DNA from: Methylocapsa acidiphila B2
Lineage (GTDB): Bacteria; Pseudomonadota; Alphaproteobacteria; Rhizobiales; Beijerinckiaceae
NCBI RefSeq assembly: GCF_000427445.1
Contig: NZ_KE386496.1
Span: forward strand, 3,698,004 to 3,762,003
Direction of reading: 5' to 3'
DNA length: 64,000 bases
Below the pieces are notes generated by a model. The model ran no database searches. It was not told the DNA's origin and saw nothing but the letters and a program-made list of their open reading frames with translations. Position numbers and translations under genes: made by a program. Positions 1 through 64,000 of the stretch are shown piece by piece. Every line of letters starts with the position of its first letter. Within the stretch, counting starts at the first letter, position 1.

Positions 1-1
1 T

Positions 2-409
2 GTCGTCATGAGCGAGGGCTCGGGCCGCTGGATGGAATATGCCGGCGGCTATTCGGACATGGTGGCGCAGCGCGGAGCCGGGGTGAGCGCCGCGCCGATC
101 GCGAATGTTTCGCGCGGCGAGAAGCCCAAGGCCGAGGCGCCGGCGCGGGCGGAGAAAAAGCCGCCGGCCAAGCCCCGCCTGTCCTTCAAGGAAAAACACG
201 CTCTGGAGACGCTTCCGAAGCGCATGGAGGAGCTGCGGGCGACGATGGCCAAGCTTCAAGCGGCGTTGGACGATCCCGGTTTATATGCGCGAGATCCAGC
301 GAAATTTTCGGCCGCATCCGCGGCCTTCGCCAAGGCGGAGGCGGAGCTACAGGCTGCGGAAGAGGAATGGCTGGAGCTGGAAATTCGGCGCGAGGAAATC
401 GGAGGGTAG
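2..409 (+). CDS. uup: ABC-F family ATPase Uup, C-terminal part (5' truncated by window)
   Basis: Only the last 135 codons are in the window; the reading frame is open back to base 2, so the gene begins upstream. The visible part contains the end of the second ABC domain region (GRWMEYAGGYSDM, typical of Uup/ABC-F proteins just after the last ABC motifs), a lysine/alanine/proline-rich linker (about residues 40-65 of the visible part) and the charged coiled-coil C-terminal domain of Uup (LPKRMEELRATMAKLQAAL, ending in EEIGG). ABC-F proteins of this type act on ribosomes or on DNA-repair intermediates rather than in transport. The coding sequence of the last 18 codons occurs again as a fossil at 2841-2894. 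Assignment to ABC-F is firm from the C-terminal domain; the Uup subgroup is an inference. Confidence 0.85.
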   Translation, partial: VVMSEGSGRWMEYAGGYSDMVAQRGAGVSAAPIANVSRGEKPKAEAPARAEKKPPAKPRLSFKEKHALETLPKRMEELRATMAKLQAALDDPGLYARDPAKFSAASAAFAKAEAELQAAEEEWLELEIRREEIGG

Positions 410-449
410 GGGCGGCGAAGAGTTCGAATGTCTGGAATTGCCGGCCAAT

Positions 450-1091
450 TCATCTGGGCTGTTTTCGAACGATAAGATGTGCTTCCCCAACCGGAATGAG
501 CAGAAGGGACACGCTCAGCCGGTAATCAGCCGTCCCAGATTGCATGAACACAAAGACTTCCTTGAAATCAAGGTCGTGGGTCGCGCCATCCTTCGTCGGG
601 ACGCGGGCGCGATAGGCGATATCGATTTTATTGCCTTGCGCGCTGACCGTCGCCTGGCCGATCAGATCGGCGCGCTGACCGATGTAGCGCCCTTCGGCGA
701 CCTTCAAGAATCTCCAGACCCTGTGCTGCTTCTGACCATCGGAATAGACCGTGTCTTCAATGAGTTTGAATGCGTTTCCTTCCGACGCCCCGCGGATGTC
801 GACCCGAACGCCGCGCGCGGAACCATCGAGATGGTTTTGGAACTTTCCCGTAGCGGTCAGATGACCGCTGAAAAACGTCGCGAGATCACGCGATTTTTCT
901 TGCGCCGATAAGGGAGAAGCTCCGACGGACGCGGCTAAAACGGCGGCCGTGAAACTATGACGACGGAAAAAACGTGATGCGGCGAACCATAAAACAGCAT
1001 CGCGCTTTGCAGCCTTTGTTGCCGCGCCGACGACTAAATTTGCAGTCGAGACGATTCTATTGTCGGAGCGCACATCACAACCTTCGGACAT
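450..1091 (-). CDS. DUF3833 family exported protein
   Basis: Encodes 213 residues from an ATG at 1091. Residues about 40-63 form a signal-like segment (two arginines, FTAAVLAASVGA, then PLSAQ), so the true start may lie further in, or the first 38 residues are a cytoplasmic extension. The mature part follows the DUF3833 pattern: GHLTATGKFQNHLDG near the start, repeated short beta-strands, a WRF motif and a closing hydrophobic strand (YRLSVSLLLIPVG). DUF3833 proteins are of unknown function and probably sit in the periplasm or outer membrane as a lipocalin-like fold; no lipobox cysteine is visible here. It stands alone, convergent with uup and 41 bases beyond its stop. Confidence 0.7.
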   Translation of the reverse strand: MSEGCDVRSDNRIVSTANLVVGAATKAAKRDAVLWFAASRFFRRHSFTAAVLAASVGASPLSAQEKSRDLATFFSGHLTATGKFQNHLDGSARGVRVDIRGASEGNAFKLIEDTVYSDGQKQHRVWRFLKVAEGRYIGQRADLIGQATVSAQGNKIDIAYRARVPTKDGATHDLDFKEVFVFMQSGTADYRLSVSLLLIPVGEAHLIVRKQPR

Positions 1092-1203
1092 CCGGCCAGG
1101 TTGACAGGCCGCTCTCTGGCCACGGGCTCAAAGGGCTTTGGTCCAATAGCCCGCCGTCGGACGAGGCCGGCAACTCAAATAACTAAAAAATGCGATGCGC
1201 CGA

Positions 1204-1225
1204 GCCGGCCCAAAGATGGGCCGGC
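1204..1225 (-). terminator. Hairpin downstream of csbD
   Basis: A perfect 9-bp stem (GCCGGCCCA / TGGGCCGGC) with a 4-base loop lies 47 bases past the csbD stop on the minus strand. A run of six T follows after a further 12 bases, so Rho-independent function is possible but not canonical. Confidence 0.45.
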
Positions 1226-1232
1226 CAAGCGA

Positions 1233-1275
1233 CTAGAGCGATTGGCTGAGTCTATCCAATCGGAACGCGCTCTAG
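1233..1275. repeat. Palindromic intergenic element overlapping the csbD stop codon
   Basis: Outer arms CTAGAGCG (1233-1240) and CGCTCTAG (1268-1275) are followed inward by ATTGG/CCAAT, giving a long imperfect hairpin that includes the TAG stop of the csbD-like gene. Elements starting with AGAGCG and ending in the complementary arm are a common kind of intergenic palindrome in Hyphomicrobiales; similar fragments occur at 7484 and at the window end (63955). Confidence 0.5.
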
Positions 1276-1487
1276 AGTTTCTTGTTGACCGCATCAGCCA
1301 CCTTGTTCGCGCCGTGCTTGATTGCGTCCTTGGCTTCGCCGACAGCCTGCTGGGCTTCGCCTTTGGCTTCTTGGACAAGCCCTTCCGCCTCAAGTTTATC
1401 GGAGCCGATAACTTTGCCGACGGCCTGCTTGACATTGCCAACCGCTGTGTTGACGACGCCCGTAACTTTGTCTGTTGTGCTGCTCAT
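1272..1487 (-). CDS. CsbD-like stress-response protein
   Basis: A 71-residue, soluble, lysine/alanine-rich helical protein beginning MSSTTDKVTGVVNTAVGNVK. The repeated pattern Gx(K/V)QAVGKxxGxxKLxAEGxxQ is the CsbD family signature; members are small abundant proteins induced in general stress (SigB regulon in Bacillus, osmotic or stationary stress elsewhere), with no known enzymatic activity. ATG at 1487 is preceded by GGAG at 7-base spacing. It lies upstream of nothing on its strand and ends inside a palindrome. Confidence 0.85.
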   Translation of the reverse strand: MSSTTDKVTGVVNTAVGNVKQAVGKVIGSDKLEAEGLVQEAKGEAQQAVGEAKDAIKHGANKVADAVNKKL

Positions 1488-1669
1488 GATTTAACTCCAA
1501 TAAAAATGGGCGGCTCAAAACCAACCATTGAGAAAATCGCCATCGACCTAAAATGTTCCGAAATAAAGTTTTATATATTTTTTCGTCTTTGCAGCGATTT
1601 GTCTGTATAAATTTCCAAGCCGTCAAAAAATAGCTTGGAAAAAGAAGTTTTTAAGACCTGTTCGCCGGC

Positions 1670-1828
1670 TCATATTCGGCCGAGAATTACAAGCACAAGA
1701 ACGACGAGCAGCACCGTGCCCAGAAGGCCCGACGGACCGTAGCCCCAATTGGCGCTGTGCGGCCAGCTCGGGAAGACGCCAATGAGCATGAGGATAAGGA
1801 GGACAAGCAATATCGTTCCGAGTGACAT
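1670..1828 (-). CDS. DUF3309 small membrane protein
   Basis: A 52-residue protein starting MSLGTILLVLLILMLIGVF, with two transmembrane segments separated by a short loop (PSWPHSANWGYGPSG) and ending in GRI. This is the complete DUF3309 pattern: two hydrophobic helices around a W-P-x-S-x-x-W-G-Y-x-P-S-G loop. An in-frame ATG eight codons upstream (1852) exists, but family members begin at the MSLGTI methionine, so that start is used. Function is unknown; in many alphaproteobacteria these genes lie near CsbD-type stress proteins, as here. Confidence 0.85.
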   Translation of the reverse strand: MSLGTILLVLLILMLIGVFPSWPHSANWGYGPSGLLGTVLLVVLVLVILGRI

Positions 1829-1935
1829 GGCGCTTAAACTTTCTTTTGGCATGAAAACCGAAAGCAGAGCATACTTAAACTAAGAATCCAGCGCTTGATT
1901 TGGCTCAGAATCCACACACAAAAAGGCATAAATGC

Positions 1936-2247
1936 CTAGGTCCTGTTGACAAATATGCGCATCCAGATCCTGATCGCGGCGATTTGGACGAACCCGAGAT
2001 AGCTGGCTGCGGTTTTGTCGTAGCGGGTTGCGAGGCGCCGAGAGTTTTTGAGCTTGTTGAAGCAACGCTCGACGCGGTTGCGCAAGGCATAGATGTGACT
2101 GTCGATCTGGATTTGGATCTTGCGGTTTCGGCGCGTCGGAATGATGGCCGCAGCGCCTGTTTTCTCCAGCGTTTCGCGAATATGATCGGAATCATAACCA
2201 CGATCGGCGAGCAGGACTTTGGCCTCAGGTCCTTCCGCTTCCATCAA
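1936..2247 (-). CDS. IS5-family transposase, catalytic C-terminal frame (orfB), copy 1
   Basis: Provides the second catalytic aspartate (LLADRGYDSDHIRE) and the C-terminal Y-x(2)-R-x(3)-E-x(6)-K signature region (RNRVERCFNKLKNSRR) of a DDE transposase. It has no convincing start of its own; the frame stays open upstream to about 2390 and is expected to be translated as a fusion with the upstream frame by -1 slippage. Its last codons form part of the terminal inverted repeat. Confidence 0.8.
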   Translation of the reverse strand: MMEAEGPEAKVLLADRGYDSDHIRETLEKTGAAAIIPTRRNRKIQIQIDSHIYALRNRVERCFNKLKNSRRLATRYDKTAASYLGFVQIAAIRIWMRIFVNRT

Positions 2248-2297
2248 GGGGGCGAAGCCCGAATAATCCGAGACCTCGCCTGCGGTGATCTTTGCGG

Positions 2298-2717
2298 CTA
2301 TCGGCAGTCCTTCGCCGTTCGTGCGGAGGTGAATCTTTGTCGTGAAGCCACCTCTCGAGCGGCCAAGACCCTGACGCGGAGTCCCCCTTTAGCGCCGGCG
2401 GCGCAGTGATGCGCCCGGATGATGGTCGAGTCGATCATCTGGACGGTCTCGCCAACGCCCTCGGTTTCATTCAGGGCTTCCAGAAGGAGCTCCCACAGCC
2501 CACTGAGAGTCCAGCGCCGGAACTGCCGATAGACCGACGACCATTTGCCGAAATGCTCGTGCAGGTCCCGCCATTGCGCGCCGGTGCGGGCAATCCAGAA
2601 AATCCCATCGAGAACGAGGCGGTGGTCCTTCGGCCGTCGCCCGCTATGCGCGCCGCGAACCGTCACGAACGGCTCGAAACACGCCCATTCCTCATCCGAC
2701 ATCAATCCCCGAATCAA
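2298..2717 (-). CDS. IS5-family transposase, N-terminal frame (orfA), copy 1
   Basis: 139 residues containing the helix-turn-helix DUF4096 region (LMSDEEWACFEPF) and the first catalytic aspartate (QMIDSTIIRAHH). After the glycine-rich GAKGG segment the frame runs into non-homologous sequence and stops, while the homologous continuation is in the -1 frame. A strong Shine-Dalgarno (GAAGGAGG) precedes a TTG start. Confidence 0.85.
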   Translation of the reverse strand: MIRGLMSDEEWACFEPFVTVRGAHSGRRPKDHRLVLDGIFWIARTGAQWRDLHEHFGKWSSVYRQFRRWTLSGLWELLLEALNETEGVGETVQMIDSTIIRAHHCAAGAKGGLRVRVLAAREVASRQRFTSARTAKDCR

Positions 2718-2840
2718 GCCCGCCTCCTTCCGAAAGCGACCTTGAATCAGAACCTTACCCTAATGGGAATCCTATTTGTCAACGGGACCTAGATTTAGCT
2801 GACTGAATTGAAATTTTTACGAAGAATTTGAGTATGGCGG

Positions 2841-2894
2841 GCGGAAGAAGAATGGCTGGAGCTCGAGATCCGGCGCGAGGAGATCGGAGGATAG
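2841..2894 (+). pseudogene. Fossil of a second uup 3' end (18 codons)
   Basis: 54 bases including a TAG stop encode exactly the same last 17 residues as the resident uup gene (AEEEWLELEIRREEIGG). The two copies differ at six positions, every one a synonymous third-codon change, so this was once a functional homologous gene end and not a chance match. Upstream of 2841 the similarity stops abruptly; the IS5 element ends 48 bases before it. Confidence 0.85.
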
Positions 2895-3036
2895 TTGAGT
2901 GAGCTTGAACCGATGCGGAAGGAAGCGGTCATTGGCTAAATGACGCTGATGCGTCTCTATCTCATTCTGAGAGGAGACCGAGCTCACTCGTCTGGTAGTT
3001 TGAAAATGAATTATTTCATCGTGTAACCGGGCGGCG

Positions 3037-3366
3037 TCATTCCGCCGTTTTTTCTGGCGGCTCGTGCCAATGATCGACGACATTTTTCGCCTTGTTATGG
3101 ACCATGCGCATAAAAGCGTCGCCCATATCTTTCTTCTCGAGAAACGGCTTCATTGTCTCGGTAAAGCGAAAGAATGCGACTGCGAGCAAGACGCCGGTCA
3201 AAGCGTGATTGATGAAGTTCTGCAAGTCGGCATGATCGGGGTTGTCGACGAGCTGTCGTGAGATGGCCTCGAAGGTGTCCTCCTCCTCGCTCACGCAGCC
3301 CCATATGCGGTTGATGAGATCAACCTCCAAGCTCGCGAGCTGTTCAACCGTTTGATCCCTGTCCAT
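3037..3366 (-). CDS. Hypothetical soluble helical protein
   Basis: 109 residues from an ATG at 3366, not recognised. The sequence is acidic, mostly helical, with one moderately hydrophobic stretch (NHALTGVLLAVAFFRF, about residues 53-68) too short and mixed to be a confident membrane helix, and a histidine-containing tail (DHWHEPPEK). No neighbour suggests a role; it lies alone between the IS/uup fossil and the DUF4239 relic. Codon use resembles the chromosome. Confidence 0.5.
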   Translation of the reverse strand: MDRDQTVEQLASLEVDLINRIWGCVSEEEDTFEAISRQLVDNPDHADLQNFINHALTGVLLAVAFFRFTETMKPFLEKKDMGDAFMRMVHNKAKNVVDHWHEPPEKTAE

Positions 3367-3596
3367 CGCTCATTCCGTCGTTTCATTTTCGCAGGGTCTA
3401 GCCCGTTCCGATTTTGAGCGCAAAGAATTGATGGCGAGGGCTGGAGATTCATGGGCGCGGAGTCTCCGGCTCGAAGGAACAGTTATTTTCATTTTCCGCG
3501 ATAGGCTATGCGACTCCGATCGCCGCTCTCGTCCCGAAGAAGAGCGTCGCATCGGAGATAGTCCGTCGCCCAAAATGCTGCTCGGTCGACAATCTG
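3367..3596. other. Intergenic stretch without a recognisable gene
   Basis: No coding frame with family resemblance was seen on either strand. Frames that stay open are arginine/serine-rich, as expected for antisense of GC-rich sequence. Confidence 0.5.
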
Positions 3597-3775
3597 ACCT
3601 GGGCAGGCTTGTCATCTGACGTTTTCGAATAGAGATTATCGAGGTTTCTCGTCTTCCCCCGCCGGGATTTCCCCTATGATCGACGCTTGGCTCGCCCCGC
3701 CTTCGCCGTTGATGGTCCTGGTTGTGGCTGGGTTTTATGCGGCGTTTGGGACCGCAAGCGGCGCGCCGTGGCAAT
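3597..3775 (+). pseudogene. Decayed, internally deleted copy of the DUF4239-type gene and its upstream region
   Basis: Bases 3597-3740 align with 5086-5230: the same upstream region (shared core CTTGTCATCTGACGTTTTC, then AGAGATTATCGAG), the same ATGATCGACGC start and the first roughly 22 codons (MIDAWLA...AGFY). The relic then jumps to sequence matching 5369-5395 of the intact gene (WDRKRRA versus WDRERRA), but in another frame, so about 140 bp were deleted and the frame was broken. The start at 3676 still opens a 44-codon frame whose TGA stop (3808-3810) overlaps the ampH ATG as ATGA. Confidence 0.8.
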
Positions 3776-3806
3776 CAGGCCTTCACCGCCCGATCAGGAT
3801 GAGCCG

Positions 3807-4961
3807 ATGAGTCGAATGCTTCACGCGCTCATCCGCCTTCTCGCCGTCATGGCGATCGAAGTCGCCCTCTTCGCGCCAAGCGCCCGGGCGGAAGACAAGC
3901 TTCTCAACGAGACGGTCGAATTCACGGGGACGGTGCTCTTCTTGCAAAGCCGAGTTCCCGCGCTCGTAATCGGAGTCGTGCGCAACGGCGAGACCGCGGT
4001 TTATGGCTTCGGTGAAACTTCAGACGGATCAGGCGCGGCGCCGGACCGACACACAATGCTTCGCGTCGGCTCTTTGACCAAAGCATTTACGGGACAAGTT
4101 CTCGCCAGCCTCGTGGCGGACGGAACGGTCAAATTTACCGACCGGCTGCAAGACCGCATTGGCTGGAACGTCATGATTCCCGGTCGCGACGGGCGTCAGA
4201 TAACTCTGATAGAATTGGCGACGCATTCGTCGGGCCTTCCGAGGGAGGTCGCGCGCGCGTCGGGCCCGCCCGACGACCCGTTTTCGACTCTCACGCCGGA
4301 AGCCTATCGAAAGGGGTTAGAGTCCGATCCTTTGATTTTCGCGCCGGGCGCCGGCGCGCTTTACTCCAATTTCGGATTTGACGTGCTTTCGGCTGCTTTA
4401 GCGCATGCCGCGGGCAAGCCCTATGACGCTTTGCTCGAGGAGCGCGTCCTCGGCCCGGTCGGCCTGAAGGACACGGTGCTCGCGCTGCGTCCGGGCGATC
4501 ATGAGCGTCTCCTTCAGGGGCATAATTTCAACGGCGAGCCGCTGCCCGACGTGAAGACGCCGCTGATCGCTGGAGGCGCGAGCGGCATTTATTCGACTCC
4601 TGGCGACATTTTACGCTGGCTGTCTTGGCACCTCGATCGCTTTGCGTCGAAATCGGCGGAGATTCGGCTGCTCGATCACGCCGCCTATCTACAACGCGAC
4701 GGCCTCGATCCTGTTTATGGCTTGGATGAGTCCGGCCATATGGATGCTCTCAGCCTTGGCTGGATCGTCATGGAGCCGCACGGCGACCTGCCGCTCATAT
4801 TGCAAAAGGCCGGAGGCCTGCAGGGCATATTCTGCTACACGGCTTTCGCGCCGACGCGGGGAATTGGCGCTTTTGTCGCCATCAACAAATTCGACTTCGG
4901 CGCCGCCATGGCGATGGCCGGCGTCGTCAACCATTTGATCGGAGAACTCGCTCCGCGCTGA
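3807..4961 (+). CDS. ampH: AmpH-like penicillin-binding protein / beta-lactamase-fold peptidase
   Basis: 384 residues from ATG 3807, giving a good signal peptide (HALIRLLAVMAIEVALFAPSARA). The serine-hydrolase motifs of class C beta-lactamase-related proteins are all visible: SLTK (S89, K92), YSN (Y186-N188) and a KAGGLQG stretch near the C-terminus in the place of the K/H-T-G box. Family members called AmpH are periplasmic DD-carboxypeptidase/endopeptidases that trim cross-linked peptidoglycan. The start overlaps the stop of the truncated DUF4239 leader frame (ATGA), so translation may be coupled to the relic, and its promoter is probably the duplicated one near 3609-3640. A longer reading frame from 3687 exists but belongs to the relic. 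AmpH rather than another beta-lactamase-like peptidase is likely, not certain. Confidence 0.8.
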   Translation: MSRMLHALIRLLAVMAIEVALFAPSARAEDKLLNETVEFTGTVLFLQSRVPALVIGVVRNGETAVYGFGETSDGSGAAPDRHTMLRVGSLTKAFTGQVLASLVADGTVKFTDRLQDRIGWNVMIPGRDGRQITLIELATHSSGLPREVARASGPPDDPFSTLTPEAYRKGLESDPLIFAPGAGALYSNFGFDVLSAALAHAAGKPYDALLEERVLGPVGLKDTVLALRPGDHERLLQGHNFNGEPLPDVKTPLIAGGASGIYSTPGDILRWLSWHLDRFASKSAEIRLLDHAAYLQRDGLDPVYGLDESGHMDALSLGWIVMEPHGDLPLILQKAGGLQGIFCYTAFAPTRGIGAFVAINKFDFGAAMAMAGVVNHLIGELAPR

Positions 4962-5084
4962 GACGCATGGCGTCGCGGCTGAAGTTGATCTCGGCATCGA
5001 TGCGGCGATCGCCGCAAGGGGGCAGAGAGCAGGAGGCGCGCCGCGCTTGCCCACCGCCAAAATCTGTCCATATCGCAATCTTGA

Positions 5085-5161
5085 CCTCGGCGGGCTTGTC
5101 ATCTGACGTTTTCAGTTAGAGATTATCGAGACCTCTCGTCTCCCACCACCAGAGTCCCCCT
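5085..5161 (+). promoter_or_regulatory. Duplicated upstream region of the DUF4239-type gene
   Basis: About 75 bases are shared with 3597-3675 upstream of the relic, including the blocks CTTGTCATCTGACGTTTTC and AGAGATTATCGAG, while the surrounding DNA differs. Conservation of non-coding bases alongside the start codon suggests the promoter and leader lie here; I cannot place -35/-10 boxes with confidence. Confidence 0.5.
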
Positions 5162-5980
5162 ATGATCGACGCCTGGCTAGCCTTGCCTTTGCCGTTGATG
5201 TTCCTGGCCGTGGCCGGGTTTTATACAGTGTCCGCCGTGTTCTTGTTTTGGTTGTGTTTTGGCCGCGCGACACGCAAATGGATGCTGTCCTTCAATGGCG
5301 CGGTGGCGGAGCTTTTCAGCGCCATCATGGTCATATTCGGCATATTGATCGGCTTTGTCGCAAGCGACGTCTGGGACCGCGAGCGGCGCGCCGCCGCCGC
5401 TGTCGAGACTGAAAGCGCCAGCCTCAGCATGCTCAGCGCGCTCGCCGCCGCCAGCGGCCTGCCCGCCGACCGCATCCGTCAATCCATTCGCTCCTATGTC
5501 GTGGCCGTCACCGAGAAGGAATGGCCGAGCATGGCCGACGCGGGCGCCGGCGCGCCCGAGGCTGAGGATGCGCTGGGCGCGCTGCTCAAGGTCGTCGCGG
5601 CGACCCAGCATGATCCCAAGGACGCCAATGCGAAATTCGACGGCCTGCTGCTCGACACGGCGCTCAAAGTTCAAAGCGCGCGCGCGGATCGCCTCGTGCT
5701 CAGCGCCGGAACCTCGGAGACGATCAAATGGGCCTGCGTCCTGATCCTCGCGCTCACGGGACAGATCAGCATCGCGATGCTGCATCTTGATCGGCCGAGG
5801 CCGCATCTCGCCGCGATGGTCATCTTCACCGTCAGCACGGTCTTGATCATCGCCTTGATCGCCGCCAATGAAGGACCGTTTCAGCCGCCGATCTATGTGT
5901 CGAGCGATCCGATCTCGCGCGTCCTGAAATCGATGCCTGCCCCCGACGCCAAGCCGCCCAGCAAACCATCCGCGATCTGA
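5162..5980 (+). CDS. DUF4239 family membrane protein
   Basis: 272 residues with the DUF4239 (bestrophin-like) architecture: two N-terminal transmembrane helices (about 13-33 and 46-68), a conserved WDRERRAAAAVETES segment immediately after helix 2, a roughly 110-residue soluble helical domain, and two C-terminal helices (about 188-205 and 218-235). The function of the family is not established; some members resemble anion channels. Starts at ATG 5162 just after a leader duplicated at 3597. A decayed partial copy lies 1.5 kb upstream with ampH between them. Confidence 0.8.
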   Translation: MIDAWLALPLPLMFLAVAGFYTVSAVFLFWLCFGRATRKWMLSFNGAVAELFSAIMVIFGILIGFVASDVWDRERRAAAAVETESASLSMLSALAAASGLPADRIRQSIRSYVVAVTEKEWPSMADAGAGAPEAEDALGALLKVVAATQHDPKDANAKFDGLLLDTALKVQSARADRLVLSAGTSETIKWACVLILALTGQISIAMLHLDRPRPHLAAMVIFTVSTVLIIALIAANEGPFQPPIYVSSDPISRVLKSMPAPDAKPPSKPSAI

Positions 5981-6047
5981 TCGGCGCCCTCGACGGCCTT
6001 TTCGTCGGCGGGTTGCGCGCGCCCGCGGCAAGGCTTAAACGAAGGCC

Positions 6048-6773
6048 ATGTCCGAACCGTCGCTCGACCCTTCCGACGCGCCCACGAGGCCGCTGCTGCC
6101 CGAACGGCTTGTCTCCGGCTATCGCGCCTTTCTCGAAGGGCGCTTCGCGCGCGAGCATGATCGCTTCCAGCAATTGGCCGAAGCCGGGCAAAATCCGCGC
6201 ATCATGTTGATCGGATGTTGCGACTCGCGGGTTTCGCCCGAAGTGATCTTCGACGCGGGGCCGGGCGAGATCTTCGTCTTGCGCAATGTGGCCAATCTCG
6301 TGCCGCCCTATGCGCCGAACGATGATCTACACGGGACTTCGGCGGCGCTCGAATATGCCGTGCTCGGCCTGCGCGTCGCCCATATCGTGCTGCTGGGCCA
6401 TGCGAGCTGCGGCGGTGTGCGCGCCTATGCGGAGGCCGATCTCGATCCCTACCAAAGGCCGCTCTCCTCCGGCGATTTCATCGGCAAATGGATCAGTCTG
6501 ATCGGCCCGGCCGCGGCCAAGATCGGGCCGGCGCGCGCGCCGCTCGAGCCCTATGTCGAGCTCTTGGCGCAGGCATCGATCATCCAAGGCCTCGCCAATC
6601 TGCGCAGTTTCCCCTCGATCGCCAACCTCGAGCAGCGCGGCAATCTTAGCCTGCACGGGGCCTATTTCGGCATAGCCGAAGGCAAGCTTCTGGCGCTCGA
6701 CGAGGCGAGCGGCCGGTTCATGGCCGTCGCCGCGAAAGACTACGCCGAAGCCCTGGCTGAGCCGCGCTTTTAA
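6048..6773 (+). CDS. Beta-class carbonic anhydrase
   Basis: 241 residues. Zinc ligands and catalytic dyad of beta carbonic anhydrases are present: C57-x-D59-x-R61 (in GCCDSR) and H118-x-x-C121 (in GHASCGG). The enzyme interconverts CO2 and bicarbonate in the cytosol; in a methylotroph this serves carboxylation reactions and pH balance. Length is normal. GAAGG lies just upstream of ATG 6048. It is a single gene 67 bases after the DUF4239 gene. Confidence 0.95.
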   Translation: MSEPSLDPSDAPTRPLLPERLVSGYRAFLEGRFAREHDRFQQLAEAGQNPRIMLIGCCDSRVSPEVIFDAGPGEIFVLRNVANLVPPYAPNDDLHGTSAALEYAVLGLRVAHIVLLGHASCGGVRAYAEADLDPYQRPLSSGDFIGKWISLIGPAAAKIGPARAPLEPYVELLAQASIIQGLANLRSFPSIANLEQRGNLSLHGAYFGIAEGKLLALDEASGRFMAVAAKDYAEALAEPRF

Positions 6774-6941
6774 TCGCTCTACAGCATCCATCAGTCTCTG
6801 TAGCGAGCCGACTTCGGCCGCTGTAACGCGCTATTGCGCGTTGGTGAGAACAAGCGCATTCTTTCAAGAAAATATCTGCCGTCGCTGTTGGCGGCTGAAG
6901 CGCGGCCAAATCGGCTGCGACTATCTTCTAGGGAGGCGTGG

Positions 6942-7397
6942 ATGACAATTGCTCGCATTCTCTCGGACAAGGGCCGGGAGGTCGTCACGACGCAGCCGCA
7001 TCGCACTTTGGCGGAAGCCGCCGATATTCTCGTCGCCAGAAACATCGGCGCCGTGGTGGTGGCCGACGCCGAAGGCAAAGTTCTCGGCATTGTGTCGGAA
7101 CGCGACATCGTCCGCGCGATCAGCAAGGGCGGCGCGGCGGCTCTCTCCGACGCGGTGACCGCCCATATGACCGGCGTGGTCGAGACCCGTGAGGACGAGC
7201 ATATTCTCAGCGCCATGGAGAAAATGACCAAGGAGCGCTTCCGCCACCTTCCCGTCATGTCGGAGGGCCGACTCGCGGGGATCGTGTCGATCGGCGATCT
7301 GGTCAACTACAGGATCGCGGAATGCGAGTTCGAGCATCGGGCGATGCGGGAATATATCGCGACGGGGGGCGCCGCGGAATCATCGCATAGCCGTTAG
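6942..7397 (+). CDS. CBS-domain protein (CBS pair)
   Basis: 151 residues made almost entirely of two CBS domains (about 10-65 and 75-132), e.g. ARNIGAVVVADAEGKVLGIVSERDIVRAI and a second copy ending RLAGIVSIGDLV. CBS pairs bind adenine nucleotides or S-adenosyl ligands and regulate partner proteins. GGGAGG at 6931-6936 with 5-base spacing selects ATG 6942; an upstream in-frame extension to 6834 has no family resemblance. Stand-alone proteins of this type are frequent in alphaproteobacteria; no specific partner is indicated. Confidence 0.9.
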   Translation: MTIARILSDKGREVVTTQPHRTLAEAADILVARNIGAVVVADAEGKVLGIVSERDIVRAISKGGAAALSDAVTAHMTGVVETREDEHILSAMEKMTKERFRHLPVMSEGRLAGIVSIGDLVNYRIAECEFEHRAMREYIATGGAAESSHSR

Positions 7398-7483
7398 GAT
7401 GATCCGTCAGCCGTTCCGGCTCGGCGGAAAAGGCGGAGGCGACCTTTCGCCTCTTTCCTTATTTTATCTCCGGAGAACGTCTG

Positions 7484-7533
7484 GAGCGGAATGCGAAAAA
7501 GCGAAATCCGGCTCTTTGCGTAGAATCCCGCTC
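7484..7533. repeat. Imperfect palindromic intergenic element
   Basis: Arms GAGCGG (7484-7489) and CCGCTC (7528-7533) enclose partly complementary inner arms (AATGCGAAAAAG / CTCTTTGCGTAGAAT). This resembles the short GAGCGG...CCGCTC palindromes scattered through Hyphomicrobiales genomes. A GCATCATGATCTAG motif follows at 7586. Confidence 0.5.
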
Positions 7534-7595
7534 GAGTTCTCGAGACTTGATTAGGTTGCTTGCTTTTGGGTGTCGCGATCCAAAAGCATCATGAT

Positions 7596-8738
7596 CTAGG
7601 CGCTGGCGCTGGCCGGCGTCATGGCGATGTGATCGGCGATTTCGGGGATCGCCCGCCGCGTCGCCTCGCGGCCCATCTCGATGAGCTCATCGGCGCGGTG
7701 GAAGTCAAACAGGCCGATCTTGGCCAGCCTCGCGTTGATGGTGACATCCGGCGGATCGCCGGCGAGGCGCGAGCGCGAGATGCGCCCCTGCGCGATGTTG
7801 AACGCATCCATCATGGCGGTCGCAATGCCCGGGGCGCCGTCTTCGCGCTTGCCGAAGAACCGGCGCAGGTTTCCGCTCATCCCGCCGAACAGCCGCGCGC
7901 TGAGCGACTGTAGATTCTGCGGCTTGGCGCCGAGCGTTTCGAGCGTCGACTCCATCGAGAGCCGATCGTCGATGACGATCCCGCGAAACGCGCCGTCGCC
8001 GATAAGGTTGACGGCGATGACCATGTCGGCGCCGAGCGCGCGGCAGACGGTGACCGGCACTGGATTGACGAGAGCGCCGTCGAAAAGCCAGCGGCCGTTG
8101 ATCTGCACGGGCTCGAATATGCCGGGCAGGGAGTAGGACGCGCGAATGGCCTCCATCGCGTCGCCCTTCGTCAGCCAGATTTCATGTCCGGTCTCGACCT
8201 CGGTGGCGACCGTGGCGAAGCTCTTGTCGAGATCCTCGATGCGGCGGTTCCCGATGGCTTGGCTCAGGTGATGTTTGAGCCTGCCGCCGCTCAACATGCC
8301 GACGCCCGAAAAGGACACGTCCATCAAGCTGACCACGCGCTTCTTGGTCAGGCCGCGCGCGAAAGCCTCCACCATCGCGAGATTGCCCGCGGCATAGCAC
8401 CCGCCGACGACGGCGCCGATGGACGTTCCCGCGACGACGTCGGGGAAAATTCCATGTTCGCCGAGCTCCAGCAGGACGCCAATATGCGACCAGCCGCGCG
8501 CCGCGCCGGCGCCGAGAGCGATGCCGATCTTCGGCCGCGCCGCCTCTGCCGGCGCGTGTTTCGGGCCGGCAGAGGCGGCGTCCTGCCGCCTATGGGCAAG
8601 CGGGTGGATCTGGTTCAACTCCTCGTTCCTCGCATGAGAAACGCGCCGTTGCAGGTCGCGGCGCTGCGGGGCTAGCTGCGATAGATGATTGAGCGGGAAC
8701 ACGTCTCTCTCCGAATCATTCCCCCCGGCGGTTGACAA
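7596..8738 (-). CDS. Patatin-like phospholipase (RssA type)
   Basis: Up to 380 residues. Patatin motifs are complete: oxyanion loop GAGAARG (about 76-82), nucleophile elbow GTSIG (S106) and the catalytic DGA (in FDGALVNP, near 217). These enzymes hydrolyse acyl esters of phospholipids; bacterial RssA-like members are cytoplasmic. The homologous part begins near residue 68; the first two thirds of that N-terminus are low-complexity and the start used is a TTG at 8738, so the real start may be an internal TTG or GTG nearer 8610. It is transcribed divergently from lolA. Confidence 0.85.
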   Translation of the reverse strand: MSTAGGNDSERDVFPLNHLSQLAPQRRDLQRRVSHARNEELNQIHPLAHRRQDAASAGPKHAPAEAARPKIGIALGAGAARGWSHIGVLLELGEHGIFPDVVAGTSIGAVVGGCYAAGNLAMVEAFARGLTKKRVVSLMDVSFSGVGMLSGGRLKHHLSQAIGNRRIEDLDKSFATVATEVETGHEIWLTKGDAMEAIRASYSLPGIFEPVQINGRWLFDGALVNPVPVTVCRALGADMVIAVNLIGDGAFRGIVIDDRLSMESTLETLGAKPQNLQSLSARLFGGMSGNLRRFFGKREDGAPGIATAMMDAFNIAQGRISRSRLAGDPPDVTINARLAKIGLFDFHRADELIEMGREATRRAIPEIADHIAMTPASASA

Positions 8739-9138
8739 TTCCTGAAGCCGCGCAACGTTCGACCTAAGATATAAAATCGGCCCTGCTCTTGCTCAAGGGG
8801 CGCCGGCCGACGGGGACCGCATACGACCTTGGTCTCGGCCGGCGCCCGATGCGCCGAGGCCGGCTTTCTTCAATCGGAAACCGCCGCGGCTCAATCTTCC
8901 CCTCGGCTTGCAAAGCGCGCGGCCGGATGTGGTCGAAGCGAGCTGCGGTCTGCAAACGGCCTCGGTCGCGCCGTAATGGATTGAAATCGGACAAGTTCAA
9001 GGACTCGGCCGCAAGCGGAGGCGTAATTCTGGCGACTATAGCCGGGCAATTCAGCGAAGCCAGCGCTGGACCTCACCTTCCATTAACGGCATATCAACTT
9101 TCAAATCGTGAAGTTTTACGACCTCAGAGGCGGCGTTC
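8739..9138. other. 400-base intergenic region with a strong inverted repeat
   Basis: Between the divergent patatin and lolA genes. No gene seen. It contains a perfect 12-bp inverted repeat at 8799-8810 and 8835-8846. Promoters of both genes must lie here but none could be assigned by eye. Confidence 0.5.
8799..8846. repeat. Perfect 12-bp inverted repeat
   Basis: GGCGCCGGCCGA at 8799-8810 pairs with TCGGCCGGCGCC at 8835-8846 around a 24-base loop. It has no T-run on either side, so it is not a canonical terminator. Confidence 0.6.
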
Positions 9139-9825
9139 ATGAAATCATGGGTTAGGGCATTTCTCGCGATCGCGGTCGGTATCGTCGCCGCTCCGGAGCT
9201 TCGCGCCGAAGCGGCGACGACCAATCCGAAGCCGGCCAAGCCCCCCGCGGCCGCCGCGCCGGCCAAGCCCTTCGTGCCGCTCGAGCCAGCCGTCGCGATC
9301 CAGAAAGCCAATGATTATTTCAACGCCGCCATGACGATGGTCGGCGATTTTGTTCAGATCGGCGCCGATGGCCGACGCTCGGAAGGAAAGATCTTCGTTC
9401 AGCGGCCCGGAAAGCTCCGGTTCGAATATGCCGAGCCGGCGACGCTGGAGATCGTGGCCGATGGACTCTCGGTGGCCGTGCATGACCGGAAGACCGCCAC
9501 CAAGGATATTTATTTCATCAGTCAGACCCCGCTGAAATTCCTGCTCAAGGATCACGTCGACCTCGTCAATGACGTGAAGGTCGTCGATGTCGCGAGCGAT
9601 CCGAACGCGGTCACGATCGTGGTCGAGGATAAGGCGACCTTCGGCGGAACCTCGCGCATCAGGCTGGTGTTCGATCCGGCGAAATTCACCTTGAAGCAAT
9701 GGCAGATCACCGATCCGCAAGGCTACGAGACGTTGATTTCGCTCTTCAACATTGACCTGTCGAAGAAGCCGGATCCGGCCCTTTTCCAGATCACGCAGGA
9801 ACGCGTGCTCAACACAAATAATTGA
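9139..9825 (+). CDS. lolA: LolA-like outer-membrane lipoprotein carrier protein
   Basis: 228 residues with a signal peptide (KSWVRAFLAIAVGIVAAPELRAEA), an alanine/proline/lysine-rich spacer to about residue 48, then the LolA beta-barrel half: G-x-F-x-Q pattern (GDFVQIGADGRRSEGKIFVQRPGKLRF), W/YxP-poor strands and the closing SLFNIDLSKKPDPALFQI. LolA shuttles lipoproteins across the periplasm. In alphaproteobacteria lolA is usually followed by xthA, as here. A C-rich-loop RNA candidate and a strong terminator separate the two genes. Confidence 0.85.
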   Translation: MKSWVRAFLAIAVGIVAAPELRAEAATTNPKPAKPPAAAAPAKPFVPLEPAVAIQKANDYFNAAMTMVGDFVQIGADGRRSEGKIFVQRPGKLRFEYAEPATLEIVADGLSVAVHDRKTATKDIYFISQTPLKFLLKDHVDLVNDVKVVDVASDPNAVTIVVEDKATFGGTSRIRLVFDPAKFTLKQWQITDPQGYETLISLFNIDLSKKPDPALFQITQERVLNTNN

Positions 9826-9859
9826 CCCGCCGACGGGCCGAACAAGCTAGCTGCGAAGC

Positions 9860-9887
9860 TTGAATCCGCGCCCGGCGCGATTATTTT
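9860..9887 (+). promoter_or_regulatory. Putative sigma70 promoter of the sRNA candidate
   Basis: TTGAAT (9860-9865), a 16-base spacer and TATTTT (9882-9887) resemble a -35/-10 pair, starting 35 bases after the lolA stop and pointing to a transcript that would start near 9893. Confidence 0.45.
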
Positions 9888-9892
9888 GGTCT

Positions 9893-10018
9893 CATGTGAG
9901 CGATGCCACTGGCCGGACGTATCCCCCCGTTTCGTCTGGATCAGCATTCGTCGGACCCCTCCCGACGATATTTCGCTCCTAGAGGGCGTCCGGTCACAAG
10001 CCGGGCGCCCATCTTTTT
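9893..10018 (+). ncRNA. Candidate small RNA with two C-rich (anti-Shine-Dalgarno) loops
   Basis: About 125 nucleotides between a promoter-like pair and a strong terminator. Three successive hairpins can be drawn. Hairpin 1 pairs 9913-9919 with 9933-9939 (one G-U) with a 13-base loop containing CCCCCC. Hairpin 2 pairs CGTCGG (9949-9954) with CCGACG (9962-9967) with loop ACCCCTC. Hairpin 3 is the terminator at 9984-10010 followed by T6. C-rich loops complementary to ribosome-binding sites on stable hairpins are the hallmark of alphaproteobacterial sRNA families such as alpha-r14 and the CcsR/cuckoo RNAs. No sequence match to any named family is claimed. The lolA and xthA coding frames do not use this stretch. 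Confidence 0.55.
9984..10018 (+). terminator. Rho-independent terminator
   Basis: Ten-base-pair stem (9984-9993 with 10001-10010, one G-T) with a 7-base loop, followed by AT C then six T (10013-10018). It ends the sRNA candidate and possibly lolA read-through. Confidence 0.85.
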
Positions 10019-10122
10019 TGTTGCTCCGAAGCCTTTTTAATCTTGTGGGCTGCTTGCGCTTGAGGCTTGCGGCTCCCGCTTTTGCATGGTCAGTCGCAGA
10101 CGCCATTGATATGGGGTTCGAC

Positions 10123-10932
10123 ATGCGCCTGACATTCGCCACCTGGAACATTAATTCCGTTCGCTTGCGCATCGACCTCGTCGCTCGCTTTCTGCGTGAA
10201 CAGGCGCCGGACGTGCTCTGCCTCCAGGAGACGAAATGCCGCGACAGCGAATTTCCTTTGGCGGCTTTTCATAAGCTTGGTTATGCGCATGTCGCGATCA
10301 ACGGGCAAAAGGGTTATCATGGCGTGGCTATCGCCTCGAAACTGCCTTTGGCCGAAATCCGCCGCCGCGAATTTTGCGAGAAGGGCGACGCTCGACATAT
10401 CGCGGTGAGCCTGACGCCCGCCGGCGGCGACGCCATCGACCTCCATAATTTCTATGTGCCGGCGGGCGGCGACGAACCAGACCCGGAGATCAATCCGAAA
10501 TTCGCGCATAAGCTCGCCTTCCTGGAGGAGATGGAGCGTTGGATGGTTTCCGACCGCATCGCAGGCAAGAACGCGATCATGGTCGGCGACCTCAATATCG
10601 CGCCGCTCGAGACGGATGTCTGGAGCCATAAGGCCCTGCTCAAGGTCGTCAGCCATACGCCGATCGAGGTGGAAAAGCTCGGCCGCGTATTCGAGGCCGG
10701 GCCTTGGGTCGACGCCCTGCGCCAATATGTTCCGCTCGAGGAAAAGCTCTATACGTGGTGGAGCTATCGCGCGCAGGATTGGTCGAAATCAGACAAGGGC
10801 CGGCGGCTCGATCATGTCTGGGTCAGCCAGAGCCTCAAGCCGCGACTCGGCGGAATGCAGGTGTTGCGTGAGAGCCGTGGGTGGGACCGCCCGTCCGATC
10901 ACGTGCCGGTGATCGTTCACTTGGATCTGTAG
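10123..10932 (+). CDS. xthA: Exodeoxyribonuclease III (AP endonuclease)
   Basis: 269 residues starting MRLTFATWNINSVRLR. Exonuclease-endonuclease-phosphatase motifs are in place: N9/N11 in WNINS, E36 in LCLQETK (metal ligand), GDLNIAPLETDVW in the centre, and the C-terminal SDH (258-260) in RPSDHVPV. It removes 3' blocking groups and cleaves abasic sites during base excision repair. An alternative ATG four codons upstream (10111) cannot be excluded; GGGG at 10113-10116 gives better spacing to 10123. Longer extension back to 9886 would run through the terminator and is rejected. Confidence 0.93.
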   Translation: MRLTFATWNINSVRLRIDLVARFLREQAPDVLCLQETKCRDSEFPLAAFHKLGYAHVAINGQKGYHGVAIASKLPLAEIRRREFCEKGDARHIAVSLTPAGGDAIDLHNFYVPAGGDEPDPEINPKFAHKLAFLEEMERWMVSDRIAGKNAIMVGDLNIAPLETDVWSHKALLKVVSHTPIEVEKLGRVFEAGPWVDALRQYVPLEEKLYTWWSYRAQDWSKSDKGRRLDHVWVSQSLKPRLGGMQVLRESRGWDRPSDHVPVIVHLDL

Positions 10933-11007
10933 GACGCCTGGCGTTCCGTGGGATCTGAAATCTGAGGCCAGCGCCCCACCGGCCTCGATGCGCGCATGCC
11001 GGAAGCT

Positions 11008-11481
11008 TCAGGCCTCTTCTTCATCCGATGGAGACAGCGCGCCGCGCCTCAGATCGCCGAGTTCCTTCGCATATTGCGCAAGCTTTCCGGCGAGGGCCCG
11101 GCGCAGCCGTTCGGCGCTGCGTGGATGCTCGCTCAGGACGCGATGAAAAAGGTGGCGAGAGATGCGCAACACGCTCGAGGGCTCGCGCGCGATCGCTGTC
11201 GCCGGCCGCAGAGTCTCGGTCAAAAGAGCCGTCTCGCCGATGAGCGCCGGCGGGCGCAGGATGCGGGCCTTGGCGGCGCCGAGATTGGACGCGTCGAGCG
11301 CGATGGAGCCTGAAAGCACGACGAACCCGCAATTCGAGGGCTCGTCGCGGCGAAACAAAATATCGCCCGCGCGAAGGATTCGCGTTTCGGCCGAAAAGGC
11401 GATCAACCGCAAAGCCTCCGGCTCCAGCGCCGCGAAGGCGGCGTTGCGGCTGAGCTTCGCAATATCGTCATCCAGGGCCAT
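11008..11481 (-). CDS. Cyclic-nucleotide-binding domain protein (no DNA-binding domain)
   Basis: 157 residues from ATG 11481, chosen because GGGAGGA lies 7 bases upstream. Residues about 12-125 form a cNMP-binding beta-barrel (LRAGDILFRRDEPSNCGFVVLSGSI; GETALLTETLRPATAIA is the phosphate-binding cassette). The C-terminus ends in an acidic tail without a helix-turn-helix, so unlike Crp/Fnr regulators it would act through protein contacts. Small proteins of this type precede an OmpR-type regulator in many Hyphomicrobiales, as here (86 bases downstream of that gene's stop). Confidence 0.85.
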   Translation of the reverse strand: MALDDDIAKLSRNAAFAALEPEALRLIAFSAETRILRAGDILFRRDEPSNCGFVVLSGSIALDASNLGAAKARILRPPALIGETALLTETLRPATAIAREPSSVLRISRHLFHRVLSEHPRSAERLRRALAGKLAQYAKELGDLRRGALSPSDEEEA

Positions 11482-11567
11482 CGCGGCGTCCTCCCGGCCC
11501 GAATGAGAGCCCATTCGAGCGCATCGACCGCCCCAGATTTGACGGGTCCGTCCATTCGGAACGCGCG

Positions 11568-12254
11568 CTAGGGCATCAGCTTATAGCCGCCCGCCTCGGT
11601 GACGAGAAGCTGCGCCTTGGCGGGATCTCGCTCAATTTTCTGGCGTAGTCGATAGATATGCGTCTCCAGCGTGTGGGTCGTCACGTTGGAATTATAGCCC
11701 CAGACCTCGCGGAGAAGCACTTCCCGCGTCACGACGGCCTGCCCGGCGCGATAGAGAAAGCGGAGGATGGCGGTTTCTTTTTCGGTCAGGCGGAGTTTCA
11801 CGCCATTTTCGCCCACCAAATGTTTGGCGCTCGGCTGAAACGTATATTGTCCGACGCGGAACATCGCTTCTTCATTTGTCTCATGCTGGCGCAGGTGCGC
11901 GCGCATGCGGGCGAGCAGGACCGCGAAGCGAAACGGCTTGGTGACGTAATCATTGGCGCCCGCGTCGAGGCCCTGCACGGTGTCCCATTCGGTGTCGTGC
12001 CCGGTCAGCATGATGATCGGATTTTTGAACCCCTCCTCGCGCATGCGCTTGACGGCCTCACGTCCATCCATGTCAGGCAGGCCGACGTCCATGATGACCA
12101 GATCCGGCGGCTCCTTGCGCGATGCGTCAAGCGCGCCTTCAGCGGAATCCGTATGGACGGCGGCGAATTCCTCGTGGAGGGAGAGCTGCTCGGCCAACGC
12201 CGCGCGCAGATCTGCGTCGTCGTCTGCGATCAGGATTTTCAGAACCTGCGTCAT
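11568..12254 (-). CDS. OmpR-family response regulator
   Basis: 228 residues. Receiver domain: acidic pocket D11-D13 (ILIADDDADLR), phosphoacceptor D56 (VIMDVGLPDMDG), T in MLTGHD, K in YVTKPF. Winged-helix domain about 130-225 with the typical GYNSNVTTHTLETHIYRLRQKIE recognition region. No sensor kinase lies beside it. ATG 12254 is preceded by AAGGACAGG; an 18-codon upstream extension is unsupported. Together with the cNMP-binding protein it may form a signalling pair; target genes unknown. Confidence 0.9.
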   Translation of the reverse strand: MTQVLKILIADDDADLRAALAEQLSLHEEFAAVHTDSAEGALDASRKEPPDLVIMDVGLPDMDGREAVKRMREEGFKNPIIMLTGHDTEWDTVQGLDAGANDYVTKPFRFAVLLARMRAHLRQHETNEEAMFRVGQYTFQPSAKHLVGENGVKLRLTEKETAILRFLYRAGQAVVTREVLLREVWGYNSNVTTHTLETHIYRLRQKIERDPAKAQLLVTEAGGYKLMP

Positions 12255-12556
12255 GGACCTGTCCTTGGTGGAATCCGCATCATCGCCCCCCGGCCCGATG
12301 ATCGGCATATATTCCGTGCGGCGCGTCTTCGCTAGATGAAGACGATATTGGAATGGATCGAACCAAAATCAGGAATACGTACGTTTCCCATGACTGAGAG
12401 CCGGGCGCCGGGGAAAAATTCGAGGCTGCTTTTCCGAATCGTGCTCTATTCGCATCTCTCCTTGGCGCATGCTTTCGTCCCCGGACTTGAAAGAGTCATT
12501 TGCTTTGCGCTGCTTGGCAAGCTTTAAAGCCGATCTGGCGATGATCTGGTCGTGAA
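12255..12556. other. Intergenic region between divergent genes
   Basis: Holds the promoters for the OmpR-type regulator (minus) and the L,D-transpeptidase (plus). No small gene or strong hairpin seen; open frames here have no family character. Confidence 0.5.
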
Positions 12557-13246
12557 ATGCACAAGGAAAGACATTTTCCGGTGAGCTCAGCCGCGAAATC
12601 TCCCCGCCAGATCCGCAATCGCCGCGATTTCTCCACGGCGCCGCGCGCCGGAAATGGAGCGGCTGTGGGCGCCGGAAAAAAACGCGATCTGGAGCCCGGC
12701 CTCCGCCAGCGCCATCTCCGCAGCCTCGTCGTGACGCTCCAACCGGCCGGCGCATTCTTGCAAAGTTTTAGCTTAGGGCGGCTCCGGGCGGGGGCCGTGA
12801 CGCTCGGCTGCGCGATCGGCGGCGGCCGGATCAAGCACGACAAGCGGGAAGGCGACCGCGCCACGCCGGCTGGTCCCTTCCGCCTTCTTTTCGGCTTCTA
12901 CCGCGCCGATCGCGTCGCGCGAAACGAGACGCTTTTGCCGATGCGGCCGCTCTCCCGACGCGATCTCTGGTGCGACGATCCGGAAAGCGCGCGCTACAAT
13001 CGTCTCGTCGCAGCGCCTTTCCGCCCGTCTCATGAAAAACTATGGCGCGACGACCATCTCTACGACATTGTGATCGCGCTCGACTATAATCTTTACCCGC
13101 GCCGCAAAGGACGCGGGAGCGCCATCTTTCTCCATTGCGCGCGGCTGGACTTTTTACCCACCGAGGGTTGCATCGCGCTCAAGCGCGACGACTTGCGTCG
13201 GCTTCTGCCGCGCCTTTCGCAGAAGACGATCTTGATCATCAGATGA
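12557..13246 (+). CDS. L,D-transpeptidase (YkuD fold) family protein
   Basis: Up to 229 residues. The family core starts near residue 59 (GTG at 12731) and includes KREGDRATPAGPFRLL, the DDHLYDIVIALDYN segment, and the catalytic histidine and cysteine in IFLHCARLDFLPTEGCIAL (H before ARL, nucleophile in EGC). YkuD enzymes form 3-3 peptidoglycan links or anchor proteins. The first 58 residues are arginine-rich and unlike the family, so the GTG at 12731 (about 171 residues) may be the real start; ATG 12557 is kept as the outer limit. No signal peptide is visible from either start. Confidence 0.8.
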   Translation: MHKERHFPVSSAAKSPRQIRNRRDFSTAPRAGNGAAVGAGKKRDLEPGLRQRHLRSLVVTLQPAGAFLQSFSLGRLRAGAVTLGCAIGGGRIKHDKREGDRATPAGPFRLLFGFYRADRVARNETLLPMRPLSRRDLWCDDPESARYNRLVAAPFRPSHEKLWRDDHLYDIVIALDYNLYPRRKGRGSAIFLHCARLDFLPTEGCIALKRDDLRRLLPRLSQKTILIIR

Positions 13247-13275
13247 AGGGGCGCCGACACTGGTCAGCGGCCAAT

Positions 13276-13896
13276 TCACGATAAGCGGCGAAAACAGCTG
13301 AACTGGAAACGCTGCGTGACTCCGGACGGCGTGACATGCTCATGTCGGCGGGAGTCATAGAGTGCGAAACCGTCTCCGAGAATGGCGCCGATCGAAGCGG
13401 AATCATGCCGCTGGACGGGGAGGCCGCTGCAGCGCTCGGGACCATCCAGAGCGAAGGCGCCGATGATGACATGCCCGCCTGGCGGCACCGCCTTCGCGAC
13501 ACGCTCGGCGTAAGCCAGGCGATCAGCCCACTCGACGAGAAAATGAAAGGTCGCGCGATCGTGCCAGAGGTCGTATGTCACGAATGGCTCCCAAACAGTG
13601 ATGTCGGCGACGATCCAGGTTATATGTGCGGCCTGCGGACCGAGCCGGGCCTTGGCGGCGGCCAGCGCCTTTTCTGAAATGTCGAGAACAGTGACGGCCT
13701 TGAACCCTTCGCGGCAAAGGGCGTCGACCAATCGAGACTCGCCGCCGCCGACGTCGATGATCGAAGCCGTCGGCCGAATCCCCGTCGCATGAATAAGGTC
13801 GAGCGAGATCGCTGGACTTTCCTCGAACCAGCTCAGCTCATTCTCGGCCTTGGCTCCATAGACGCGATCCCAATGAGCCCGCCGGTCGATGCTCAA
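13276..13896 (-). CDS. Class I SAM-dependent methyltransferase
   Basis: 206 residues from a TTG start with AAGGAG six bases upstream. Motif I is IIDVGGGESRLVDAL (about 46-60), followed by TVLDISEKAL (motif post I) and the WIVADITVWEP acidic loop. An HWDRVYGAKAENELSWFEE N-terminus is typical of a Tehb/UbiE-like small-molecule methyltransferase clade. Substrate unknown. It is convergent with the L,D-transpeptidase gene. Confidence 0.88.
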   Translation of the reverse strand: MSIDRRAHWDRVYGAKAENELSWFEESPAISLDLIHATGIRPTASIIDVGGGESRLVDALCREGFKAVTVLDISEKALAAAKARLGPQAAHITWIVADITVWEPFVTYDLWHDRATFHFLVEWADRLAYAERVAKAVPPGGHVIIGAFALDGPERCSGLPVQRHDSASIGAILGDGFALYDSRRHEHVTPSGVTQRFQFSCFRRLS

Positions 13897-13927
13897 GCAC
13901 CGTCTCCTTCGCCCTTAACCTTTAGCT

Positions 13928-14644
13928 TTATCTCGGCCCAAAAATCGCGCTGCCGACCCGGACATGAGTGGCGCCGAGCTGGATAGCGAGCTCGAAATCG
14001 CCGCTCATGCCCATTGAAAGCGCGCCAACGCCATTGCGCTTGGCGATCTGGTTCAAAAGCGCGAAATGCGGCGAGGCCTGCTGGCCGACGGGCGGAATGC
14101 CCATCAGGCCTGCTATTTCGAGCCCGTAAATCTCGCGGCACGCTTTGATGAAGGCGTCGGCCTCTTCCGGCAAGACGCCCGCCTTCTGGGGCTCGGCGCC
14201 GGTGTTGACCTGAACGTAAAGGCGCGGATGGCGCCCGGTTTTGCGGATTTCCGCGGCCAGCGCCCTGGCGATCTTTTCCCGGTCCACGGTCTCGATCACG
14301 TCGAAGAAGCTCACGGCCTCATGCGCCTTGTTCGATTGCAGCGGGCCGATGAGATGCAATTCGAGGTCTGGATGGCGCGCGCGCAAGGCGGGCCATTTCT
14401 CCATGGCTTCCTGCACGCGGTTCTCGCCGAAAACGCGCTCCCCCGCTTCGATCACCGGCTCTATGGCGTCGGCGCCATATGTCTTCGACACGCAGACGAG
14501 GGCGACCTCGTCCGGCTTGCGGTCGGCGTCGCGGGCGGCGCGGGCGATCCGCTCGCGAACTTCGGCCAAGCGCTCGAGCGTGGTTTGCGAAAGGTTAACG
14601 CTTTGACGCGATGGTGCGTCTTGGCCGGGAGGAAATTGCTGCAA
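13928..14644 (-). CDS. YggS/PROSC family pyridoxal-phosphate homeostasis protein
   Basis: 238 residues, alanine-racemase-like TIM barrel fold type III. The PLP lysine is K54 in LVCVSKTYGADAI; other family blocks are FGENRVQEAMEKW, LHLIGPLQSNK and SMGMSGDFELAIQLGATHVRVGSAIFG. The protein buffers free PLP and influences amino-acid metabolism. The first methionine used is a TTG at 14644; the conserved part starts near residue 17, so the start may be later. It is divergent from leuS, a common alphaproteobacterial arrangement. Confidence 0.92.
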   Translation of the reverse strand: MQQFPPGQDAPSRQSVNLSQTTLERLAEVRERIARAARDADRKPDEVALVCVSKTYGADAIEPVIEAGERVFGENRVQEAMEKWPALRARHPDLELHLIGPLQSNKAHEAVSFFDVIETVDREKIARALAAEIRKTGRHPRLYVQVNTGAEPQKAGVLPEEADAFIKACREIYGLEIAGLMGIPPVGQQASPHFALLNQIAKRNGVGALSMGMSGDFELAIQLGATHVRVGSAIFGPR

Positions 14645-14806
14645 AGCTGTCGCCTTTCATTCGTGGGCCATTCGTGCGGCGACGGGCAGCCCATGCGGAG
14701 CGCGTCTGCGCCCGGAGGTTGCGGCGCAATTGACCCACCGGTCCAAATAATGCTGTGTACGCACCAGTGACGCCTCAATATCAAACGCGACCGACGATCG
14801 GAAATC

Positions 14807-17476
14807 ATGGACTGCGAGCGCTATAACGCACGTGAGACGGAACCCAAATGGCGCGCGCTATGGGATGAATCCGGCACGTTTCGAACCCTCAATGAGGAGT
14901 CCCGGCCCAAATATTATGTGCTCGAAATGTTCCCCTATCCGTCCGGGCGGATTCATATGGGGCATGTCCGCAATTACACCATGGGCGACGTGATCGCACG
15001 GTTCAAGCGCGCGAGGGGGTTCAACGTCCTTCACCCGATGGGGTGGGACGCTTTCGGCATGCCGGCCGAGAATGCGGCCATGCAGAACAAAAGCCATCCG
15101 GCGGCTTGGACTTACGCCAATATCGCCAGCATGAAGGCGCAGCTCAAGTCGATGGGCCTATCGCTCGATTGGTCGCGCGAGATCGCGACCTGCGATCCGA
15201 GCTATTACAAGCATCAGCAAAGGATGTTTCTCGATTTTTTGGCCGCCGGGCTCGTCGACCGCAAGCAGTCCAAGGTCAATTGGGACCCGGTCGATCATAC
15301 GGTGCTTGCCAATGAGCAGGTGATCGACGGGCGCGGCTGGCGCTCCGGCGCGCTGGTCGAGCAGCGCGAGCTGACGCAGTGGTTCTTCAAGATCAGCGAC
15401 TTCGCGGAGGATCTCCTGCGCGCGCTTGATGATTTGCCGCGCTGGCCGGAAAAAGTCCGACTGATGCAGGCCAACTGGATCGGCCGCTCGGAAGGCCTGC
15501 TCGTGCGCTTCGAGATCGCGCCTGCGCCGTCTATCGAAGCGGGAGAGGTCGAGGTCTATACGACGCGGCCCGACACTTTATTCGGCGCGAAATTTATTGC
15601 GCTCGCGCCCGACCATCCGATCGCGGCCGAACGCGCAAAGGCGGATCCGGCGCTCGCCGCCTTCATCGCCGAATGTCAGCATCTTGGCACCTCCGAAGCG
15701 GCCGTCGAGACCGCGGAGAAGCGCGGCTATGACACGGGGCTCAGGGTTCGCCATCCTTTCGATCCGGATTGGCTCCTGCCGGTCTATGCAGCGAATTTCG
15801 TTCTAATGGATTATGGGACGGGCGCCATTTTCGGCTGCCCGGCGCATGATCAGCGCGACCTTGATTTTTCCAATGTCTACGGCCTCGGCAATGCGCCCGT
15901 CGTCTGTCCGCAGGGAGTCGATCCGGCCTCCTTCACAATTACCGACGCGGCCTATGACGGGGAGGGTGTTCTGATCAATTCGCGCTTCCTCGACGGCTTG
16001 ACGATCGAGTCGGCGAAAGAGGAAGTCGCGCGGCGGCTCGAGACGACGCCGCTCGGCAATCGCCCGCAAGGCAAGCGCCAAGTTAATTTCCGCCTGCGCG
16101 ATTGGGGGATTTCCCGTCAGCGCTATTGGGGCTGCCCAATCCCGATCATTCATTGCGAGGCTTGCGGCCCTGTCCCCGCGCCAGAGCTTCCGGTCGAATT
16201 GCCGAAGGACGTCACGTTTGACGAGCCTGGCAATCCGCTCGACCGGCACCCGACATGGAAACATGTCGCCTGTCCGTGTTGCGGCGCGCCGGCGCGCCGC
16301 GAGACCGACACGATGGACACTTTCGTCGATTCCTCGTGGTATTTCGCCCGATTCACCGATCCTTGGAACGAGGCCGCGCCGACGAGCGCAGGCTTGGTCG
16401 AGCGCTGGCTGCCGGTCGACCAATATATCGGCGGGATCGAGCATGCGATCCTGCATCTTCTCTACGCCCGCTTCTTCACCCGCGCGATGCAGGCGACCGG
16501 ACATGTCGGCGCGTTGAAGGAGCCCTTCGCGGGGCTGTTCACGCAAGGCATGGTGGTTCACGAAACCTACCGCACGAAGGACGGCGCCTGGCTCAATCCG
16601 TCCGAGGTGGAGATTAAGCAGACGCCTGAAGGCCGAAAGGCATTCCGTCTGGGCCACTCACGACTCGGCCATGACCGCCTCGGGCATGGTCCGGAAATGG
16701 TTGAAGAAGACGTCGACATCGGCCCTATCGAGAAAATGTCGAAATCGAAGCGCAATACGGTCGATCCAGACGAGATCATCGAGACCTATGGCGCGGACAC
16801 GGCGCGCTGGTTCGTCCTCTCCGATTCTCCGCCCGAGCGCGACGTGATTTGGACTGAGGAAGGCGTGCAAGGCTCGGCAAAATTCGTCCAGCGCCTTTGG
16901 CGGCTCGTCGGCGAGCTGGCGGATCTCGCCGCGCCGAATGACGAGGTGTGGCCCGAAGATCTGTCCGAGCCGGCGCTGAAGATCCGCAAGGCGGCCCATG
17001 CCGCCTTGATCAAGGTCGAGGAGGACATCGAACGCCTGCGCTTCAACAGGGCGGTCGCGCAGGTGCATGATCTCGCCAATAAGCTCTCGGCGGCGATCGG
17101 CGCGATCGAAAGCGCGGAGATCGGCGCCGACATCCGCCGGGCGTTCCGCGAGGCGGCCGAATTCCTCGTGCTTTGCTTCGCGCCGATGATGCCGCATCTT
17201 GCGGAAGAGTGCTGGGCGCGGCTCGGCAATGCCGGGCTCGTCGCCGAGGCGGCGTGGCCCACAGCCGATCGGGCGCTCGTCGTCGAGGACGCCATCACCT
17301 TGCCGGTGCAGGTCAATGGCAAGAAGCGCGGGGATCTCGTCATCGCGCGCGACGCAAAAAACGAGGCGATCGAGGCCGCGGCTCTCGCGCTCGACGGGAT
17401 TCAGCGCGCGCTCGAGGGCCGCGCGGTCAAGAAGATCATCATCGTTCCGCAAAGGATCGTGAATGTCGTCGTCTGA
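14807..17476 (+). CDS. leuS: Leucyl-tRNA synthetase
   Basis: 889 residues. HIGH-type motif HMGH at 50-53 (in [15 protein letters not shown]), editing domain in the middle ([13 protein letters not shown]-rich region and GCPAHDQRD), KMSKS at 643-647, and a C-terminal domain ending [10 protein letters not shown]. It charges tRNA-Leu. An unusual feature lies just before the KMSKS loop: a pentapeptide repeat RLGH-x three times (about residues 613-627). The stop overlaps lptE by 14 bases, so the two are translationally linked. Confidence 0.97.
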
Positions 17477-17993
17477 TCTTTTTGCGCGCGCGCGCAAAGG
17501 AGGCCGCCTGGCCGCGCCGTTTCTTGCGCTGGCGCTGGCGGGCTGTTTCCAGCCGCTTTACGGGCCGCTCAGCGCCAGCGGCGACGTCGCCGGCGAGATG
17601 CAGGCGATCGCCATCGATCCCGTGCCCGACAGGCTCGGGCATTATCTCGTCAACGAGCTGATCTTCGCCCTGAATGGGACGGGCTCGCACGTGACGCCCC
17701 GCTACAGATTGATGATTGGCGTGCGGGAAAACGCGCAGACGCCTTTGATCGACACGGTCACCGGCTACCCGAGCGCGGCGACCGTCGTCGTCACGGCCGA
17801 GTATAAGCTCATTCCCGTGCAAGGCGGCGATCCGATCCTGAAAGGAAGCGCGACCACTTTCGCGACCTATGACCGGACCAGCCAGAGATTCGCCAATATT
17901 CGCGCCTCGCGGGACGCGGAGATCCGCGACGCCAAAACGCTCGCCGATCAAATCCGGACCCAGATCGCCGCCGCGCTAGCCGCGCGCGGCTAG
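17463..17993 (+). CDS. lptE: LPS-assembly lipoprotein LptE
   Basis: 176 residues. Signal peptide with lipobox LALAG-C (cysteine near residue 28), then FQPLYGP, the classic LptE start of the mature protein. LptE plugs the LptD barrel that inserts lipopolysaccharide into the outer membrane. It overlaps leuS by 14 bases and is followed after 8 bases by holA, the conserved leuS-lptE-holA operon. Confidence 0.93.
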
Positions 17994-18001
17994 GCCCTCG
18001 C

Positions 18002-19015
18002 ATGGTCGCGGTCAAATCCTACGAGGCTGACCGTTTTCTAGGCCGTCCTCCCGCCCATGTATTTCTTTATCTTGTGTTTGGCCCCGACGTCGGGCTCGTC
18101 GCGGAACGTCGGCGGGCGCTGATCCGCGCGGCGGTCGACGACCCCAAGGACCCGTTTCAGCTGGTTCGCCTTTCGGGGGACGATCTCGCCGCCGATCCGC
18201 TCCGGCTCGCGGACGAGGCCAACACAATCCCGCTTTTCGGGGGAAGGCGGGCGATCGCGATCGAGGCCCAGGGGAAATCCTTCATCGCCGCGATTGAGGC
18301 AGTGCTTGCGGCGCCGCCGCGCGACTGCGCCATCGTGATCGAAGCCGGCGCCCTGAAAAAGGACGCGCCGCTGCGAAAGCTTTGCGAGCGCGAGAAAAAC
18401 GCCGCGGCGATCGAATGCTATCCGGATTCTCCCAAGGAGGTCGGCCAGTTGATCGACGCTGAGATCGCCGCCGCCGGGCTGTCGATCGCGCCTGACGCCC
18501 GGGCGCTCTTGGCCTCCTTGCTCGGTCAGGATCGCTCATCGACGCGCTCAGAAATTGCCAAGCTTACGCTCTACGCCCATGGCGACGGCGAAATCAACGT
18601 CGATCACGTTGCGGCCATCGTCTCGGACGCTTCGAGCCTTGTGCAGGACCAGGCCGTCAACGCGGCGTTTCAAGGCGATCTGGCGGCGCTCGAGGCCGGC
18701 GCGCGCCGCGTCTTCCATGAGGGCGGCGATTATAACCAGCTCCTCGGCGCGGCCTTGCGTCACGGCTTGACCTTGCATCGGGCCCGTCTCGACTTGGAGG
18801 CCCCAAATGCGTCGCAGGACGCAGGCGCCGGCGGATGGCGGCGTCCCGGCGCATTCGATCAGCATTTGCGCGCCTGGACCTCGGCGCGGCTTTTGCGCGC
18901 GGTCGAACTGCTCGCCGAGGCGATCGGCAGGGCGCGGCGCGAGCCGGGCCTGTCGCAAGCAATTGCGATGCGCGCCCTTTGGACGATTGCGAATGCGGCG
19001 CGCAACGCGCGGTGA
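18002..19015 (+). CDS. holA: DNA polymerase III subunit delta
   Basis: 337 residues. The N-terminal Rossmann-like domain has YLVFGPDVGLVAERR in the place of the degenerate P-loop, and the C-terminal collar domain has NAAFQGDLAALEAGARRVFHEGGDYNQLLGAALRHG. HolA opens the beta clamp within the clamp loader. Spacing of 8 bases to lptE indicates one operon. Confidence 0.93.
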   Translation: MVAVKSYEADRFLGRPPAHVFLYLVFGPDVGLVAERRRALIRAAVDDPKDPFQLVRLSGDDLAADPLRLADEANTIPLFGGRRAIAIEAQGKSFIAAIEAVLAAPPRDCAIVIEAGALKKDAPLRKLCEREKNAAAIECYPDSPKEVGQLIDAEIAAAGLSIAPDARALLASLLGQDRSSTRSEIAKLTLYAHGDGEINVDHVAAIVSDASSLVQDQAVNAAFQGDLAALEAGARRVFHEGGDYNQLLGAALRHGLTLHRARLDLEAPNASQDAGAGGWRRPGAFDQHLRAWTSARLLRAVELLAEAIGRARREPGLSQAIAMRALWTIANAARNAR

Positions 19016-19252
19016 CTCATTCGATGCGCCGACGTTGATCGCGGCAATTACAAGCGAGGCATTCGTCTCTGTTAGGGTTGCGCTGCAAAAAGCTCTATGT
19101 TAGGGACCGCTGCCTTCGGGGATCTGGACGCTTTGTTCTTTGCGGCCTTCCCCGTATTCACTTCAGCCCGCAGCTCATGGGGTTTTGCGCAGTCGGCCGC
19201 GAAGAGCCGGACCGATTGGCGCGTGCGGGCGCAAGGATTTTGGGGACCGGCG

Positions 19253-19815
19253 TTGGCGAAGCAAGAAACACTCGTTTCCGGAATGGCGGGACGCTACGCC
19301 GAGGCGCTCTTCGCTCTGGCGCAAGAGACGGGCGCGACCGATCAGGTCGCAGCCGATCTGGCGCAATTTTTAGGCCTGATCGAATCGAGCGCCAATCTCG
19401 CGCGCTTCGTCAAGAGCCCGGTCTTCACCGCCGCGGAGCAGGTCCGGGCCCTCGGCGCCATCCTCGACAAGGCCGAGATCGGCGGCGCGGCCGCCAAGTT
19501 TCTCAAGCTGATCGCCTCCAAGCGCCGGCTCTTCGCCGTCGAGGACATGATCCGCGATTTCAACATCCTGAACGATCACGCCAAAGGGCTCGCCCGCGCC
19601 TCCGTCACGGTCGCCGAGCCGCTCAAGGACGAGCATGTCGAGGCCTTGAAGGCTGCGCTCCTCGAGGTCGCTGGAGGCAAGAGCGTCGAAATCGACGTCA
19701 AGGTCGATCCGGCGATCATCGGCGGGCTCATCGTGCAATTGGGCTCGCGCATGATCGACAGCTCCCTGAAGACAAAACTCAATTCGATCCGCACACGCAT
19801 GAAAGAGGTCGGCTG

Positions 19816-19816
<1 letters not shown>
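19253..19816 (+). CDS. atpH: F1 ATP synthase subunit delta
   Basis: 187 residues from a TTG at 19253, which is preceded by GGGGA at 6-base spacing and yields the family-typical N-terminus [22 protein letters not shown]. An upstream in-frame ATG (19097) would add 52 residues without resemblance. The C-terminal consensus [20 protein letters not shown] is intact. Delta forms the peripheral stalk on top of F1. The stop overlaps the atpA ATG (TGATG). Confidence 0.93.
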
Positions 19817-21345
<1,529 letters not shown>

Positions 21346-21383
21346 TCGCCAAGCGCGACGTCGAGACATAGAGTGGACAGACC

Positions 21384-22262
21384 ATGCCCTCGTTGAAGGA
21401 CCTGCGCAACCGGATCGCCTCCGTCAAGGCGACGCAGAAGATCACCAAGGCCATGCAAATGGTCGCGGCGGCGAAACTGCGGCGCGCGCAAAACGCGGCC
21501 GAGGCCGCGCGCCCCTATGCCGAGCTGATGGACAAGGTCTTGGCGAGCCTCGCCTCCAAGATCGGCGATGGCTCGCCGGCGCCGGCGCTCCTCGCCGGGA
21601 CCGGCAGGGACAATGTCCATCTTTTGGTCGTCTGCACGGCGGAACGCGGGCTTTGCGGCGCGTTCAACTCCTCGATCGCGCGGCTCGCGCGCGACGCCGC
21701 GATCTCGCTCGCGGGGCAGGGCAAGACGGTCAAGATCCTCTGCGTCGGCAAGAAGGGCAATGATCTTCTCCGCCGGCAGTTCGAGCGGCAGATCATCGAG
21801 GTCGTCGATCTTCGCGGCGTTCGCTCGCTCGGCTTCGACAACGCCGACGCCATCGGGCGCAAGATCGTCTCCATGTTCGAGGCTGGCGAGTTCGATGTCT
21901 GCACCCTATTCTTCTCGCGTTTCAGATCGGTCATCGCCCAAATCCCGACGGCGCAGCAGCTGATTCCGCTCGCGCTTGGCGGCGCAGCCAATGGCGCGGC
22001 GCCTCAGGCCGTCTATGACTACGAGCCGGACGAGGAAGAGATTCTCGCGACCCTTCTGCCGCGCAACATCTCGATCCAGGTCCTGCGGGCCTTGCTGGAA
22101 AACGCAGCGTCCGAGCAGGGCGCGCGCATGAGCGCGATGGACAACGCCTCGCGCAACGCCGGCGAAATGATCAAAAAGCAAACGATGAAATACAACCGCT
22201 CGCGCCAGGCGATGATCACCAAGGAACTGATCGAGATCATCTCCGGCGCCGAAGCGCTTTGA
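21384..22262 (+). CDS. atpG: F1 ATP synthase subunit gamma
   Basis: 292 residues. N-terminal helix [35 protein letters not shown]-type start and C-terminal helix [32 protein letters not shown] form the rotating coiled coil; a Rossmann-like domain ([18 protein letters not shown]) lies between. Operon member between atpA and atpD (27 bases). Confidence 0.97.
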
Positions 22263-23741
<1,479 letters not shown>

Positions 23742-23759
23742 GAGCTTTTGGCCCTATGT

Positions 23760-23791
23760 CCTCGAGTCGCTTCATATGGTGCGACTCGAGG
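23760..23791 (+). promoter_or_regulatory. Perfect hairpin between atpD and atpC
   Basis: An 11-bp perfect stem (CCTCGAGTCGC / GCGACTCGAGG) with a 10-base loop occupies the atpD-atpC gap, 27 bases before the atpC start. No T-run follows, so it more probably acts in RNA processing or attenuation than as a full terminator. Confidence 0.7.
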
Positions 23792-23817
23792 CGTGAATTT
23801 ACATTCAAGGATGCGAC

Positions 23818-24219
23818 ATGGCGGCTTTTCACTTCGAACTCGTTTCGCCCGAAAAACTCGTCTTTTCCGGTGACGTCGACTCCGTGGTCGTCGCTGGCGT
23901 CGAGGGCGAGTTCACGGTTCTCAAGGATCATGCGCCTTTGATGTCCACCTTGAAGCCGGGCGTCGTCGAGATCAGCGCCGCGCCGGCGACCAAGCTCCGC
24001 TATTTCGTGCGCGGCGGCTTTGCCGATGTCGCGCCGGGCGGTTTCACGATCCTCGCCGAGCGTGCGATTCCGCTCGACGAATTTGACGCCACGAGGCTCG
24101 CCGCCGACGTCAAGGATGCGGAAGAAGACGTCGCCGATGCGAAATCCGACGAGGCGCGCCGGCTCGCGACGGAAAAGCGCGACCAATTGCTCGAGCTGAA
24201 AGCCGCGCTCAAGATTTAG
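23818..24219 (+). CDS. atpC: F1 ATP synthase subunit epsilon
   Basis: 133 residues: beta-sandwich domain ([56 protein letters not shown]) followed by the C-terminal helical hairpin with alanine/aspartate/glutamate-rich sequence. It couples gamma rotation to catalysis and restrains ATP hydrolysis. Last gene of the operon. Confidence 0.95.
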
Positions 24220-24294
24220 AAGTCTTGGGCTTCCGGGAAAAAGCGCAAATTCCCTCGGCTGGGCGTCTCACGGTTTGGTCGAATTGTCCCCGCG

Positions 24295-24459
24295 TTAGTT
24301 CAGCAAAGGCTTGCCATAAGCGGGCGTGAAGGCGGCATCCGCTCCGATGATCGCAGGGGGCGAGGGGTGGCGTATCGCCATGCAGGTGGCGATCACGCTC
24401 GTCACGGCCAGTCCGACGACGATTAATCCCGCCAGCAAAATTTTAGATGTTTTTTTCAT
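24295..24459 (-). CDS. Small single-span membrane protein, unknown
   Basis: 54 residues from ATG 24459, preceded by GGAGCG. KKTSKILLAGLIVVGLAVTSVIATCMAI is a membrane helix or uncleaved signal; the rest (about 22 residues, HPSPPAIIGADAAFTPAYGK) is proline-rich and would be exposed. An upstream in-frame extension to 24543 overlaps a 14-bp inverted repeat and is not used. Not recognised as a family. Confidence 0.55.
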   Translation of the reverse strand: MKKTSKILLAGLIVVGLAVTSVIATCMAIRHPSPPAIIGADAAFTPAYGKPLLN

Positions 24460-24526
24460 GGCTGCGCTCCGCGTGGCTCGAAATCGATCGCCTCTCCCCC
24501 GTCCGGCTCCGAAATTCGGGTAAGCC

Positions 24527-24559
24527 GATCCTGTTTCGATCACTAATCGAAACAGGATC
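24527..24559. repeat. Perfect 14-bp inverted repeat
   Basis: GATCCTGTTTCGAT at 24527-24540 and ATCGAAACAGGATC at 24546-24559 are perfectly complementary with a 5-base loop. It lies between two small minus-strand genes. No T-run is adjacent, so it may be an mRNA-stabilising hairpin, an attenuator or a protein-binding palindrome. Confidence 0.75.
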
Positions 24560-24635
24560 TCAGCGGGGTTTGGTTGAGTCCAAGATCTTCTAAAGATCTA
24601 TCGTTCGACGCTTTCGCGATTCGTCCGGGCCGCGA

Positions 24636-24833
24636 TCAGGCCGTGTCGCCGACGTGGCCATTGCCTTCGGGCGCCGCGTAGGACGCGGTGTCGACATGGC
24701 CATTGCCTTCTGGCGCGGCATATGAAGCCGTGTCGCCGACATGGCCGTTGCCCTCGGGCGCCGCGTAAGTGGCGAAAGCGGGCGCAGCCAAGACCAGCGC
24801 AGCGCCAAAAAGCGTGATTTTCAGAATTTTCAT
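24636..24833 (-). CDS. Secreted tandem-repeat peptide
   Basis: 65 residues. A clean signal peptide (KILKITLFGAALVLAAPAFA) is followed by nothing but three repeats of YAAPEGNGHVGDTAS, starting at Y23, Y38 and Y52; the second lacks one glycine and the third ends without the serine. The DNA units (45, 42 and 45 bases) differ at synonymous positions, which points to maintained protein sequence rather than fresh slippage. GAGGAGAAAG precedes ATG 24833. Not assigned to any family I know; mature product about 44 residues, acidic, periplasmic or extracellular. Confidence 0.75.
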   Translation of the reverse strand: MKILKITLFGAALVLAAPAFATYAAPEGNGHVGDTASYAAPEGNGHVDTASYAAPEGNGHVGDTA

Positions 24834-24944
24834 CGTCTTTCTCCTCAGGACTGTCCGCCTCGCGGTTTTCGCAGGCGGCGTGCTTCTGAAGTAGGACGAT
24901 GCCGGGACTGGTCTTGTGGGATTTCACACCCCTTGAAAAGCTCC

Positions 24945-25946
24945 TTACAGCGTGACCCCGCTTTGCGCGGCGAGCTGCGCCAGATCGGCTTGGGGCCGCG
25001 CGCCAATGTGCTGAATGACCTCGGCCGCCGCGAGCGCGCCGAGCCTGGCGCAGATCGCGAGATCCTTGTCCTTGGCTAGTCCCGCGAGGAATCCAGCCGC
25101 GAATAAGTCGCCGGCGCCGGTCGTGTCGACGACCGCCTCAACCGGCGCGGCGGGGGCCGTCAGGATCTCGTCGCCTGTCACGACGACGGAGCCTTTTTCC
25201 GAGCGGGTCACAACGCCGAGGATTTTTTCCGCGCGGAGCTGTCCGAGCGCCGTGTCAAAATCGGCGGTCTGATAGAGCGAGTGGAGTTCGCTTTCATTCG
25301 CGAAGAGAATCTGAACCGAACCCGACCGAATGAGCCCGATGAATTCGTCGCGATAGCGATCGACGCAAAAGGAATCGGACAAAGACAAAGCCACCTTGCG
25401 CCCAGCGCCGCGCGCGATTTTCGCGGCTTTGACAAAAGCCGCCTTGGCCTCCGGCGGGTCCCATAAATAGCCTTCGAGATAGATGAAGCGAGCGTCCTTC
25501 ACCCGCTCTTCATCGACGTCGCTCTCGGTCAGATTCTGGCTCGCGCCGAGAAACGTGTTCATGGTGCGTTGGCCGTCAGGCGTAACGAGAACTAGGCACC
25601 GCGCGCTCGCTGGGCCATCAAATGAAAAATTGGTGGAGAAATCGACTTTGGCGGCGCGGATGTCATGCGCGAAAAGGCCGCCGAGTTCATCGTCTTTGAG
25701 CTTGCCGATGAAAGCGGCGCGGCAGCCGAGGCCCGCCATGCCGATGATCGTATTGGCGGCCGAGCCTCCGGAAATGACGGTCGCCTGCCCCATGGCCCTG
25801 TAGAGTTCTTCGGCGCGGGCCTCGTCGATCAGCGCCATCCCGCCTTTGTTCAGGCCTTGGGCGGCGAGGAAGTCATCGTCGGTCCGGCTGATCACATCGA
25901 CAATCGCATTGCCGAGGCCAAGAATGTCGAAGCGGCTTGCTCTCAT
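24945..25946 (-). CDS. PfkB-family carbohydrate/nucleoside kinase (adenosine-kinase-like)
   Basis: 333 residues from ATG 25946 (MRASRFDILGLGNAIVDV). PfkB signatures: the N-terminal substrate region GGSAANTIIGMAGLG and the C-terminal DTTGAGDLFAAGF with the catalytic base aspartate. In alphaproteobacteria this clade (GLGNAIVDVISRTDDDFL) is annotated adenosine kinase or sugar kinase; the substrate cannot be told from sequence alone. The frame is open further upstream to 26237 without resemblance. Confidence 0.88.
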   Translation of the reverse strand: MRASRFDILGLGNAIVDVISRTDDDFLAAQGLNKGGMALIDEARAEELYRAMGQATVISGGSAANTIIGMAGLGCRAAFIGKLKDDELGGLFAHDIRAAKVDFSTNFSFDGPASARCLVLVTPDGQRTMNTFLGASQNLTESDVDEERVKDARFIYLEGYLWDPPEAKAAFVKAAKIARGAGRKVALSLSDSFCVDRYRDEFIGLIRSGSVQILFANESELHSLYQTADFDTALGQLRAEKILGVVTRSEKGSVVVTGDEILTAPAAPVEAVVDTTGAGDLFAAGFLAGLAKDKDLAICARLGALAAAEVIQHIGARPQADLAQLAAQSGVTL

Positions 25947-26398
25947 GAAAACTCTCAAAAAAAGGGCCGGGCGATCGTTTGGCTCGACGGACGGAAGCGG
26001 TTGGATCGCCGCGCGAACGCGGCGGCGCTTCATAGCGCAGTCTGACGCGCCGCGCCATATCGGCGTCGAGGAAGCAGCTCGGCTGTCTTGGATCGGGCGA
26101 GTCCTAGACAGTCGAATCGAAATGAACGGGAGCCGAGTTGCGCCATCGGAAGACATAACGGGCCGGTCCCACGTGCATAATTTAAGAATGATGCTCAAAG
26201 AAGATAGCATTGACTTCAAAAAGCTTTTTTGGTGCAAAACTCAGGTGCAATGGATACTGCTGCTTGGCTTCTCTCCCGTACCGATATAATTTCGGAAAAT
26301 CAAAATCATCATCGAGCCCTGCGCCCTGCCGGAAGACGCTTTGTCCTGCGTTTGGAATTTGATAGTGTAAATCTCAGGATCAAAAGGATTCGTTCGAC
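25947..26398. other. Intergenic region next to the second IS copy
   Basis: 452 bases with no recognisable gene. The part nearest the IS (26190-26398) is clearly AT-richer than the core chromosome, consistent with a junction of acquired DNA. Confidence 0.5.
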
Positions 26399-26473
26399 CT
26401 AGGTCCCGTTGACAAATAGGATTCCCATTAGGGTAAGGTTCTGATTCAAGGTCGCTTTCGGAAGGAGGCGGGC

Positions 26474-26893
26474 TTGATTCGGGGATTGATGTCGGATGAG
26501 GAATGGGCGTGTTTCGAGCCGTTCGTGACGGTTCGCGGCGCGCATAGCGGGCGACGGCCGAAGGACCACCGCCTCGTTCTCGATGGGATTTTCTGGATTG
26601 CCCGCACCGGCGCGCAATGGCGGGACCTGCACGAGCATTTCGGCAAATGGTCGTCGGTCTATCGGCAGTTCCGGCGCTGGACTCTCAGTGGGCTGTGGGA
26701 GCTCCTTCTGGAAGCCCTGAATGAAACCGAGGGCGTTGGCGAGACCGTCCAGATGATCGACTCGACCATCATCCGGGCGCATCACTGCGCCGCCGGCGCT
26801 AAAGGGGGACTCCGCGTCAGGGTCTTGGCCGCTCGAGAGGTGGCTTCACGACAAAGATTCACCTCCGCACGAACGGCGAAGGACTGCCGATAG
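26474..26893 (+). CDS. IS5-family transposase, N-terminal frame (orfA), copy 2
   Basis: 139 residues, identical to the first copy. TTG start at 26474 with the strong Shine-Dalgarno GAAGGAGG 6-7 bases upstream (in-frame ATG at 26489 also possible). Carries the first catalytic aspartate (MIDSTII). At AAAGGGGG (26801-26808) the homologous sequence continues in the -1 frame (TPRQGLGRSRGGFTTKIHL), which implies ribosomal frameshifting to make the complete enzyme. Confidence 0.85.
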   Translation: MIRGLMSDEEWACFEPFVTVRGAHSGRRPKDHRLVLDGIFWIARTGAQWRDLHEHFGKWSSVYRQFRRWTLSGLWELLLEALNETEGVGETVQMIDSTIIRAHHCAAGAKGGLRVRVLAAREVASRQRFTSARTAKDCR

Positions 26894-26943
26894 CCGCAAA
26901 GATCACCGCAGGCGAGGTCTCGGATTATTCGGGCTTCGCCCCC

Positions 26944-27255
26944 TTGATGGAAGCGGAAGGACCTGAGGCCAAAGTCCTGCTCGCCGATCGTGGTTATGAT
27001 TCCGATCATATTCGCGAAACGCTGGAGAAAACAGGCGCTGCGGCCATCATTCCGACGCGCCGAAACCGCAAGATCCAAATCCAGATCGACAGTCACATCT
27101 ATGCCTTGCGCAACCGCGTCGAGCGTTGCTTCAACAAGCTCAAAAACTCTCGGCGCCTCGCAACCCGCTACGACAAAACCGCAGCCAGCTATCTCGGGTT
27201 CGTCCAAATCGCCGCGATCAGGATCTGGATGCGCATATTTGTCAACAGGACCTAG
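26944..27255 (+). CDS. IS5-family transposase, catalytic C-terminal frame (orfB), copy 2
   Basis: Identical protein to the first copy. The frame is open from about 26803, 141 bases before this start, with transposase homology throughout (IHLRTNGEGLPIAAKITAG), so it is expected to be made as an orfA-orfB fusion. DDE residues D (LLADRGYD) and E (RNRVERCF). Confidence 0.8.
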   Translation: MMEAEGPEAKVLLADRGYDSDHIRETLEKTGAAAIIPTRRNRKIQIQIDSHIYALRNRVERCFNKLKNSRRLATRYDKTAASYLGFVQIAAIRIWMRIFVNRT

Positions 27256-27290
27256 CGTCGACGAACGCGGCGCAAGAGCCGCATCACCGA

Positions 27291-27313
27291 CCCGCCCACA
27301 AGGCGGGTTTTTT
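27291..27313 (+). terminator. Rho-independent terminator just after IS copy 2
   Basis: CCCGCC (27291-27296), loop CACAA, GGCGGG (27302-27307), then six T. It would end any plus-strand transcript leaving the IS, or is the orphaned terminator of a gene displaced by the insertion. Confidence 0.88.
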
Positions 27314-27345
27314 ATTGTCCGCACCATGCGAGTCGCCACGCCGGC

Positions 27346-27522
27346 ATGTTGAACAACATCCGGGACTGGACGAGCTGCGTGGTCGGGCTCGTTTCCCTTT
27401 ATCTCACCTTGAAGGGCCGCAGCCCTCGCCGCCGGCGTTGCCGGCGCGAGCGCTTTCGCTCGTTCAAAGGGTTCGGGATCGAGTGGACGAGCTTCGACCG
27501 CGACGACCGCCAATCCTAAAGC
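27346..27522 (+). CDS. Possible small basic membrane peptide
   Basis: A 58-codon frame starting ATG at 27346, with a hydrophobic stretch (CVVGLVSLYLTLKG) followed by an arginine-rich part and an acidic end. The arginine-rich part is the translation of nested GC palindromes, so this may be chance. No family and no clear ribosome-binding site. Confidence 0.2.
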
Positions 27523-27598
27523 CGCGCCCTCCCCGCAGGGCTAAGCCTTCTTGAAAAGCGCTTTGCGGGACGAGGATTGCGCATGGGCCATTACTATA

Positions 27599-27616
27599 TG
27601 ATAATGTCTTTTATCA
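27599..27616 (+). promoter_or_regulatory. Operator-like inverted repeat in the abi promoter region
   Basis: TGATAA (27599-27604) and TTATCA (27611-27616) are separated by 6 bases, within an AT-rich stretch 23 bases before the Abi_C start. Position suggests an operator or overlapping -10 region; an inference only. Confidence 0.4.
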
Positions 27617-27638
27617 CATACGTTAAAAGTGATTCGCC

Positions 27639-28523
27639 ATGTCTGGCTTTTCGCCTTTTGTCATCAAGGCTCTCGTTGATGTCATCACCGGCGGGGCGGG
27701 CAACGACTCGACGCCGCCAGTCGGGGTCTATCGTTCAGGCCCGAAGATCGAACAGTTTTTCCTCGACTGTGGTCTCGACATGCGCATCGGCGCGACTTCG
27801 CGCGTACCAGCAACCACAGAATTCCTGCGGCAAGTCGCGCGCGGAGAAAACGGGGATGCAGTCTTGACCCGAGTTTTGCACCGGGTTGCTGATCCTCACG
27901 ATTATTTGGCCGAACCGGAGAAGGCTCACGCCGTCGTCGAACATCTCAATAGGGCTCTTGAGGCGGATGGCTTCGCTCTGACGATTGTAGGAGGCAAGTC
28001 TCAGCTCGTCACGCGGCAAGCGTCAGGAGCCATTGTGGCCGCGATCATTGAAAAGACGACGCTGCTCGATTTCGATACGGTACAGCGCGATATCGCCCGG
28101 GCACAGCAGGGGTTGACCGATGATCCCGAGGACACAGTAACGGCGGCCTGTTCGCTGATCGAGTCCGTCTGCCGTTCGATTTTGATCGAACTGAATCTGC
28201 CCCTACCTCCGAAGAAAGATATTGATGGGCTGATTCGCGCCGTCCAAGAGCCATTGGGCTTGTCGCCCGGCAAAACCGATCTTCCTTCCGACATAGAAGC
28301 GGACGTTCGTCAGGTTCTCAGCGGCCTGACATCTGTCGCCAAGGGTATAGGCGCGCTGCGCACTCATGCCGGTGACGCGCATGGCCGTGAAAAGGGATTT
28401 AGGCGACTTGATGCTCGCATTGCCCGTTTGTCAGTCAACGCCGCTGGTTCCCTCGCATTGTTTCTGATCGAGACTTGGGAGCACCGCCAGAAGCGAGCAT
28501 TGCCTTTGCGCGAGGTTGCATGA
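27639..28523 (+). CDS. Abortive-infection family protein with C-terminal Abi_C domain
   Basis: 294 residues. The C-terminal third follows the Abi_C pattern: AACSLIESVCRSILIELNLPLP (about 168-189), SGLTSVAKGIGALRTHAGDAHGRE (about 230-255) and VNAAGSLALFLIETWEHR near the end. Proteins with this domain are found in phage-resistance (Abi) loci and often carry a variable N-terminus. Residues 1-120 here are not recognised. Its stop overlaps the start region of the recombinase gene (ATGA at 28520-28523). Confidence 0.75.
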   Translation: MSGFSPFVIKALVDVITGGAGNDSTPPVGVYRSGPKIEQFFLDCGLDMRIGATSRVPATTEFLRQVARGENGDAVLTRVLHRVADPHDYLAEPEKAHAVVEHLNRALEADGFALTIVGGKSQLVTRQASGAIVAAIIEKTTLLDFDTVQRDIARAQQGLTDDPEDTVTAACSLIESVCRSILIELNLPLPPKKDIDGLIRAVQEPLGLSPGKTDLPSDIEADVRQVLSGLTSVAKGIGALRTHAGDAHGREKGFRRLDARIARLSVNAAGSLALFLIETWEHRQKRALPLREVA

Positions 28524-29475
28524 ACCAGCTTGCCGCCTTCACCGACCGTGTGTCCCCGTCCTCATCGCCGCCGACGGTGTGCGCGCCTCCTACCGCTTCT
28601 TTGAATTCTTCACCGCCAACATCCGCAACCCGAATACGCGCCGCGCCTATGCGCGCGCGGCGGTCGAATTCCTCGACTGGCTTCAGGCGAAGGGCGTGAC
28701 GCGGCTCGCGGCCATCGAGAGCGCGCATGTCGCCGCCTATGTCGAAGAGCTGCAAAGGGCGCGATCCGCGCCGACCGCGAAATTGCGCCTGGCGGCCTTG
28801 CGTCATTTGTTCGATTGGATGGTGATCGGCCAGATCATGCCGGTCAATCCCGCCGCCGCCGTGCGCGGGCCGCGCCATATCGTGCGGCGCGGCAAGACGT
28901 CGGTGCTCGATCCGGCCGAGGCGTGCCAGCTCATCGACGCGATCGACGCCTCGACCGTCATAGGCCTCCGCGACCGCGCGCTCATCGGGCTCATGGTCTA
29001 TTCCTTCGCTCGCATCGGTGCGGCGATCGGCATGCGCGTCGAAGACGCATACCCGCAGAACCGGCGGCTCTGGGTGCGGCTGCACGAAAAGGGCGGCAAA
29101 GAGCACGCCATGCCGTGCCATCACAATTTAGAGGCCTACCTGCATGAATATCTCGACGGCGCGGGCCTCGCAGCCGATCCGAAGGCGCTCTTGTTCCAGA
29201 GCTACAGCCGGGCGACCGGCCAGCTGACCGGCAATCCCCTGCCCCAAGCGAACGCCTATGCGATGATCCAGAGACGCGCCAAGGCCGCAGGCGTCACGAC
29301 GCGCGTTGGCAATCACACGTTCCGGGCGACGGGCGTCACCGCCTATCTCAAGAACGGCGGCACGCTCGAACGCGCCGCGCAGATGGCGAACCATGCAAGC
29401 ACGCGCACGACGCAGCTCTATGACCGCCGCGCGGAAGAAGTCACGCTCGACGAGGTGGAAAGGATTTTGATTTGA
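28516..29475 (+). CDS. Tyrosine recombinase / site-specific integrase, probable 5' frameshift
   Basis: 319 residues. N-terminal SAM-like core-binding domain (FFTANIRNPNTRRAYARAAVEFLDWL), catalytic domain with the first arginine in FARIGAAIGMRVED, lysine in EKGGKEH, H-x-x-R in HTFRATG, histidine in ANHAST and nucleophile Y in TTQLYDRR: all catalytic residues present. The coordinate start is a TTG (28516) in the frame of the enzyme. A better start, ATG 28520 (MNQLAAFTDR, overlapping the abi stop), lies in the -1/+1 neighbouring frame and fits the usual N-terminus of such proteins; one missing base near 28553 would join them. It may therefore be frameshifted but still translated from the TTG. 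Confidence 0.82.
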   Translation: MHEPACRLHRPCVPVLIAADGVRASYRFFEFFTANIRNPNTRRAYARAAVEFLDWLQAKGVTRLAAIESAHVAAYVEELQRARSAPTAKLRLAALRHLFDWMVIGQIMPVNPAAAVRGPRHIVRRGKTSVLDPAEACQLIDAIDASTVIGLRDRALIGLMVYSFARIGAAIGMRVEDAYPQNRRLWVRLHEKGGKEHAMPCHHNLEAYLHEYLDGAGLAADPKALLFQSYSRATGQLTGNPLPQANAYAMIQRRAKAAGVTTRVGNHTFRATGVTAYLKNGGTLERAAQMANHASTRTTQLYDRRAEEVTLDEVERILI

Positions 29476-29568
29476 GAGCTGAATCGGGCGATTGCGGAGG
29501 CTCACCACGCATCAAAAGTGCGTCGCACTTTTGAGATTATCGACGATCCCGACGTGTGTTCGGAGCAA

Positions 29569-29787
29569 CTAAACCGGCCGCCAGTGATCAGGATTCTTCT
29601 TGTTATTCAAATGGCGGACGCGGGCCACATGCGGCTTATGGCCGTTTTGTTTTGCCCAATCGATCGCCTCTTTTTGGGTCTTGAAAGTGGCAAGGACATG
29701 ATCCGCGTGGTCTTCAACGACATAATCAGTGATTGCACTTCCTTCTGGCCTACCCTTAGGGCGAGCCTCCACATAAACAGTCGTCAT
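29569..29787 (-). CDS. DUF2188 family small protein
   Basis: 72 residues from ATG 29787, with AAAGGA six bases upstream. The order TTVYVEARPKG...ITDYVVEDHADHVLATFKTQKEAIDWAKQNGHKPHVARVRHLNNKKNPDHWR matches the DUF2188 fold (found in small stress-related proteins of unknown function). Lies downstream of the integrase, opposite strand, inside the accessory zone. Confidence 0.75.
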   Translation of the reverse strand: MTTVYVEARPKGRPEGSAITDYVVEDHADHVLATFKTQKEAIDWAKQNGHKPHVARVRHLNNKKNPDHWRPV

Positions 29788-30078
29788 CGCCAATCCTTTA
29801 AAATTGAATCATAAAAATGTAGGGCCTCTCGATAGAGAGTGAACCCGCGTCTGGGAATTTTCAAGCGCAGCAAGGAGCGGCGTCCAAACCAAGGTTCCAT
29901 ATTGCCGCGTTATGCGAATGCGCGCCGTTAACTTTCGGTTGCGAAGCCGCGTAATGTTTTCAACTCCGGTCGTCGATAGCCGTGAGCGGACATGCTGCAT
30001 CGGGGGCAGAAGACGACATTCAAACCACCCCCGCGACGGTCGCCGAAGATCGGTTCCTTGCGGCGCGGCTTGGGCCGC
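29788..30078. other. Intergenic region before the ABC transporter genes
   Basis: 291 bases without a recognisable gene or strong hairpin. It lies beyond the 3' end of the ABC permease gene. Confidence 0.4.
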
Positions 30079-30870
30079 CTACCGCTCCGGCCCGAGCGCG
30101 CTCTCATGCCAGCGGCCGAGGAGCCAGGCCGACAGCGCCGAAAGCGCCGCGAAAATCGCGATTCCGGCGAGCGAGATCAGGGCGAGCCCCGCGAACATGC
30201 GCGGGATGTTCAGCCGGTAGCCTGCCTCCATGATCCGGAAGGCGAGCCCCGCGCCTTGGCCCGCGGCGCCGGCGGCGAGCTCGGCGACGATCGCGCCGAT
30301 GAGCGCGAGGCCGCCGCCGATCCGCAAGCCCCCGAGGAAATAGGGCAGGGCCGAGGGCAGGCGCAAAAGCAGGAGCGTCCGCCATCGCGAGGCGCGATAA
30401 AGCTCGAACAGATCGACGAGGTTTCGATCGGCCGAGGCGAGTCCGAGCGCCGTGTTCGACAGGATGGGAAAAAAAGCGGCCAGAAAGGCGCAGACGAGCA
30501 CCGCCGTCGCGGGTTCGAGATAGATCAGGAGCAGAGGCGCGATGGCGACAATCGGCGTGACCTGGAGGACGACCGCGACGGGCAGGAAGGACCGCTCGAT
30601 CCATTTCCATTGCGCGAAAAGAAGCGCGAGCCCGACGCCGCCGAGCACGGCGGCGGCGAGCGCGGCGAAGGTGACCTTCAGCGTTTCAAACAGCGCCGGC
30701 AGGAGGATCGCGCGGTCGGCCGCCAGAGTCTCGAGAACGAGAATAGGCGACGGCAGGATATAGGGCGGCACGTCGTCGAGGCGGACGAAGGCTTCCCAGC
30801 CGGCGAGAAGGGCGAGCATGACGAGCGCCGGCGGGCCATAGCGCAGAGCCCATTGTGGCGCGGGCGTCAA
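30079..30870 (-). CDS. ABC transporter permease (SsuC/TauC/ThiX type)
   Basis: 263 residues with about six transmembrane helices and the EAA loop A-x-x-L-G-x-S-x-x-x-x-x-x (NTALGLASADRNLVDLFELYRAS, about 135-157). The start TTG at 30870 overlaps the stop of the ATPase gene (TTGA), so translation is coupled. Partners are the ATPase and the NMT1-like binding protein upstream. Confidence 0.88.
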   Translation of the reverse strand: MTPAPQWALRYGPPALVMLALLAGWEAFVRLDDVPPYILPSPILVLETLAADRAILLPALFETLKVTFAALAAAVLGGVGLALLFAQWKWIERSFLPVAVVLQVTPIVAIAPLLLIYLEPATAVLVCAFLAAFFPILSNTALGLASADRNLVDLFELYRASRWRTLLLLRLPSALPYFLGGLRIGGGLALIGAIVAELAAGAAGQGAGLAFRIMEAGYRLNIPRMFAGLALISLAGIAIFAALSALSAWLLGRWHESALGPER

Positions 30871-31643
30871 AGATCTTCTCCATGAACGGCGTCCCGCAAC
30901 GCCCCGGCGGCGCGCTTGCAGGTTGCGGCATAGGCCGCGCTCACGCGATAGGCCTCGTCGCGCGCGGCCGCGTTGTCGACGCCGATCTCAGCGGTGATCC
31001 GGCCGGGCCGCGCGGCCATCACTACGATGCGGCTGGAAAGATAGGCGCTCTCATAGACCGAATGGGTGACGAAGACGATGGTCGCCCCGAGCTCTTCTTG
31101 CAGCCGCAGCAGATCGTCGTTGAGGCGAAAGCGGGCGATCTCGTCGAGCGCGGCGAAGGGCTCGTCCATCAGCAAGAGCAAGGGGCGCAGCACGAGCGCG
31201 CGCGCGATGGAGACGCGCATGCGCATGCCGCCGGAAAGCTCGCGCGGATAAGCGGCGGCGAAATCGGCGAGCCCGACAAGGCTAAGCGCCTCCTCGACGG
31301 AGGGAGCGGCCGTCCGCCGGCTCTGGCCCTGAAGGCGCAACGGAAGGAAGACATTGTCGAAGGCGCTCGCCCAGGGCATGAGCGTCGGCTCCTGAAATAC
31401 GAAGCCGATCTCCGCGCCGAGATTGTCGAAGGCGCGGGTCAGGACGCCGCCGGATGGCGCGTCGAGGCCGGCGATCAGCCGCAGGATCGTCGATTTGCCG
31501 CAGCCCGAAGGGCCGAGCAGCGTCAGGAATTCGCCGGCGCGAATGTCGAGATCGACGCCTTCGAGCGCGCGCGTTCCATTGGCGTAGGTCTTGCCGATCC
31601 CGCGCAGGGCGACGAGCGTTTGCGGTCTTGTCATCTCCAGCAT
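30867..31643 (-). CDS. ABC transporter ATP-binding protein
   Basis: 258 residues. Walker A LLGPSGCGKSTILR, Q-loop VFQEPTLMPW, signature ELSGGMRMRVSIARAL, Walker B LLLMDEPFAALD and H-loop THSVYESAYLSSRI are all present. Subfamily of SsuB/TauB/ThiZ-like importers. Starts 34 bases after the stop of the binding-protein gene. Confidence 0.93.
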   Translation of the reverse strand: MLEMTRPQTLVALRGIGKTYANGTRALEGVDLDIRAGEFLTLLGPSGCGKSTILRLIAGLDAPSGGVLTRAFDNLGAEIGFVFQEPTLMPWASAFDNVFLPLRLQGQSRRTAAPSVEEALSLVGLADFAAAYPRELSGGMRMRVSIARALVLRPLLLLMDEPFAALDEIARFRLNDDLLRLQEELGATIVFVTHSVYESAYLSSRIVVMAARPGRITAEIGVDNAAARDEAYRVSAAYAATCKRAAGALRDAVHGEDL

Positions 31644-31677
31644 GGCAGGATCGCCTCGCCGGTTGCGAGCGCCAATC

Positions 31678-32676
31678 TCACGGGCGCGGCCGCAGTTCGA
31701 GGCCGACGCCCTTGTTCACGAATTGCAGCGTGTAGGCCCGCTTGTAGTCGAGGTCGGGCTTGAAAAGGCCGGCCGCGGCCATCTTGGCGAAGAAGCTCTG
31801 CATTCGCGCGTCGGCCATGGCGCCGACGCCATGCTCGAGCGAATCGCCCGAGTCGACAATGCCATAGTCTTTCAGCTTGGCGACCGAATAGGCCAGCTGC
31901 CCTTCGGTAATGTCCGGGTTGTCGCGCCGGATGAGCGCATTGGCCTTCGTGTTGTCGCCGTAGATGTAATTATACCAGCCGATGATGGAGGCATCGACGA
32001 AGCGACGCACGAGATCCGGGTTCTTCTCGATCAGGTCGCGCCGCGCCTCGATTGTGGTCGAATAGGAATCATAGCCGTAGTCGGCGAGAAGGAAGACATT
32101 GGGCTTGAACTTGCCCTGACGCTCCACCTCATAGGGCTCGGAGGTGGCGTAGCCCTCCTCGATCGAGCCCTTGTCCGCGATGAAGGGGCCGGAATTGAAA
32201 CTATAGGGCTTGATGTTCTCTTCCTTAAACCCGTAGGCCGTCCTCAGCCATTGATAGACCGAGACGATCGCGTCGCGGCCGACAAAGGCCCTCGCCTTCG
32301 GCAGGTCCTCGAACCGGTCGAGGCCGGCGCCGGGATGGGACATGAAGATGAACGGGTCCTTCTGGAACATGGATGCGACGACGACGATCGGCACATCCCG
32401 CGCTGCGGCGTCAAAAGCCTGGATCATGTTGGCGCCGAGATTGAACTCGATCTTGCCCGCGGCGAGCAGAAGCTTGTTGTTGGTCTGCGGGCCGCCTTGC
32501 AGGATCGTGACGTCGAGCCCGAATTTTTCATAAGTGCCGTCGGCCAGCGCCTGATAAAAGCCGCCATGCTCGGCCTCGGCGAGCCAATTGGTCGCGAAAG
32601 TCACCTTGTCGAGGGCGACGGCAGGCGAGGCGACGATGGCGAGCGCCGCGAAGAAAAGGGCGATGCTGGGTTTCAA
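31678..32676 (-). CDS. ABC transporter substrate-binding protein (NMT1/THI5-like)
   Basis: 332 residues. Signal peptide KPSIALFFAALAIVASPAVA, then the family opening KVTFATNWLAEAEHGGFYQAL, and SGPFIADKGSIEEGYATSEPYE. TTG start at 32676 is supported by GAGGGA 6-7 bases upstream. Such proteins bind pyrimidine precursors of thiamine, riboflavin, sulfonates or similar; the WLAEAEHGGFYQAL clade is often near nitrogenous-base or thiamine salvage genes, but no such neighbour is present, so the ligand stays open. Confidence 0.85.
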   Translation of the reverse strand: MKPSIALFFAALAIVASPAVALDKVTFATNWLAEAEHGGFYQALADGTYEKFGLDVTILQGGPQTNNKLLLAAGKIEFNLGANMIQAFDAAARDVPIVVVASMFQKDPFIFMSHPGAGLDRFEDLPKARAFVGRDAIVSVYQWLRTAYGFKEENIKPYSFNSGPFIADKGSIEEGYATSEPYEVERQGKFKPNVFLLADYGYDSYSTTIEARRDLIEKNPDLVRRFVDASIIGWYNYIYGDNTKANALIRRDNPDITEGQLAYSVAKLKDYGIVDSGDSLEHGVGAMADARMQSFFAKMAAAGLFKPDLDYKRAYTLQFVNKGVGLELRPRP

Positions 32677-32972
32677 CGAAAATCCCTCAACGGGCTGAAT
32701 TTCTTGTGCCTGGGTTGGCTCGAACTATAGCAGGCTTCTCAGAAGAAGGGGGAAGTTTCGGGATGCGTAAAGTGCACTATAGCGGGTTGGGGCAAAGACT
32801 CGGCCATGTCCCTACTTTTTGCCCGTCTCCTTGTGTCCTATCCAGCGGTCTGCGATTCAAGACGCCGGCGTTTAACAAAGAAAAATTTCCAATTGGACGC
32901 GCGCTCCACTCGGTCGATTCTACGGGCCTGTACTTCTTATGAATATTGATCTATTAATCAGAAAGAATTGCA
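32677..32972. other. AT-rich spacer before the ATPase-TOPRIM gene
   Basis: 296 bases without a gene. Composition changes from GC-rich to clearly AT-richer across it, marking the left edge of the acquired segment. Confidence 0.5.
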
Positions 32973-34769
32973 ATGAATACTTTAACAAGCCCTTTTTCAA
33001 TTGAGATATTTCCATCGAATGGGAAGCGCTACAAGTCGATTAGCAACTTGTCGTGGGAGAACATTCCTAGTTTTGCGATCCTAACCGGCAAGAATGGCTC
33101 AGGCAAAACGCAACTGCTTGAGGTGCTCGCCCATCTATTCAGTGGGACCGTTCCGCCCAATCTACCCCATCTGCCGTTAGAGGTGCGCGTCACAGGTGTC
33201 ATCTATAGTCCGGATGAAATCGGATATGTGCCAAGCGCCGGACGTTTTTCTGGAGGCACGCCTACTTCGCTTGCGAACATAGCTTCCTACCGTCAACAGG
33301 CTTTACAGCAGGCGGCTCAAATTTCTAGCTACAGGCATGACATCGCGTCGACGGTTCGCGCGCAAAAGATAAACAAGCTTCTTGCCAGATCCGCCGTCGG
33401 TCCGACAAATGCGAATATGACATCCACTACGAACTCTGACAACTTTGAGTTCGCGATCAGTGATATTGATATCACCACTGGCCTATGCCAGCTATTCGTG
33501 GCTCATCGGATCAAGATTCTCGAGAGTCTGGAGCGTAACGAGCCGGGCATTGGACCTGACGGCAAGCCGCTTGGCCCCCCTCCATGGCAAGTTGTAAATG
33601 AATCGTTGACGGCGGCGGGCTTTCCTTATGAGATGATCTCGCCCGAACGTACGCCACTCCTAAGCAATTACGAACTCCGCCTAAAGGATCGGAAGACTGG
33701 CGATGAAATTGGCGCTATCGATCTTTCATCAGGCGAGAAGGTGTTGCTCCAGCTTGTACTTTGGTTGTTTACTGCTGGAAGAGAAGGGCTTTTTCCTAAA
33801 CTGTTGTTGCTCGATGAACCTGACGCGCATCTGCACCCATCGATGACTACGCAGTTTCTCGATGTGATCTCGGAAGTTCTTGTAAATAAATATGGCGTAC
33901 GAGTGATCATGACCACCCATTCGCCATCGACCGTTGCGCTCGCCCCAGCTGGTTCGGTCTTTCAGCTCGAGCGAGGAGCGACCTCGATCGCCAAGGTCGA
34001 AGTCCGCGCAGACATTGTGTCGGTACTGACTGCTGGTTTGGTCACCGTCTCGCGAGCAACGAAATTCTGTTTTGTCGAGGACGAAGCGGATGTTGAGTTC
34101 TACGAAACAATTCGTGACATTTTGGTTGATTATGGACCCAGTCAAGATCCAATGGCGCTTCAGCCTTCCCCATCGATCGCCTTTATTCCTGTGTCCGTTG
34201 GAGCAGGAACGACGAAGGTGGCAGGTGGATCAACAGTTGTTACAAAGTGGGTTAATAAGTTGGATACTGATCCACTCGACCGGACTTTCTTTGGGATCAT
34301 TGACCGTGATATCTCCAATTTATCCTCCGGGCGTGTCTACGCGATCGGCCGCTACAGCTTTGAAAATTATCTCCTTGATCCGCTCGTGCTCTTTGCGCTT
34401 TTGCTTGAAGAACGCAAGGCACCAACTATACCGGGTGTAACAATTAGTTCGGGAGACGAGCATCTTTTACGTTTACAGAAACAACCGGACTTGCAGGCAA
34501 TCGCGGACAAGATCTGCGATGTGATGGTAGCCAAACAGCCGAGCCTCGCAACGACTGAGACAACAACTGTCACCTACAGTATCGGATTGAGCGTCCAAAT
34601 ACCAAAATGGGTTGTCGATCATCGTGGCCACGACCTATTGCCCATCGCCCAAGACGCCTTCGGCGGACAACGCATCGTCAACCGGCTCAGACTGCAGAAA
34701 GCCATGAGGCGCTGTAGGCTCGTTCCAAAAGAGCTAGCGGGCCTGCTTACTACCATTCAGATGGCGTAG
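32973..34769 (+). CDS. AAA (ABC-type) ATPase fused to a TOPRIM/DUF4435-like domain; putative anti-phage protein
   Basis: 598 residues. N-terminal ATPase: Walker A GKNGSGKT (39-46), a long variable insertion (about 90-225), signature-like IDLSSGEKVLL, Walker B LLLLDEPDAHLHPS (about 277-290) and H-switch TTHSPST. After about residue 355 comes a second domain: FVEDEADVEFYETI (metal-binding glutamate region), PVSVGAGTTKVAGGSTVV, IIDRDISN (DxD) and RYSFENYLLDP. This arrangement is that of OLD-like/DUF4435 TOPRIM nucleases; PARIS defence uses an AAA ATPase (AriA) plus a DUF4435 protein (AriB), sometimes fused. Base composition and codon use are AT-richer than neighbours, so it is probably acquired. 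Alternative: OLD-family nuclease unrelated to PARIS. Single gene, no partner visible. Confidence 0.75.
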   Translation: MNTLTSPFSIEIFPSNGKRYKSISNLSWENIPSFAILTGKNGSGKTQLLEVLAHLFSGTVPPNLPHLPLEVRVTGVIYSPDEIGYVPSAGRFSGGTPTSLANIASYRQQALQQAAQISSYRHDIASTVRAQKINKLLARSAVGPTNANMTSTTNSDNFEFAISDIDITTGLCQLFVAHRIKILESLERNEPGIGPDGKPLGPPPWQVVNESLTAAGFPYEMISPERTPLLSNYELRLKDRKTGDEIGAIDLSSGEKVLLQLVLWLFTAGREGLFPKLLLLDEPDAHLHPSMTTQFLDVISEVLVNKYGVRVIMTTHSPSTVALAPAGSVFQLERGATSIAKVEVRADIVSVLTAGLVTVSRATKFCFVEDEADVEFYETIRDILVDYGPSQDPMALQPSPSIAFIPVSVGAGTTKVAGGSTVVTKWVNKLDTDPLDRTFFGIIDRDISNLSSGRVYAIGRYSFENYLLDPLVLFALLLEERKAPTIPGVTISSGDEHLLRLQKQPDLQAIADKICDVMVAKQPSLATTETTTVTYSIGLSVQIPKWVVDHRGHDLLPIAQDAFGGQRIVNRLRLQKAMRRCRLVPKELAGLLTTIQMA

Positions 34770-34814
34770 ATACAGCTACTTATTTGGCGAGGGCATCGAT
34801 TACACATCTTGACC

Positions 34815-35465
34815 TCATCCCGCCGGCGGCGGCGCGACGAGGCCCTCGCGCAGGCCGAGATAGAGAAGCTCAATGTCGGAGCGCACCCCGAGCTTCTGCT
34901 TGATGAGCGAATGATAGTTCGCCACCGTCTTTGGGCTCAAGTTGAGCGCCGTCGCGATCTCGGCCGGGGGGCTCGCGTCGAGCAGCAGGCGCAAGATCTC
35001 GAATTCGCGGGGCGACAGGGCGTTCAGCGCCGAAGCGTCGCCGTCGAGCCGGCGCAGGGCGAGTTCCTGGCTGACGTCCGGCGAGATCGCCTTGCGTCCG
35101 GCGAAAACATCGCGGATCGCCTCCGCCAGCAACAGCGGATTGCTGCTCTTGGTGATGTAGCCTCTCGCGCCGGCCTGGAAGGCGTGCATCGCGTAGATCG
35201 CGTCGGCATGCATGGTGAAGACGACGATCCGCGCTGAGGCGTCCCAGGCGCGGATCTGCCCGATGAGGTCTATGCCGCCGCGCCCCGGCATGGAGACGTC
35301 GACGACTGCGACGTCCGGCTGAACCTCCTTATAGAGCCGATAGGCGGTTTTGCTGTCGGTTGCCTCCGCCGCGACCTCTATGCCCGCCTGTTTCTCCAGA
35401 AGGCGACGATAGCCTTGCAACACGATGGCGTGATCGTCGACGAGGATGACTTTGATCGGCGCCAT
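34815..35465 (-). CDS. NarL/LuxR-family response regulator
   Basis: 216 residues from ATG 35465. Receiver with D10/D11 (ILVDDHAIVL), phosphoacceptor D56 (VVDVSMPGRGGID), T in VFTMHAD and K in YITKSSNP; C-terminal LuxR helix-turn-helix (LSPREFEILRLLLDASPPAEIATALNLSPKTVANYHS). Its ATG overlaps the kinase stop (ATGA), a firm cognate pair. LuxR-type regulators paired with HisKA_3 kinases control alcohol oxidation in several methylotrophs (for example MoxX/MoxY in Paracoccus); that parallel is an inference. Confidence 0.93.
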   Translation of the reverse strand: MAPIKVILVDDHAIVLQGYRRLLEKQAGIEVAAEATDSKTAYRLYKEVQPDVAVVDVSMPGRGGIDLIGQIRAWDASARIVVFTMHADAIYAMHAFQAGARGYITKSSNPLLLAEAIRDVFAGRKAISPDVSQELALRRLDGDASALNALSPREFEILRLLLDASPPAEIATALNLSPKTVANYHSLIKQKLGVRSDIELLYLGLREGLVAPPPAG

Positions 35466-36865
35466 CACGCGTCTCCTTGCGCGGCGGCGATCGGAAGCGT
35501 TACGGCGAGCCTGGCGCCGCCTGACGCGCCGCCGCAAAACTCCATGCGGCCCTTGAAGATCGCGACCCTTTCGCTGATCCCTGCGAGGCCTGATCCAACC
35601 CCGACTCTATCGTCCGGGGCGAGGCCTCGTCCGTCATCCTCGACGGTCAGCCGAACGGCGCCCTTGGTCGATGGATCTGGCTCGTCCGCAAGCCGCTCGA
35701 GAGTGAGATCGACATTGCGGGCGCTTGCATGCCTCGCGGCGTTGGTCACGCCTTCCTGCGCGATGCGAAAAAGGGTGATGGCCAAGGCGTCGGGCAAATC
35801 ATGTAAATCGCCACGATCCGTAAAGGCGAAGCGGGTCGTCGTCCCCAAGCGGCCGTTCCAGCCGGCGACGAGATCTCTGAGGCTCGCGACGAGGCCGAGT
35901 TCGTCGACAATGGCCGGGCGCAGTCTCGCCATCGTGTTGCGCAGCTCGTTCATCATCTTCATGGCGATCTGCGACAGGCTTGCGGCCTCCGGCATCAGCT
36001 CCGGGCATACGGCTTTAGCGGTCGCCCCGACGGAACCGGCGATCGCGTTGATCGCCGCCAGATTTTGCCCGAATTCATCATGGAGCTCGCGGGCCAAGTG
36101 GCGGCGCTCCTCCTCCTGAGCGACGGCGAGGCGGCGCGCGAGCTCCTCCCGTTCGGCCATGGCCGCTTCGAGGCGCGCGGCCATGCGATTGATCACATCG
36201 CCGATCCGCTGCAACTCTACGAGCGGGACTTGCGGAAGCCTGTAGGACAAGTCGCCGGCGCCGAGCCGATCTATGCCCGCCTGCATGGCCAGGGTCGGCC
36301 GCAAGGCGCGATCGATGGCGAAATAGACGACGACGCTCAGGAGCGCGATCGAGCCGACCGTCACCGACATGATCCGCCGCGTTTCGCTCCAGGCGCGCGT
36401 CTCGCCAAGCATGGGGTCGAGCGAGACTTCCACGGTCGCCGCAACGCCGCCGCGAGGTTCGATTGCTCGCCTCAGTGGGCCTAGGGGTGCGAAAAGCGTG
36501 CGGTAGAGCGTCGAGAACCACCGTGGCGTGGCGGCGTCGGAAGCGCCTACGCCGAGGCAGGTGGCATAGACTTGCTGGCGGTCGGCGTTCTCGAAGCGGA
36601 TGCAAGATCCTTCGTCGATCAGCCTGTCCGCTATGAAGCTCCAATCCGGCAATCTTTCATCGCGATCAAATCCGGTTTGGAAGCTGATCGGCTGCAAACC
36701 GAGCTTGCCGGCGATAAGCTCCATCTTCGTCTCGAGGCCGTGGCTGAGCTCCATCCGCGTCTCCATGATGACGAATGTCGCGGCGGCCACGGCGCAAGCG
36801 AGCGCGCCCAGCGCAACCCTAAGCATGACGAAAACCTTGAGGTTGAGCAGACGGGCGGTCCTCAT
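35465..36865 (-). CDS. Membrane sensor histidine kinase (HisKA_3 type)
   Basis: 466 residues from ATG 36865 (GAGG upstream; an extension to 36958 via TTG has no support). Helix 1 about 9-34, periplasmic sensor about 35-163, helix 2 about 165-186, HAMP-like linker 188-240, coiled coil, dimerisation/phosphorylation box RELHDEFGQNLAA with H262, and HATPase_c with NAARHA and the GxGLAGISERV region. Partner of the LuxR-type regulator. The periplasmic domain is not a recognised fold and holds two cysteines that could form a disulfide. Confidence 0.92.
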   Translation of the reverse strand: MRTARLLNLKVFVMLRVALGALACAVAAATFVIMETRMELSHGLETKMELIAGKLGLQPISFQTGFDRDERLPDWSFIADRLIDEGSCIRFENADRQQVYATCLGVGASDAATPRWFSTLYRTLFAPLGPLRRAIEPRGGVAATVEVSLDPMLGETRAWSETRRIMSVTVGSIALLSVVVYFAIDRALRPTLAMQAGIDRLGAGDLSYRLPQVPLVELQRIGDVINRMAARLEAAMAEREELARRLAVAQEEERRHLARELHDEFGQNLAAINAIAGSVGATAKAVCPELMPEAASLSQIAMKMMNELRNTMARLRPAIVDELGLVASLRDLVAGWNGRLGTTTRFAFTDRGDLHDLPDALAITLFRIAQEGVTNAARHASARNVDLTLERLADEPDPSTKGAVRLTVEDDGRGLAPDDRVGVGSGLAGISERVAIFKGRMEFCGGASGGARLAVTLPIAAAQGDA

Positions 36866-37097
36866 TGCGAGCCTCGAGCGCGGCGATTTTTTTAAAAAGG
36901 AGGAACATCGGCGTCGAGAAAGGTCGCAGCTTCCCGATTGCGGGTAAAGCATGTGCAAGGAGGGTCGGGAAATTTTCCCAAGTCCTGCCGGGACCGCATC
37001 CGATGCAGGCTCGGCGGTCGGCCCCTATTCTTTATCGGATCGAGGCGCCTTCGCTTTGATTTTCGTCGCTCGACCCGGCCACGCATAAGGCGATCCA

Positions 37098-37544
37098 ATG
37101 CGCATGAAGCAACCCATCACGAAGAAGTTGAGCGCGCCCGCAGAGAAAGTTTGGGAGGCGATCAGCCGGATCGGACGGCTGGAGGTGTGGTTTCCTATCA
37201 TCGCGACATGCGCCGTGGAAGGAGACGGCATAGGCGCTCGTCGGAGGATGACGACGCAAGACGGGGGTGAGATAACAGACATTATAGAAGAGATAGATCC
37301 GGCGAAAAGGCGACTCACTTATCTGCGAGCGACATCGCCATTTCCCGTGACATTTTATCGAGGAACGGTTGAAGTCTTCGATTCGTTTGACTTGCAGGCG
37401 GTCGTGGCCTGGACCATCGACTTCGAGTCCGCTCCTCAAGACGCCGCCGCTGTCGCCGAATTGGTGAAGGGAGCGATCGGCTCCGGTCTCGACGGGATGG
37501 AAAGGGACCTGCAGGCGGAGGCGGCCTCCCTAGAAAGGGGCTGA
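37098..37544 (+). CDS. SRPBCC (START-like) family protein, MxaD-like
   Basis: 148 residues: KKLSAPAEKVWEAISRIGRLEVWFPII is the standard polyketide-cyclase/SRPBCC opening, followed by beta-strands forming a hydrophobic ligand pocket and a C-terminal helix (AELVKGAIGSGLDGMERDL). The methanol-oxidation protein MxaD belongs to the same superfamily; here there is no signal peptide, so it is probably cytoplasmic. Starts the plus-strand group that continues with DUF2380 and the creatininase-fold gene. Confidence 0.78.
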   Translation: MRMKQPITKKLSAPAEKVWEAISRIGRLEVWFPIIATCAVEGDGIGARRRMTTQDGGEITDIIEEIDPAKRRLTYLRATSPFPVTFYRGTVEVFDSFDLQAVVAWTIDFESAPQDAAAVAELVKGAIGSGLDGMERDLQAEAASLERG

Positions 37545-37651
37545 GGCGGGAGGCCAAGATTTTCGCGTGCTCACGCTTCGATCGGCGCGCGCGTCGCGCC
37601 ACGCTGTCGACGCCCCTATCCACATATTCTTTGGCGCTTTAGGATCAAATC

Positions 37652-38227
37652 ATGAAAACTCATCCATCGGCGGCGCCTCGTTGGAGTTGGCGGCTCATTG
37701 GAGCGGGCGCGCTCCTTGCCGCGTCGCTTGCGCCTCTCGCGGCGTCGCCCGAGCCGCAGCCGCGAATTAAGCTCGCGGTCTTCGACGTCGAGCTCGATGA
37801 TTTCTCGGCGGGCGGTCCGCTCGCGGGCGAAAGTCCGAAAGAGACCGAGATGCTGCGCCACGCCACTGCGCTCGCGCGCGAGCGGCTTGCGCAATCCGGC
37901 CTTTTCGAGACCGTCGATGGGAGCGCTTCGACCAATGAAATGGTCAAATCGCACTGGCTGCGAAAGTGCAACGCATGCGAGGCGGCGATCGCGCGCGACC
38001 TCGGCGCGGACATGTCGTTCCTCGCCTTTTTTCGCAAGGTGAGCGTGATGGAGCAATATCTGGAATTTCGCATCCGGGACGCACGGACCGGCGAGCTCAT
38101 GAATGTCTCGAAGACGGATCTGCGCGGCGAAACCGAGGAGTCGTGGAGCAGGGCTATGACCTGGCTGATCCGATATCAGTTGGTGGAGCCTGAACTCGCG
38201 CGGCGCAATCGCGAGCCGTCGCGCTGA
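37652..38227 (+). CDS. DUF2380 family exported protein
   Basis: 191 residues with a signal peptide (about 13-33, LIGAGALLAASLAPLAAS). The mature part matches the DUF2380 pattern IKLAVFDVELDDFSAGG, CNACEAAIARDLGADMSFLAFFRKVS and ESWSRAMTWLIRYQL. Proteins of this domain are periplasmic and of unknown role; two cysteines in CNAC could bind metal or form a disulfide. I recall such genes beside quinoprotein/methylotrophy genes but cannot verify it here. Confidence 0.75.
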   Translation: MKTHPSAAPRWSWRLIGAGALLAASLAPLAASPEPQPRIKLAVFDVELDDFSAGGPLAGESPKETEMLRHATALARERLAQSGLFETVDGSASTNEMVKSHWLRKCNACEAAIARDLGADMSFLAFFRKVSVMEQYLEFRIRDARTGELMNVSKTDLRGETEESWSRAMTWLIRYQLVEPELARRNREPSR

Positions 38228-38326
38228 GGGCGAGCCCGAGATGGATATGAACGCCGATGCAATCGGTGTTATAGCGCCGTCGGCGCCAGATAGTGGATCT
38301 TCCACGCTGCCACGAAGGATGACGCC

Positions 38327-39136
38327 ATGCCGCCCACACGATTCTGGGCCGAGATGACCTGGACGGATTTCCAGGATGAGGACATGGCCAATGTCATCGC
38401 CGTCCTGCCCGTCGCCGCGATCGAGCAGCATGGGCCGCATTTGCCGCTCGGCGTCGATACATTCATCATGGAAGGCTATATCGCCAAGGTGATCGAGCGC
38501 CTGCCGGACGATCTGCGGGTCCTGTTCTTGCCCGTCCAGACCTGCGGCTGCTCGATCGAGCATCGGGATTTTCCAGGCGCGCTCAGCCTGTCGGCGAAGA
38601 CGACCCTCCGCGTTTGGACGGAGCTTGGCGAATGCGTCCATCGCGCCGGCTGCCGCAAGCTCGTTTTGCTCAATTCGCATGGCGGCAATAGCGCCATCCT
38701 CAGCATTATCGCGCATGATCTTCGCGCCAGGCTCGGCATGCTCGTCGTGACGGCGTCCTGGAGTCGGTTCGGCGCGCCGGACGGGCTTTTTCCTGCGAAG
38801 GAGCTAACCCATGGCATTCATGCCGGCGACGTAGAGACCTCATTGATGCTCAGCTTCCGGCCCGACTTGGTGCGCCGCGACCGGGCGGAGAGTTTCGCCT
38901 CCGAAAGCCTGGCGATCGAGGGCGAGTTCAACTGGCTTCGCGCCGGCAGGCCGACGGGCTTCGGCTGGATGTCGCAGGATCTGTCGGCCTCGGGCGCCAT
39001 GGGAGACGCCGCTGCGGCCGACGCGGAAAAAGGCGAGGCCTGCGCCGATTATGGCGCGACTGCTTTCGTCGAGCTGCTTCAGGATATTGACGGATTCGAC
39101 CTCACAAGGCTCAAGGACGGGCCGCTTCGAGAGTAA
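38327..39136 (+). CDS. Creatininase-fold metallohydrolase
   Basis: 269 residues. Metal-ligand motifs of the creatininase family: EQHGPHLPLGVDTF (E, H, D), NSHGGNSA and HAGDVETS. Members include creatinine amidohydrolase, the riboflavin-pathway enzyme ArfB and mycofactocin MftE, a peptidase; the substrate is not determinable. Gap of 99 bases after DUF2380. Confidence 0.88.
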   Translation: MPPTRFWAEMTWTDFQDEDMANVIAVLPVAAIEQHGPHLPLGVDTFIMEGYIAKVIERLPDDLRVLFLPVQTCGCSIEHRDFPGALSLSAKTTLRVWTELGECVHRAGCRKLVLLNSHGGNSAILSIIAHDLRARLGMLVVTASWSRFGAPDGLFPAKELTHGIHAGDVETSLMLSFRPDLVRRDRAESFASESLAIEGEFNWLRAGRPTGFGWMSQDLSASGAMGDAAAADAEKGEACADYGATAFVELLQDIDGFDLTRLKDGPLRE

Positions 39137-39318
39137 GGCTCGCCGGAGTCCTTCGGATATTCGATCCCGTAGTCTGATGGCGCATTCTTATCCCGAGAAA
39201 GGAAGGATGCGTTCTGGGCAGGCGCGCTGCTTTGGAAGCGGCGCCGAGAACTGCAATGGCGCAACTGAAGTTTTCTTGAGCAATATCGCCGCTTCCTTGG
39301 CCTCGCGACAATCTTTTG

Positions 39319-40443
39319 CTACAGCCGCCCCTCACTCGAGGCACGCTTATTCAGACGTCGATAGAGCGTGCTGCGGTGGACTCCAAGCCGACGCGCGGCC
39401 TCGCTAAAATTGCCTTCGCACGTATCTACCGTGGCCCTCATGGCGGCATGCGCGGCGTCCCGCAATTTATGCTCGGCGAGATGCGCCGAAGGTCCATGAC
39501 AGCGATCCTGCCAATCCCAAGGACAATCGGTCGGTCGGGCGTGACAATCCAACGGCAGATTCATGATCCCGTAGTAGCTGCCGCCGTCGACGCCGATAAG
39601 TTTGGTCGGCTGAGACATGTTGTTTGGAGCGGTTTCGAACAATTCCTCGAATGTCGTCGCGTCCAGGGCGCTCCAATCTCGTTGCACGAACGACAAGCCG
39701 CGACGGTTGGCCGCGATGAGGCGTTGGCGGTCGTCAAAGACCAGCAGGCCTTCTCGGGTTGCGCCGATCACAGCGGGATCGGTATGGAAACGCAGGACCG
39801 TGTAATTGTGAAAAGCGCCGCCGTTGAAAAAACGGTGCTCGATCTGCTCTACGGAGAGACGGATGAGGCCAAGCGCGTGGAGATGCGTCATGCTCGAGTG
39901 CGCCGACAAGTCGAGCGCGCCGATGACGACGCCGCGCGGATCGACGATGGGCATAGCGGCGCATGTGAGAACTTGGTGGCTCTCGAAGAAATGCTCTTTG
40001 CCGTGTAAGGTGACCGGTCGGCGTTCCGCCAGCGCTGTTCCGATCGCGTTTGTGCCGGCGGAGGTTTCGCTCCAAAGGGCGCCTGGCCGCAATGCGACCT
40101 CCGCCGCCTGTCCTGCGAAGGAAACGTCGCCAATCGTGTCGAGAACTATGCCTTGCGCATTGGTGAGAATCACAATGGCGCTTGTATCCCGCGCCTCGCC
40201 GTTTAGCGCGTCAAGCTCCGGTCGACAAAGGCGCCTGAGCTGACTGTAGCGTTCCAGCAACGCGTTTAGCTCTTGCTTGTTCGGCAGCTCGATGCCGGGC
40301 AGCCGACTTTGATCGAGCCCGAATTCGACACATCGCAGCCAGGATCTTAAGATAAGCTGGTTAACCTCATCGACAGGCAATTCGCCGCGTTCAAAGAATT
40401 TGGCGCGGGTCTCTTGCGTAATTGAAGCAGCAACCTCGTGCAT
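39319..40443 (-). CDS. GAF-domain regulator with C-terminal Fis-type helix-turn-helix (AcoR-like, no AAA domain)
   Basis: 374 residues. GAF domain about 88-235 (TDAQGIVLDTIGD-like; SETSAGTNAIGTALAERRPVTLHGKEHFFE is the AcoR-type signature), a second PAS-like part (EGLLVFDDRQRLIAANRRG, about 240-262), and HTH_8 near the end (GNFSEAARRLGVHRSTLYRRLNK). The sigma54-activating AAA+ domain that usually separates these modules is missing, so it may regulate without sigma54. The porin gene lies directly upstream on the same strand, separated by 208 bases. Confidence 0.88.
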   Translation of the reverse strand: MHEVAASITQETRAKFFERGELPVDEVNQLILRSWLRCVEFGLDQSRLPGIELPNKQELNALLERYSQLRRLCRPELDALNGEARDTSAIVILTNAQGIVLDTIGDVSFAGQAAEVALRPGALWSETSAGTNAIGTALAERRPVTLHGKEHFFESHQVLTCAAMPIVDPRGVVIGALDLSAHSSMTHLHALGLIRLSVEQIEHRFFNGGAFHNYTVLRFHTDPAVIGATREGLLVFDDRQRLIAANRRGLSFVQRDWSALDATTFEELFETAPNNMSQPTKLIGVDGGSYYGIMNLPLDCHARPTDCPWDWQDRCHGPSAHLAEHKLRDAAHAAMRATVDTCEGNFSEAARRLGVHRSTLYRRLNKRASSEGRL

Positions 40444-40651
40444 TTCGCGCCATCATTTTTGCATGTTCACAAGAATTTTTGGCGCCGAGGGTCGTCGCCT
40501 AAAACTATTATCAAGAATTCGACGGACGCCAACTTTCAACTACGCTAATTGTCGCAGGGTCATAGCTCGCCAATTGACGCATTATTCGCGGCGTTTGTCG
40601 GTTCATTCAACGTAAGGCAAGTTTTATGCCTTCCGCTTACTGTCCCGGGCG

Positions 40652-42238
40652 TCAGAAGGTGAAAGTCGTTCCTAGGACCAGAGCATCCGAGCTTATGCCT
40701 TCCCCGATCAAATTGTGCGAAACTGAGTGGATATATTCGCTCTGCAGCGTGACCCAATCGCTGAACTGGTATCGGACAAAGCCAATCGCGGAGGCGTTCG
40801 ATGCGACAAGCGTTCCGTCGCCGTGATAGCGCGGGTAATCGATGGCGTTCGCGTGAAGATAGCTGACGCCGTAACTGCCGCCGATGGTCAGACGTTCGAA
40901 CAGCGTGTAAGCGGCTTCGGCATAGAAGCCGGACGATGCGCGTCGCTCGCCATCGATGCTGACGCCGTCGAAATAGAGGGCCGTCGTGCCGAGGCCGACG
41001 CCATAATATCCATAGGCGACGAATGTTGCTGGCCCGAAGTCCAACCTTGCGCCGCCGTCGACTGCCCAAGCGCGCACGGCCGCGCCTCTCGGCAACAGCA
41101 CAGCGTCGTCAGCCTCGACGCGATGTTGCTGCGTGAGCCCATCGGTCCAGGCCGTCAGCTTCACATCCGGCGCGAGCCGGCCGACATATTTCACGCGCGC
41201 CTGAAATCCCGGCTGATCATGCCCGGTCAATGTGCCGGAATAGGGCGCGGCGCCCCATGGCGACTCAAACGAGCCGGCGTTGTTGAACTCCTGGTAAGGC
41301 GAGAAGGCGCCGACCGAGAATGTGACACCGTAGAAGTTCGGCGAGGTGTAGGAGACCTGCGGAATCCAGTCGGCATAGACATATCCGAAGCCGATCCGGC
41401 CTAGGCTGGTGTTGGCGGGGCTCGCGTTTCCTGCGATAGTGCCGGTCCCGAAGAGCGTGAAGTCGTTGAGAATTGCGTCGGAACCGAACAGCCCGATGTC
41501 GCGGCCGATCTTGACCGTTCCGATATCTGGCGTTCCGATCGTTCCGAAGACTTGGCGCACGTCTGCGCCCGGCGTGCCCATCGCGACCGAGGTCCCCGAG
41601 CTGTTGCCGTTGAGAAGGCCGACGTTAACGTTGTTGCCGCCGGTGTAGAGGCCTAGAGTGAAGCCAATGTTATATCCAGACTGAACGGTGGCGATGTTCA
41701 GCACCAATGAGCTCGGGAGCAGGCCGGAGCGAATTGAAGCTGAGTTGTTTATGGTGCTTCCGCCGGAGAGCCCGCCGCCCACCGCGACATTCCCGCCTCT
41801 CTGCTTGAATTGTTCCGCGCCGAAAAAGACGAGCTGACCCTGAAGCCCAACGTCGACGTCTCCGATACGGACGCCGATCCCTTTGTCTGCGCGTGTGACG
41901 AAGCGGTCGTATGGCGCGGCGCTAGGCTTGTCGCCCTTCGACGCGGGGCCGTCGGACTTGGCGACGGCTTGCTGGACGGCGTGCTGGGCAAGTTCGGCGG
42001 CATGACGCCGCTTCAGCTCTTGATACTCGCTCTTCGTCAGAATTCCCTTCGTCCGAAGCTGGTCAAGCAGCCGCTCGGTCGTATCGCCGCGCGCCGGCGC
42101 GGGGTAGAAAAAGGCGATGGCGATGGCCGTTGCCGGGATCAAGCCAACCGTCTTCCGACGAGCGCGGCGGTCAATGAAGTCGCTCGACGGCTTTCTTGTG
42201 ACGTCCGACCTTGCCGCGTCGCCACTTTGCATTGGCAT
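40652..42238 (-). CDS. Outer-membrane porin
   Basis: 528 residues from ATG 42238, selected by AAGGAG seven bases upstream. An unusually long basic leader (about 30 residues) precedes the hydrophobic signal (VGLIPATAIAIAFFYPAPARG). Then a short coiled coil (LLDQLRTKGILTKSEYQELKRRH) and a 16-strand-like barrel rich in aromatic/glycine alternation, ending VLGTTFTF with the terminal phenylalanine needed by BAM. Resembles DcaP/Porin_4-type proteins with an N-terminal periplasmic coiled coil. A tandem operator-like region lies 406-595 bases upstream. Confidence 0.88.
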   Translation of the reverse strand: MPMQSGDAARSDVTRKPSSDFIDRRARRKTVGLIPATAIAIAFFYPAPARGDTTERLLDQLRTKGILTKSEYQELKRRHAAELAQHAVQQAVAKSDGPASKGDKPSAAPYDRFVTRADKGIGVRIGDVDVGLQGQLVFFGAEQFKQRGGNVAVGGGLSGGSTINNSASIRSGLLPSSLVLNIATVQSGYNIGFTLGLYTGGNNVNVGLLNGNSSGTSVAMGTPGADVRQVFGTIGTPDIGTVKIGRDIGLFGSDAILNDFTLFGTGTIAGNASPANTSLGRIGFGYVYADWIPQVSYTSPNFYGVTFSVGAFSPYQEFNNAGSFESPWGAAPYSGTLTGHDQPGFQARVKYVGRLAPDVKLTAWTDGLTQQHRVEADDAVLLPRGAAVRAWAVDGGARLDFGPATFVAYGYYGVGLGTTALYFDGVSIDGERRASSGFYAEAAYTLFERLTIGGSYGVSYLHANAIDYPRYHGDGTLVASNASAIGFVRYQFSDWVTLQSEYIHSVSHNLIGEGISSDALVLGTTFTF

Positions 42239-42786
42239 GAGAGGGCTCCTTGGGAAAGCCCCGGCCGCGTGCAGAGCCCATGGCCGGGGAAGTGACAAGT
42301 GAGATGAAGTCCGCTCACCAACGACCCAGCGGCACGGGTCATCCCGGAAGGGGATGCAGCGGGCGGCCGCGCGACGCCTGTTTAGGCGGGCGTTGGTCGC
42401 ATCGTTTCGGCGGAAAAGGCGGCTCGGAATGAGCGCCGTCGGGCGTGGGATCTGAACGATCGTCAGCCGGTGAGATAAATCCGCGACATCAACTGGTGCT
42501 CCCTGGGCTGCAAGCGTGAGCTCCGCCTTCCGCAATTGGAAGCATTAGCCGTGGTTGGATGTCCGGCATCAATTGGAAACGACAGGAAATATCTATCTAA
42601 TGGGGAGTATCTGTAAAATAAGACATCAAACGTTTGAGTGTCTTGTGGCAGAGTGCGACATCTAGTTTTGGGTTGTCGCAAATTACAACAGCGCGGCAAT
42701 ATGTCTCATACTAAATAATGCTATATAGTGTCGCGGTTCTATTACTCAGAGTGGAATGAAGACGCAATACCGCTTTGCGCTTTGGC
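42239..42786. other. 548-base upstream region of the porin gene
   Basis: No gene recognised; a 79-codon minus frame (42463-42699) has no family character. The distal AT-rich part contains the paired operator-like sites described separately. Confidence 0.5.
42644..42690 (-). promoter_or_regulatory. Two 17-bp operator-like palindromes, 30 bp apart
   Basis: Site 1 (42644-42660) reads TGTGGCA-GAG-TGCGACA; site 2 (42674-42690) reads TGTCGCA-AAT-TACAACA. Both have 7-3-7 architecture around TGTsGCA and centres exactly 30 bp apart, about three helical turns. Half-sites TGTCTCA (42702) and TGTCGCG (42729) follow. They lie upstream of the porin; the nearby GAF-Fis regulator is an obvious candidate to bind them, which is an inference. 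Confidence 0.5.
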
Positions 42787-43272
42787 TCATCCTGTTCCAG
42801 ACGCCAGCGCCTTCTCAAAGCGCAAGGCGGGAGCGCCGTCCTGATAGTAATCGTTGATCATCGCAAAGCCGCGATAGCCGTTCAGCTGGTAGAGCTTGAT
42901 CGCGGGGGCGTTGTCTATGCGCACCTCGAGGCGTAGCGCCAGCGCGCCGCGCGCCTTCGCCACGCGTTCGCTCTCCGCGAGCAACAGGCGGCCGAGTCCG
43001 CAGCCATGCGCGCTGGGATCTAGAGCGAGCGAGAAGAGCCGCGCGCGCGTGGAGTTCCGGCGAAAGGACACGAGGCTGTAGCCGATGACGTGAGCGTCGC
43101 TTTCGAGCACGAGCAGGATCGCGGTCCCCGACGTGAGATAATAGCGCAAATTGCGGCGCGAAAGCTGGTCGCAATCGAAGACCGCGGCCTCGATCGCCAG
43201 AATGGCGGCGAGATCTTCGAGCCGCGCCGGCCGAATCCGAGGCGATGCGCTTGGGCCTATTCGGCGCGCCAC
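42787..43272 (-). CDS. GNAT N-acetyltransferase (RimI-like)
   Basis: 161 residues. IRPARLEDLAAILAIEAAVF opening and acetyl-CoA loop LDPSAHGCGLGRLLLAESERVAKARG, then LRLEVRIDNAPAIKLYQLNGYRGF, the closest match being ribosomal-protein S18 alanine acetyltransferase-like. The GTG start at 43272 lies inside the end of opgD (16-base overlap), so the two are translated together. Target unknown. Confidence 0.88.
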   Translation of the reverse strand: MARRIGPSASPRIRPARLEDLAAILAIEAAVFDCDQLSRRNLRYYLTSGTAILLVLESDAHVIGYSLVSFRRNSTRARLFSLALDPSAHGCGLGRLLLAESERVAKARGALALRLEVRIDNAPAIKLYQLNGYRGFAMINDYYQDGAPALRFEKALASGTG

Positions 43273-44843
43273 GGAAAGGTCCAGGTCTCCGTCAAGGCGC
43301 GCGATCCGGTTCGCAGAAAGGCCCGAAGATCGGTCGATTGGCCGGGCTCCAACTGGACGTCTATGGCGGCGCGAAAGCCGTTGATATGGGGATTTGGCGC
43401 GAGGAAGGAGCGCAGGATCTTGCCTTGGCTTGTCGAGGGGACGACCTCCACCAGGGAAGGGTCGAGCGCGTAATAGGCGAGATCGCCGCCGGTGAAATCG
43501 ATGATGAAGCGGCGCGAGCCGGGCGCGATCGGCTCGGACGAGCCGAGTGCGGCCGCGGTCGTCTGATAGGTGTTGAGCGCGCGCCCATTGGGCGAGAGCC
43601 TTGCAGAATCGATGGTCGCAGTCAGCCTATAGGCGTAACCGTAGGGCTTATTCGGCTCGGGCGCGTCCTTGGGCAGGAACGAGGCGACGATATTGTCGTT
43701 GGTCTCATGCTCGGTCGGAAGCTCGACGAGCTCGATCCTGCCCTCTCCCCAGCTTCCTCTCGGCTCGACGAAATAGCCGGGCCGCATCTCATAGGCGAGG
43801 TCGAGGTCCTGGTAATGCTCGAATTCGCGATCTCGTTGCAAGAGTCCGAACCCGCGAATATTCGGATCGAGAAAGGTCGAGACCTCCGGCTGCGGCGGGT
43901 TGCGCAGGGGCCTCCAGATCCATTCGCCGGTGACGGAATGGATCAAGAGCCCGTCGGAATCATGTAATTCAGGACGGAAATCCTCGTTGAATCGGTGGTC
44001 GTTCTCGCCGATGAAAAACATCGAGGTGAGCGGCGCGAGGCCGAATTTGACGTTCGGCTTGCGCGGAAACAGCGTCGCGGAGATTTCGGCGGCCGTATCG
44101 ACGCCGGGGTAGAGGTCGAAGCGGAAGGCGCCGGTCGTAGCCTCGCTGTCGAGCAGCCCGTAAATCGTCGCCCGATCAGCGCCGGACTCGGGCGCGTCGA
44201 TCCAGAATTCGCGAAAGAAAGGAAACTCCTCCGTCGTGGTCCCTGCGCCGATCGCCAGCGCGCGGGCGGACATGCCATAGCGCTGATCGCGGCCGAGCAG
44301 GCGGAAATAGCTCGCGCCGAGAAAGGCGATCACCTCGTCGAACACTTTCGGCGAGTTCAACGGATAATGGAGGCGAAAGCCGGCGAAGCCGAGATTGACC
44401 GGCAAGGGCTTGTCGAGCTTGGTGCGGCCGTAGTCGAAGAGGTTGGCGGAATAAGGGATCGGCGTCGGGATGCCGTCGCGGATCGTGTTGATCGTGACAG
44501 GGCGTCGGTAGAGATGGCCGAGATGAAATAATTGCAGGCGGAACCGGCTGCCGTTTCCGGCGAGAAAGGCCTTGTCCGGGCGAAACCGCAAATCCCGCCA
44601 GGCGTCGAAGTCGAGTCTGTTCAAACCGTCCGGGAGCGCCGGCGCGGCGGCCTCGAAACGGGCGGCGGCGAGGTCGCGAGCGCGGCGCACCACATCGTCG
44701 AAGTCGAATTTGGGCGTCGCTGGGTCGGGTGGCGGGGGCGTGAGTTTCGACGGCTGAGCCGATGCAGAGCCGAGGCTCGACGCCATGGCGCCGCCCGATG
44801 CGACAAGGCCTTGAACGAGCATGCGGCGGTTCAGGTCGATCAT
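43257..44843 (-). CDS. opgD: Glucan biosynthesis protein OpgD (Tat-exported)
   Basis: 528 residues from ATG 44843. A twin-arginine signal (NRRMLVQGLVASGGAMASSLGSASA) precedes the MdoG/OpgD fold: FDFDDVVRRARDLAAARF, the YxL-FDYGRTKLDKPLP-type catalytic region, FFIGEN, EWIWRPL and WGEGRIELVELPTEHETNDNIVA. OpgD/OpgG shape osmoregulated periplasmic glucans; the twin-arginine signal selects OpgD. Followed by the GNAT gene with a 16-base overlap. Confidence 0.92.
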   Translation of the reverse strand: MIDLNRRMLVQGLVASGGAMASSLGSASAQPSKLTPPPPDPATPKFDFDDVVRRARDLAAARFEAAAPALPDGLNRLDFDAWRDLRFRPDKAFLAGNGSRFRLQLFHLGHLYRRPVTINTIRDGIPTPIPYSANLFDYGRTKLDKPLPVNLGFAGFRLHYPLNSPKVFDEVIAFLGASYFRLLGRDQRYGMSARALAIGAGTTTEEFPFFREFWIDAPESGADRATIYGLLDSEATTGAFRFDLYPGVDTAAEISATLFPRKPNVKFGLAPLTSMFFIGENDHRFNEDFRPELHDSDGLLIHSVTGEWIWRPLRNPPQPEVSTFLDPNIRGFGLLQRDREFEHYQDLDLAYEMRPGYFVEPRGSWGEGRIELVELPTEHETNDNIVASFLPKDAPEPNKPYGYAYRLTATIDSARLSPNGRALNTYQTTAAALGSSEPIAPGSRRFIIDFTGGDLAYYALDPSLVEVVPSTSQGKILRSFLAPNPHINGFRAAIDVQLEPGQSTDLRAFLRTGSRALTETWTFPWRAE

Positions 44844-45772
44844 GAGCTTGCACAAGGAATGAGAGAGGAAGAGCGGGAGGCTATCGGCGTTATGGGTTTT
44901 TCGCGACGGAGGCAAGGCGCGGCGACTAGGCGGCGGCGATCATCGCCTTTCGGCTTCGTGTCGACTGAGTGAGCTTGCGCCGCCCGGGGGCTTGTCCGGG
45001 CTGTCGCAGCCTTTTACGCGCAAAAATCCACGGCGCTTTCTTTAAACGAGCTTCGACAACCAGAGCTTAAACGCGACTTCTATTTTTACATTATGGAAAA
45101 AGCATGAAGCGCCTGGAGTTGGCGCTTCGCGCTTCCTCTCATCTTGGCGCAAGGTGAGCGAACCGCCGATTGTCGGCCCATCCATGTTGCCGATCTGACA
45201 CAGGCAGTCGAGTTCGGGAGCGGCAAGTCGATTGCCCTCAAAAAATGCTTGAAAAGCGCGCCGAATCGCATATCTCTCGGTCTGCCCAATTTCGCACGTG
45301 CCTGTGGTCGTGTGTCGGTTGGTGGGGATCCGGACAAGAGGCCGGTCAACCGCCTGAAAAAAGGACCGACAGCCGGAGGCGAACCGGCGAACCCCGCCAA
45401 ACGGGGGACGCGACTTAAAGCAACGACGGACCGGGCTTTTTCGTCTCTGTCGGCCTCCAAAGCCGACTTACCGAAGAGGCTTGTCTTTCTTGCCGGGCGT
45501 GCGGAAGGGGAACCAATCCCATTCCAAGCGAAGGCCATGAACGCTTTGAACCGCGGAATTCCGCGTGTTCACGGTGGGCATGTCCAACGGCGCAGCATCT
45601 GACCGCGCGCGGTCCTCGAGGCTTTGGCTTCGTGGAAACGATCGTGGTCGCGGATGGCGGGTCAACTGTCGCGGTCGCGTCTCCACAGCGCGGGCGTCGC
45701 TTAGCATCGCCATTCACCCCGAAGCTTATTCGTCTTGGCGCGGAAGTCCGCGCCCTTCGAAGGGATGCCGCG
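44844..45772. other. 929-base gap upstream of ornithine decarboxylase
   Basis: No coding frame on either strand resembles a protein family; tRNA, tmRNA, RNase P and SRP signatures were looked for and not found. The gap contains one convincing feature, a minus-strand terminator-like hairpin at 45106-45128. Confidence 0.5.
45106..45128 (-). terminator. Minus-strand terminator-like hairpin
   Basis: GAAGCGCC (45106-45113) and GGCGCTTC (45121-45128) pair perfectly with a 7-base loop. On the minus strand the stem is followed by ATGC and five T, as in an intrinsic terminator, implying a minus-strand transcript from 45129-45770 whose identity is unknown. Confidence 0.55.
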
Positions 45773-46903
45773 ATGACTGATCGCATCTTGGAGTTTCTCC
45801 GCAATCGCCGTGAAGATGGGCCCTGCCTGGTGGTCGATCTCGAGGTCGTGCGCGATAATTACGCGGCCTTCGCGAGGGCGCTTCCGGACACGCGCGTTTT
45901 TTACGCCGTGAAGGCCAATCCCGACCCGCGCGTGCTCGAGCTTTTGGCGGCTCTCGGCTCTTGCTTCGACACCGCTTCGGTGGTCGAGATCGAGCAGGCG
46001 TTGGCGGCGGGCGCATCGCCGGACCGCATCAGCTTCGGCAATACGATCAAGAAGGAGCGCGACATCGCGCGCGCCTATGCGCTCGGCGTGCGGCTGTTCG
46101 CCGTCGACTGCGAGGCCGAGGTCGAGAAGATCGCCCGCGCTGCGCCGGGATCGAAGGTTTTCTGTCGCATGCTTTGTGGTGGGGCAGGCGCCGAATGGCC
46201 GTTGTCGCGTAAGTTCGGCTGCGCCGTCGAGATGGCGCCGCGCGTTCTCGAACATGCGCATCGGCTGGGCCTCGTCGCCTTCGGGCTGTCGTTCCACGTC
46301 GGCTCGCAACAGCGCAATCCCTACATGTGGGACGCCGCCTTGAAGGCGTCGGCTGCGATCTTTCGCGATCTCGCGGATCGCGGCATCGTGCTGCAGATGG
46401 TCAATCTCGGCGGCGGCTTTCCGACGCGCTATCTGAAGAGCGTGCCGGCGGTGAAGGCTTATGCGCAGGCGATCCTTCGCTCGCTGCACAAGCATTTCGG
46501 CAATCATATCCCTGAGACGATCATCGAGCCCGGCCGCGGCATGGTCGGCAATGCCGGAGTCATCGAGGCCGAGGTCGTGCTGATCTCCCGCAAGTCGGAC
46601 GATGATGAGGTGAAATGGGTCTATCTCGACATCGGCAAGTTCAATGGACTCGCCGAGACGATGGACGAGATGATCCGCTATCCGATCAGGACGGCTTTCG
46701 ACGGCGATGAGACCGCGCCTTGCGTCCTCGCTGGCCCGAGTTGCGACTCGGTCGACGTGCTCTACGAGAAGGAGCCTTATTTCCTTCCGATCAGTCTCGA
46801 GATTGGCTCGAAAGTGCTGATCGAGGGGACGGGCGCCTATACGACGACCTATTCTTCGGTCGGCTTCAACGGATTTCCGCCGCTGAAATCCTATGTGATC
46901 TGA
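45773..46903 (+). CDS. Ornithine decarboxylase (type III PLP fold)
   Basis: 376 residues from ATG 45773 (AAGGGAT upstream). PLP lysine K47 in VFYAVKANP, LSFHVGSQ, NLGGGFPTRY, EPGRGMV and the active-site cysteine in GPSCDSVDVLYE. Short eukaryotic-like ornithine/lysine decarboxylases of this type are usual in alphaproteobacteria and supply putrescine. Downstream GNAT and homospermidine synthase genes complete the path to homospermidine. Substrate ornithine is inferred from context. Confidence 0.93.
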   Translation: MTDRILEFLRNRREDGPCLVVDLEVVRDNYAAFARALPDTRVFYAVKANPDPRVLELLAALGSCFDTASVVEIEQALAAGASPDRISFGNTIKKERDIARAYALGVRLFAVDCEAEVEKIARAAPGSKVFCRMLCGGAGAEWPLSRKFGCAVEMAPRVLEHAHRLGLVAFGLSFHVGSQQRNPYMWDAALKASAAIFRDLADRGIVLQMVNLGGGFPTRYLKSVPAVKAYAQAILRSLHKHFGNHIPETIIEPGRGMVGNAGVIEAEVVLISRKSDDDEVKWVYLDIGKFNGLAETMDEMIRYPIRTAFDGDETAPCVLAGPSCDSVDVLYEKEPYFLPISLEIGSKVLIEGTGAYTTTYSSVGFNGFPPLKSYVI

Positions 46904-46932
46904 CCAGCCGCGTAAGGCTGGAGGTCGGGGTC

Positions 46933-46960
46933 GGGCGCCGTCCTTAGGCGCCCGATTTTT
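46933..46960 (+). terminator. Rho-independent terminator of the decarboxylase gene
   Basis: GGGCGCC (46933-46939), loop of 7, GGCGCCC (46947-46953), then GA and five T. Confidence 0.85.
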
Positions 46961-47097
46961 CGTCGTTGGACCAGCACGGAGCGAAGCTCCACTGCCCCAT
47001 TTCTTGTCCCGGACGGCCGGCGTTGTCTCGATATTCGAGACCGCGCGCGGTGCGAGGGTCGTCGCGCATCCCGGCCCAGCGGCCGGCGGAGGCTCAG

Positions 47098-47703
47098 ATG
47101 ACCTTTCTCTTGAATGACATGCAAACCCTGTCGCCGATCGGGTTCCAACCTTTCGTCGCGCCCGAGATCGAAATCGTCGATGAGGGGCAATGCGATATTT
47201 TCGCGCGGGAAAGCCTTCTTGACGCAGCGTTCGGTCCGGCGCGCTTCGATAAGACGGCTCAGCGCCTGCGCGACGGGCGCTTGCCGGCGCCCGGCCTTGC
47301 GCTTGCTGCGAAGGCGGCTGGCGCACTGGTCGGCACCCTGCGGCTTTGGCCCGTCGACGCCGGCGGGGTCCAGGCTTTGCTTCTCGGTCCGCTCGCGGTC
47401 GCCAAGACATGCCGCTCGCGCGGCATTGGCCGCAAGCTCATGGCCGAGGGCTTGTTCCGCGCCTTCGCCGCGGGCCACAAGGCGATTTTGCTCGTGGGCG
47501 ACGCGCCTTATTATGAGCCTTTCGGTTTCGCGCGCCGCCACACCTTGGGACTCGCTCTTCCGGGTCCGGTGGACGAGGCGCGCTTCCTTGGACTCGAGCT
47601 CGAGACGGGCGCTTTGACAAACGCCAGTGGCCTGGTCAAAGCCGCTGGGGCTTTCGATTTTTCGGCGCATCGAGTGGAGACCGAGTTCCTCTACGCCGCG
47701 TGA
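47098..47703 (+). CDS. GNAT N-acetyltransferase (YhbS-like)
   Basis: 201 residues, from ATG 47098 with GGAGG seven bases upstream. Acetyl-CoA loop LLGPLAVAKTCRSRGIGRKLMAEGL, then AILLVGDAPYYEPFGFARRHTLGLALPGPVD, the YhbS-type signature. Located between ornithine decarboxylase and homospermidine synthase; an arrangement I believe is common in rhizobia, suggesting a link to polyamine metabolism (acetylation of polyamines or regulation), not proven. Confidence 0.88.
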   Translation: MTFLLNDMQTLSPIGFQPFVAPEIEIVDEGQCDIFARESLLDAAFGPARFDKTAQRLRDGRLPAPGLALAAKAAGALVGTLRLWPVDAGGVQALLLGPLAVAKTCRSRGIGRKLMAEGLFRAFAAGHKAILLVGDAPYYEPFGFARRHTLGLALPGPVDEARFLGLELETGALTNASGLVKAAGAFDFSAHRVETEFLYAA

Positions 47704-47905
47704 GCCGCGCTCGACCTCCGGCGCGGCGCTGGATCAGAAATGGCGCCGCCGCGCCTGCGTCGCTCTGACGTCACAAAATAAGACAAAGCAATGAACTGGA
47801 GCGCCGCCCGATCCAACGTTCGGGACGGCCTCCAGCGGCTCCATTCGCCTTTTTCATTGGCTCTGGCGAAGCCGCCCCCCAACTCGATCTATTGGAGATG
47901 AATCA

Positions 47906-49339
47906 ATGTCGCAGCAATGGCCCGTGCATGGCGCAATCACCGGCCCGATCGTCCTGATCGGCTTCGGCTCGATCGGGCGCGGCGTGCTGCCGCTGATCGA
48001 GCGCCATTTCACCTTCGACAAATCGCGCTTCACGGTCATCGATCCCGAGGACAAGGACCGTCATCTTCTCGATGAGCGGGGCATCGCCTTCATCAAGCAG
48101 GCCGTCACGCGCGAAAATTTCGTCGATCTTCTGAAGCCATTGCTCACCACGGGCGGCGGCCAGCCCTTCATCGTCAACCTTTCGGTCGATGTCTCTTCCG
48201 CCGCGGTCATGCGTCTCGCTCATGAAGTCGGCGCGCTCTATGTCGACACCGTCGCCGAGCCTTGGCTCGGATTCTACACCGATACGCGCCTCACCTTGTC
48301 TGAGCGCTCGAACTACGCGCTGCGCGAGGGCGTGCTCGATGTTCGCCGCGCGCTCGGCAAAGGCCCGACGGCCATTTCTTGCTGCGGGGCCAATCCGGGC
48401 ATGGTCTCCTGGTTCGTCAAACAGGCGCTCTTGAATGTCGCCGCCGATTGCGGGATCGACGCAGGCTCCCCCCAAACGCGGGAGGATTGGGCGCGGCTCG
48501 CGCATAAGGTCGGCGTCAAGGGCATTCATATCGCCGAGCGCGACACCCAACGCGCCAAGTCGCCGAAACCCATGGGGGTTTTCGTCAACACATGGTCGGT
48601 CGAAGGTTTTGTCTCGGAAGGCCTGCAGCCGGCCGAACTCGGCTGGGGCACGCATGAAAAGCATCTGCCGCCGGAAGGCAAGCGGCATCCTTTTGGGCCG
48701 GATTGCGCGATCTATCTGATGCGACCGGGCGCGGGTACCCGCGTGCGCTCCTGGACGCCGACCGCGCAGGCTCAGCATGGCTGGCTGATCACCCATAATG
48801 AGGCGATTTCCATCGCCGATTATTTCACCCTGCGCGAGGGCGGCGAACTGATCTATCGTCCGACCTGCCATTACGCCTATCGGCCGGCCGACGACGCCGT
48901 CCTTTCGCTCGACGAGATGGCCGGCGCGCAATGGCAAGTCCAGCCGAAGGCGCATATTCTCGACGAGAATGAGATCGTCGATGGAATCGACGAACTCGGC
49001 GTCCTTCTCTATGGCCACGCCAAGAACGCCTATTGGTATGGCTCGCAGCTCTCCATTGAGGAGACGCGCCGCATCGCGCCCTATCAGAATGCGACCGGGC
49101 TGCAGGTCACGTCCGCGGTTCTCGCTGGCATGGTTTGGGCTTTGGAAAACCCCGAGGCCGGAGTCGTCGAGGCCGACGAGATCGACTTCCGCCGCTGCCT
49201 GGAGGTCCAGACTCCCTATCTCGGGCCCGTCATCGGCCAATATACGGATTGGACGCCGATCAAGGATCGCGCGGTCCTGTTCCCCGAGGACATCGACGTG
49301 GAAGATCCGTGGCAGTTCAAGAATGTGATCGTGCGGTAG
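47906..49339 (+). CDS. hss: Homospermidine synthase
   Basis: 477 residues. NAD-binding Rossmann opening GPIVLIGFGSIGRGVLP (about 14-30), VIDPEDKDR, the CCGANPGMVSWFVKQAL segment and HNEAISIADYF. Converts two putrescines to homospermidine, the major polyamine of many alphaproteobacteria. GGAG lies upstream of ATG 47906. The third member of the polyamine module. Confidence 0.95.
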   Translation: MSQQWPVHGAITGPIVLIGFGSIGRGVLPLIERHFTFDKSRFTVIDPEDKDRHLLDERGIAFIKQAVTRENFVDLLKPLLTTGGGQPFIVNLSVDVSSAAVMRLAHEVGALYVDTVAEPWLGFYTDTRLTLSERSNYALREGVLDVRRALGKGPTAISCCGANPGMVSWFVKQALLNVAADCGIDAGSPQTREDWARLAHKVGVKGIHIAERDTQRAKSPKPMGVFVNTWSVEGFVSEGLQPAELGWGTHEKHLPPEGKRHPFGPDCAIYLMRPGAGTRVRSWTPTAQAQHGWLITHNEAISIADYFTLREGGELIYRPTCHYAYRPADDAVLSLDEMAGAQWQVQPKAHILDENEIVDGIDELGVLLYGHAKNAYWYGSQLSIEETRRIAPYQNATGLQVTSAVLAGMVWALENPEAGVVEADEIDFRRCLEVQTPYLGPVIGQYTDWTPIKDRAVLFPEDIDVEDPWQFKNVIVR

Positions 49340-49341
49340 TG

Positions 49342-49383
49342 CATCATGCCGAAAAATTGCAGAGTTTTCGGACCAACATGATG
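49342..49383. repeat. Palindromic element after hss
   Basis: Nested arms CATCATG (49342-49348) / CATGATG (49377-49383) and CCGAAAA (49349-49355) / TTTTCGG (49365-49371). A second smaller perfect hairpin (CATGCCGTG / CACGGCATG) follows at 49406-49431. Either could terminate hss; the GCATCATG core recurs at 7586. Confidence 0.6.
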
Positions 49384-49405
49384 AGTTGAAGGACGCGCGC
49401 CCGCT

Positions 49406-49431
49406 CATGCCGTGGACCCATTCACGGCATG
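49406..49431. terminator. Hairpin between hss and the LprI-like gene
   Basis: Nine-bp perfect stem with an 8-base loop between convergent genes; the T-run is absent, so Rho-independent activity is doubtful. Confidence 0.4.
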
Positions 49432-49444
49432 GCTCGAAAAGGGC

Positions 49445-49939
49445 TCAGCGCTCCTCGAGCCAATCCTTCAGCTCCAGGAGATCGATCGCGCGCAGGGCTG
49501 TTTGCTGCAGAATGCAGTCGCCCGCGAGCGGACCTTGGATCGTCCCGTTGGGGAAAAGCTTTCGCGGCCATGCGCAGGCGAGGTCGCGGAACTCGATCCA
49601 GGCGAGCTGCGCATCCGTGAGATAGGCGCGGATCTCGTCGCTCTTCGCTAGATTTCTCGCGTCATAATAGGATTTGTTCAAAAGCTCGTCCCAGATCGTG
49701 ATTTCCCGCGCGTCGCAATCGACCATCCCCGCTGTGCTGGCGCCAGCCGGGGTTTGTCGGCAAGGCTCCGCGACCTTCCCGATGCATTTACGTCGATCCG
49801 CGGCTAGCTCAGATTCGGCTAGGCAGCGCTCAATGATCGATTTTTCCGCGATGGTCGGATCCGGCCGATAGGCGTCGTCGGCGATCGCAAAGGCCGAGGA
49901 AGCGACGAGACAGGCTAAGGGGAAATGAACTTTCGCCAT
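49445..49939 (-). CDS. LprI/DUF1311 family exported protein
   Basis: 164 residues with signal peptide (KVHFPLACLVASSAFAIA). DUF1311 pattern: CLAESELAADRRKCIG, CDAREITIWDELLNKSYY, LTDAQLAWIEFRDLACAW, and paired cysteines throughout. Members such as LprI inhibit lysozyme; a periplasmic inhibitor or scaffold role is likely. It follows the indolepyruvate oxidoreductase gene on the same strand with a 44-base gap. Confidence 0.85.
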   Translation of the reverse strand: MAKVHFPLACLVASSAFAIADDAYRPDPTIAEKSIIERCLAESELAADRRKCIGKVAEPCRQTPAGASTAGMVDCDAREITIWDELLNKSYYDARNLAKSDEIRAYLTDAQLAWIEFRDLACAWPRKLFPNGTIQGPLAGDCILQQTALRAIDLLELKDWLEER

Positions 49940-49983
49940 GGCGCGCGTCTCCGCGATCCCATGAAAAACCGTGCGACGAACGG

Positions 49984-52900
49984 CTATTCCGCCGCGAGCT
50001 TCGTCAAAGCCGGATCAGCGCGAAACTGGTCGAGCAGCATTTGCTCCTCCGCCTTGGCCGCTTCCAGATGCTTGGCCTTTACATGGCCGAAACCCCGGAT
50101 CTTGTCCGGGATCGAGGCCAGCGCGACCGCGCTCGCATAATTGTCGCCAGATAGATTCGCAACAATTTCCTCGAGCAAAATTTGGTAGTCGACAATTAGC
50201 TTTCGCTCGATTCGACGTTCGCCCGAATAGGCGAAGAGGTCGAATGGGGTGCCGCGCAGGCCTTTCAGTCTGGCGAGCAGTTTGAACGCCCGCATCATCC
50301 AGGGTCCGAAGCTCGCCTTTAAGGGTTCGCCCTTTGCGTTCGTCCGGCCGAGGATTGGCGGCGCCAGATGGAACTCGAGCTCGAGTTCGCCGTCGAATGT
50401 CGCTTCGAGCTGGCGGACGAAGGCGCTGTCCGCATAGAGCCGCGCGACTTCATATTCGTCCTTGACCGCCATCAGCTTGAAAAGATTCCGCGCGACGGCC
50501 TTCGTGAGCGCCTCGCGGCCGTGCGTTAGCGCGCTCTCGGCCTCGGCGACCCGCGAAAGCAGGCGTCGATAGCGTTCGGCATAGGCGGCGTCTTGATAGG
50601 CGACGAGAAAACGGGCGCGGCGATCAATCAGCTCGGAAAGCGACTGCGGCTCGTTCCGCTCCGACTCTGGACGCCGCAAAGGCGCGACAATAGCGTCCAC
50701 GGCGGTCGAGTCAGCGGCCATGCGCCGTCCCCAAAGGAAGGCCTGCTTGTTCATCTCGACGGCTTCGCCATTGAGCTCCAGCGCCCTCAAGATAGAGGCC
50801 TCGGCGAGCGGCACGGCGCCCTGCTGCCAAGCGTGGCCGAGCATGAACATATTGGCCGCGATGGAATTGCCCAGCAGCGCCGAGGCTATGCCGGTCGCGT
50901 CGATGAAGCGCGCGGACTCGCCCGCGGCCAGCCGGATCGCCCGCGAAAGAGATTCCGACGGCAAGGAATAGTCGGGGTTGTGCGTGAATTCGCCGGGGAA
51001 GATCTCGGCGGCGTTCACGACGACGGCCGTTTCGTTTTTGCGGATCGCGGCGAGAATGGTTTTCGAGCCGGAGACGACGAGATCGCAGCCGAGGACGAGG
51101 TCGGCCTCGCCGGCGGCGACCCTGATTGCATGAATGTCTTCGGGTTTGGCGGCGATCTTCACATGGCTAAAGACCGCGCCGCCTTTTTGCGCGAGTCCCG
51201 CCATATCGACCGTGCCGCAGCCTTTGCCTTCGAGATGCGCCGCCATGGCGAGTATGGCGCCGATCGTCACGACGCCCGTGCCGCCGACCCCCGTCACCAA
51301 GATCCCATAGGGGCGCGCGCCGATCGAGCGGATCGAAGGCTGCGGCAGGGCCGGAAAATCATGGTCCTTAGCGATGACCGCCTGTTTTGGCTTGGCGCCA
51401 TGGACGGTCACAAGCGCCGGACAAAACCCCTCGAGACAGGAAAAATCCTTGTTGCAGCTCGATTGATCGATGACGCGCTTGCGGCCGAACTCGGTTTCGA
51501 GCGGTTGGATCGAGACGCAATTCGATTTGATTCCGCAATCGCCGCAGCCCTCACAGACGCGCTCATTGATGAAGACGCGCCGGTCGGGGTCCGGAAACTC
51601 GCCTCTTTTGCGGCGGCGGCGCTTTTCAGCGGCGCAGGTCTGGTCATAGATCAGAACGGTGACGCCGGAGACCGCGGCGAGCTCGCGCTGCGTCTCGTCG
51701 AGGTCCTCGCGATGGCGAATGTCGAGCCCTTCGGGCCAGTCGAGGCCGGTATGATATTTCTGCGGCTCGTCCGTCACGACGACAATGCGGCGGACGCCTT
51801 CGGCCGCGACCTGGCGCGCGATCTTGTCCACGGTGAGGCCGCCGTCGAGCCTTTGTCCGCCGGTCATCGCGACGACCTCGTTGAAGAGGATTTTGTAGGT
51901 AATGTCGACTCCGGCGGCGCAAGCGAAACGGATGGCGAGCAGGCCCGAGTGATTATAGGTGCCGTCGCCGAGATTTTGGATGACGTGCCGGCGTTTCGAG
52001 AAGGGCGCCTCGCCGACCCAATTCGCGCCCTCGCCGCCCATCTGCGTATAGCCTTCGGTGGCGCGGTCCATCATTTGCGCCATGTAATGGCAACCGATCC
52101 CCGCATAGGCGCGCATGCCTTCCGGCACTTTGGTCGAGGCGTTGTGCGGGCAGCCCGAGCAGAAATAGGGCGTGCGCACCGCGATGTCGGCGCTCGCGGC
52201 GAGATCGGCCTGCGCGCGCTCGAGCTTGCGCAGTCTCTGCTCAAGCGCTTCGTTCTGCGTGAAACGCAAGATGCGGCGGCCGATCGCGATCGCAATGTCA
52301 TTGGCGTCGAGCGAGCCGGTGACCGGGAAGAGCCAGCGGCCTTGCTCGTCCTTCTTGCCGATGCAGACCGGCTGGCTCGGCGAGCCGTATAGCTCCTCGC
52401 GCAGCTGAAGCTCGATCAGCGAGCGTTTCTCCTCGACCACGATGATCAGCTCGAGCCCGCGCGCGAATTCGCGCAAGGCGGTCGGCTCGAGCGGCCAAGT
52501 GCAGCCGATCTTGAGAAGCCGAAGCCCGAACGCGTTGGCTTTGACCTCGTCAATGCCGAGATCGTCCATCGCCTGACGAACGTCGAGATAGGATTTGCCG
52601 GCCGCGATCACCCCGATCCTGGCATGCGCGCCGCCGGATGTGACGATCCGGTTCAAGCGATTGGCGCGCAGCCAAGCGAGCATGGCGTCGCGCTTGTAGT
52701 TTTGTAGGCGCTTTTCCTGCTCGAGCACGCTGTCGCGGGCCCGAATATTGAGACCGCCGGGCGGCATTGCGAAATCGAGGCGCGCGCGCATCGCCGCGCG
52801 CGCGAAGGAGACGTCGATCGACGCCGTCGATTCAATCGTGTCCTTCAGAAATTTGAGGCCGACCCAGGCGCCGGTGAAACGGCTCATGGCGAAGCCATAG

Positions 52901-53487
52901 AGCCCGAAGTCGATAATCTCCTGCACGCCGGCTGGGGAAAGAATCGGCATCATCACGTCGACGAAGGTGAATTCCGATTGATGCGCGGTCGTGGAGGATT
53001 CCGCTGTGTGGTCGTCGCCCATCAGGGCGAGCACGCCGCCATGCTTCGACGCGCCGGCGAGATTCACATGGCGGAAGACGTCGCCGGATCGATCGACGCC
53101 CGGCCCCTTGCCGTACCAAAGCGAGAAGACGCCGTCGAAGCGGCCCTCGCCGCGCATCTCCGCCTGTTGCGCCCCCCAGATGGCGGTCGCCGCGAGATCC
53201 TCGTTGAGGCCGGGCTGAAACCGAATGTCGTTGGCGTCGAAGACGCGTTTGGCGCGATGGAAATTATGATCGAGTCCGCCGAGCGGCGAGCCGGGATAGC
53301 CGGAAATAAAGCCGGCCGTATTGAGCCCCGCTTGACGGTCGATCTCTTTTTGCATGAGGAGGAGTCGGACGATCGCCTGCGGCCCGGAGACGAAAATGCG
53401 CTCCTTGGTCAGGTCGTACTTGTCGTCGAGCGTGACGGATTTGAGGGCCTCGAAGAGGTCGAGCGGGCCTTTGACCACGTCCGCCAT
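49984..53487 (-). CDS. Indolepyruvate ferredoxin oxidoreductase (fused IorA-IorB type)
   Basis: 1167 residues from ATG 53487 with GGAGG at 8-base spacing. Alpha-chain opening FVSGPQAIVRLLLMQKEIDRQ, GFISGYPGSPLGGLD, TPP-binding GDGTYNHSGLLAI..., then an Fe-S insertion with cysteine clusters (CEGCGDCGIKSNC and CNKDFSCLEGFCPAL), and the gamma-type domain with the GVGGTGVVTIGAILAMAAHLEGK Rossmann motif. It oxidatively decarboxylates aryl-pyruvates with ferredoxin. Single long polypeptides of this kind are typical of aerobic alpha- and betaproteobacteria. Confidence 0.93.
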   Translation of the reverse strand: MADVVKGPLDLFEALKSVTLDDKYDLTKERIFVSGPQAIVRLLLMQKEIDRQAGLNTAGFISGYPGSPLGGLDHNFHRAKRVFDANDIRFQPGLNEDLAATAIWGAQQAEMRGEGRFDGVFSLWYGKGPGVDRSGDVFRHVNLAGASKHGGVLALMGDDHTAESSTTAHQSEFTFVDVMMPILSPAGVQEIIDFGLYGFAMSRFTGAWVGLKFLKDTIESTASIDVSFARAAMRARLDFAMPPGGLNIRARDSVLEQEKRLQNYKRDAMLAWLRANRLNRIVTSGGAHARIGVIAAGKSYLDVRQAMDDLGIDEVKANAFGLRLLKIGCTWPLEPTALREFARGLELIIVVEEKRSLIELQLREELYGSPSQPVCIGKKDEQGRWLFPVTGSLDANDIAIAIGRRILRFTQNEALEQRLRKLERAQADLAASADIAVRTPYFCSGCPHNASTKVPEGMRAYAGIGCHYMAQMMDRATEGYTQMGGEGANWVGEAPFSKRRHVIQNLGDGTYNHSGLLAIRFACAAGVDITYKILFNEVVAMTGGQRLDGGLTVDKIARQVAAEGVRRIVVVTDEPQKYHTGLDWPEGLDIRHREDLDETQRELAAVSGVTVLIYDQTCAAEKRRRRKRGEFPDPDRRVFINERVCEGCGDCGIKSNCVSIQPLETEFGRKRVIDQSSCNKDFSCLEGFCPALVTVHGAKPKQAVIAKDHDFPALPQPSIRSIGARPYGILVTGVGGTGVVTIGAILAMAAHLEGKGCGTVDMAGLAQKGGAVFSHVKIAAKPEDIHAIRVAAGEADLVLGCDLVVSGSKTILAAIRKNETAVVVNAAEIFPGEFTHNPDYSLPSESLSRAIRLAAGESARFIDATGIASALLGNSIAANMFMLGHAWQQGAVPLAEASILRALELNGEAVEMNKQAFLWGRRMAADSTAVDAIVAPLRRPESERNEPQSLSELIDRRARFLVAYQDAAYAERYRRLLSRVAEAESALTHGREALTKAVARNLFKLMAVKDEYEVARLYADSAFVRQLEATFDGELELEFHLAPPILGRTNAKGEPLKASFGPWMMRAFKLLARLKGLRGTPFDLFAYSGERRIERKLIVDYQILLEEIVANLSGDNYASAVALASIPDKIRGFGHVKAKHLEAAKAEEQMLLDQFRADPALTKLAAE

Positions 53488-53804
53488 CGTTCATGCCTCC
53501 TGCCGGGCGCGGGGCCACGGCTCTGCGGCCTCGTCCGCCGCATTCATTGGTATAAGCCGGCTAGGCTCGCTTTCCAAGGCTTGGCCCGGTTTTCCACCGC
53601 TCATGCGGAAAGACCGGCGCGGCCGCCCTTCGCGTGCTGGTGCAGGAGCGCTTGACGCGCCAAGTAACGCGAGATGCTCCGAGAATTGCTTCCTGGAGCG
53701 CGACCAGATCAAATCGACGTCATGGGTCAACAAGAAAGCAGCTCATAAACAAAGAGATGGAGCATGCCATGATCCAAGGAGGCGATCAACTTACTCTGAA
53801 CGCG
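53488..53804. other. Intergenic region, no gene seen
   Basis: 317 bases between the oxidoreductase start and the stop of the secreted orphan. A Shine-Dalgarno-like GGAGG at 53778 has no following coding frame of family character. Confidence 0.5.
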
Positions 53805-54497
53805 CTAATTGCCGACGCAGCTCGGATAGGGCGGCCCTTCGCCCTGCGTCACGCTGCACAACTTGATGGGTTGAAGCTTTTTGAGCCTATCATCCCATAT
53901 AGAGCGGTCCAATGTTAACGGTAATTTCGACGCAGGTCCGCGCTGCGCCCATTGCACTGTGTAATAATCTTTTTCACCTTTGATGGTTATGATGAGAGCG
54001 GTCTCGCTATGCGGATGATTTGCTGCGGGAGCCGTTCCGCAACTCGCGACCACGACGAACGCGTCATAATCGCCGAGCTCGATCGCGCCCAGATCTAGAA
54101 GCTTAAACGAGCTAGGGCATGCCTTTTCGAAACCGTCGGCCATTGCAAAAGCGAGCGCTCGCGGCGACGCCTGCGGATTGGACGCCATGTCCTTCATTCC
54201 AGTGTCCGTAAGCATCTCGGTCCAAATCTCCGCCGATTCGCCCTCAGGCACGAACTCATGAATAAAAAAACTGCCGTTTTGGGTGAGATCTTCGAAAACC
54301 GGTTTGAAGCCCTTTGGGAAAGAACGGACGACCAGCTGGCTGAAAATCGGCGTCACCTGCGTGATCGTGTGGCCCTCTCGCCTCAATTTTTCGATCTCGC
54401 CTTCCGACGCCTTTTCAGCGCCGTAAGCGGAAGCGGCCCATGCGGCGTAGCCAGCTAGGGCCAAGACCTTAAAATTAAAGAACAAACGCCTATCCAT
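53805..54497 (-). CDS. Secreted protein of unknown function
   Basis: 230 residues from ATG 54497. Signal peptide RRLFFNFKVLALAGYAAWAASAYG, then EKASEGEIEKLRREGHTITQVTPIFSQLVVRSFPKGFKPVFEDL; a cysteine pair (SSFKLLDL... / VVASCGTAPAAN and KLCSVTQGEG) may form a disulfide. The opening resembles a family of small periplasmic proteins with no assigned role; not recognised with confidence. Base composition is somewhat AT-richer than neighbours. Confidence 0.6.
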   Translation of the reverse strand: MDRRLFFNFKVLALAGYAAWAASAYGAEKASEGEIEKLRREGHTITQVTPIFSQLVVRSFPKGFKPVFEDLTQNGSFFIHEFVPEGESAEIWTEMLTDTGMKDMASNPQASPRALAFAMADGFEKACPSSFKLLDLGAIELGDYDAFVVVASCGTAPAANHPHSETALIITIKGEKDYYTVQWAQRGPASKLPLTLDRSIWDDRLKKLQPIKLCSVTQGEGPPYPSCVGN

Positions 54498-54538
54498 AGG
54501 TGTCGAGGGAAAATCCCGCCAAAGAAATCTGCGGAAAT

Positions 54539-55651
54539 TTATTGCGCCGGCTCGAAAAGCTTCATGCGCCGGTAGGCGTATTCAGGAATCTCGCTAGAAG
54601 CCTCCGCCGCGACGTCGGCCACTTTGCCGTGATGCGGCGAGAGATGGCACACGGGGTCGGCCTCACGCGCGTCGCCGGCGAGCGCGAGCGCCTGGCAGCG
54701 GCAGCCGCCGTAGTCAATGGTCTGACGATCGCAGGAGCGGCAAGGCTCGCGCATCCAATCGGTTCCGCGAAAGGCGTTGAACGCCGGCGAGTTGAACCAG
54801 ATGTCTTCGAGCGAGCGCTCCCGCACGTTCCAGAATTCGAGGCCGGGAATCGTCTCCGCCGCATGGCAGGGAAGCGCCTTGCCGGAGGGCGTGACATTCA
54901 AGCCGCGCTTGCCCCAGCCGCCCATGCAGGCCTTGGGATAGCGCGCGTGATAATCCGGAATCACATGGTCGATCACGATGACTCCCGCATAAGTCTTGCG
55001 GAGCGCTTCGACCTCGGCGATGGCGGTTTCCGCCTGCGCCGCCGTCGGCATGAGCGCGGCGCGATTGATCATGGCCCAGCCGTAATATTGCGTGTGCGCG
55101 ACCTCGACCCGGCGCGCCCCGAGCGCCACGGCGAGCTCCACCATCTTGCCGGCGCGCTGGACATTCGCGCGATGAATGACCGCGTTGACGGTGAGCGGCA
55201 GGCCGGCGCGGGCGATCCAAGCTGCGGCGGACTGCTTGCGCGCGAAGGCGCCTTCATAGCCGGCGATGCGGTCGGCGGACCCCGCCTCGGAATCCTGGAT
55301 CGAGAGCTGAGCGTGGTCCAGTCCCGCTTCAGCGAGCGCATTGACAAGCGCCTCGGTGAGGCCGACGCCGGACGTGATCAGATTGGTGTAGAGGCCGACT
55401 TTGGCGCAATGCGCGACGATCTCGACGAGATCTCGCCGGGCTGCGGGCTCGCCGCCGGACAGATGGGCGTGGAGCACGCCGAGGGCCGCCGCTTGCGAAA
55501 AAACATCTTTCCAGATCGCCGTATCGAGCTCGTCCGAGCGCGGCTCTAGAGCCGGCGGGTTGGAGCAATAGGGACATCCGAGCGGGCAGCGATGCGTCAA
55601 TTCGGCCAGCAGGCCGACCGGCGCTGGGATGCGTTTCGCGTCGGCGTTCAT
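54539..55651 (-). CDS. pqqE: PQQ biosynthesis radical SAM protein PqqE
   Basis: 370 residues from ATG 55651. Radical SAM cluster C22-x3-C26-x2-C29 in [20 protein letters not shown] motif, and C-terminal SPASM clusters ([10 protein letters not shown], ...[27 protein letters not shown]). PqqE crosslinks the glutamate and tyrosine of PqqA. The ATG overlaps the pqqD stop (ATGA), so PqqD, its peptide chaperone, is made together with it. Earlier in-frame sequence to 55849 is antisense-like and excluded. Confidence 0.96.
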
Positions 55652-55935
55652 AGGTCCACCATCCTCTTGGCGGCGAGGTCGTCGAGCAGCGCGCGGACAT
55701 CCGCCTCGACCCGCGCGCGGTCGGCCGAAAAAGTCGCGGCCAGATCGTCGACGATCGCATCGAAGGTGGCCTCGCCGTCGCAGCGCTGCAAGATGGCGAC
55801 GGCGATAGCGTCGGCCTTGACCACGCGCTCGGGGGCGAGCAAAAGCCATTCGCCGCGCGTCTCGTCATGCTTCAGCCTCACCCCTCTGGGAAGTCGGGGC
55901 TTGGACGGAGCGGCCTCGCGAATTGGCTCATTCAT
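55648..55935 (-). CDS. pqqD: PQQ peptide-chaperone PqqD
   Basis: 95 residues with the RRE wHTH fold: [45 protein letters not shown] (the conserved LLxPE segment) and [33 protein letters not shown]. Binds PqqA and hands it to PqqE. Preceded by a perfect palindrome at 55953-55971 and lies 290 bases downstream of pqqA. Confidence 0.95.
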
Positions 55936-55952
55936 GCGGCTTTGATCCTAAC

Positions 55953-55971
55953 GCGCGATTTGAAATCGCGC
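55953..55971 (-). promoter_or_regulatory. Perfect palindrome upstream of pqqD
   Basis: GCGCGATTT (55953-55961), one base, AAATCGCGC (55963-55971): a 9-bp inverted repeat ending 18 bases before the pqqD start. Either an operator or a leader hairpin. Confidence 0.55.
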
Positions 55972-56148
55972 CATGCTGGACAGGTCCGAAGGATGAATCC
56001 TGTCTTTAAAGGCCATTCCTCGCCGCCGTCCAATCGCAAATCGAGCCGCACGGAGAGGCTCCGGCGGCTCGAAGGAAATGCTGGCGCGGTCTTGCTGCGT
56101 GAAGATCGGGTTTGAGGGGACGCGGCGGAGATCTCGCTCGCGACCCTT

Positions 56149-56165
56149 GCCGGCCATGGGCCGGC
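56149..56165 (-). promoter_or_regulatory. Hairpin in the pqqA-pqqD gap
   Basis: GCCGGCC (56149-56155) / GGCCGGC (56159-56165) with 3-base loop, 59 bases after the pqqA stop. pqqA is usually expressed in excess over downstream pqq genes, and a hairpin here could provide that; an inference. Confidence 0.5.
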
Positions 56166-56224
56166 GCCGAATTCGCACGGGCTCCGGAAGGACCCGGCCG
56201 CGCCGGACTATTCAGGCCCAGCCG

Positions 56225-56302
56225 TTAGATTTCGGCGGAGGCGTAGCTCGTCACTTCCATGCCGATGCAAACTTCAACGATGATGGGGGTCGTCCAAGCC
56301 AT
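56225..56302 (-). CDS. pqqA: PQQ precursor peptide PqqA
   Basis: 25 residues: M-A-W-T-T-P at the start, then IIVEVCIGMEVTSYASAEI. The obligatory glutamate (E16) and tyrosine (Y20), the carbon backbone of PQQ, are in the E-V-T-S-Y motif, and the preceding M-E-V-T-S-Y-x-S-A-E is characteristic. The gene is too short for most callers. It is followed by a hairpin and then, 290 bases on, pqqD-pqqE; pqqB and pqqC, normally between, are absent here. Confidence 0.95.
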   Translation of the reverse strand: MAWTTPIIVEVCIGMEVTSYASAEI

Positions 56303-56536
56303 ATTACCCTCTGTCTTTGATCAGTGTTGCGAATTGCCGGGCGCTTTTCGTTTCCATACCCTGAACGGATCGTGCCCGTTCGGGGCCGGAGACTAGCACC
56401 AAGCTTCGCGCGGCGCCATGGCTTTTTTTGCGCGATTTGACGCGCAGCCGCGATCTAGCGCAGCCCCCGATCGGAGAATTAAATTCTTGCTTTCAAGGAA
56501 CAATCCGCTTCGGCGTGACGACGCTTGCGATTCAAA

Positions 56537-57142
56537 TCAAAGCCAGCTGCGTTCGGCTGCTGTCTTTGCTTCGTAGCTTTCAATTTTCTTGGCCTTTTCC
56601 ATGGTCAAGCCGATGTCGTCGAGGCCGTTCATGAGGCAATGCTTGCGGAACGGGTCGATGTCGAATCGAATGACCCCGCCATCGGGGCCGCGAATCTCCT
56701 GAGATTCGAGATCGATTGAGAGCGTGGCATTGGCGCCGCGCGCGGCGTCGTCCATGAGCTTGACGAGATTTTCGCGCGAGACCTTGATCGGCAGGATGCC
56801 GTTCTTGAAGCAATTATTGTAAAAAATATCGGCGAAGCTCGTCGAGATAACGCAGCGAATGCCGAAATCGAGCAGCGCCCAGGGCGCATGTTCGCGCGAC
56901 GAGCCGCAGCCGAAATTATCCTCGGCGACGAGAATTTTGGCGTTGCGATAGGCCGGCTTGTTCAGGACGAAATCGGGGTTCTCGGAGCCGTCGTCCTTGT
57001 AGCGCATCTCGGAGAAAAGGCCTGCGCCGAGGCCCGTCCGCTTGATCGTCTTCAAGAATTGCTTCGGGATGATCATGTCGGTGTCGATATTGGTGATCCC
57101 GAGAGGCGCGGCGACGCCGGTGAGCGACGTGAATTTTTCCAT
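56537..57142 (-). CDS. leuD: 3-isopropylmalate dehydratase small subunit
   Basis: 201 residues, [31 protein letters not shown] with the swivelling-domain signature and the [15 protein letters not shown] substrate loop. It isomerises isopropylmalate in leucine synthesis together with LeuC, whose gene is not in the window. Upstream of pqqA on the same strand, 234 bases apart. Confidence 0.96.
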
Positions 57143-57537
57143 TTGGGCGGGGTTCCAGGTCTTAGGAGCGTCGCCGTCGAGCAGCTACGAGACGCTTGTA
57201 TTGCCAGATTGGCCGAGATCACCATGCTTTTGGACGGAAAGGTCCACAAACATGCAATGTGATCGGGTTTTGAAGACGAAAGCGGGCTTTTACGCCGCCG
57301 AGCGCGTGTTCTAGCAAGTGCGCCGACCCGGAGCAAATGAAGCCGACCCGGCCGAACGAAGACGTCCGGCCGGGATGAGCGCGAGCTTTGGGGTCGACCT
57401 TGTTCGGCTCGATCGATGGGTTGCGATCCGGTCAGGTGGGTAGCGCCCCACCGTCGGAGCAAATCGATCCACCAGCTTATTGATTTTATGGGCTGGCCGA
57501 CCCCAACGCTCGAAAACCGAGCGTCGGGGTTTGACCA
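57143..57537. other. 395-base intergenic region
   Basis: Between leuD and the arylsulfatase gene. Contains a near-perfect hairpin at 57501-57530; otherwise no gene or RNA recognised. Confidence 0.5.
57501..57530. terminator. Hairpin at the 3' end of the arylsulfatase gene
   Basis: CCCCAACGCTCG (57501-57512) and CGAGCGTCGGGG (57519-57530) pair over 12 positions with one A-C mismatch and a 6-base loop, 8 bases past the sulfatase stop. Only the plus-strand side has a short T-run, so it may insulate both directions. Confidence 0.55.
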
Positions 57538-59937
57538 CTATCGACGGACCAATTCGCCGCCTGCGGGCTGGAGGTCGATTTCGATCTTTTCGACCCTTCC
57601 GGTGAAGGCGAAGGGCGTTTCGTAGCTCTGCGAAACGGCGGAGCCGCTGTCCTTGCCGACGTCGAAGGGCTCGGTGATGGCGCTGCCGAAGCTGCCGAAT
57701 TTGCTGAAACGCCTTTGCGCGACCTCGACCCCGTCGACAAAGAGGCGTCCGGTTCCGGGAGCGTTTTTCGGCGCCAGCAGAGGCGGCAGCCCCGAAGCCG
57801 GCCGAGGATCGGCCTCGAAGACGAAATCGATGCGCGCCTTGCCCAATGGCAAAGGTTGCGCCGATTCCAGGGTCTCGTGGATCTTGCCGAAAGTGTTCGC
57901 TTCATAGATGAGCTTGCCGTCCTTCACGAACAGGCTATAGCCGCCATAACGCCCGCCTTGCGCGACGATCACCCCTTCGACCGGCCCTTCCGACGCATCG
58001 ATATAAGCGGTCAGCCGATGCGAGCGTCCGCCGACGTCGGGCACGGCATGGCCCGGCAAGCGCTCGACCCCAGAGAGATAGACGAAATGCGATTTTCCGG
58101 CGACTGGCGAAGGCGCTCCCACGGGCAGGGGCACCAAGGGGTAGACCCCATTGCGGCGAGCCTCCCAGTCGAATTCGGCCTTGAGTTCCCGCAGCTTCTC
58201 GGGGAATTTCTCGGCGAGGTCATGCGCCTCGCTGAAATCCTCGGCGACATTGTAAAGCTCCCAGCGATCATTCTCGAAACCGCCGCGGAACACTTTTGAG
58301 ATGTCGGTGAATAATTCCCAAGGCGCATAGTGCCGCGCGCCGGCCACCCAGCCGTCCTTGTAGATCGCGCGATTGCCGAAGATCTCGAAATATTGCTTCG
58401 TGTGCAGGCTCTTCGCCGCCGGGTCCGCAAAGCTCGCGACCAGGCTCTTTCCCTCGAGCGGAATTTGCGCCGCGCCGTCGACCTTGTCGGGAAAGACAAT
58501 TCCGGCGGCCTCGTAGATCGTCGGCGCGACGTCGTTGACATGGCTGAATTGGCTGCGAACGATGTCGGCGTTTTTCGTGTGGCCGGGCCAGGAGATCACC
58601 AGTCCGTCGCGCGTGCCGCCGAAATGCGAGGCGATCTGCTTCATCCATTGAAACGGCGCCGTCGTGGCCCAGGACCAGCCGGCGGCATAGTGATTGTCGT
58701 AGAGCGGGCTGCCGAGATCGGACAGATGCGAGAGCATCTCCGGAGCCTCGTCTCGCGAGCCGGTCAGCGTCGCGAAATTCGCGTCGGACCCTTCGAGGCC
58801 GCCTTCGGCGCTGCCGCCATTGTCGCCGACCACATAGATGACAAGCGTATTGTCCGCCTTGCCGGAGTCGGCGATCGAGCGCAACAAGCGGCCCACTTCA
58901 TAATCCGTCTGAGAGAGGAAAGCCGAGTAGACTTCCATTTGATGCGCGTAGAGCTTCTTCTGATCGGCGGTCAACGAATCCCACGCCGGCAGGCCGTCGG
59001 GCCGAGGGGTCAGCTCCGTATTGGCCGGAATGACGCCGAGCTTCTTTTGGCGGGCGAAAGTCTCCTCGCGCAATCGGTCCCAGCCCTGGTCGAACTGGCC
59101 GCTATATTTGGCGATCCATTCCTTGGGCACATGGTGCGGCGCGTGCGTCGCGCCTGTCGCGAAATAAAGGAAGAAAGGCTTTTCGCTCGCGACCGCGTCA
59201 TGCTGATGCAGCCAATGAATGGCGTCGTCGACGAGATCGGTTGTGAGGTGATAGCCCTGCTCGGGTTTTTTCGGCGCATCGACCGGCGTCGTGTTGCGAT
59301 AAAGGGTCGGCTCCCACTGGCTCGTCTCGCCGAACATGAAGCCGTAATAATATTCAAATCCGAGTCCCGTCGGCCAATGATTGAAAGGCCCCGCCGGATT
59401 GATCTCCCAATCGGGCGTGTTGTGCCATTTTCCGAAAGCCGCCGTGCTGTAGCCGTTGAGGCGCAGGATCTCGGCGATCGACGCCGTCTCCTTCGGCCAG
59501 ATGGAATTATAGGCGGGATAGCCCGCCGCGACGTCGGCGAGATTGCCAAACCCTGTTTGATGATGATTGCGGCCGGTCAACAAGGCCGCGCGGGTGGGCG
59601 AACAAATCGCAGTCGTGTGGAATTGATTGTAGCGCAGGCCGCCGGCGGCGAGCCTGTCGAGTTCCGACGTGGCGGCCGGTCCGCCAAAGGTCGCCGCAGC
59701 GCCGAACCCCACGTCGTCGAGCAGGATCAGAACGATATTCGGAGCGTCGGCCGGCGCGCGCGGCGACGCAGGAAAGGCGGGAACGGATTGCTCCCGCGTG
59801 TCCGCGATCTTGCCCTGAAACGGCGTTGAAGGCTTTGGCAGGGTCTCTTCGGCCCGGCTGGCCGCGTCGGCGAAAGGGATAAGGCCAAGCGCCAGCGCCA
59901 TGGCCCTGAAGCACAGGAACTTTTTCATTTTCAGCAT
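57538..59937 (-). CDS. Arylsulfatase (type I sulfatase)
   Basis: 799 residues. Signal peptide (MKKFLCFRAMALALGLIPFADA from an internal ATG at 59928; ATG 59937 adds three residues). Formylglycine motif C112-S-P-T-R in ICSPTRAALLTGR, metal-binding ILLDDVGFG, GKWHN and GTHAPHH-type region (ATGATHAPHHVPKEW), NDVAPTIYEAAG, and a roughly 170-residue C-terminal domain with beta-sandwich look. Large periplasmic arylsulfatases release sulfate from sulfate esters. The anaerobic/aerobic maturase is not in the window. Confidence 0.92.
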   Translation of the reverse strand: MLKMKKFLCFRAMALALGLIPFADAASRAEETLPKPSTPFQGKIADTREQSVPAFPASPRAPADAPNIVLILLDDVGFGAAATFGGPAATSELDRLAAGGLRYNQFHTTAICSPTRAALLTGRNHHQTGFGNLADVAAGYPAYNSIWPKETASIAEILRLNGYSTAAFGKWHNTPDWEINPAGPFNHWPTGLGFEYYYGFMFGETSQWEPTLYRNTTPVDAPKKPEQGYHLTTDLVDDAIHWLHQHDAVASEKPFFLYFATGATHAPHHVPKEWIAKYSGQFDQGWDRLREETFARQKKLGVIPANTELTPRPDGLPAWDSLTADQKKLYAHQMEVYSAFLSQTDYEVGRLLRSIADSGKADNTLVIYVVGDNGGSAEGGLEGSDANFATLTGSRDEAPEMLSHLSDLGSPLYDNHYAAGWSWATTAPFQWMKQIASHFGGTRDGLVISWPGHTKNADIVRSQFSHVNDVAPTIYEAAGIVFPDKVDGAAQIPLEGKSLVASFADPAAKSLHTKQYFEIFGNRAIYKDGWVAGARHYAPWELFTDISKVFRGGFENDRWELYNVAEDFSEAHDLAEKFPEKLRELKAEFDWEARRNGVYPLVPLPVGAPSPVAGKSHFVYLSGVERLPGHAVPDVGGRSHRLTAYIDASEGPVEGVIVAQGGRYGGYSLFVKDGKLIYEANTFGKIHETLESAQPLPLGKARIDFVFEADPRPASGLPPLLAPKNAPGTGRLFVDGVEVAQRRFSKFGSFGSAITEPFDVGKDSGSAVSQSYETPFAFTGRVEKIEIDLQPAGGELVRR

Positions 59938-60366
59938 GCCTCGAAAGAAGAACGGTCGAGCGGAGAGCGGGCTCGAGAGCGCGATAGCGCCGAAGCATCA
60001 GCGCTCTCAGGCCATGGTGGAGGGCCTGGCGGGAGTTGGCCGAGAGAAGCTGTCAAAAGCACGCCGCCGGGCGGCGTTCTCGACGATGGGCCTTGAAAGG
60101 CGGCGACGGATTTCCGGTCGCGCGGCGCGCAATAGGCGGATCGGCCGCGCTGACGGGGAGAGAGCCGATCCAAGATCATTGTGGTCCGCTACGTCGGTTT
60201 TCGCGCAACTCGGGAATCGCCCTGCGCCGCGGCGGCGCCACTTGTTCGGCGGCGCCGCATGGGATGACGTTAGACCATAAAAATATTTAATGTCTATAGA
60301 TTTTATGCATTTTAAGCGCGCCGACGCCTACGTGGAAGCGCGCTTTCGCGAGACGCGAGATTAGGC
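59938..60366. other. 429-base upstream region of the arylsulfatase gene
   Basis: No gene recognised; a plus frame from 59900 is antisense-like. The distal end (60280-60315) is markedly AT-rich with a TCTATAGA palindrome at 60293-60300, a likely promoter region. No hairpin of note. Confidence 0.5.
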
Positions 60367-60786
60367 TTACGCAACGCTTTCCTCGATCGCCTGCATATCG
60401 TCGTCGGAGAGGCCGAAATGATGGCCGATCTCATGCACGAGGACATGGGTGATCACGGCGCCGAGCCCATCCTCCTGGTCCGCCCAGAAATCGAGGATTG
60501 GTCGCCGATAGAGCCAGATCATATTGGGAAACTGGCCGGTCACGGGCGTTGCTTCGGATTGCGCCCGGCCGCGGCCGCGGAACAGTCCCAAGAGATCATA
60601 TTCGCTCTCGCATTGCATATCGTCGAGCGTTTCGTCGTCGGGAAAATCTTCGACCTGGATCACGAGGCCCTCGCAAAGGCGGCGAAAATTGTCCGGAAGC
60701 GCCGCGAAAGCCGCCTCCGCCAGCCGCTCGATGTCGTGGAGCGCGGGCGCGGTCAGGTCCGATAGGTTGCTGGTTTCAAGGGTCAT
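60367..60786 (-). CDS. Zinc metallopeptidase family protein (minimal zincin)
   Basis: 139 residues. HExxHxxG zinc site at H118-E119-x2-H122-x2-G125 (VHEIGHHFGLSDDD), with an aspartate shortly after. Matches the small alphaproteobacterial metallopeptidase family (zincin-like, DUF1025-type) that has LPDNFRRLCEGLVIQVEDFPDDETL upstream. Cytoplasmic, substrate unknown. It is followed closely by smr on the same strand (upstream side). Confidence 0.88.
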   Translation of the reverse strand: MTLETSNLSDLTAPALHDIERLAEAAFAALPDNFRRLCEGLVIQVEDFPDDETLDDMQCESEYDLLGLFRGRGRAQSEATPVTGQFPNMIWLYRRPILDFWADQEDGLGAVITHVLVHEIGHHFGLSDDDMQAIEESVA

Positions 60787-60787
60787 T

Positions 60788-61387
60788 TTATGGGTTTCCG
60801 CGCGGCGCCCGATCGCGCCGCCTCAACCGAACGTAGAGGGCGCCTGCGCCGCCATGCGGGCGAGCGGCCTCCTCGAAGCCGATGACAATGGCATGATATT
60901 CGGGCCCGCGCAGCCATTGCGGCACGTTCCGCCGCAGCACGCCGGAATCGCCGTCTTCCGCGCCGCCGCGCTCGCCCTTGCCGGTCACCACGAGAACGAG
61001 GCGCGCGCCGTCTCTTTGCGCGCGGGATAGGAATTGGCGCAGGGCGACAAAGGCCTCCTGCCGGCGCATGCCATGAAGATCGATCGCGGCATCGGGCGCC
61101 GCCAGGCCGCGCGACAGCTTTTGCCGAAGTCGCCGCTCGAGCGGCGCCAGCGGCGGCGGCTTTTGCGAGCGGGGCGTCGCCGCGGGGGCGGCCGGGGCGA
61201 TCTCCGCAGCGACGGCGGGCGCGGGGTCGACGGAGGGAGCAGCCATGCCTTCGACCGGCGCGGGCTTCGGCAAAAGATGGCCGCGCCGCGGCTCCACAGT
61301 CTTGGCGACGGTGAGCCAAAGCTCGATCTCCTCGGCGGTGAGCCGGCGCGCGCGGGCCCTGCCGAAAGACGACATGCTTTCCTTCAC
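60788..61387 (-). CDS. Smr-domain protein
   Basis: 199 residues: proline/alanine-rich N-terminus, then Smr domain with the DLHGMRRQEAF and VVTGKGERGG motifs. Smr domains have DNA nicking or RNA-binding endonuclease activity. GTG start at 61387 overlaps the mltA stop (GTGA), and an in-frame ATG lies four codons in. The gene ends one base before the stop of the metallopeptidase start, a tight operon. Confidence 0.9.
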   Translation of the reverse strand: MKESMSSFGRARARRLTAEEIELWLTVAKTVEPRRGHLLPKPAPVEGMAAPSVDPAPAVAAEIAPAAPAATPRSQKPPPLAPLERRLRQKLSRGLAAPDAAIDLHGMRRQEAFVALRQFLSRAQRDGARLVLVVTGKGERGGAEDGDSGVLRRNVPQWLRGPEYHAIVIGFEEAARPHGGAGALYVRLRRRDRAPRGNP

Positions 61388-62478
61388 CGTGAAAAACCTT
61401 CTTCCGTCGGAAGAAAAACGATAAATTCCCCCGCGTCGCGAATATCGCCTGCGCGCGCGCCTGCGTCATCCCCCGAGCCGAAAAAAATATCCGCCCGCGC
61501 CGGACCGATGATCGCCGAGCCGGTATCCTGCGCGACCATGAGCCGCCGGAACGGCGAAGGCGCGGAACTGGCCCAGGGAATCTTTGCATCGATCCAGACC
61601 GGCGAGCCATAAGGCCAAATCGTCCGGTCGACGGCGATGGAGCGGAGCGGCGCGAGATTGACGCCTTGCCCGCCAATCGGGCCATCGGCCGGATCCAGCG
61701 TCGGGTCGAGCGCGAAGAACACATAGGATTTGTTGCGCTGCATGAGCGCGCGCCCGGCTTGGCCCGGCTCTTGGCCGTGGTCGCGCACCCAGGCCTTGAG
61801 CCGGGCGAGGGACATTTCAGCCTCGGCGATTTCGCCCGCCTCGATCAGAACGCGGCCGATCGACGTATAGGGCTGGCCGTTGCGTCCGGCATAGACGAGA
61901 CGAAGGAGCCGTCCATCGGGGAGGCGGACGCGGGCTGAGCCCTGCACCTGGATGAGAAAAACCTCGATTGGATCGCTGAGCCAAACGATCGGCGCGGCAT
62001 GGCTTGCGATCGCGCCGGACTCGATTGCGGCGCGGTCGGGATAGGGGGCTGCGCCATCGGCGGCGGCGGGCAGATCCGCGGGGCGCGAAAGAAGAGGCGC
62101 GGTGAACGCCGCGGTCCGCGTCAGGGAGCCTTTGACGACGGGCTCGTAATATCCTGTGAAAAAGCCGAGCTTATGCCCTTTCGAAGCGCGCGTCTCGACC
62201 CGGTAGGGCCTGAAATGCGTCTCGAAGAAACGCCGCGCTCGAGCGCGATCCCCCAAGGGCTCGGTCAAGGCGGCCCGGCAGACCGCGAGAAGAGCAGGGG
62301 AGGATGCGACCGCCTGGCGTAAAACAGGGCGAGCCGCAACCATCGCCGCACAAGAACGCCGGAAGACCGAGAAGGCTTCGATATGATCGTCAACGGCGAA
62401 GCCGTCGAGATCCGCGAAAGACAGTTCGCTCAGCGCGAAGTCTTGAGTCGCACGGCTCATGCGATGATAGACCGACAC
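61384..62478 (-). CDS. mltA: Membrane-bound lytic murein transglycosylase A
   Basis: 364 residues. MltA fold with FFTGYYEPVVKGSLTRT opening, VFLIQVQGSARVRLPDG in the middle and the 3D-domain catalytic aspartate in SAIIGPARADIFFGSG. It cleaves glycan strands. No lipobox is visible from GTG 62478 or from the ATG at 62460, so either the start is upstream or this alphaproteobacterial form lacks the lipid anchor. Follows the Tim44-like gene on the same strand, an arrangement conserved in alphaproteobacteria. Confidence 0.92.
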   Translation of the reverse strand: MSVYHRMSRATQDFALSELSFADLDGFAVDDHIEAFSVFRRSCAAMVAARPVLRQAVASSPALLAVCRAALTEPLGDRARARRFFETHFRPYRVETRASKGHKLGFFTGYYEPVVKGSLTRTAAFTAPLLSRPADLPAAADGAAPYPDRAAIESGAIASHAAPIVWLSDPIEVFLIQVQGSARVRLPDGRLLRLVYAGRNGQPYTSIGRVLIEAGEIAEAEMSLARLKAWVRDHGQEPGQAGRALMQRNKSYVFFALDPTLDPADGPIGGQGVNLAPLRSIAVDRTIWPYGSPVWIDAKIPWASSAPSPFRRLMVAQDTGSAIIGPARADIFFGSGDDAGARAGDIRDAGEFIVFLPTEEGFSR

Positions 62479-62591
62479 CGGCGGGCGGCTCTCATCGGAA
62501 GTCGCCGCGACCCTCGCGCCAGATGCTCAGGAGACATCGGATTCCGATGCCTGAATGTCGAAAAAGGCGATCAATTTTTTTAGAATATTGC

Positions 62592-63320
62592 TTAGGACCC
62601 GGTTCTGGTCGCGGTCAGTCGCCAATTTGGATCGCGCGAGCCGACGTCCCGAGAATAGGTCCATATATCTTTGATCTCGATGACCTTATCGGCGCTTCCC
62701 TCGATCACGGCGCCGTCCTGGCCGCGCGTCGCGGTGATGATCTGCGCGGCGTAGCGCAAGGTAATGAGCGCGGTGCGCCCCGAAAGCTCGGCGTCGTCGA
62801 TGACGGCCTTGTCGATCGAGACAAAGGTCGTCTCGACCTTCTCGCCGCGCTTTTCACGTTCGCCGATCGCCGCTGAGAAGCTATCGTAGACATCCTTGGC
62901 CAGGAGATTCTCCAGCACCGGACGATTGCCTGCGGCGAAGGCGGAAACGATCATCTCATAAGCGGCCTTGGCCCCGTCCAGAAAGGGCTGAACCGCGAAG
63001 GACGGATCGGCCGCCGCGATCGCGTCGAGCCCGGTCCAGGTCTTAGACCCGGGCTCGGCAAAGCCCTTCCAGCGGTCGTCCGGACTGGCGGGCGCGCCCT
63101 CGCGCGTCGCGACAGGAATATCAGGCGCGCCCGGCAGAACCACGATGTTGTCGTCACGCCGCGGCGGCGCGGCGACGCGTTCGGGAGCGCGGCTCACGAA
63201 GGGATTGCTCGGCGGCTTTTCTGTTCCGCTCCGCGTCCCGAGAATGGAGCGCAGCTTCCAGATCACAAAAACTGCGAGGAGCGCGAATATGATCGTCGTA
63301 GCGTCGAATGAATCTTGCAT
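62592..63320 (-). CDS. Tim44-domain membrane protein (TimA)
   Basis: 242 residues. A single N-terminal membrane helix (TTIIFALLAVFVIWKL, about 8-25) precedes a spacer of about 90 residues and the Tim44-like domain (FLDGAKAAYEMIVSAFAAGNRPVLENLLAKDVYDSF...ITLRYAAQIITA). Bacterial TimA proteins tether or assist inner-membrane or periplasmic processes and are homologous to the mitochondrial import motor anchor. Divergent from fxsA. Confidence 0.9.
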   Translation of the reverse strand: MQDSFDATTIIFALLAVFVIWKLRSILGTRSGTEKPPSNPFVSRAPERVAAPPRRDDNIVVLPGAPDIPVATREGAPASPDDRWKGFAEPGSKTWTGLDAIAAADPSFAVQPFLDGAKAAYEMIVSAFAAGNRPVLENLLAKDVYDSFSAAIGEREKRGEKVETTFVSIDKAVIDDAELSGRTALITLRYAAQIITATRGQDGAVIEGSADKVIEIKDIWTYSRDVGSRDPNWRLTATRTGS

Positions 63321-63462
63321 CGCTCTACTTGAGGTCTGATTTTCGCTCAGGGCGGGTTCGCCATAATACGAACTTTAACATATAATCCTATTTTGGGAGA
63401 GAAAGGCGGAAATCGGGGCATGGCGACGGCCGTGCCGTGGCTCTTGATCGGATGGTGCGCGC

Positions 63463-63957
63463 ATGCGTCTCCCGACTCAGCTTATGCTCGGCTTTGCGAT
63501 CTGGCTGATCGCGGAGATCGTTGTCTTCGGCATGATCGTTGAAATTCTAAGTTTCAGCGGCGCTGTTCTTCTCTGCCTCATGACGAGCCTCGCCGGCGCG
63601 GCCATGCTGCGGCGGCTCGGCCTCTCGGCCGCTTTTCGGTTGCGCAAGGCCCTCGCCAATCGTTCGCAGGAGCAGGCCGGCCTTTCGCGCGAGGCTCTCC
63701 TCGACGGGACCCTCGCCGGGCTCGGCTCGATCCTGCTGATCTTGCCGGGTTTCGTCTCGGACTTCATCGGTTTGGCTCTGACCGCGCCATCGATCAGATT
63801 CTGGGTGACGGAGCGGATTCGGGTCGGCAAATATGCAGCCCCGCCCGACGGCCGTCGTCCCGCCGCGCCGAAAGTCATCGATCTCGCCGCAAAAGACTGG
63901 ACCCGCGTCGAGGAGCCAGTTTCACAACGGCGGCGCACCCCTCCTGATCCAGCTTAG
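63463..63957 (+). CDS. fxsA: FxsA family membrane protein
   Basis: 164 residues with three or four membrane helices, the typical MRLPTQLMLGFAIWLIAEIVVFGMIV opening, and LPGFVSDFIGLALTAPSIR motif; the C-terminus is basic and cytoplasmic. FxsA modulates exclusion of phage T7 by F plasmid in E. coli; its own function is unclear. In alphaproteobacteria it neighbours timA and secB; secB would lie beyond the window end. Confidence 0.92.
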   Translation: MRLPTQLMLGFAIWLIAEIVVFGMIVEILSFSGAVLLCLMTSLAGAAMLRRLGLSAAFRLRKALANRSQEQAGLSREALLDGTLAGLGSILLILPGFVSDFIGLALTAPSIRFWVTERIRVGKYAAPPDGRRPAAPKVIDLAAKDWTRVEEPVSQRRRTPPDPA

Positions 63958-64000
63958 AGCGATTTATCCGACATCTTACGAGAACTCGCTCCAACTCGTT

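Follow-up and report, generated by a model that had tools for sequence, protein, structure and literature searches.

A gene of Methylocapsa acidiphila B2 encodes, in a single chain, an ABC-type ATPase followed by an AriB-like TOPRIM domain, and probably constitutes a self-contained anti-phage abortive-infection system in which the ATPase would gate a TOPRIM nuclease, a reading that draws on sequence, structural models and analogy. The protein is a distinct AriB-type variant of the known single-chain ATPase-TOPRIM defence proteins. Behind this assignment stand the domain architecture, the fold match of the C-terminus, the identical catalytic residues, the AT-rich insert that carries the gene and the defence or phage context of some relatives. 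All positions refer to the window, the whole stretch of 64,000 nucleotides that was analysed (Table 1).

Table 1. Positions of the ATPase-TOPRIM gene, its motifs and its surroundings in the window; fractions are rows of the family alignment.
Feature	Positions	Strand	Remarks
ATPase-TOPRIM gene, 598 aa, single chain	32973–34769	+	Intact ORF, ATG to stop
Walker A, TGKNGSGKT, residues 38–46	33084–33110	+	K45 identical in 34/34
ABC signature, LSSGE, residues 251–255	33723–33737	+	G254 identical in 34/34
Walker B, LLLLDEPD, residues 277–284	33801–33824	+	D281 and E282 identical in 34/34
H-loop, residues 315–319	33915–33929	+	H316 identical in 34/34
TOPRIM core, about residues 363–468	34059–34376	+	E369 at 34077–34079, D444 at 34302–34304, D446 at 34308–34310, then SFENYLL (462–468)
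C-terminal helical subdomain and beta hairpin, residues 469–598, GHDLL motif	34377–34766	+	Confidently modelled; the AriB match stops at the TOPRIM core
AT-rich insert	32690–34823		Same-genus DNA homology stops at about 32690 and restarts at 34824 (one congener)
Core ABC transporter operon: permease, ATPase, NMT1/THI5-like binding protein	30079–32676	-	Left flank, outside the system
LuxR-type response regulator and histidine kinase	34815–36958	-	Right flank, outside the system; one congener has it colinear in a different setting

The initial annotation described one chain with complete ABC-type ATPase motifs, and this was borne out by the intact ORF, by the conservation of the motif residues and by Pfam, in which residues 1–345 match AAA_21 (E 8.8e-22, 79 bits, cut-off 27) and AAA_15 (E 7.8e-15, 55.8 bits, cut-off 32.1). 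The three motifs that it listed for the C-terminal half, FVEDEADVEFY, IIDRD and SFENYLL, could all be located. Eight residues (K45, G254, D281, E282, H316, E369, D444 and D446) are invariant in the 34 rows of the family alignment (A2), D373 is kept in 33, N465 in 32, and E464 and H553 in 30 each; E369 with D373 and D444-x-D446 are taken here to fit the motifs of the TOPRIM family. This alignment omits six of 35 relatives from viral contigs, five of which run off a contig end (L021, L026, L027, L028 and L046) and one of which was left out for no good reason (L041). Given orthologues at 56–61% identity, the 35 viral-contig relatives and the eight invariant residues, the ORF and its domains are not a product of chance. 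The protein has a single match in its own genome. For DUF4435, the model proposed earlier for the C-terminus together with a conserved E/DxD, the outcome is divided: the acidic residues hold throughout the alignment, whereas the model itself is borderline, scoring 24.4 bits at residues 365–482 of the whole protein (E 2.9e-5) and 27 bits on the C-terminus alone against a Pfam cut-off of 27. It finds 13 of the 34 family C-termini and misses 21 even at the lax threshold of E <= 0.1.

Among the PADLOC defence profiles, AriAB is the top match of the whole protein (E 9.2e-27, 92 bits, best stretch 241–380), followed by AriA and the retron ATPase-Toprim I-B; ABC-type ATPases cross-match broadly, and 151 PADLOC families match the whole protein at E <= 1. 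With the C-terminus alone, AriAB (6.6e-9) and AriB (1.9e-7) are the sole families listed at E <= 10.

The C-terminus was modelled over residues 358–598 (pLDDT 93.5, pTM 0.90), and the best Foldseek matches of this model are all TOPRIM nucleases: AriB (8ux9_A, E 2.9e-3, probability 0.98), AriB again (8v46_D, 0.75) and an OLD TOPRIM (6nk8_B, 0.69), while the remaining 47 of the 50 listed matches, at a probability of 0.16 or below, are noise. Since the E-values are modest (none <= 0.001; TM-score 0.42 at best), the fold argument leans more on how specific the top three matches are than on their significance. A profile-profile comparison of the family C-terminus with six AriAB/AriB-type sequences gave 97.3% probability over 91 aligned columns, confined to the TOPRIM core, and a smaller family alignment gave 95.9% over 59 columns; the reference set consisted of four AriAB-type chains and two DUF4435/AriB-like proteins gathered by the DUF4435 and AriAB models. 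A search of PDB sequences with the C-terminal profile returned no TOPRIM protein and nothing relevant. Model and sequence agree that the C-terminus is an AriB-like TOPRIM with a predicted acidic metal site, and the fusion of a TOPRIM/DUF4435-like domain to the ATPase, as initially annotated, is confirmed in this form, with no preference for a non-TOPRIM fold. In the Foldseek ranking of the full-length model (pLDDT 87.0, pTM 0.66), retron PtuA complex chains lead; the matches below them include Rad50/SMC types, with GajA 22nd and AriA 38th, and the global superposition is poor.

The gene is AT-richer than its flanks, as noted at the outset, with a GC of 0.513 and a GC3 of 0.539 against 0.58–0.69 and 0.66–0.85 in nine other genes of the window (integrase, transporter operon, regulators and others); the Abi_C gene of the window has 0.579 and 0.61. 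A DNA search for the gene in 39 further related genomes, including 14 congeners, gave no match. On the left, homology with congeners ends at about 32690 (the one reaching furthest stops at query position 2612), and the three-gene transporter operon has strong matches in 13 of the 14 congeners. On the right, homology begins at 34824 in one congener (G401), which has the 3' flank alone and carries the regulator block colinearly, on a different contig from its transporter operon. Within 10 kb of the NMT1-like gene, six of seven congeners have a creatininase-like ORF on the insert side, whose start resembles window position 38327 by eye; in G410 the ORF caller gave no such ORF near the NMT1-like gene. 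The two lie about 0.1 kb apart in G399, G404 and G406, about 1.6 kb in G407 and G397 and about 2.9 kb in G409, against 5.65 kb in the window, where the ATPase-TOPRIM gene and the regulator block stand between them. This spacing indicates that the site has taken up DNA, and the gene was probably acquired horizontally. The ends of the insert have no flanking repeats of 14 bases or more, and a scan for promoters and terminators found 2 against 1.6 expected and 2 against 2.5 expected. The region 32677–42786 is variable as a whole: several congeners keep the NMT1-like gene, the creatininase-like ORF, an acetyltransferase and an MdoG-like gene close together, and in the window several blocks, including the ATPase-TOPRIM gene, separate them.

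A defence island in the window, proposed from the proximity of an Abi_C gene and an integrase, is doubtful. The stated distance was right, as the Abi_C gene ends at 28523, 4.45 kb from the ATPase-TOPRIM gene; nevertheless, the conserved transporter operon stands between the two units, and the direct neighbours of the gene are a transporter component and a regulator. The Abi_C gene (1.1e-20; AbiJ profile 3e-18) overlaps a tyrosine recombinase gene by 8 bases (27639–29475), and this pair may be a second small mobile unit. Abi_C is present in two of 15 genomes of the genus, own genome included, and next to the pair lies an IS4/5-type transposase made up of two ORFs, with a DUF4096 and a DDE domain (26474–27255).

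Full-length orthologues occur in Rhizobium anhuiense (L001, 58% identity), an Acetobacteraceae MAG (L002, 61%), Sphingomonas sp. Leaf242 (L003, 56%) and Mesorhizobium comanense (L004, 61%), and plasmid relatives at 26–30% identity in Caballeronia, Planktothrix, Croceicoccus and Rhizobium leguminosarum. At E <= 1e-20 the gene is found in three of 397 genomes of the order and three of 385 of the class, own genome included. Viral contigs gave no match when searched with the window protein as a single sequence (P0001) and at least 53 loci when searched with a ten-sequence alignment; among the matches listed, 35 are relatives with a phmmer E below 1e-10, and L015–L017 share 43–49% identity. In 50,697 deposited phage records P0001 gives one partial ATPase match and no full-length relative, and the viral-contig relatives L015 and L022 find no relative. 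The phage evidence comes from the viral contigs.

The Rhizobium anhuiense orthologue lies 1.8 kb downstream of CBASS genes (cyclase 5.1e-141, E1-E2 1.1e-208, JAB 1.9e-64, SAVED-HNH effector 2.8e-160), presumably of type II, with at least one unassigned ORF in between, and is followed within 5 kb by two ORFs without a PADLOC match and then an OLD/AriA-like ATPase and a TmtA-like protein. The CBASS genes, the orthologue, the OLD/AriA-like ATPase and the TmtA-like gene form a defence cluster at 1505–17800 of that locus. Two distant plasmid relatives also have defence neighbours: L011 is flanked by two TIR-domain genes, with an integrase 6.6 kb off, and L013 directly follows type I restriction genes. 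Among the four close orthologues, three of which were looked at, defence neighbours were seen in Rhizobium anhuiense only; the one neighbour scanned in Leaf242 had no PADLOC match, and the surroundings in M. comanense were judged metabolic by eye. Of the distant relatives, L014 lies among genes that are mostly metabolic and L012 among genes for plasmid functions. The neighbourhoods, which the initial annotation had named as a check, include CBASS, TIR, type I restriction and phage genes as well as the metabolic or plasmid genes of L004, L014 and L012, and are not uniformly of a housekeeping kind. Orthologues without defence neighbours leave the odds for defence unchanged, since these are carried by the fold, the conservation and the other contexts.

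A phage hallmark was found within 5 kb at 10 of the 15 viral loci with neighbours checked singly, namely a virion protein and an endolysin (L015), an integrase (L018), a terminase (L019), tail proteins (L020, L022, L024, L029 and L032) and tape measure proteins (L031 and L043); in the one protein tested per locus, none was found at L023 and L033–L036. Such hallmarks are partly expected, because the contigs were drawn from a viral collection. A wider scan covered 106 of 174 neighbour ORFs at 20 of the 35 viral loci, with crude longest-ORF calling and the best 25 of 237 families. Integrase genes make up four of the 106 ORFs among the matches listed, which suggests that the phages carrying the family are temperate.

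An SRAP-like (YedK/HMCES-like) gene within 0.9 kb of a family member was found at six of 43 loci (L015, L018, L022, L024, L036 and L040); the profile took its seed sequences from four of these loci, and the match at L036 is weak. In a PDB check of three of these genes, those of L022 and L040 match YedK, and that of L015 matches two hypothetical proteins, one of which is also matched by L022 and L040. In the deposited phage set, 49 of the 50,697 records match the SRAP query. Conversely, among 160 viral-contig neighbourhoods centred on SRAP genes, taken with 4 kb on either side and often truncated where the contig ends, a strong family member (E below 1e-100) appears in three, on the contigs of L018, L022 and L040, and four more match the family profile weakly. 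This converse count weighs against the SRAP gene as a partner, and the co-occurrence is read as a shared cargo hotspot.

It is likely that the protein acts in defence through an ATPase-controlled TOPRIM nuclease. The ABC-type ATPase (residues 1 to about 345) would assemble as a sensor oligomer that keeps the AriB-like TOPRIM nuclease (358–598) inactive until a phage-made signal flips the state of the ATPase; the TOPRIM domains would then pair, and two-metal catalysis by E369, D444 and D446 would cut nucleic acid, halting the infected cell before the phage matures. With the sensor and the nuclease joined in a single chain, the latter could not be released like AriB of two-gene PARIS, and activation would have to occur in place, as expected for OLD, GajA and the retron ATPase-TOPRIM proteins. 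In two-gene PARIS, as one study describes it, AriB is bound by a hexamer of AriA until a trigger brings about its release, after which it dimerizes and cleaves tRNA; that study also states that the authors' earlier data favour activation of AriB by AriA over simple release (PMC12409363). Killing of recBC cells by P2 Old needs the Walker A lysine and the TOPRIM acidic residues, according to a review of OLD proteins (PMC10568477). In light of this PARIS and P2 Old literature an ATPase-gated TOPRIM nuclease acting in place appears the most likely mechanism, of which we infer the nuclease activity, the oligomer, the gating in place and the abortive infection. By analogy, a tRNA substrate is slightly favoured over DNA, given the AriB match and the reported cutting of a tRNA by Septu (PMC13096335), the system whose PtuA scores highest among solved ATPases with the family profile.

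The descent of the ATPase was examined in a tree of 52 rows, in which the 38 family rows form one clade (support 98/96) apart from the AriA/AriAB, OLD/GajA, HEC-04 and PtuA references, although this is partly a sampling result, as all family rows were gathered by similarity to P0001 or its alignment. The tree kept 52 of 53 rows (L043 was lost) and omitted the OLD-like ATPase of L001 as well as loci L103, L108 and L109 from the reference searches; its references are few and on long branches (five AriA/AriAB, one genomic PtuA), and group names were taken from the profile that found each. The phylogenetic link to AriA, named as a check in the initial annotation, is tolerated by the data (p-AU 0.157 for grouping with AriA/AriAB, 0.466 with three short AriAB alone), yet the data give it no precedence over a link to PtuA or OLD.

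The protein could be an ordinary fused PARIS (AriAB), sensing Ocr-type anti-restriction proteins and cleaving specific host tRNAs, but this is doubtful. AriAB is indeed the top PADLOC match, the C-terminal fold is nearest to AriB, and SFENYLL has a counterpart, RYCFENYLL, in a strong AriAB member (L096); in addition, Rousset et al. (2022) already describe ATPase-DUF4435 fusions along with PARIS (PMC9122126). Nevertheless, the AriAB profile is covered in part (92 bits against 364 for L096), the own genome misses the E 1e-20 threshold in the AriAB genome search, DUF4435 does not rise above its cut-off, and the well-supported ATPase clade excludes the five AriA/AriAB references, even if their grouping is tolerated. 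Of the early inference of a fused PARIS-like or OLD-type defence, the ATPase and the AriB-like TOPRIM stand; the PARIS membership is unproven, given the DUF4435 score, the partial profile and the ATPase descent. A two-gene PARIS-like arrangement was seen at L097 (1345–3387, minus strand), where adjacent ATPase and DUF4435-like ORFs give one AriAB match with an internal stop.

Equally doubtful is a class 1 OLD-like enzyme, that is, an ATPase-TOPRIM protein acting on DNA as a phage-encoded exclusion gene like P2 Old. It would agree with the single gene, for which no partner common to the relatives was seen, with relatives positioned on phage contigs and with the OLD TOPRIM as third fold match. 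However, AriB outranks OLD in the fold search, and the Walker B region reads DEPDAHLH against EEPEAHLH in the five OLD/GajA references, which form their own clade (96/93), though their grouping with the family is tolerated (p-AU 0.434). One of the four close orthologues, that of Rhizobium anhuiense, lies near defence genes, whereas class 1 OLD genes are described in the OLD review as not near other defence genes (PMC10568477); the window gene itself adjoins a transporter component and a regulator.

A Septu/retron-type origin, in which a PtuA-like ATPase would carry a TOPRIM in cis replacing the PtuB HNH nuclease, is unlikely. In PDB searches the family profile scores retron/Septu PtuA chains at 75.7 bits against 46.3 for AriA and 35.9 for OLD, retron PtuA leads the full-length comparison, and the tree puts PtuA closest to the family, though with poor support (61/84). 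On the other hand, the single sequence puts AriA first (E 5.8e-4; retron Ec83 next, 7.8e-4), one genomic PtuA reference represents the group in the tree, and the broad cross-matching of ABC-type ATPases applies here as well. A housekeeping or DNA-repair ATPase-nuclease is very improbable: archaeal OLD-family relatives with a cell-cycle role exist, as PMC12796447 reports, and some relatives have metabolic or plasmid neighbours, but the gene is sparse in its order and class and is found in an AT-rich insert and in phage and defence contexts.

No description of this ATPase-TOPRIM clade was found among the open-licence PMC papers listed, five of which mention DUF4435. Tentatively, the family may be a separate class of single-chain defence enzymes, largely phage cargo, in which an ATPase derived from neither AriA nor OLD would gate an AriB-type TOPRIM in place, without effector release. 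If so, it bears on a question raised in the OLD review, which calls it unclear whether fused AriAB form a separate OLD class (PMC10568477), and the release step of PARIS would be dispensable. In this clade the sensor and an AriB-type nuclease occur naturally in a single chain, so that release and in-place activation become directly testable alternatives, and the clade links phage-contig copies to a copy near CBASS.

Among known systems, PtuA of Septu and retrons scores best of the solved ATPases with both the family profile and the full-length model, yet its nuclease partner is an HNH protein encoded apart, PtuB, whereas the family has its TOPRIM in the same chain. The retron type I-B ATPase-TOPRIM proteins (class 3 OLD) resemble the family in that the ATPase-Toprim_I-B profile, like AriAB and several PtuA profiles, matches all 34 relatives; no reverse transcriptase was seen annotated around the four plasmid relatives. 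HEC-04 and IbfA, single proteins with reported anti-phage activity (PMC12111858), have the same ABC ATPase and TOPRIM architecture; however, the three HEC-04-type references cluster separately (98/99), and the HEC-04 profile gave no match to the C-terminus at E <= 10, 0.025 for L012 and none in the own genome at E <= 1e-30. Class 1 OLD proteins (P2 Old and Thermus scotoductus OLD) likewise combine ATPase and TOPRIM in a single gene, and family relatives occur on phage contigs, but the family differs in a TOPRIM nearer to AriB, in DEPD instead of EEPE at Walker B and in a separate ATPase clade. Fused PARIS differs in the separate clade of its five references, in the partial profile, in DUF4435 at or below the cut-off and in an AriB match that stops at the TOPRIM core; what the two have in common is a single chain with an ABC-type ATPase, then an AriB-like TOPRIM, and within it the E...DxD and EN motifs.
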